25,214 bases of DNA from Anaerolineales bacterium. Its GTDB lineage: Bacteria; Chloroflexota; Anaerolineae; 4572-78; J111. Of this stretch, positions 1 through 25,214 are shown piece by piece. Both the position numbers and the translations under genes were made by a program. The DNA is taken from positions 1 to 25,214 of the forward strand of contig JAAUSP010000032.1 of the NCBI GenBank assembly GCA_012032575.1, read 5' to 3'. How positions within the stretch are numbered: position 1 is the stretch's first letter; every line of letters begins with the position of its first letter. The notes under the pieces are model-generated. The model was not told the origin of the DNA, did not search any database, and saw nothing but the letters and a program-made list of their open reading frames with translations.

Positions 1-1919
1 CCATTGTTGCGCAGGATAACTTTGAACATCAGCGGATTAGTTTCAAAGGCAGCTTCGACGGGCGAGACTTCATCGGGCCAGTAATCGTTGTAGCTCACGC
101 CCAGCCAGGTAATTTCGACCCGGTCAGGGGTCGTTTCGGGCAGGGCCTCAACGATAACGCCGGTGGTCAGGTCAGCGCTGGCGGCAAAAATGGTGTCAAT
201 ATCTTGCAGGCGATGGACATTGGTAGCGATGCAAATTTTGCCAACTGCCGCAGGCCCGGCACACTTCGCCCGCTTCCAGCAGTTCAATCATGCCGTTGGT
301 GTTGATGCTAATCCGTTTGATGGAACGGGGAGTGGTTCGGCCAAAACTGAAGGCAAAGGGGAGCGTGTATTCCAGGGCTACGTCGTCATCAAGAGCGATG
401 CTGGCATCACGGTTGGGGATGGTAGGGAAGTTCCCCCAGGCGACGCTGCGGGTGTCGTTGGTAGGGCCGCTCCAGGCCAGGTTCCAGGTGGTGTTAGGGA
501 GAGCCTGGCGGTTATTGCGATAAAGGCGGGCTGGCTGATTCTGGTTGCCCCAGGCGGCGTCCGGGTAGTTATCATCGTCAAAATCGGCCCAGGCCAGGCT
601 GGTGGTGTTATCGGCGTTGGAATTATTATCGCCTAATTGAGAACTGGCTGCGCCTAACTGTAAGCCGGTGTTCTGATGAAGGCGGTTAGGCGTACCGTAG
701 TCGCCCACGCTCAAATCCAGGTCGCTATCCTGATCGGTATCGGCCCAAGCCACTGCATAGCTGTGGCGCGACTCGCTGGGTGTCCAGACCGACTCTTTGG
801 TCAGTGGCCCAATCAGGCATTCATTGGGACTGAATGCACCGCCGGTATTTTTGTAGAGCCGCAACAAGCACATATTATGCTGGGTGCGATAGGCGGTATC
901 AATATAGCTGGCGGCGGCCAAATCGAGAGCGCCGTCCCGGTCATAATCGGCCAGGTCAATTCGCCAGAGAACATCCGGGGTGATAAAAGTTTGGTTGGGC
1001 ACATAAAAAACGTTATCGTCATAAATATAATTTTTGCCGCGCCGGAAGCCGTTGGTTATCTCAAAATCGCCCGCCGAAATCAGTTCCAGCTTGCCGTCGT
1101 TATCTACATCGGCCCAGCGTACGCTAAAGGTGCGATGAGCGTGATTGCCGGCGGTCACCAGTTGGCCGTTGTCGTTGCGGTAAACTACAGTTTGATCGGC
1201 TGTTGCCAGGGCCAGGTCAAGATCACCGTCCTGGTCATAATCACCCCAGTCCTGGTCGTAACCACCGGCTTCGGTAGTGCAGCCGCTCGGCCCTTCCAAA
1301 GGGGGGCGCCTTCGGCGTTAAGAACAGAGGTTTTGAGTTGAACCGTGGTTTGGGTTTGGTTACTGGGTATAAATGAAACGCCGCCATAGGTCACGGCGGC
1401 ATCATTAAAGATCAAGCTGTTGGCGGCCCGGCAGTCAACTCTGGCCTTAAACCGCAGGATTGTGGTCTGACCGGGATTGATGGTAAAGTTGCGCCAGATT
1501 ACTCCATTGGCCGTTTCTATAACGGTATCAGTGTTGGCCGCACCTTTACGCAAAGCCGGAATAGAAACCTGAGTGACAGTTTTGTTGACCTCGCAGGCGA
1601 TGCCGGGCGTCCCTGCAATACATTCAACACCAAAGAAAGTGCCGGAAACAAGCGTATCTTCGGCTTTATCTACAGCAAGTGGCGAACCGGTCAGGTTTCT
1701 AATGGTCAAAGTGTAGGTAATGCGGTCGCCATTGTAGATAATGGCCCCATTGATAGGGTCTGCGTCGGTTTGTACCGTTTTGACAACACTGAGATCTTCA
1801 CCTTGAGCCGCCGGGCGGGCAGTGGCCCGAGGAGGAGAGAGCAATCCAATCGTCGCAGTCATAAACAGGCACACAATTCCTAATGTCGCCAAAAATCTAC
1901 GAATAGCTTGATGATTCAT
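1..1919 (-). CDS. secreted DUF11 / FG-GAP (VCBS-like) repeat protein, partial, two frameshifts
   Basis: The N-terminus has a signal peptide (basic start, hydrophobic stretch ending near ATARPAAQG). A DUF11-like beta domain follows (VVKTVQTD..., ITYTLTIRNLTG). Repeated FG-GAP/VCBS-type units come next, with calcium-binding-like motifs such as DYDQDGDLDLALA, DVDNDGKLELIS, DYDRDGALDLAA, DTDQDSDLDLSVG and DFDDDNYPDAAW. The reading frame changes near 1300 (run of C; one more C would give NAEGAPPLEGPSG) and again near 240. Beyond 240 a third frame stays open to the left edge (GVIVEALPETTPDRVEITW), so the C-terminus is outside the window. The protein is probably exported and either anchored or released; such repeats form beta-propellers used in adhesion or ligand binding. 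It lies downstream of the two-component genes and 172 bases after the last of them, so it may have its own promoter. A direct role with the injection system is not shown. Confidence 0.8.
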
Positions 1920-2028
1920 AGTTGTTCACTCTGGTACGTACACAAGCAATGAAGTAACGGGTACGGATGAGGCACACGGACAGGCCAAAGCTCATCGCCT
2001 ATTTAGAATTGTAAATGTGTCCAAGCTA

Positions 2029-2034
2029 ATTATA
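2029..2034 (-). promoter_or_regulatory. possible -10 box (TATAAT) upstream of the FG-GAP gene
   Basis: The minus strand reads TATAAT exactly here, about 110 bases before the ATG at 1919. The sequence 17-18 bases upstream (CTGACC / ACTGAC) is only a weak match to a -35 box. The 172-base gap before this gene makes a separate promoter reasonable, but this is a motif match only. Confidence 0.25.
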
Positions 2035-2091
2035 GGGTTACTCTCGTCAGTGGTCAGTAAAAAGGGCGTAACCCATCCGTAAAAAATCAGT

Positions 2092-2466
2092 TTAGATAGT
2101 CGTTAGCAAGATAGCCTGACGCAGTTGGTCATCTAAACAACCTTTAAGCAAGGCAGACGAAGCCCCGGCGTTTAGTGCATCCTGGCGTTGGCTCCAGCTG
2201 TTGGCCAGAACTATCAGATTTAAGGTGGGGGCAGCCAGGCGAAGTTGTCCCAGTCTGGTATCCAGGTTGCCGTTGGCAGCGTCGGCGTCCAGTAATAACA
2301 GGTTCGGCTGACAGTGGGATAGAACTTTCAGGGCTTCATCAGGGCTTGAGACTTGGTCTGCTACGCGTACGCCGGGAATGGTTCGCAAAAAGGTGCGCAA
2401 AGAACTGCCCATAATCCCAGTGGGGGCAACCAAAAGGGTCTGGATCAAAACACCGGATTCTGTCAT
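2092..2466 (-). CDS. degenerate (pseudo-)receiver domain protein
   Basis: A 124-residue single-domain protein with the response-regulator receiver pattern: a first beta strand (TLLVAPTG), LLLLDAD around residue 60, a later strand LIVLAN near 84-89 and a lysine at about 108 (ALLKG). The pair of acidic residues that normally sits at the end of strand 1 and binds magnesium is replaced by APTG. D60 is kept at the usual phosphorylation position, but efficient aspartyl phosphorylation is doubtful. There is no output domain. It follows the NarL-type regulator by 105 bases and has its own ribosome site (AGGAG just before ATG). It could be a phosphate-independent partner or an antagonist of the adjacent kinase/regulator pair; this is inference. 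Confidence 0.75.
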   Translation of the reverse strand: MTESGVLIQTLLVAPTGIMGSSLRTFLRTIPGVRVADQVSSPDEALKVLSHCQPNLLLLDADAANGNLDTRLGQLRLAAPTLNLIVLANSWSQRQDALNAGASSALLKGCLDDQLRQAILLTTI

Positions 2467-2571
2467 ACTCCTAGCCTAACAAAATTCGGCGGTCAAGTCA
2501 TCGGTGCGAGGCTTATTTTTAACTAAGCACACCTAAGCGCAGCGTTTAGGGTCTAAACAATCAGGGACAGG

Positions 2572-3234
2572 TTACTCGACGCTCAAACCCCGCTCCTGGC
2601 GCAAGACGTACACAATAGCCTGGTTGCGATTCTCCAGACCCAGTTTACCCAAAATATTGGAAACGTGGACTCGCACCGTTGACCCGCTGAGATGCAGTCG
2701 CCCGGCAATGGCCCGGTTAGATAAGCCTTCGCTGAGTAAAGCCAGCACTTCCTGCTCGCGCGGGGTCAGGGGTTCAACCAGACCCTCAGTTTGAGGCAGG
2801 GGGCTGCGGCTGTGGCGTACTCCCCGAGCCAGTTTGGCTGCTACGTCGGGCGGCAAAAAAGTGTTGCCCGCAGCCACTTCACGCACCCCCCGCAGAAATT
2901 CTTCCCGTGAAGCATCCTTCAAGAGATAACCCATTGCCCCGGCCTGGATAGCGGCCACCACTCTTTCGTCGGAGGTGGAACTGGTGATAGCCAGGATGCG
3001 CGCTTGCGGCTGCTGGGCCAAAATTTCGGCAATCGCTTCGACGCCGTCTTTGACCGGCAGGTACAAATCCAGCACAATGACATCGGGCTGTAAAGCCAGG
3101 GCGCACTGGACGGCTTGCTGCCCATCGGCAGCCTCAGCCACCACCTGCATGGCCGGCTCTATTTCCAGGACTACCCGCAGCGCTTCGCGCATCATGGGGT
3201 GATCGTCCACCAATAGAATTCGGATGGGGGTCAT
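2572..3234 (-). CDS. NarL/FixJ-family response regulator
   Basis: A 220-residue protein with an N-terminal receiver domain (about 1-120) and a C-terminal LuxR-type helix-turn-helix (about 154-216). The acidic pocket D10/D11 (LLVDDHP), phosphoacceptor D56 (VIVLDLYLP), T/S at 84-86 (AITSS) and K106 (YLLKDA) are all present, so it should be phosphorylatable. The HTH carries the usual LTPREQEVLALLSEGLSN pattern and a recognition region STVRVHVSNILGKLGL. The start codon overlaps the stop of the upstream histidine kinase (ATGA at 3231-3234), so the two are translationally coupled and form a cognate pair. Its targets are unknown; the neighbouring injection-system and surface genes are candidates by position only. 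Confidence 0.95.
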   Translation of the reverse strand: MTPIRILLVDDHPMMREALRVVLEIEPAMQVVAEAADGQQAVQCALALQPDVIVLDLYLPVKDGVEAIAEILAQQPQARILAITSSTSDERVVAAIQAGAMGYLLKDASREEFLRGVREVAAGNTFLPPDVAAKLARGVRHSRSPLPQTEGLVEPLTPREQEVLALLSEGLSNRAIAGRLHLSGSTVRVHVSNILGKLGLENRNQAIVYVLRQERGLSVE

Positions 3235-4475
3235 GGCGTATTTCTCCTGAAGGTCACTCGTGTCCCCTGGTCCGGAGCGGAGTGGACCTCGATTTGCCCG
3301 CCCAGGCGTTGGGCGCGTTCAGCCATGCCACACAGGCCCAAGCCTTTTCCCCGACCATTTTTATCACCCAGGTCAAGTCCTCGCCCGTTGTCGGCAATTT
3401 CCATCTTAAAGTGATCAAAGCTGCCGGCCAGCCAGACGGTTACACGAGTCGCACAGGCGTATTTAAGGGCATTATTGAGACTCTCGACTGCAATGGGATA
3501 AAGTTCTGCTTCCCAGATTTTGGGCCAACTGGCATCGGTTTCGACCATAAGCTGCGCCTCAACCCCGGCGCGGCGCTCAACCGTATCCAGCCGGTGCTGG
3601 AGGGCTTCTACCAGGCCAATTTCTTCGGGCGAGGCCAGCCGCAGTTCGTACACCAGCAAGCGCATTTCCTTAAGCGCCTGGCGAGCGCTTTCGACCACAT
3701 GGCCCAAAACTTTTTCCAGCCGCTCCGGTTGAGCCTGCTGCAAATGAGCGGCTGTTTCGGCGGACAGGACCAGGCTGTGCAGCGATTGAGCCACCGAGTC
3801 GTGCAGGTCACGGGCCAACCGGCGGCGTTCGGTCACAACGGCATTTTCGGCCACGACGGTGCGCAGGTGGGAATTTTCCAAAATGACGCCCAGGCCGTCA
3901 GCCAAAGCGCCAAACAGGGCAATATCTTCCACCGCAAAGTGGCGTGGGGCTGTCCAAAGCGCACCCAACATCCCCGGTTGGTGATCCGGCAGGGAAACCC
4001 ATTTGAACAGGCAAGCCCCAAAGCCGGCTCTGGCGATTGCTTCCGGCAAGTCGGGCGAGTCAGCCGTATTGATATCGGCTCGCACATCGAAGCCAAAGGC
4101 CAGCCAATCGAGCGGCAAGTTATGTAAGCCGGTCTCGACAGCCTCAGACAAGCCCTGCTGCGCTTCCAAATGCAAGAAGTCTTGCTCAACCTGATAAAAA
4201 CAGGTCGCTTCGCAATTTAAAATCGCCCGAATTTTATCCAAAGCCTGTTTTTGCAGCGTCCCACTTTCGAGAGTCTGGCCGGCCATCAACATCAGGTTAT
4301 ACAGGCCGGTCAGCTTGTGACTCTGGTCAGCCAGGTGGATAGACAGCAAGTCATGGCCCTGGCGCAGGTCATTTTCCAACTGCTGCCGGGTTTCGATTTC
4401 TGCTTTCAGGCCGCGGAGGGCAGTCTCCAGGTCGCTGGTACGCTCGATGACCTGCCGTTGTAAATCTTCAACCAT
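3231..4475 (-). CDS. cytoplasmic GAF-type sensor histidine kinase, NarX/DesK class (HisKA_3)
   Basis: No membrane segment or signal peptide is present, so it should act in the cytoplasm. Numbered from a possible TTG start at 4517, a coiled-coil N-terminus (to about residue 60) leads into a GAF-like region (about 70-220). The dimerisation/phosphotransfer helix ERRRLARDLHDSVAQSLH has its histidine near 239. An HATPase_c domain follows: N-box ESLNNALKYA near 345, G1 DNGRG near 376, G2 GKGLGLCGMAER near 390. I prefer the ATG at 4475 (MVEDLQRQVIERTSDLE) because a GCAGGG ribosome site precedes it. The earlier in-frame ATG (4505) and TTG (4517) overlap the end of the upstream Ig-domain gene and lack a clear ribosome site. 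The gene is coupled to the regulator by a 4-base overlap and follows the multi-Ig protein by about 20 bases. Confidence 0.93.
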   Translation of the reverse strand: MVEDLQRQVIERTSDLETALRGLKAEIETRQQLENDLRQGHDLLSIHLADQSHKLTGLYNLMLMAGQTLESGTLQKQALDKIRAILNCEATCFYQVEQDFLHLEAQQGLSEAVETGLHNLPLDWLAFGFDVRADINTADSPDLPEAIARAGFGACLFKWVSLPDHQPGMLGALWTAPRHFAVEDIALFGALADGLGVILENSHLRTVVAENAVVTERRRLARDLHDSVAQSLHSLVLSAETAAHLQQAQPERLEKVLGHVVESARQALKEMRLLVYELRLASPEEIGLVEALQHRLDTVERRAGVEAQLMVETDASWPKIWEAELYPIAVESLNNALKYACATRVTVWLAGSFDHFKMEIADNGRGLDLGDKNGRGKGLGLCGMAERAQRLGGQIEVHSAPDQGTRVTFRRNTP

Positions 4476-4495
4476 AATCCCTGCATACCTTTTTT

Positions 4496-7400
4496 CTATG
4501 GACATGTGCTGGACCAACTGGTGCCGCTTGGTCCTGTTTCCACCGGATTCAGGTTAATGTCTTCATAAAGCGTGACAACGTAATAAATTTTACAGGAGCC
4601 GCCCCCGCCATCGGTCCAATCGCGTGCGTCCGTTCCCACGTCGGCGACAGGGCCAAAATTGTTACCGGGCGGCACATCGGCCCGGTAAACACGGAAGCCT
4701 AAAATATCCTGACTGCCGCTCCAACTCCAGGTGATGGTATTATCCAGGCCCGACATGCTGCCATTAACACTTGAAGGCGGTTGGGGGGCGGGCTTGGGCA
4801 TCACATGGAGTTTCATATTCTTGGTCGTCACCAGCCCATTTTTATTTTTGGCAGTCAGGGCATACACCGCCGGAGTTTTCCCCTGAGTTTGGGTGGAAAA
4901 GTCTGGCACATCCAGAAAGTTTGGCCCTGGTCCATAACTGCCGCCCGGACTCAGGGTAACATCGGTGGCGTCATCAGACACAATCCAGCTTAACTGGATT
5001 GTGGTGCCGGCCTCGACCGTGTATTCTTCATCACTCAAACGAGTCACTTTGCCGCTATCCGCCGAGTCTCTGGCTTCAACTTTGAAGAAGAAGATAGTGG
5101 GCGCGGGCGGGGTAGCCGTGGGCGTGGCCGTAGCGGGTAGCGGCGTGTTGGTCGGCGCGGGTGTGGTGGTGGGCGTGGGTTCTTTGACCGTCGCTTCTAC
5201 ATTGGCGCTGATTTTTTGGTCAACGTTTATCGCCGTCAAGACAAAAAGGGACGACCCCGTGACCGAAACGTTGAGCGAGCCTTCCTTAGTTAAGCCAACA
5301 ATCGGGCTGCCCAGCGATGGCCCGCTGATTTCCACGCCGGTGGTATCGCCCACCACCGACCATTTTAATTCCACCGAACCGCTGCTGCCTTTGAGCAAAA
5401 TTAGCGTGTCGGGATTGGCGGTGAAGAACTTGATTTGAGGGGCCGGCGGGATGCCGGTCGCAGTCGGCGCGGGCGTCACATACACGGTGACACTCTGGGG
5501 CTTGGCCGCCGAGGGACCGTTGGCCGCGTTGAGAACGTAATTGGTTGTATCCAGCGGGGCGATACTGACACTCTGCGAGGCCGGTAAACCCTCGCCGATG
5601 CCTAACACACTGACCTGATCCACGCCGGTCACTTCCCAGGAGAGAGTGGTATTTTCCCCGGCGACAATGGCCGGGGGGTTGGCAAAGAATCTGGAGACAA
5701 ACGGGGTGGGCATAGGGGTGGGCGTCGGCGTAGACACTTTGATAATGAACGGGTCGGAACGAATGGGCGTAGCAATATAAACATTGCTGGCTTCCAACAC
5801 ATACGTTGTTTCCCGGTCCAGCGGCCCGGTATCGAGCGAGCCGCCTGGCCCCGGCACAGGTTTGGGGTTGCCGTCGGCCTGGTTGATCAGATTTATTTGT
5901 TCCGCGCCCTGCACTTGCCAGGAAAGCTTCACGCTGTCGCCGGTGATAATACTTTCTTTATCACCACCAAAGGTCATAATCGTGGGCGGCACGGGGGTTA
6001 TAACGACCGATACGGTTTGCGGCTCGACCCCAAACCACTGTGGATTGAGCCGTGACAGCCAGTTGTCGCCTTTGAGCTGGTAAACCGCATTAGCGGTTGG
6101 GGCCACGGTAATATTGCCGACCGAACTATCTAACGGGTCCTGGCTTAATTCGGGGATGACCAGCCGGGTAAACGGCGAAGCCTGCCAGTAAAGGGTGACA
6201 GAATCGCCGGCTCTGGCAATTTTGCTCGACGATCCATCCACGTTAAAGGTGCTGATGGAGGGTTTAAAAATGACCACAATCAAGGCCAGTAAAAACAGCC
6301 CCAACAAGAACAACAGCAGCGGGCCAATCAGGGGTGATGTTTTGAGCTGGCCCAACATCGAGCGGGGCAATTGCGCCCCATCGGGCATAGAGGAGGTGAT
6401 GGTGAAGGTGTAGCTCCGTTTGCCCAGGGCGACAAACTGGCGGCTGTGCGGCGTAATCAAAACCGGCAGGCTAACGGTTTGTTCCGGCGGAATGTGAAAC
6501 TCGGCCTGATTCGCCAGGTTAGCACCCTCGCCGGGAACTTTGAATTCAAAACTACACCCCCGCTCGTCGTCACGGCCATCTACCTGAAACAGGGTGTTGC
6601 TGTTGCCTTTGTTGGTCAGGGCAATCGAGGCTCTGGCCGTGCGGGTAAACCAGGAGATAGATTGCTGGCGCGGGTTTATTTCGCCCACGCTGAATTCGTA
6701 ATAAGGATTAATCATCAGGGTGGCCCCACGCCGATTAACCCGGCCAGGATAGTTGAGGGAGGTGATGACCAGGGCAAAGTGATGCGGGCCGGCATAACTG
6801 GTGGGCAGACGCGGCGGGGCGATGCTGATGGTCACACTGGCCCGGTTGCCTTCAAACAGGTTGACGTATCGCGGGGAAATCGTCACCCATCTTTCGTCCA
6901 GCCCTTCGACCCTGACCGAGAAAGTGGCGACCAAATCGCCGCCGTTGATAATGGTCAATTGATAAACAGCGGTTTGTTCGACCTCAACCGTAATTTCCTG
7001 AAGCTGGAGTTCGGCGATGATAAAATCGTCGTCCTCATCCGGCACCGGCGAGGTGATGCGGGTGACAGGCACGCCGTTCACCTGCATCACCGGGGGCAAA
7101 GGGCGGCTGATGGGCCTGGGGGCCGCTTCGGGCCGGGTGGAGGGCGGCATCACCATCATCGAACGAGCGCCCGATGGGGGTCGCCCCTGCGGCGCTACGG
7201 GTCGCGTGGCATGCTGGGGCGGTGAAACTGGCGGCGCAGCCGGGGGCATGATCATGGGCCGGCTGATCGGCGGTTGGGGCGGCACATAACCCTGGTTGAG
7301 TTGGGTTGGGTGCTCAAAGAGAATCAGGATATACCCGCCCAAATTCATACGCTCCAGATGACGCACGGGCCTGGGCTGATAAATGTTGAGCGATGGTTCG

Positions 7401-7609
7401 TCGCCGTCCGTTTGTCCCTCATCACTCAGCAGCATCAGGCGATAGGGTTTCTGCTGGTGATGCAAAACTGCCAGAAAAGGAGCCACTTCGGGATCGGCAA
7501 TCACCAAATCATTCTCCGGGTCGCCGCCGATGTTGGTAAACCCTTTGACCGGGTCAAGGGTGTAAAATTTAACTTCGCCGTCAGGGCTGATGATTTCGAT
7601 GCGGTCCAT
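4496..7609 (-). CDS. FHA-like / beta-sandwich / transmembrane / multi-Ig-domain protein
   Basis: A 1037-residue protein, probably membrane-anchored with the N-terminus inside. Residues 1-100 look like a forkhead-associated fold (IGGDPENDLVIADPEVAPF), but the conserved Arg and the SRxH phosphothreonine-binding motif are missing. A Pro-rich linker spans about 101-185. Two beta-sandwich (NEW3/CARDB-like) domains follow (about 195-302 and 305-415). One strong transmembrane helix lies near 426-448, with LKTSP before it and KPSIS after it. The outside part has about five Ig-like domains (pattern F.ANP..I..GE.TTLSW.V) joined by Thr/Pro linkers, and a final fibronectin-III-like domain (about 940-1037). 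A ribosome site AGGAAGGG precedes the ATG. Its inner half has the same architecture as the soluble protein at 10409-11368, suggesting a shared partner. Scaffold, anchor or envelope sensor are all possible; no enzymatic motif is seen. Confidence 0.85.
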   Translation of the reverse strand: MDRIEIISPDGEVKFYTLDPVKGFTNIGGDPENDLVIADPEVAPFLAVLHHQQKPYRLMLLSDEGQTDGDEPSLNIYQPRPVRHLERMNLGGYILILFEHPTQLNQGYVPPQPPISRPMIMPPAAPPVSPPQHATRPVAPQGRPPSGARSMMVMPPSTRPEAAPRPISRPLPPVMQVNGVPVTRITSPVPDEDDDFIIAELQLQEITVEVEQTAVYQLTIINGGDLVATFSVRVEGLDERWVTISPRYVNLFEGNRASVTISIAPPRLPTSYAGPHHFALVITSLNYPGRVNRRGATLMINPYYEFSVGEINPRQQSISWFTRTARASIALTNKGNSNTLFQVDGRDDERGCSFEFKVPGEGANLANQAEFHIPPEQTVSLPVLITPHSRQFVALGKRSYTFTITSSMPDGAQLPRSMLGQLKTSPLIGPLLLFLLGLFLLALIVVIFKPSISTFNVDGSSSKIARAGDSVTLYWQASPFTRLVIPELSQDPLDSSVGNITVAPTANAVYQLKGDNWLSRLNPQWFGVEPQTVSVVITPVPPTIMTFGGDKESIITGDSVKLSWQVQGAEQINLINQADGNPKPVPGPGGSLDTGPLDRETTYVLEASNVYIATPIRSDPFIIKVSTPTPTPMPTPFVSRFFANPPAIVAGENTTLSWEVTGVDQVSVLGIGEGLPASQSVSIAPLDTTNYVLNAANGPSAAKPQSVTVYVTPAPTATGIPPAPQIKFFTANPDTLILLKGSSGSVELKWSVVGDTTGVEISGPSLGSPIVGLTKEGSLNVSVTGSSLFVLTAINVDQKISANVEATVKEPTPTTTPAPTNTPLPATATPTATPPAPTIFFFKVEARDSADSGKVTRLSDEEYTVEAGTTIQLSWIVSDDATDVTLSPGGSYGPGPNFLDVPDFSTQTQGKTPAVYALTAKNKNGLVTTKNMKLHVMPKPAPQPPSSVNGSMSGLDNTITWSWSGSQDILGFRVYRADVPPGNNFGPVADVGTDARDWTDGGGGSCKIYYVVTLYEDINLNPVETGPSGTSWSSTCP

Positions 7610-7677
7610 ACACAGACACCCTTCCTAAAAAATAAAAAGTAGAAAAGTAGCCAGAAGAGTTCTACAGCGTGGTGCCC

Positions 7678-7765
7678 GTTACGAAACGAGCAGGCCGGGA
7701 TCCCACGCCCGGCACTCCCTGCGGTCGTCGGCGGCGTGGGAGCCGCCTCTGCTAAGTTTCGCAAC
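7678..7765. repeat. REP/MITE-like imperfect palindrome between the multi-Ig and vWA genes
   Basis: Arms 7678-7709 and 7733-7765 are imperfect inverted repeats. The inner 9 bases TCCCACGCC pair perfectly with GGCGTGGGA, the outer ends GTTACGAAAC and GTTTCGCAAC match with one difference, and the middle matches apart from small gaps. It fills most of the 165-base space between the two genes. It could fold into a long mRNA hairpin. No run of T follows on the minus strand, so it is not a classical terminator. Confidence 0.75.
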
Positions 7766-7774
7766 GCAAACTAC

Positions 7775-10253
7775 CTACAGAAAATTCAAGGCCAAAAGCC
7801 GCCAGACGGCCAGGATGACAACCAAACCGGCCAGTCCGGCCATCAACATCACTGTCAGAACAGGCGGCAGGTAATACCATAGCCAGAAAAATCCCTTTAC
7901 TTCAACCAGTCCCGGCTGCTTCAGCGGTGCGGCATTGGTCTGGTCGAGCGGGGTAGAAGTCAGGGTAAAAGGATAAATTTGCCGCCGATGAAGAATACGC
8001 GGCGTCATGACCAGCTCAACCAGCACGCTTTGCCCCGCTTCCACCGGCGGAGTTTGCACCCACATATCGGCTGCCCCTACGGCAAAAGTGACCGGCTGCG
8101 CCGCCGGTTCGCTGCTGACCGGTTTGTTCCCGTTCGATAAAAACTGCCCGGTAGCGACTCGTCCGGCTTGCTGGCTGCCTGCCCCCGGAACTGCGCTGCC
8201 GACCTGATCACGCAGATATTCAACCGTTCTAACCCGCTGCGTTTCGGTTCGCACCAGGCGTTCTACCGGCATATATCTGGCCGAAATCTGTTTGCCAAAC
8301 CGGGCCACGGTTGTTCCGGCGGAACCGGGTAAAACCTGGGAGATGGTCGTAATAAGTTCCAGGACTCCGGACAAGCCGCCGTAAATTCGACTCTGCACCG
8401 CTTCAACCCCGGCCACCGCCGATTGAGATCGCCTGGAGCGTGAGGCCGGCAGAGCCTTAGCCGCAGGCGCGACCGGCTGGACCTGGTCAGGTTGAGCCAC
8501 CGGCAGCACTGGCAGCGATTTGCCGTGCAAGCTAAACTGGAATTTTAGGTTCTTTTCGGCGTCGGCCCCCAGGCCAAAGCGGCTGCTGATATTGCCCGAA
8601 TTGACCAATTCCAGGCTGGCCCGGCGCTGCACCCACTTTTGTTGAGCCAGCTTGATGATTCTTAACAGCCTGATGGTCAGTACAATGATGAGGGCCAAAG
8701 CTACCAATACCAGCATTACCGTAGTCCCCCAGTTGGAACCAGCGATTCTGCAAAAGCTGTTCAACCCACGTTGGGGGAGGGGGACCGGCGGGCAGCAGTT
8801 CCAATTCTGCCACATCGGTAGCGGTGTGGCCGGTGGTATCTGTAACCAGAACCTTCATCTGGTAGGTTCCCGGCGAGTAAGCCTGCGTGTCAAACCCAAA
8901 GCCATACGGCGGAGCCGTGCTGCGACCCAACAATTTATCATTGAGCATATAATCAACGCTGGCTAATCCGGCAGCAGTTTCAATTTGAACGGTCGGTGTA
9001 ACCGGCTGCCCAATTTCGATGGAGGTTTGCAGCATAAAAACTTTGACCTTGAGCGAACCTTCCACCGTCACGTTGAGCGGAATTGTGCCGGTATTGCCCG
9101 CTTTATCCACCGCTTTGATGGTCAATATATGAGAGCCGAAGCCGGTCGTGGCCGTATCCCAGACAAAGCTGTAAGGCGGGGTCGTGACCTCGGCCAAAAC
9201 CTGATTATCCAACAGATAAGTCACCGTTGACAGGGGGGCGGGCGCAGTGGCAGTGACTCCCAGGTTAACCAGGCCGCTCACAGTTTGGCCGTTGGTGAGG
9301 CCCGTCGGGCTGAGGTTAACCGGGCCGGGGGTGGTGATAAATTGTCCGGCGGCGGTTTCGCTATCGCCGTTGGGTCCGGTCACGTGCACAAAAACTTCGT
9401 GGATGGTGTTATCAGCCGGCAGGCTGGAGTTGAAAGTGATTTTGTAGCCCTGGCGCAGTTGTTTTTCCAGGGTTAGCATGGTGAAGTTGACGGCCTCGGC
9501 ATCGGCCACGGCCAGGTATGCCCCGCCGGTCACAGCTACCTCAGCTTTAAGCGGATGTTGACCCTGCACCTTGCCACCAAAACCAATAATGTAAAGCGGC
9601 AGCCGGGCTTTTTGCACCCAGGGCAACACATAATCAAGTGAGGGTGAGCCAACATTATCATAATTGTCGGTGATAATGATGATGGCTTTACGGCCAGCGG
9701 GGAGTGGGTCAAGCAGCCGGGCCGCTTCGACAATGGTTTGATGCAGCGCCGTGTGTTCGCCCTCAGGTTGCAGGGCGTCAATGGCGGTGGTTAAGGCGGT
9801 GGTATTATTGGTGAAGGTATAATTCGGCTTAACCCCGTCGCTAAAACTCAACAGGGCCAGCCGGTCCTCCATAGCCAGCGTTTGCACCAGACTCTTCGCC
9901 GCCGTTTTTACTTCGGCCAAATCTGTCTCTGGTAGACTGACATCGAGAGCCAAAACCACCTGCAACCCTGTCAGCGAAATCGGCTCCACTATTTGCGGCG
10001 GGATAGGTGTTTGCAGGTTGTTCTCAAAAATGACAAAATCTTTGGCCGTCAGTTTTTCCAGGGGTTGGCCCGATTGGGAAACGGTGGTATAAAGCGTTAA
10101 CTGGGGAAAGTGCTGACTTTCCGTGCCGGTGAGCGCCACCAACAGGGCTTCCCCCTGCGCCCCAGCCCCGGTCGCCAGGCCAAAAACCAATAGCCAGCCT
10201 GTCACAAGCAGGGGTATATTTTTTACTAATCGCGTTAGCTTTGCCCAGGTCAT
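7775..10253 (-). CDS. von Willebrand factor A / Ig-domain membrane protein (one frameshift)
   Basis: About 825 residues once the frameshift near 8720 is bridged; removing one G from a run of five joins NRWFQLG to TTVMLVLVALAL. It has an N-terminal signal peptide or anchor (LLVTGWLLVFGLATGAGAQ). A vWA domain spans about 90-270 with a partial MIDAS: D104 and S106 (LDVSLP, the second Ser replaced), T168 and D196 (TDNYDN). Two bacterial Ig-like domains follow (about 310-398 and 405-488). A transmembrane helix sits near 510-535, followed by positive charges (RLLRIIKLAQQK), then a region of about 250 residues expected in the cytoplasm, including a beta domain, and a hydrophobic C-terminal tail (about 787-825). 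The vWA part should therefore be outside and the beta domain inside. It lies between two FHA-like genes in the same orientation. It may bind a protein ligand or assemble a surface complex; the link to the injection system is positional. Confidence 0.85.
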
Positions 10254-10271
10254 AGCTATATTTCAAATAAA

Positions 10272-10400
10272 TATGAGTTACGTAGTTCCAAAATATTTTT
10301 AACCACAGACAGATTTTACAAAATTCTTTTTATTTTTCTGTGTAATCCGTGAAATCTGTGGTTAGTTTTTAGATACAATGTGTCAACTGCGTAAGTCCTA
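10272..10400. repeat. MITE-like nested palindrome, 129 bp
   Basis: The outer arms TATGAGTTACGTAGTT (10272-10287) and AACTGCGTAAGTCCTA (10385-10400) are inverted repeats with 13 of 16 matches. Nested inside, TAACCACAGA (10300-10309) and TCTGTGGTTA (10355-10364) are perfectly inverted. The centre is AT-rich and there is no coding capacity. It occupies nearly all of the 155-base gap between the FHA-like gene and the vWA gene. The right end resembles termini I associate with small mobile elements in Chloroflexota and cyanobacteria (from memory). Confidence 0.7.
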
Positions 10401-10408
10401 AAAAAACT

Positions 10409-11368
10409 TTAACCCATCTCAGGCCAATCATTCCCATTCTGCGATGGCGCGACCGGTTGAGCCGGAGCTTTGGCTTCCAGTTTCAAAGCCGGTGTGGTCG
10501 GACGACTGCCGGCAGCAGGCAAATCCCATTCCCGGTCGGCTTCCCAGGTTGGCGGAGCGGGCGCTTCAATGGAAACCGCCGGCTCAACCGGGACGGAAGC
10601 AGCAGCGACGACGACTGCCGGCGTTCCAGCCGGATTGGATGGCAAGATAATCCCCGCCGCTGGCAGCAGGCGCAGGCGATGCTGAAAAAACGGCGCAACC
10701 TGGAGCACTTGGGTGACGGTAGCAACCTCGCCGGGATAGGCGGCGGGCGCGGCGGCCTGGATAACGATGCGCCAATCTCCGGCCTGGGGTTTATGGCCGC
10801 GATGGTGCAGCCGCACCAGAACCTCTTTTTCTCCTCCCGCCGACAGCAGCGGGCCGGGAGCCAGATCATAACAATCCGGCTCCAACCCTTCCAACTTCAG
10901 GTCAAAGCGCACCCCGCTCCGCTGGCCCAAATTGCCGACCAGAACCACCCCTTCCATGGTTTGGTTGGGCATCAGGCGGGTCGAGGGCAGCAGCAAATCC
11001 AGGCCGATACAGCGGCTTGTTCCGCTGGCCGCGCTTTGAGCGGGCTGGCTGCCGCCATGAAAAATCAGGGTAAAAGCGCCTAACTTAAAACTGAAACCGT
11101 CGGCTAAGGTCAAGGCCGCGCCGGGGGCTAGCGCACTCTGGGGGTCCGGCCCTGCTTGAAGCTCGGTTTCGGTCAGGTTGACCAGGCGATAGCCGGACTT
11201 ATCCTTGCCCGCCGCCACAAATTGCAGGTGAAACGGCGCTGCCTCACCGCCATCCAGCACAATGTCATTGGCCGGGTCGCTGCCCAGATGCAAAATCCCT
11301 TTCTGCAACGGGTACTCTTTTGACCAGCCTTGTGGATTGACAATTTCTAATTTTGCGCCTTGACTCAT
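10409..11368 (-). CDS. soluble FHA-like plus beta-sandwich protein
   Basis: A 319-residue protein without signal peptide or membrane helix. Residues 1-105 resemble an FHA domain (LEIVNPQGWSKEYPL, HLGSDPANDIVLDGGEAAPF). As in the 1037-residue neighbour, the phosphopeptide-binding Arg and Ser/His motif are degenerate. Residues about 120-230 form a beta-sandwich (NEW3-like) domain (VGNLGQRSGVRFDLKLEGLEP). The C-terminal 90 residues are Ala/Pro-rich and probably disordered. A strong ribosome site (GAGGTGA) precedes the ATG, only 9 bases after the methyltransferase stop, so it is likely in the same operon as the upstream genes. It looks like a shortened version of the inner half of the protein at 4496-7609 and may bind the same partner. 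No enzymatic motif is visible. Confidence 0.8.
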   Translation of the reverse strand: MSQGAKLEIVNPQGWSKEYPLQKGILHLGSDPANDIVLDGGEAAPFHLQFVAAGKDKSGYRLVNLTETELQAGPDPQSALAPGAALTLADGFSFKLGAFTLIFHGGSQPAQSAASGTSRCIGLDLLLPSTRLMPNQTMEGVVLVGNLGQRSGVRFDLKLEGLEPDCYDLAPGPLLSAGGEKEVLVRLHHRGHKPQAGDWRIVIQAAAPAAYPGEVATVTQVLQVAPFFQHRLRLLPAAGIILPSNPAGTPAVVVAAASVPVEPAVSIEAPAPPTWEADREWDLPAAGSRPTTPALKLEAKAPAQPVAPSQNGNDWPEMG

Positions 11369-11377
11369 CTTCTCACC

Positions 11378-12955
11378 TCAACCGACGAGCAATGCCTCAG
11401 CCGCCAGCCGGCCCAGCGTGTGCGCCAACGCCTGGCCCAGCGACTCGTCCCCCGTCTGCCCGTCTGACTCCAGCAGGACGCCCTGAGCCACCAGAGTGCG
11501 CAGGTGAGCCAGCAGGTCGGCCTGGCTGTGCCGGCCGTCCAGATAAGGCAATAAGTAATAACCCAGGTCGGTTTCATCCATTAGAACAGGTTCGTGGCGC
11601 TGGTTGGTCACTTTATTACCCTGGCTGGCCTCAAAGCGGGCCAGAGGACTGGCGGTGGGATAATCGCTTATCGCCAGACCAAAATTGGCGCTGCAAGCGT
11701 GAAGCTCAACCATGTTCAGAGCGTACCCCTTCAACAACAATTCGCCCAGCGTTTTGACCTCGTGAGCCTGCCGGGCCGCGCTGTAAACCGGCGGTTCCGT
11801 CGGATCAAGGCGAGCGCGGGCCTCGGTCAACACGCGCTCAAAGGGAGCCGCCTGGGGCCAGATTTCGGCCAGGTAAAGGAGCGCTGCCTTATTTAAAGGC
11901 TGCTGGGTGGTCAGGGTGACGCCGATGGAACTGCGAAACTTTTCGGGGACGGCTAATTTGAGGGTAGGCGGTCCCGCCACCGGCTGGAGCGACGCCGCCA
12001 CGTGCAAACCGAGCAGACTTTCCGGCTGGATGTCCGGGCGCAGGGTCACTTCTTGCTGGCACAACAGCGTTTGCCGGAAGGCCCGCACGTATAAAAAATC
12101 CATCAACTGTTCCAGTTCAACCCGGCTGGAGGCCATCTGTTCCAACTGCCGGGCCAGGTGAGGCGGCAAATAATTGGTAATCAAAGCCGAGGTTTCGGCG
12201 TCGGTTAGATATTGCAGCCCGTTCTGTTCGGCCTGCTCCACAAACTGGTAGAGATAAAGCGGCTCGTTGATGGCTTCCAGATGGTCATGCAGCAGGTACT
12301 CATCGGGCTGGTCTTGCAGCAGCTCGCGCAGGCTTTTGAAAATAAGCTGATTCGCCTGGAGCGCGTCCGACATGTTGCTGGACAGGCCGGGCAGGGTTTC
12401 GGTCATAAAATCGAGCAGAGTCCTGGCCTGTTTGACCCGCGCTTCGGGCGCAGCCAGGTGGCGGGTTTGATACAGCATCAAGCCTCGCGCCAGGCCATGC
12501 ATATGCCAGCCGGGGTAGACGTTGTAGCTGATGTAAGCCACGCCGTGGGGGGACAGATGGTGTCGGCAAATCTGTAAGATTTTGCGCTGTACCTCTGCCG
12601 GCGCCCAGGTGTAAACGCCATAAACAATGATGTAATCGAATTGCCCCAGTTCCTCGGTCACATCGAGTAGATTCATGGCTTGCAGCGTCAGGTTTTTCAG
12701 GCCCAACGCTGTCGCTTTGGCCTGTCCGGCGGCAATTTGCCGGGGTGACAGGTCCAGGCCGACAAATTGGCTCTCCGGCAGTTGGCAGGCCATCGGGATG
12801 AGGTTACTGCCGTCGGCGCAGCCTATATCCAGCACCCGGCAGCGTGTCACCGGGACCGGTTTCAACCCAAACAGAGTCGCCAGGGCCGCCAGGTGATTGG
12901 GATGCGTTTGCGGCCGGGGCAATGATGGATAGGGGACTTCGTCGTAACTGGTCAT
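11378..12955 (-). CDS. SAM-dependent methyltransferase with regulatory domain, copy 2 (intact)
   Basis: A 525-residue protein. Residues about 40-160 are a class I methyltransferase: motif I VLDIGCADGSNLIP, acidic end of strand 2 in FVGLDLSPRQ, later strands DYIIVYGVYTW and GVAYISYNVYPGW. Residues about 210-300 match the methyltransferase regulatory domain (MethyTransf_Reg). A C-terminal region (about 300-525) follows, with FRQTLLCQQEV and a winged-helix-like end (LPYLDGRHSQADLLAHL). This architecture is known in protein-lysine methyltransferases such as rickettsial PKMT1/2, which modify the surface protein OmpB. A protein substrate is therefore possible, but unproven here. It starts 9 bases after copy 1 with an AAAGGAA ribosome site and precedes the soluble FHA-like gene by 9 bases. 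Confidence 0.9.
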   Translation of the reverse strand: MTSYDEVPYPSLPRPQTHPNHLAALATLFGLKPVPVTRCRVLDIGCADGSNLIPMACQLPESQFVGLDLSPRQIAAGQAKATALGLKNLTLQAMNLLDVTEELGQFDYIIVYGVYTWAPAEVQRKILQICRHHLSPHGVAYISYNVYPGWHMHGLARGLMLYQTRHLAAPEARVKQARTLLDFMTETLPGLSSNMSDALQANQLIFKSLRELLQDQPDEYLLHDHLEAINEPLYLYQFVEQAEQNGLQYLTDAETSALITNYLPPHLARQLEQMASSRVELEQLMDFLYVRAFRQTLLCQQEVTLRPDIQPESLLGLHVAASLQPVAGPPTLKLAVPEKFRSSIGVTLTTQQPLNKAALLYLAEIWPQAAPFERVLTEARARLDPTEPPVYSAARQAHEVKTLGELLLKGYALNMVELHACSANFGLAISDYPTASPLARFEASQGNKVTNQRHEPVLMDETDLGYYLLPYLDGRHSQADLLAHLRTLVAQGVLLESDGQTGDESLGQALAHTLGRLAAEALLVG

Positions 12956-12964
12956 TGGGTTCCT

Positions 12965-14550
12965 TTAACTTGTCAACAACGCGGCCTGAGCCAGAGTGGT
13001 CAGCGCGGCTGTTACCATTTCCGGCAGGGCTTTTTCGAGGTCAATTGTTGGGTCGTCAAGCTGCACTTCGATTTGTCCTTCGGCCAGTTGGCAGGTCAGC
13101 AGTTCGACCAGGGCGGATTGCGTCCAACTGCCATCCAGGCAAGGCAGCAAATGGTAGCCCAGCCCTTCGATTTTAACGCTTTCGTGACGCAGATTGGTCA
13201 CGGCACTCGCCTTTTGGAGCGCCTGAAATCGGGCCAACGGGCTGGCAACAGGCCGCTCGCTCACCTGCCGCACCAGGGGCGGACTGTAAACGTGAAACTC
13301 CACCAAATCCTCGTGATAGGCGAACGCCTTCAGCAGGTTAGCCCCCAAAATCTGGACTTGTCGCCCCTCATCCGGGGCATTGAGGCGAGCACGAGCCGCC
13401 GTGTACAGGTCATTAAACGGGACAGCCTGCGGCCAGACCTGGCTGAGGTGGAGCATCGCCGCCTGAGTGAGCGGGTGGTCGGTGGTTAATTTGCGGCCTT
13501 TGGGGGCGCGGAAGACCTCGGCAGCGCCGGCAGTTGGGTCAAGGCTGGGATTCTCCGGCAGCGCTGAGGAAGATAGATAAAAATCGGCCAGCCGTTCCGG
13601 GGCCAGACGACCTTTCAGGGCCACTTCCTGATGGCACAGCAGGGTTTGGCGGAAAGTGCGGTTGCGCACAAAATCCATGTACTGCTCCAGCTCAACCGTG
13701 CTGTGGGGCCACCTGCCGCAGCCGAGGCGGCTACGTCGGGCGGCAGGTTGTCTACCAGCATGCTTTGAAATTCGGCTTCGGCGAGGTAGCGCAGACCAAA
13801 CCGGGCGGCCTGTTCGACAAACTGGTAAAAATAGAGCGGCTCATTAATCTCGGCCAGCTCGTTGTGGAACAGGTAAGCGTCGTCCCCGGCGGGCAAGAAT
13901 CGCTCGCGCACGTAATGAACGTAGGCGTGTAAAAAGTTGGCCTGCGGCGTGCTGTCGGCCACGATGGAGTCGGCCAGAAAGTCCAGCAGTTCCCGCGCCC
14001 CGGCGATGCGCTCGCCCGGCTCGGCGGTTTGCCGGGTATGGTAAAGCATCATATCGCGGATGGCGCTGTGCAATCGCCAGCCGGGATAGGTGTTGTAGCT
14101 GATGTAGGCCACGCCGGTCGGGGTCAGATGGTCGCGGCAAATCGCCAGAATTTTATCCTGCACCTGTGGCGGAACCCAGGAGAAAACGCCGTGGGCGATG
14201 ATGTAATCAAACTGGCCCAGCTCGGCCCCCACCTCCAACAGGTCCATCTGCTGGAGGGTCACATTGGACAATCCGACCGCCGCCAGTATTTTCTGGCCCT
14301 CGGCAATCTGGCGGGCCGATAAATCCAGGCCGACAAACTCGCTGTGCGGCAGGCTGCACGCCAGCGGAGCCAGGTTGCCGCCGGAAGCGCAGCCCAATTC
14401 CAGCACGCGGCAGCGCTCAATGGGCGGCGGCTGCATGCCCAGGAGGGTGGCAATGGTTGCCAGCCGGTCAGGGTGCGTTTGGGGAAAAGGGTTGCTGGTG
14501 TAGGGAAGCTGGTCGTATGCGGTTGGTGGTAGTTGAGCCTCAATATTCAC
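12965..14550 (-). CDS. SAM-dependent methyltransferase with regulatory domain, copy 1 (one frameshift)
   Basis: A paralogue of the next gene with the same domain order: motif I VLELGCASGGNLAP, FVGLDLSARQIAEGQ, DYIIAHGVFSWVPP, GVAYISYNTYPGW, then the regulatory domain (INEPLYFYQFVEQA) and the C-terminal region. The frame changes near 13700: the homologous text TVELEQYMDFVRNRTFRQTLLCHQEV is read in another frame from the preceding DVAASAAAGGPTA. One missing base after CCCACAGC would restore about 528 residues. The likely start is GTG at 14550 (NIEAQLPPTAYDQLPY); no strong ribosome site is visible. It is separated from the DUF4159 gene by 224 bases holding a heptamer repeat and a MITE-like palindrome. 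Tandem duplication with divergence suggests different substrates or a heterodimer (inference). Confidence 0.87.
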
Positions 14551-14576
14551 GAAGCGAGCCTATAATGGATAAAAAA

Positions 14577-14600
14577 GAAATTAGAAATTAGAAATTAGAA
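14577..14600. repeat. heptamer tandem repeat (GAAATTA, three copies)
   Basis: Three exact head-to-tail copies of GAAATTA (14577-14597) followed by a partial copy. It lies just upstream of the GTG start of methyltransferase copy 1 and adjoins the palindromic element starting at 14603. Confidence 0.8.
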
Positions 14601-14602
14601 AG

Positions 14603-14732
14603 GTAACTACTCAGCCATGTCATTTCGAGCGACGTGAGGAGCGAGAAATCTCCTAATCCGTGGTTTGTAGACAGCGTTCTCAGAGATTTCTCGGCTTTCA
14701 GCCTCGAAATGACATGAGGGGTGAGTAGTTAC
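14603..14732. repeat. MITE-like nested palindrome, 130 bp
   Basis: Three perfect nested inverted blocks: GTAACTACTCA (14603-14613) with TGAGTAGTTAC (14722-14732); ATGTCATTTCGAG (14617-14629) with CTCGAAATGACAT (14703-14715); GAGAAATCTC (14643-14652) with GAGATTTCTC (14683-14692). The loop is 30 bases. There is no coding capacity and I see no obvious target-site duplication. The CATTTCGAG...GAGAAATCTC words resemble dispersed repeats seen in many environmental genomes (from memory). It lies between the DUF4159 and methyltransferase genes and could affect read-through. Confidence 0.85.
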
Positions 14733-14734
14733 GT

Positions 14735-14763
14735 CATCTGTGTCCATCTGTGTTCATCTGTGG
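14735..14763. repeat. 10-base tandem repeat (TCATCTGTGT-like, three copies)
   Basis: Three near-identical 10-base units: TCATCTGTGT, CCATCTGTGT and TCATCTGTGG. They lie between the 130-bp palindrome and the end of the DUF4159 gene. Similar CTGTG words occur in the element at 10272-10400. Confidence 0.7.
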
Positions 14764-14774
14764 ACTCTACCTCT

Positions 14775-15896
14775 TTATCCCTGCCGGCGATTGAGCGCAT
14801 AGAGCAGGATATTTGCGCCCCATTCGGTGGCGGTGCGAATTTCTTCGCGCGAGGCCGGCCCATGGTGACAAGTACCCTGCCAGGTGAGTCCGTAATTCTG
14901 GCGGCTGACAATCACCCCATCGCCAACGGAGACACCCGGCTCTCCGCCCGCTTCAAAGCCCGACGGGGGTACATTAAAAAAGTAGGGCTGCGCCAGCAGG
15001 GGATGCCCGGCGGTGAGCGGCTGGACGGTCATTTCCCGGCTGGTTAAAAAGTTCATAAAGCTAGTATGAGCTTCTTCATCTACACTTTCAATGAAGAGCG
15101 TGCCCCGGCTGCGCTGCACATACTGCCGCAGCCCGTTCATCACCCCGGCGCTTAATTCAAAGGGACCCTGTCCCACCAGGTAAACCAGGGTATTCACCCC
15201 CAGGCCGGGGGTCAGGGGAACATCGTCCTCCACCAGCACCCGGTACTTGCTGAGATGATTGAACGTTTGGGCCAGGTAGGTTGCTCCCAGGCCATGGCGG
15301 GGCTGAGTCACGTCGCCCAGGTAAGTCACCGCCACCCTGATGTCGGGGGGCGCGCCGACCTCGCAACGGAAGCGCAGATCAATCTCATCCGGGCCGGGCG
15401 TAACCGGATTGAAGGCATTTTGCAGCACCGATTTGCGGCTGCTGCGCTTGATGCGGGCCAGTTCCACGCCGGGGGCGTCGGTCAGGGTGGTTTGGGCGGT
15501 GATGGAAAAATCGCTGTGGGCATAGACCGGCCCGCTTTTGGGTTGGCTGCTGTCGTTGTTATGATGGCGGCTTTCGCCGTAGCTCAAAACCAGGTAAAAC
15601 AGCCCTTCCATTTCCTGCCCGATGTCATACACCACCGGTTCGGGCAGGACGATGACTTGCCCGGCCTGGTCAATGGCAATCCCCGGCAAAATGTACAACG
15701 AGGTGTCGGATGGATCATTCGCCATTACCTTCAAGCCGGTGATAACGCCGGTCCCATGCTCAAACAGCGTGTGCAGGGTCTGGCTGCGGCGATGGTATTC
15801 GTGGGCCTCGTCCCAAATGGTAGCGGTGATGGCCATGCCATTGAACGGCTTAATTCGTTTCAGCGGATAACGCCGCACAAGTTCTTCAGGTGTCAT
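14775..15896 (-). CDS. eCIS-linked protein with C-terminal DUF4159-like domain
   Basis: A 373-residue protein without signal peptide. The N-terminal half (about 1-190) has the pattern EYHRRSQTLHTLFEHGTGVITGL then ILPGIAIDQAGQVIVLPEPV, a style I associate with accessory proteins of phage-tail-like clusters. The C-terminal half (about 200-370) matches DUF4159: TYLAQTFNHLSKYRV, NTLVYLVGQGPFELS, a glycine-strand stretch SRGTLFIESVDEE, GHPLLAQPYFFNVPPSGFE, and the end EWGANILLYALN. DUF4159 is related to the class I glutamine amidotransferase-like fold, but I see no catalytic triad that I would trust. The ATG overlaps the stop of the preceding tail-protein gene (ATGA at 15893-15896), which ties it tightly to the baseplate operon. 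It is probably a structural or assembly accessory of the particle. Confidence 0.8.
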   Translation of the reverse strand: MTPEELVRRYPLKRIKPFNGMAITATIWDEAHEYHRRSQTLHTLFEHGTGVITGLKVMANDPSDTSLYILPGIAIDQAGQVIVLPEPVVYDIGQEMEGLFYLVLSYGESRHHNNDSSQPKSGPVYAHSDFSITAQTTLTDAPGVELARIKRSSRKSVLQNAFNPVTPGPDEIDLRFRCEVGAPPDIRVAVTYLGDVTQPRHGLGATYLAQTFNHLSKYRVLVEDDVPLTPGLGVNTLVYLVGQGPFELSAGVMNGLRQYVQRSRGTLFIESVDEEAHTSFMNFLTSREMTVQPLTAGHPLLAQPYFFNVPPSGFEAGGEPGVSVGDGVIVSRQNYGLTWQGTCHHGPASREEIRTATEWGANILLYALNRRQG

Positions 15897-16893
15897 AAGG
15901 TCTCCAGGCGCAAAGTATGGATGAGATGGGCCGGTTTTTGCCGTTCGATGATGGCCTCGATAGCCCGGCGGCGCAGCTCTTCCAACTGTTTTTGTTTTTC
16001 AGGCGACTCCGCCTCCAGGGGCGGCAGGCGCAAAACCACCGTAAACGTATGGGGCCGATTGTCGCTGCCCAGGGCCAGGGCCGGACTTAGCTTGGCGTCA
16101 TCGCCCAGGGTAAAATTTTCGGCGCAGGCTTCGATGATTTCCGGTTCGCAGCCGGTGTAAAGCTCCAGGTATCTGGCCAGCCCGCGGCGAGTGCCCCGGT
16201 TGTGATGCAAGAACAGCGCCGCGCCCAGCAGTTGGCGCAGCCGGTCCTCCGGCCACTGTTCTTCCAAACTCCAGGCTCAGCCAGCCCGCCAGCCAGGGCA
16301 AAAAATAGGCCGGGGTCAGGTGTGGGTCAAAGTAGTTGTAAAGACTGCCAATCTGGGTATCGAGCGGCGACCAGAAGCTCTCAAAGAGCATTAAATAGCG
16401 CCCGATAAAATCGTCCTGCTCGTACAGCGCGGGCAAGTAACGCAAATATTTACCCTTGGCCCGGGATGAGCAGGCTGACCGACTCTTCGGCCAGGAGGCT
16501 ACCATCGGCGGAGACAACCGAAGCCTGGGTGGTCAGGCTAGTATCTTCTTCGATACGAGCGATGGTGGCGCGGGTCTGGTATTCAAGCACAGCGCCGGCG
16601 GGCAGTTCCGGCAGCGACCAGACCAGGTAGCAGCCACCCTCCCAAGTTTCCAGGTTGGGGACATAATCCGACTGCGGCGACAGGTAATCGCGCAAAGCCA
16701 ACCCATCAGGCAGCCATACCCGCAGCGACAGACCATCCGCCGGTTCGTGGATTTCCAGGCGGGTGTAAAAAGTGACCACTTCGCCGGGATAGCGCTTGTA
16801 AAAGTCGGCCACATGACTCAACGACAAGGTTGAAGGATGAAGGATGAAGGATGAAGGGTTGCTGGATTGGGGCTGGAGGTCTGGCCCGATCAT
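15893..16893 (-). CDS. tail protein I-like baseplate protein (Afp12/Pvc12-like), N-terminal beta domain, two frameshifts
   Basis: Two single-base shifts split it into three frames, near 16455 (GGGTAAA; dropping one base gives PGQGKYLRYLPALYEQ) and near 16265 (...LAGWLSLEF / EEQWPEDRLRQLL). Bridged, it is about 333 residues. The start is ATG 16893, overlapping the TGA of the baseplate J gene. Residues about 20-145 form a DUF11-like beta domain (YPGEVVTFYTRLEIHEPADG). Then comes the phage-tail-protein region (TIGR02242/tail protein I type): YLPALYEQDDFIGRYL, FLPWLAGWLSL, HHNRGTRRGLARYLELYTG, ending KPAHLIHTLRLETL. In phage P2 and Afp-type particles such proteins sit at the outer baseplate next to the J protein and connect to fibres. 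The extra N-terminal domain is the unusual part. A heptamer repeat lies inside its first 25 codons. Confidence 0.85.
16831..16858. repeat. heptamer tandem repeat (TGAAGGA, four copies) inside the tail-protein gene
   Basis: Four head-to-tail copies of TGAAGGA; the last ends in G instead of A. It lies about 12-20 codons after the ATG at 16893 and encodes NPSSFILHPS on the minus strand. The unit is 7 bases, so a change of one copy would shift the reading frame. Confidence 0.85.
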
Positions 16894-18996
16894 GGCTTCC
16901 CTCCTAAATTGGTAATAACGATTTCGTGTTCGAGCGAGCAAAGCAGCATGTCCGCCGCCAGCTCAATCATTTTGCCGGAAACCGGGGTGTGCGGAAGGTC
17001 ATTATTTTGGGGCCGGACGCCTGCTGCCGGTTCTTCGTCGCCGGGGGTGACGGGGGCGCGTGCAGAGCTGGACTTCCAGCACATGTTTAACGCCGGGAAC
17101 CCGCTGGATCAGTGACATAATTTCGGCCACGTACAGGCTGCGGCCAAAGGGCCAACCGGCCCAATCGGCTCCCAGCAGGTCGCTGTAGGGGCCGGGCGCT
17201 TCGGCCAGCGGCAGGGGGCAGAGAAAATGATTGAGACAGTCCATCACGCGGGCCACCACTTCATCGGGCAGGCTGTACTCGGACGGGACGATTTCGGCCC
17301 GCACCTTAACCCCCAGGTAATCTGGTTCGCGGATATAGAGGGTGGTTGACAGCAGGCGGTAGGCATCGAGTTGTTTTTGGACCATCTGCGCCAGCGAGTC
17401 GTCCACCCGCAAGCCGGACAGCCGGCCCACCTTGAGCGCGTCGGCAGCGGCGGGGACAATCAGAATTTCGATGACGCCCGGTGAGAGCCGGCCCCGGCTG
17501 TATTGAGGGACATTGCACTTGACCCGGGCGACGCTCCGGCTGGTGCTTTTGGTCAGATTTTCGTAATCCTCGGCGGTCACGGCCCGCTGCTGGGTACGCA
17601 GTTCGCGCATGGCCCGGAATTTGGCTTCGTCGAGCGTTTCCTGGTCCTGCCCGCCCACCGCCGCGATCATATTCTGCACCCGGTCAATGTAAGGCACCGC
17701 CGATTTTAACACCTGGATTTGCCCCGCCGGGACATTGCCCTCCACCCCGCCGCCGTAGCGATACTGGCTGAAGCGGATTTCCCGTCCGGCTTCGGGGATG
17801 CGGCCATACTGCCGGATGGTCCCGTCGCGCTGGCGCACCGCCGGACCAAAGCGAACCTCGCCGCTGGCGGTGTCGAGGGTAAAATGGCGCTCGTAGCGGG
17901 TCGAGTGGGCAAAATCATCCACCTGCTGCCAGGGCACAAAAACTATCTCGCCCAGCCGTTCCTCTTCCACCTCGACGGTTTCGCCGGGACGCAAAGCCAG
18001 CACCGGGTGAGACTGGGTCAGAAAAGACTGGTTCGGCTCACCGCTGCTGTCGCCCAGGATTTCCTCACGCACAATCACGGCGTGGGTGGCGCGAGTGGCC
18101 GCTCCCAGCGAATAAACTTCAACGCCGGTGACACGCGGCGACTCGCTGTAGATGCCCTGCTCCGGGCGGCGCTGCTCAAAGCGGCAGCGCACCCAATAAC
18201 TATTGCGCCCATTCACCTGGTCGGGCTGCATGGCCAGGGGCAGATAAAAGACCAACTGGCCTTCGGGGTTGTTGAGGCCGCCGGTGGTGTCTTTTTCCTC
18301 GTAAAAGGTGCTGGGCGATATTTCATGCCAGCGCCCTTCGCCCAATGAACATTCCCACACCAGCGGCGGGTCTTCGCGGCGCACGCCGACCGCCTGGGTC
18401 GGCTCGCAGGTAAAAAACAGGCGCAGAATGTAGCCGCTGATGTCCTGGGTTTCATCAAAGCCCAGGTAAAAGGTGTCGCCCTGCTTGGGTTCGGTTTCGT
18501 CGAACACAATAAACGGCTCCACCGACAGGCGGGTCAAATAGTTCTTTTGAAATTCCTTTTCGCGCCGCAGTTGGGTCAGCCTGGGTGAGCGAATCAGCAG
18601 CCGGGTGTCGGTGGTGAAGATGGTTTCCGGTTTTTCCTCGGTTTCGCGCGTGGCGACTTCGGTGCCCTGGGAAACAACGGCTACCGTATCATCTTCCGGG
18701 CCAATCGGGAACGGTGTGGACAGCCGAAAAATCAGTTCGACCCGGGCGCTGCTGGCCGGCAGCAAGTTTGTGCCGAGCAGTTCCAGGAATTTGATGTGCA
18801 TTTTTTCGGGCACCCGGTTGAGCCGGTAGATGGTCTGCTCGGTCATCCAGGCAAACAGTTCGACCAGGGTGATGCCGGGATCGCTCAGGTTGTAGTCGGT
18901 CCACTCCGGGCAATAGGTGGCAATACGCCGCCGGGCTTCATCAACCAACTGGCTTTGAAAACGCAAGTCATCTAAATTAGGTACGGGTAAAGGCAT
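16890..18996 (-). CDS. baseplate J-like protein (Afp11/Pvc11, gp6-like), one frameshift
   Basis: About 702 residues after bridging a single-base shift near 17055. There LEVQLCTR continues as APVTPGDEEP in the next frame, beside a run of C, and ends ...EHEIVITNLGGKP. It begins MPLPVPNLDDLRFQSQLVDEARRRI and PEWTDYNLSDPGITLVELFAWMTEQTIYRLNRVPEK, the hallmark N-terminus of this family. It contains the central GRIPEAGREIRFSQYRYGGGVEGNVPAGQI and QRAVTAEDYENL motifs of baseplate J proteins. In contractile particles this protein forms the wedge ring that transmits the firing signal to the sheath. It starts 4 bases after gp25 with a GAGGA ribosome site and is ATGA-coupled to the tail protein. Confidence 0.93.
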
Positions 18997-19000
18997 AAGC

Positions 19001-19408
19001 TCATTCCTCGCCCATCAGGAAAAAGGGATAAACAATACTGCGCGGGTCGTGGGTGTCTTTGATGAGATATGTGATTTCAGCCAGCAGGGTGGCGCTGTTC
19101 TGGCTGTCGGAGTCAATCTCCACTTCCTGCACTTCGATGCGCGGCTCCCACTGGGCCAGGGCTTCTTCGATGTAATGGATGAGCAGCCCTTCGGTGGCGG
19201 CGTTGTTGGGGGCAAAGACCAACTCGTGGATGCGACAGCCAAATTCGGGCCGCATGACCCGCTCGCCGGGGGAAGTTTCCAGGATAATGCGGATGGATTG
19301 CTCGATGTCGTGTTCGCCACCGACCAGGCCAATACCACCCCGTGAGTTAATTTGGGTGGGAAAGTTCCAGCCCTGCCCCAAAAATTCTTTGTTACGAGTG
19401 TCGCTCAC
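19001..19408 (-). CDS. gp25-like baseplate wedge protein (Afp9/Pvc9-like)
   Basis: A 135-residue protein with the gp25/GPW pattern: FLGQGWNFPTQINSRGGIGLVGGEHDIEQSIRIIL, then SPGERVMRPEFGCRIHELVF, where the conserved EFGCRIHEL loop is intact. It ends with LAEITYLIKDTHDPRSIVYPFF. This protein nucleates sheath polymerisation on the baseplate in T4, T6SS and Afp-type systems. The start is GTG at 19408 (MSDTRNKEF), preceded by GGAGG inside the end of the PAAR gene. Confidence 0.93.
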   Translation of the reverse strand: MSDTRNKEFLGQGWNFPTQINSRGGIGLVGGEHDIEQSIRIILETSPGERVMRPEFGCRIHELVFAPNNAATEGLLIHYIEEALAQWEPRIEVQEVEIDSDSQNSATLLAEITYLIKDTHDPRSIVYPFFLMGEE

Positions 19409-19410
19409 GC

Positions 19411-19701
19411 TCAGCCTCCAATCAAAACGGTGGGCGCGCCCGGTGGCCCCACGACGGTGCTCACCGGCACGCCGGTCATCGGGTTGACCCCCATCACCTG
19501 GCTGGTGACGCGAGCCGCCGGTCTGCCGCCAATCAACACGGTCATACTGCCCATCATAATGCTGCCATTACAGGCCGCTCCCGCCACCATATCACCCACG
19601 ACGGAAGCTGGCATTCCGCCGATTAACACGACCGGCACACCGGGGCCGGTAATGGCGTCACCGGTGGCGGTCATATCACCTACACGCGCTGCTGGGAACA
19701 T
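19411..19701 (-). CDS. PAAR-domain spike tip protein (Afp10/Pvc10-like)
   Basis: A 96-residue PAAR protein (PAARVGDMTATGDAITGPG, VVLIGGMPASVVGDM, TVLIGGRPAARVTSQV, PPGAPTVLIGG) with three VLIGG turns typical of the cone-shaped repeat. There is no C-terminal toxin extension, so it is a bare tip that would sharpen the VgrG-like spike. A GGAG ribosome site precedes the ATG by 7 bases. It lies between the spike and gp25 genes. Confidence 0.92.
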   Translation of the reverse strand: MFPAARVGDMTATGDAITGPGVPVVLIGGMPASVVGDMVAGAACNGSIMMGSMTVLIGGRPAARVTSQVMGVNPMTGVPVSTVVGPPGAPTVLIGG

Positions 19702-19729
19702 AGAATTCTCCGAATAAATCTTTAGTATT

Positions 19730-19776
19730 CGTGTTGCGTGTTGCGTGTTCCGTTTCTTTACGCAACACGCAACACG
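19730..19776. repeat. perfect 17-bp inverted repeat built from heptamer units
   Basis: CGTGTTGCGTGTTGCGT (19730-19746) is the exact reverse complement of ACGCAACACGCAACACG (19760-19776), with a 13-base loop. Each arm is itself a tandem of the 7-mer GTGTTGC or its complement. It lies in the 91-base gap between the spike stop and the PAAR start. No T-run follows on the minus strand, so it is an mRNA hairpin rather than a standard terminator. Confidence 0.85.
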
Positions 19777-19792
19777 AGCTTCCAGTCACACC

Positions 19793-21628
19793 TTAATTTA
19801 TCTTCACAATCCCACCCTGAATCATCACCATCGCTCCGCCTTTGACCTCGGTTTGGGCCATGCCATTCAGGCTAACCTGAGCGCCTTTGATTTCACTCTT
19901 GCCGGTGCTTTCCAGGGATAGGGCGGCGTTGGCTTTGATTTGGGCCTTGGCTTTGGCGGTCACGGCCAGTTCAGTGCAATCCAGGGTTAATTTGTTGCCA
20001 CACTTCAGGGTTAAATCCTGGGTGGCTTTGATGGTAATGGCATTTTTGGTCGAATCAATAACCACCTGGTTGGAGCCGCTTTTATCTTTGAGGATAAATT
20101 TCTCTTTGCCGCCGGCGTCGTCCAGCAGCAGTTGGTGGCCCGATTTGGATTTGACCAAAATTTGCTCTTTGCCTTTGGCGTCGTTGAGCACAATCATGTG
20201 GCCGGAGCGGGATTTTATCACCCGCTGATCCACCTTACCGTCGCTGCCGACGGCCTTATCAATGGCGACCGGCGGCTTGTCTTTGCCATTCCACACGCTG
20301 CCGATCACAAAAGGCCGGTGGATATCGCCGTGTTCAAAACCCAACACCACCTCGTCGTTGACTTCCGGCAGCCAATAGATCCCCCGGCCCCCGCCGGCCC
20401 CCGGCCCGGTCACGCGAATCCAGTCGCTTTCAATGTTGTCACCCAACCAGGGATATTTGACCTTGACGTAGGCCCAATCTTTTTTGGTGTTTTTGATGTT
20501 CGTTACCAGGCCAATCGCCAGCCCTTGCATCAAGCCCCGCCCCGCCTCGCTGCCGTTTTCTACCAGGTGGCTGATAGTATTGGGCTGGCGGCCGCTGATA
20601 GTGAAATGGGTTTCATAACCTGCTTTATCAAAGCGGTGAATGGCTGAGGTTACAAAATATTTGCCGCCAAACCGCTTACCCACCGCCCCAATCGTGATGG
20701 TAAACCCGGCCTTGACTTTGGGATTGCCAAAGCAGACGCCTTCGGCCTGGATAAATTCGCTGCCCAGGTCATTCGCCAGCCCTTGCGCCAGGGCCGTGGC
20801 CTCGTTGGGCGTGGCGACGGCTTCATCAACCACCACCACCTCGGCTGCGCCAAAAGCTTTTTTTGCCATGCCCGCGCCCGGCTCGACGCCGCCTTGTTTG
20901 AGCGCTGGTTTGGCCTGTCCCTTGATTTCTTTCTTGGTGGCCGGGTCCCAGCCCCGCACCACCACTTTATCGGCCTGATGGGTAGCGGCCAGAATGGGTT
21001 GAAAACTGCGCAGGGCTTCGCCCAATTTCAGTTCCGGCCCGTCGCCCAGTTTGGCGTCGCCTTTTTTGAAATATAATTTGCCGCTGGCCGCAAAAACTTT
21101 GTAGCCCAAACGCTCGGCCCGGCTCTGCAAAAATTCCATGTTGGTCTGGTTGTTTTGCAGCACATACTCGTGCGTCACCGAGGTGGCATCAACCACCGCC
21201 GACAGGCCGGCTTCCTGGGCAATTTTTTTGACGATATCGCTGTCTTTTGTTTTCAGGAACGTGCGGCTCTTTTTGCCTCGATGCAACCGGTGCGACTTGT
21301 TATATCCCCGGATGAGCATGCACGTATGGCCGGTGGCCGAAAAATCCGGCTCCAGGGCGGCGATTTCGCCTTTCATCAACGACCCCTTGCCGCCGCCGTA
21401 CTCCTCGCTCACCTCGGCCAGGATTTCAACCATCGCGCCCAATTTCAATAATTTGGTGTTATCGGCCCATTTTAACTGGCTGTCGTCCAGCAGAATGGTA
21501 AACATTTCCGGCAAATAAAGACTGCTGTCAACCACCACCTCAATCAGGTCGTCCATCAGCTCTTCGGGCACGTCGCTGCCGCCGATTTTGATAAAAAATT
21601 GCGAGAGAAATTGGTTCTTGCCGGCCAC
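19793..21628 (-). CDS. VgrG-like central spike (Afp8/Pvc8; gp27-gp5 fusion)
   Basis: A 611-residue protein starting with GTG at 21628. Residues about 1-360 form the gp27/phage late control D-like part (FFIKIGGSDVPEELMDDLIEVVVDSSLYLPEMF, then GYNKSHRLHRGKKSRTFL, QNNQTNMEFLQSRAERLGYKV). A gp5-type OB domain spans about 375-460 (VKVKYPWLGDNIESDWIRVT, GIYWLPEVNDEVVLGFEHGD, PFVIGSVWNGKDKPP). The C-terminus (about 470-611) is a beta-helix made of short repeats (SGHMIVLNDAKG, SGHQLLLDDAGG, NAITIKATQDLTLKC). There is no lysozyme domain or effector extension. It would form the trimeric spike that carries the PAAR tip and starts the inner tube. It begins 5 bases after the tube-initiator gene. Confidence 0.95.
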   Translation of the reverse strand: MAGKNQFLSQFFIKIGGSDVPEELMDDLIEVVVDSSLYLPEMFTILLDDSQLKWADNTKLLKLGAMVEILAEVSEEYGGGKGSLMKGEIAALEPDFSATGHTCMLIRGYNKSHRLHRGKKSRTFLKTKDSDIVKKIAQEAGLSAVVDATSVTHEYVLQNNQTNMEFLQSRAERLGYKVFAASGKLYFKKGDAKLGDGPELKLGEALRSFQPILAATHQADKVVVRGWDPATKKEIKGQAKPALKQGGVEPGAGMAKKAFGAAEVVVVDEAVATPNEATALAQGLANDLGSEFIQAEGVCFGNPKVKAGFTITIGAVGKRFGGKYFVTSAIHRFDKAGYETHFTISGRQPNTISHLVENGSEAGRGLMQGLAIGLVTNIKNTKKDWAYVKVKYPWLGDNIESDWIRVTGPGAGGGRGIYWLPEVNDEVVLGFEHGDIHRPFVIGSVWNGKDKPPVAIDKAVGSDGKVDQRVIKSRSGHMIVLNDAKGKEQILVKSKSGHQLLLDDAGGKEKFILKDKSGSNQVVIDSTKNAITIKATQDLTLKCGNKLTLDCTELAVTAKAKAQIKANAALSLESTGKSEIKGAQVSLNGMAQTEVKGGAMVMIQGGIVKIN

Positions 21629-21633
21629 AGCGA

Positions 21634-22296
21634 TTACTCCACGGACGGTAAAGGGGTCAACTTGAGAACCTGGCCCGGCCGCAAGTCGAACGGATTATCC
21701 AGGTTGTTTGTCTCGGCAATGTGACGCCACTCGGCCGAATTACCGTATTCCTGATAGGCAATCCAATCGAGCCGCTGCCCCTCTTCCACCAGCCACACCC
21801 GGCGCGCCTGGCTGCGCGAGGTCGGGTTTTGCGGTTTACGGGCCACGCCCACTTGTTTAAAGGTGACGACCACTTCGGCCCGCACCGGCGTGCCGTTGGC
21901 CGTGAACATGGTAAATTTTTGCTTCAGGTTGGTAATAACGGCGTTAAATGCCAAAAATTTACCCCATTGAAAGCGGCACTGGGGCGGCTCGCTCTGGCCG
22001 GTTTTGGTATTCTTTTTCTTGGTATCAACCTGGGCCATTTCAACCAGGGCTTTATATTCTTTCCGTACATCTTTTTTGCCGCCCTTGTCGGTGGTATCAA
22101 AAAGCAGCGTCACCGTCATATCCTGAGCACGCCCACCCTTATAACTCAGCTTGGGCGTATTGTCACCAATCGAGGTTTCCTCGTTCCAACTTAAACTTTG
22201 CGCCAGCTCAAATTCAGCCGGGTTAAAATGGCAGGTTACCTCTTTTTTGGTGTTCAGGTTGACGATCTTAGCTTTTTGTACGCTTGGCTGAGGCAT
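21634..22296 (-). CDS. tube-initiator protein with LysM domain (Afp7/Pvc7-like, CIS_tube)
   Basis: A 220-residue protein. Residues about 1-155 match the contractile-injection-system tube protein domain (KAKIVNLNTKKEVTCHFNPAEFELAQSLSW, VTLLFDTTD, CRFQWGKFLAFNAVITNLKQKFTMF, PVRAEVVVTFKQV). Residues about 167-215 form a LysM-like motif (RVWLVEEGQRLDWIAYQEYGN, WRHIAETNNLDNP, LRPGQVLKLTPL). In Afp/PVC particles this protein joins the spike to the inner tube. Although LysM often binds peptidoglycan, in this family the domain is structural. A GAGGA ribosome site lies 5 bases before the ATG. The spike gene follows at once. Confidence 0.93.
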   Translation of the reverse strand: MPQPSVQKAKIVNLNTKKEVTCHFNPAEFELAQSLSWNEETSIGDNTPKLSYKGGRAQDMTVTLLFDTTDKGGKKDVRKEYKALVEMAQVDTKKKNTKTGQSEPPQCRFQWGKFLAFNAVITNLKQKFTMFTANGTPVRAEVVVTFKQVGVARKPQNPTSRSQARRVWLVEEGQRLDWIAYQEYGNSAEWRHIAETNNLDNPFDLRPGQVLKLTPLPSVE

Positions 22297-22336
22297 CAGT
22301 ATCCTCGATAAACTGGATTTGCGATTAACTATTCAA

Positions 22337-22368
22337 TCGTAAATCGTAAATCATAAATCGTAAATCAT
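22337..22368. repeat. heptamer tandem repeat (TCGTAAA, about 4.5 copies)
   Basis: Units TCGTAAA, TCGTAAA, TCATAAA, TCGTAAA and a partial TCAT, head to tail. It lies at the end of the VQRQ-repeat gene and touches its last codons, before the tube-initiator gene. Confidence 0.85.
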
Positions 22369-24886
22369 CTAAAGGGTCGGCGGTCGCGTTCTACCGCTAA
22401 CATTCGCTTGACCAGGGGGTAAACCTGCCGGGCCAGGTTATCCAGGTCTAATTCTGCCGCCGGGGATTCCGGCTCCTCGGAAAAGGATATTTCTGTATCT
22501 TCGACCCGCTGAATCGGCCCGGCTTCGCTGTCCGCTGCGGCGGCCGGCGGCGGAACTGCTTCCGGCTCCCAATAACGCTGAATGCTCATCGCCGGCGTTG
22601 AGGCTGAAGACGGCGGCTCTTCTCTACGTTCACCCGCTCTGGGAGCGGGCTGGGGCGGCGCAGCCAACGGCATATCCAGCCTGGCCGCTGCTTCCGGTCG
22701 AGCTGCTGTAGGTTGAGCTAACGGCAAAACAGATTCTCCTGTTGTCTCCGGCTCCGCCGGCATTCCTTCTGACCTGGTCTCAAAGGGCTGGCGAACCTGG
22801 GGCAGTACACCGATTTGTCTCGCCGGATGCAAAGGCATTTCTTCGGGGCCGTCGAAGCCTGACCTCTCCGCGCCTGGCGTTTTTGTTGGGGGCAGGTCAA
22901 AAGTTTGGAGCGACCCTCCCGGCTGTGACTCGATTCGAGATGAGGGTGTTTCATCCTCCGGCTGGCGCTGCACGGCTGCTTGGTGCGGCGGCTCGGCCTG
23001 ACTTATGGCCGGAGCCGGGGATGGCTCAACGCTTTGAGCGGCTTTCCCCGGCTCGGCTGGTGGGAACCGCAGCGGCATTTCCATTGTAGATGCTGGTTCA
23101 GCCTGATGCTGAGGTTCCGGGATGGGTTGCGCTGCGCTGCCGGTTGACTGAATGCAGACGGGACTGGAGACTCGGCCACCCCAGGCGCGGCTGCCTGAGA
23201 TGGCTCATTAGGAGGAACGATTTTGGTTGGTTCGATTTCCGGCAAGCGCAGCGGCAATTCCAAACTGGACGGCGGCTCGGTCTGAGGTTCAAGGGCAAGT
23301 TGGCGTTGTACTGTTGGTGGGCGCGGTGATGAAGTGACCTCGCGTCCAGTTATGGACGGGGTAGTCTCAGCCAGATCGGCGGTTTCGTCCGACCCTGGTT
23401 CGGGCCGGCGCAGCGGCGTTTCCAGGGTAGATGCCGGCCTGATCTGGGGTGGAGTTTCAAGCGGCGGATGTTGGACTGTTGGTTGGTCCGGCAGCGGGGC
23501 TGCGGCTTCGCTTCCAGCCGGAGCAAGCGCGTCAGCCTGAGATGGCTCAATAACTTGGGTGGCTTCATCCTGCTCGACTTGCGGCAAACGCAGCGGCATT
23601 TCCAGAGAAGACGGTTCGGGCTGGGATGGTGCTGCAAAAGCCGGCTGGCGCTGTACCACCGGTTTGGCCGAAGGCGGTGCGGTCTCACTCCCCGATGCAG
23701 ATGGCGAAGTAGTCTCGGATGGCTCAACAACTTGAGCGACTTCATCCCTTTTGGTTCGGGTTGGCGCAGCGGCATTTCCAGCGAAGATGGTTCGGGCAGG
23801 AGTGGCGCTTCAAAAGTAGCCTGGCGCTGCACTGTTGACTTGCTCGGCGGTTGTGCTGCTTCTCTTTCCGCTGCCGATGGCTCGATGGAAGAAGGTTCAA
23901 CACCTTGAGCGGCTTCACCCGCCTTCGGTTCGACTTGGCGCAGCGGCATTTCCAGAACCGGCGGGGGTTCAGACTGGGGCGGTGTTTCAACAGCCGGTTG
24001 GCGCTGCACAGTTGGTTTGTCTGTCGGCTGCGCTGCTTCGCCTTCCGACGCCGATGACGCAATAGTTTGGGCGACTTCATCCGGCTCGGCCTGCGGCAAC
24101 CGCAGCGGCATTTCCAGGGAAGACGGTTCGGGCTGGAGTGGCGCTTCAAAATCTGGTTGACGCTGTACCGATGGTTTGGCCGAAGGCGGCGCGGATTCAG
24201 CGCCGGTCGCGGCTGGCGCGAGAGTCTGGGCTGGCTCATCACCCTGGAAAACCTCGTCCGGTTCTGGTTCCGGCTGGTCAAATTCGGACATCCGGTTGAA
24301 AGGCAAATTGGTCGGGTCCAGCGTTTGCCACACCGGCTCAGACCGAGGCGGGCGCGGACGGGATGGCATCTGTCGCTGCACCGGCGCTGAAGCAGACCGT
24401 TGGGGCTGGGCCGGCGGTGGATCAAACTTTAATGGTTTGTCAGCCTGGGTTGGGTCACTTCCCTCAGCCGGGCGAGTCGATTCAGCCTCAGTCCGGCGGG
24501 GCAGGCTGGCAGGTTGGGATTCAGTATGCAGGAGTGTCTCAGGGGCCGATGGGTGCTGTGGCCTTGACTCGTTCCGGGGGCGGTGAGACGGTTTCACTCC
24601 TGCTTGCCAGCGACGGGGGTGCAGTCTCTTCCAGCTCTGCTTCTACCGCTGATTTTTCGGCAGAGGGCCACTCCGGTTCAAGGTGGGGTGGGCGCGGGCG
24701 GGCCACTTGCCGCTGCACGGGTGGCGAGGTTGGTGGTGCAGCCTGCGGGCGGACCGGCTGCGGGGGTGACGGCTCAGTGAATGATTCCGGCTGATCAACG
24801 GCTGGCGCGGATGGCCGGGGTCCCAGACTTCGCGGTAATTCTTGCCGCTCGACGCAGTAGATAGGTGGGTGTATTTTGGAAATCAT
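22365..24886 (-). CDS. Pro/Glu-rich VQRQ / SLEMPLR tandem-repeat protein of the eCIS cluster (three frameshifts, 5' end disrupted)
   Basis: About 840 residues if single-base shifts near 24570, 23750 (AAAAGGG) and 23130 (CGCAACC; one more C restores QRQP) are bridged. The core is 7-8 repeats of 53-60 residues with consensus PTVQRQP..E.P..PEPSSLEMPLR.P..EP.E..Q.IEPS; the rest is low-complexity Pro, Glu, Ala and Gln, expected to be disordered. The C-terminus is different and conserved-looking: ELDLDNLARQVYPLVKRMLAVERDRR, a predicted helix. VQRQ words also occur in eCIS-associated DUF4157 proteins, but no HExxH metallopeptidase motif is visible here. The only ATG at the 5' end (24886) lies inside the oxidoreductase fragment read in another frame, so the true start is probably missing upstream of about 24797. 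The role is unknown; it could be a flexible linker, a tape-measure-like protein or a cargo adaptor. Confidence 0.75.
22960..24200. repeat. coding tandem repeats, about 165-190 bp per unit
   Basis: Seven to eight imperfect direct repeats on the minus strand correspond to the VQRQ...SLEMPLR units. VQRQ codons occur near 24160, 24005, 23825, 23650, 23475, 23305, 23130 and 22970. The units differ at many positions, so they are old duplications under protein-level conservation rather than a recent array. Confidence 0.75.
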
Positions 24887-25214
24887 GGAAGCGATGGAGA
24901 TGCACCTGGCGCATATCCCATTCGGTTTCGCCGTGGGTCATCCACTCGGCAATTGTCTTGCCAACGCCACCGGCATGGGTCAGCCACGAACCAAGCGCGG
25001 TCCATAGCCCTTTAATGTTATGCGCTTCACCCATGATCGGGTAACCATCAACCGGGAAGGCAAAGATGCCATTAAAGGCGCGGCTGATCGTTTTACCCTG
25101 GGAACGCCGGGAAGATCTCCTGCGCCCGTTCCCATGATTGGGTGAGATCTTCAGGGGTAAAAGGTTTCATCGCGGTGCGCCCCAGTTGACCCGGCTTGAC
25201 CAGCAACGGCTTGT
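24797..25214 (-). pseudogene. FAD-dependent / GcvT-family oxidoreductase fragment (sarcosine/dimethylglycine dehydrogenase-like)
   Basis: The sequence reads as the end of the FAD domain of this family: RAQEIFPAFPG, then KTISRAFNGIFAFPVDGYPIMGE, NIKGLWTALGSWLTHAGGVG, KTIAEWMTHGETEWDMRQVHLHRF, TPTYLLRRAGKNYREVWDPGHPRQPL. Two single-base shifts, near 25105 (CCAGGGTAAAA) and near 24848 (GCGGCAAG), break the frame; both lie by short homopolymers. The N-terminal FAD-binding part is off the right edge. In this family a folate-binding GcvT region of several hundred residues should follow NYREV...HPxQPL, but the sequence switches to the VQRQ gene near 24797. The fragment is therefore truncated as well as frameshifted. 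It has no metabolic partner in the window. Either a real rearrangement or an assembly join could produce this. Confidence 0.75.

Follow-up and report, generated by a model that had tools for sequence, protein, structure and literature searches.

Analysis of a 25,214-nucleotide stretch of Anaerolineales DNA (the window) revealed that three consecutive genes, FHAsm, vWA and FHAIg (4496–11368), are a conserved part of a contractile injection system (CIS) gene cluster, to which their linkage is strong. The trio is transcribed in the order FHAsm, vWA, FHAIg on the same strand as the CIS genes, after Cis12, CIS13 and two methyltransferase genes (Table 1), with 9, 155 and 165 bases ahead of FHAsm, vWA and FHAIg, respectively. 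Both this arrangement and the trio's architecture, with degenerate FHA and NEW3-like domains in one protein, a vWA/Ig part, helix and beta domain in another, and an FHA, a helix and an Ig stalk in the third, agree with the original prediction. Baseplate J (BpJ), gp25, VgrG, PAAR and CIS_tube genes were all present in the window, as in a TIGR02243-type CIS.

Table 1. Features of the window, with profile matches and predicted domain layout.
Feature	Position	Strand	Description
FHAsm	10409–11368	−	Predicted soluble protein: degenerate FHA and NEW3-like domains, no helix found; PF16697 21.0 bits, below the cut-off of 33.2
vWA	7775–10253	−	Leading helix, vWA, two Ig, helix, split predicted inside beta domain, C-terminal helix; PF00092, Big_7; frame-broken
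FHAIg	4496–7609	−	Degenerate FHA, then two Ig/NEW3-like domains, one helix (residue 430) and an Ig/fn3 stalk
Two PKMT-type methyltransferases	11378–14550	−	PF10119, PF21782; second one frame-broken
CIS13-like baseplate-region protein	14775–15896	−	NF053767 36.6 bits, far under the cut-off of 370; PF13709
Cis12 / Tail_P2_I baseplate wedge protein	15893–16941	−	PF09684; three ORFs; DUF11-like N-terminal part, without FHA
Baseplate J (TIGR02243) and gp25	17002–19408	−	TIGR02243 394.5 bits; PF04965 97.7 bits
PAAR, VgrG and CIS_tube/LysM proteins	19411–22296	−	PF05488, PF04717, PF19266
Histidine kinase and LuxR-type regulator	2572–4517	−	PF07730, PF00072, PF00196; 22-base overlap with the FHAIg end
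Secreted DUF11/FG-GAP protein	196–1919	−	PF13517; frame-broken

Several frame breaks could be observed in the window copy, which may be non-functional as read. Cis12, split in the window, was a single ORF of 333–406 amino acids (aa) in relatives. Relative L104 carries the sheath, Pvc16 cap, gp19 tubes and eCIS_core, genes that the window stops short of, and a profile scan of the L104 Cis12 did not detect an FHA domain. As for CIS lineage IId, to which Streptomyces belongs, an unrooted baseplate tree, constructed without other eCIS lineages, placed the window clade separately from the clade with S. cadmiisoli. The methyltransferases were present in four of the seven trio loci (L004, L008, L009 and L106) and absent from L007, L010 and L107. 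PADLOC analysis matched the methyltransferase to mad2 and gave no match for ORFs 4496–7609, 8532–10253, 10409–11368 and 17002–18996 or for the L004 vWA protein.

In all five relative loci with DNA past FHAsm, the trio came behind Cis12 and CIS13 and shared their strand, and BpJ lay ahead of it in four of these five. TIGR02243 was present in 10/10 searched genomes with FHAIg loci. Among 251 Chloroflexota genomes, the TIGR02243 baseplate protein could be detected in 31 of the 35 with an FHAIg-type core compared to 29 of the 216 without it (Fisher 8e-19; the species are not independent, so that co-occurrence p-values are too small). Of 48 FHAIg core matches, 23 had a baseplate match no more than 20 kb away (same strand, 21; downstream, 19). 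No baseplate match was found in four of the 35 core-positive genomes, and no FHAIg-core match in 19 of the 50 genomes above the TIGR02243 cut-off. In genome G004 (L098, L103), a trio-clade BpJ occurred approximately 32 kb from a truncated FHAIg, without an adjoining trio. The expected co-occurrence with gp25, J and VgrG genes was thus borne out, and the contrary case named beforehand, a trio found mostly without eCIS, does not hold in these loci and genomes. A chance neighbourhood was rejected on the grounds of conserved synteny and genome co-occurrence. Furthermore, the unit is wider than the trio, since FHAIg is followed by the histidine kinase (HK)/LuxR pair in the window and by an FG-GAP protein in relatives (7/8 of those with at least 3 kb of DNA there); the HK/LuxR pair did not adjoin FHAIg in the relative loci examined.

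A total of 18 FHAsm relatives could be found. A PDB sequence search with the FHAsm profile returned weak FHA matches alone (EmbR, GarA and others; E 0.09–0.18), and the NEW3 region is common to FHAsm and FHAIg (hhalign 95.3%). The FHAsm pattern was matched by 30 stretches of viral contigs, none of them a relative. FHAIg matched PF16697 and FixG_C, both under cut-off. Neither FHAsm nor FHAIg of the window matched PF00498 up to E 1, whereas all five FHAIg relatives scanned (P0012, P0016, P0022, P0032 and P0053) passed its cut-off; the description as a degenerate FHA therefore fits the window copy. The AlphaFold2 model of FHAIg revealed strands at residues 3–98, Ig-like domains at approximately 195–412, a single helix at 430–448 and then a stalk of beta domains. 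The results of a structure search, which did not probe the FHA part, were filled by Ig/fn3 proteins, and a PDB sequence search with the NEW3–helix profile gave no match up to E 1.

In an 11-sequence comparison, FHAIg aligned with a kinase protein of D. aquaticus at 27% over 321 columns spanning the helix (E 6e-15), and the alignment to Deinococcus proteins ran through NEW3, helix and stalk. Judged from these alignments, FHAIg is a kinase-less homologue of CIS-linked receptor kinases. Kinase domains act in the cytoplasm; since the homologues carry theirs before the same helix, an outside position of the FHA-like parts, which had been named as evidence against the prediction, is not supported. 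Positive-inside charge was discarded as evidence for topology because it was uninformative (of 88 family members, the N side of the helix was more positive in 37 and the C side in 30).

The N-terminal ORF of vWA matched PF00092 and Big_7 above cut-off. A frame break near 8730, beside a run of five G, leaves the gene read as ORFs 8532–10253 and 7775–8815. The vWA proteins of relatives were mostly one ORF each of 743 to 1293 aa; L009 has a 313-aa remnant without the vWA domain itself. The model of the L004 relative showed a vWA protein with a leading helix, a helix past the Ig domains and another close to the C-terminus; the predicted inside domain forms a single beta sandwich, which a helical insert divides. 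The predicted order of an outside vWA/Ig part, a helix and an inside beta domain was recovered, but the frame break and the extra helix had been missed. The full metal site DxSxS..T..D was not found in the vWA domain. A vWA–helix–FHA fusion could also be found (P0160). A D. psychrotolerans vWA protein was considered as a relative of the trio vWA and was not clearly one (blastp E 0.009 against the window part and 1.1 against L004).

In sister CIS clades of Chloroflexota and Deinococcus, the same slot is occupied by kinase–FHA–NEW3–helix–ectodomain proteins, and the Cis12 baseplate protein starts with an FHA domain. PF00069 was detected in sister loci L087, L095, L096 (two proteins), L111, L128 and L129, and a kinase match was found in 13/17 FHA-Cis12 loci compared to 1/32 other loci. 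The searched DNA of the remaining four (L082, L084, L097 and L105) gave no kinase match; extended contig DNA of L082 and L105 gave one weak match, in L105, and eCIS_core proteins come next in L097 and L105. Locus L105 sits in genome G005, which also has trio locus L008. In the sister loci, the FHA domains of Cis12 and of the kinases mostly retained their binding residues, and the tandem-BpJ loci L115 and L116 gave no FHA or kinase match. Phosphatases were seldom near baseplate genes in sister loci: PP2C_2 lay within 20 kb of one in 1/13 sister genomes searched (G171), and a PP2C protein follows in L097. PADLOC matched the L087 kinase to defence kinases. The literature searched did not mention FHA domains or receptor kinases in connection with eCIS; the predicted kinase–FHA–NEW3–helix receptors and FHA-bearing Cis12 of sister CIS clades are new here.

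The trio rather likely serves an intracellular CIS as its module for membrane docking and firing. FHAIg and vWA would span the cytoplasmic membrane, their FHA/NEW3-type beta domains facing the cytoplasm and their Ig/vWA domains the exterior, and FHAsm would be a soluble adaptor built like the others. The inside domains may hold the baseplate (Cis12/CIS13), while the outside domains may be sensors of the envelope or of a partner, for instance the FG-GAP protein, and a signal from them would let the particle fire. In sister clades, the baseplate protein itself bears the FHA domain, which points to contact with the particle. In the window FHAIg, the phospho-binding Arg, Ser, His and Asn positions are G, A, L and G, so that no FHA able to bind phosphothreonine was found there; with these residues gone, the protein probably works by plain protein contact. 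The original interpretation is partly supported: its main prediction, the CIS co-occurrence, agrees with the data, and the putative docking or firing role has its best support in the kinase and FHA-baseplate relatives, which the prediction had not seen.

More tentatively, one branch of intracellular CIS may be gated by phosphothreonine, where a CIS-encoded receptor kinase of the membrane would mark a partner and the FHA of the baseplate wedge protein Cis12 would read the mark to dock and fire, in parallel to T6SS phospho-control. The window clade could then be one end of a series (Chloroflexota HRD-type kinases, Deinococcus mostly pseudokinases, none here), in which a signalling receptor turned into a docking scaffold that is independent of phosphorylation and accompanied by a vWA partner. 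Contracted CIS sheaths of D. grandis were purified in the Roseiflexus study, by the available text of that paper (PMC12998442), and a kinase-type protein is encoded on D. grandis plasmid pDEGR-1; the idea is therefore open to testing. DEGR_33440 is the kinase–FHA gene of D. grandis ATCC 43672. Among the literature searched, a factor by which cytoplasmic CIS reach the membrane and fire was named in Streptomyces only (CisA). According to the Roseiflexus study, the mechanism may differ there, as close cisA homologues are absent (PMC12998442). The loci described here offer named candidate genes at the CisA slot and may provide an answer for Chloroflexota and Deinococcus.

The trio could instead be a stress or envelope sensor steering CIS expression or assembly, for example via the HK/LuxR pair, without particle contact. 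The overlap of the HK with the FHAIg end in the window is consistent with such a role, and LuxR (GerE) genes adjoin 25.8% of eCIS loci (PMC8213781); however, the pair is not beside FHAIg in relative loci and the FHA of sister clades on the baseplate protein argues for particle contact, which makes this account doubtful. It is very improbable that the trio replaces tail fibres, as surface components of a released particle or as the parts that bind its target. Binding would suit Ig stalks and vWA domains, and conventional eCIS usually have tail fibres in the slot past the baseplate genes (PMC12237407, as excerpted), but the membrane helices of FHAIg and vWA and the homologues' kinase domains suit a cell-bound receptor, and the excerpt of PMC12998442 describes Roseiflexus particles as lying inside the cell without an anchor. 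If the trio, together with the FG-GAP protein, were a gene set for surface adhesion or the wall that merely shares an operon with the CIS, this would explain the frequent FG-GAP neighbour of FHAIg and the four core-positive genomes without a baseplate match. The conserved gene order, the phylum-wide association and the homologous kinase proteins adjoining CIS baseplate genes in another phylum render this account quite unlikely.

Among known systems, YscD/PrgH-type T3SS ring proteins (PF16697) have a degenerate FHA inside, one helix and outside beta domains. The predicted build here resembles it, but the window proteins give sub-threshold profile matches only, and no T3SS gene was found among the 20 window ORFs scanned. 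In the T6SS threonine phosphorylation pathway, control is exerted by PpkA/Fha (PMC10433429); FHA modules lie at the baseplate–membrane join, and PpkA carries a vWA domain on its outside part as well (PMC10433429, PMC3224232), as stated in the available parts of these papers. Likeness to this pathway (PpkA, PppA, Fha) lies in the FHA modules and in the receptor kinases of sister CIS loci; in contrast, no PF00069 Ser/Thr kinase was detected among the 20 window ORFs scanned and no phosphatase in the window scans, the FHA domains are degenerate, and a T6SS is a different system from the CIS. In the cytoplasmic CIS of Streptomyces coelicolor, CisA (SCO4242) is encoded directly after the baseplate genes and is required for firing; its inside part, largely unstructured, was proposed to meet the baseplate, and its C-terminal outside domain was likened to substrate-binding domains (PMC12237407, same excerpt). 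The trio occupies the slot held by CisA, whereas vWA and FHAsm are without counterpart, and the AlphaFold2 model of FHAIg did not have the CisA-type build of an unstructured inside part and a conserved C-terminal outside domain, but folded FHA and Ig-like domains on the predicted inside and a long Ig/fn3 stalk outside, a comparison based on the published description of CisA. FHAIg differs from the kinase–FHA–NEW3–helix–ectodomain proteins of sister clades by its missing kinase domain and lost FHA binding residues, but shares with them the slot and a homologous NEW3 and helix and, for Deinococcus, the Ig stalk too.

The minus strand of the window carried, in order, genes for a CIS_tube/LysM protein, VgrG, PAAR, gp25, the baseplate J protein BpJ (394.5 bits against TIGR02243), the wedge protein Cis12/Tail_P2_I and a CIS13-like protein. 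These are followed by two PKMT-type methyltransferases, the trio (FHAsm and FHAIg, both with a degenerate FHA domain, on either side of vWA), a histidine kinase with a LuxR regulator, and a DUF11/FG-GAP protein. Compared with relatives, at least four window genes (vWA, the second methyltransferase, Cis12 and FG-GAP) were seemingly frame-broken; assembly error is the simplest reading, and gene decay is a possible cause as well. Methyltransferases could be observed at the same position in other loci, with up to three in tandem in L106. A relative of the window's Pro-rich gene gave no Pfam match up to an E-value of 0.01.

Locations of features in the window and in other loci (L numbers)
Feature	Location	Strand	Remark
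PKMT-type methyltransferases	window 11378-14550	minus	between baseplate genes and membrane module
PKMT-type methyltransferases	L096:7153-8817		same position, kinase-type locus
Pro-rich gene, repeated VQRQ-like stretches	window 22365-24886		spread across several frames
Relative of the Pro-rich gene	L104:11122-13488		788 aa
N-terminal FHA on Cis12	L087:5986-6975
N-terminal FHA on Cis12	L093, L095, L096, L097, L092, L084, L105; L111, L128, L129
vWA-domain protein, D. psychrotolerans CIS cluster	L129:4451-6487		flanked by sheath and FHA-Cis12 genes
Helix-bearing kinase-FHA and FHA proteins in tandem	L096:9097-20000; L121		genome G176; after Cis12 and methyltransferase

Scanning of genome contigs with 22 FHAIg sequences revealed 58 pattern matches and yielded 11 loci, eight of which (L004 to L011) had more than 2 kb ahead of the FHAIg match. 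Among these eight, vWA sequence lay upstream of FHAIg in seven (in L009 just its C-terminal part) and FHAsm in six; L005 and L006 start within the trio, and L011 held an FHAIg fragment only. The original prediction of an envelope docking or firing module beside an injection-system baseplate was borne out as to co-occurrence: Cis12 and CIS13 preceded FHAsm in all five loci extending beyond it (L004, L007, L008, L009, L010), four of which also had BpJ ahead of FHAsm, and TIGR02243 was present in 10/10 searched genomes with FHAIg loci, a set without the genome of L003. CIS13, FHAsm and vWA also occurred together at a contig end (L107) of G007, the genome of L002.

Across 251 Chloroflexota genomes, TIGR02243 matches were present in 60 (50 over its cut-off) and matches to the FHAIg core profile A3 in 35. 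A TIGR02243 match was found in 31 of the 35 core-positive genomes vs 29 of the 216 others (Fisher, 8e-19). Nearly half of the core matches (23/48, spread over 18 genomes) shared a contig with a baseplate match no more than 20 kb away; of these 23, 21 had the strand of the baseplate match and 19 lay downstream of it. Only G004 gave an orthologue-like core score (163 bits; next best, 100), its core gene being a fragment approximately 32 kb from its BpJ; thus the 251-genome test bears on the wider core-protein family, and the locus reading on the trio. The observation is real, and the trio is strongly linked to the CIS.

Several alternative membrane modules occupy the same slot, the trio being one of them. 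Up to 20 kb was inspected around 33 baseplate loci of the Chloroflexota sample and around further loci. An unrooted tree of baseplate proteins with 44 rows (47 above 300 bits minus three duplicates, later-fetched loci not included) revealed four groups. The trio clade (support 100/100) comprised seven trio rows and L098; the L106 row was tagged trio because L005, another contig of the same genome, carries it. The second group, with moderate support (88/89), consisted of FHA-Cis12 loci, mostly with kinases, with L084 falling outside. The third (100/97) contained CIS13-type loci, several with kinase-less FHA/NEW3-helix proteins; its CIS13 proteins in L100, L101 and L102 gave a weak N-terminal FHA-like match (25-34 bits, own profile). 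Short-Cis12 loci and Streptomyces cadmiisoli formed the fourth (100/100), in which a zinc-ribbon protein with one helix followed BpJ in two loci (L075, L077). A similarly built S. clavuligerus protein follows Cis12, in the slot of CisA, the likeness to CisA being one of position. The genomes of L115 and L116, also Chloroflexota, carried a different system, in which two long BpJ proteins are encoded in tandem.

Pfam FHA exceeded the cut-off on 8/10 scanned Chloroflexota Cis12 proteins, the scan giving none on those of L102 and L104, the latter being of the window type. The GR, SRxH and NGT residues were retained in most Cis12 FHA domains. PF00069 was detected in 4/10 scanned accessory proteins (L087, L095 and twice L096), each also with FHA and a helix. 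With our own profiles, a kinase match above 100 bits occurred in the DNA examined of 13/17 FHA-Cis12 loci, five of them near-copies (L085-L088, L091), vs 1/32 others (49 loci; Fisher, 1e-7). The sole match among the others was D. grandis, whose Cis12 gene is seemingly broken in that record, since its FHA part lies in another frame than its Tail_P2_I part. G176 had three kinase matches in L096 and one further in L121.

Six Deinococcus records were found and five examined (H11 left out); in all five, an approximately 1600-aa protein with a kinase-type domain, FHA, one helix and an Ig stalk followed Cis12. The catalytic loop was HRD in 8/8 tested Chloroflexota kinases, HGN in four of the five Deinococcus proteins and HGD in that of D. 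psychrotolerans; most Deinococcus proteins therefore look like pseudokinases.

FHAIg residues 420-733 aligned with the D. aquaticus protein across the helix (27% identity, E 6e-15), as did its NEW3 domain (E 6e-9); against L087, only NEW3 aligned (149 aa at 31% identity, E 3e-15). The comparison behind these E-values comprised 11 subject sequences, and Ig repeats readily align. Kinase domains act in the cytoplasm, so the FHA and NEW3 of FHAIg should lie inside and its stalk outside. Among 112 readable rows of 120 listed relatives, the FHA binding residues were kept as Arg in 78, His in 90, Ser in 5 and Asn in 7, and all four were lost in the window FHAIg; the binding residues are mostly gone across the family. 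We infer a shift between phospho-signalling and plain docking, possibly from the former to the latter. The protein P0160 combines vWA and Ig domains, a helix and FHA in a single chain and links two parts of the trio.

Among openly licensed papers, judged by title and abstract start, no paper on point joined CIS or eCIS with FHA or a kinase, and FHA is absent from the main text, figures and supplements aside, of the eCIS survey PMC8213781. For Roseiflexus, PMC12998442 describes a close cisA homologue as absent. A proposed role of the trio in docking and firing is somewhat favoured. According to PMC12237407, firing in S. coelicolor needs CisA, which is predicted to contact the baseplate protein Cis11. 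In the T6SS, the junction of baseplate and membrane complex is controlled by PpkA and FHA proteins (PMC10433429, in part), and PpkA carries an outside vWA domain (PMC3224232, in part).
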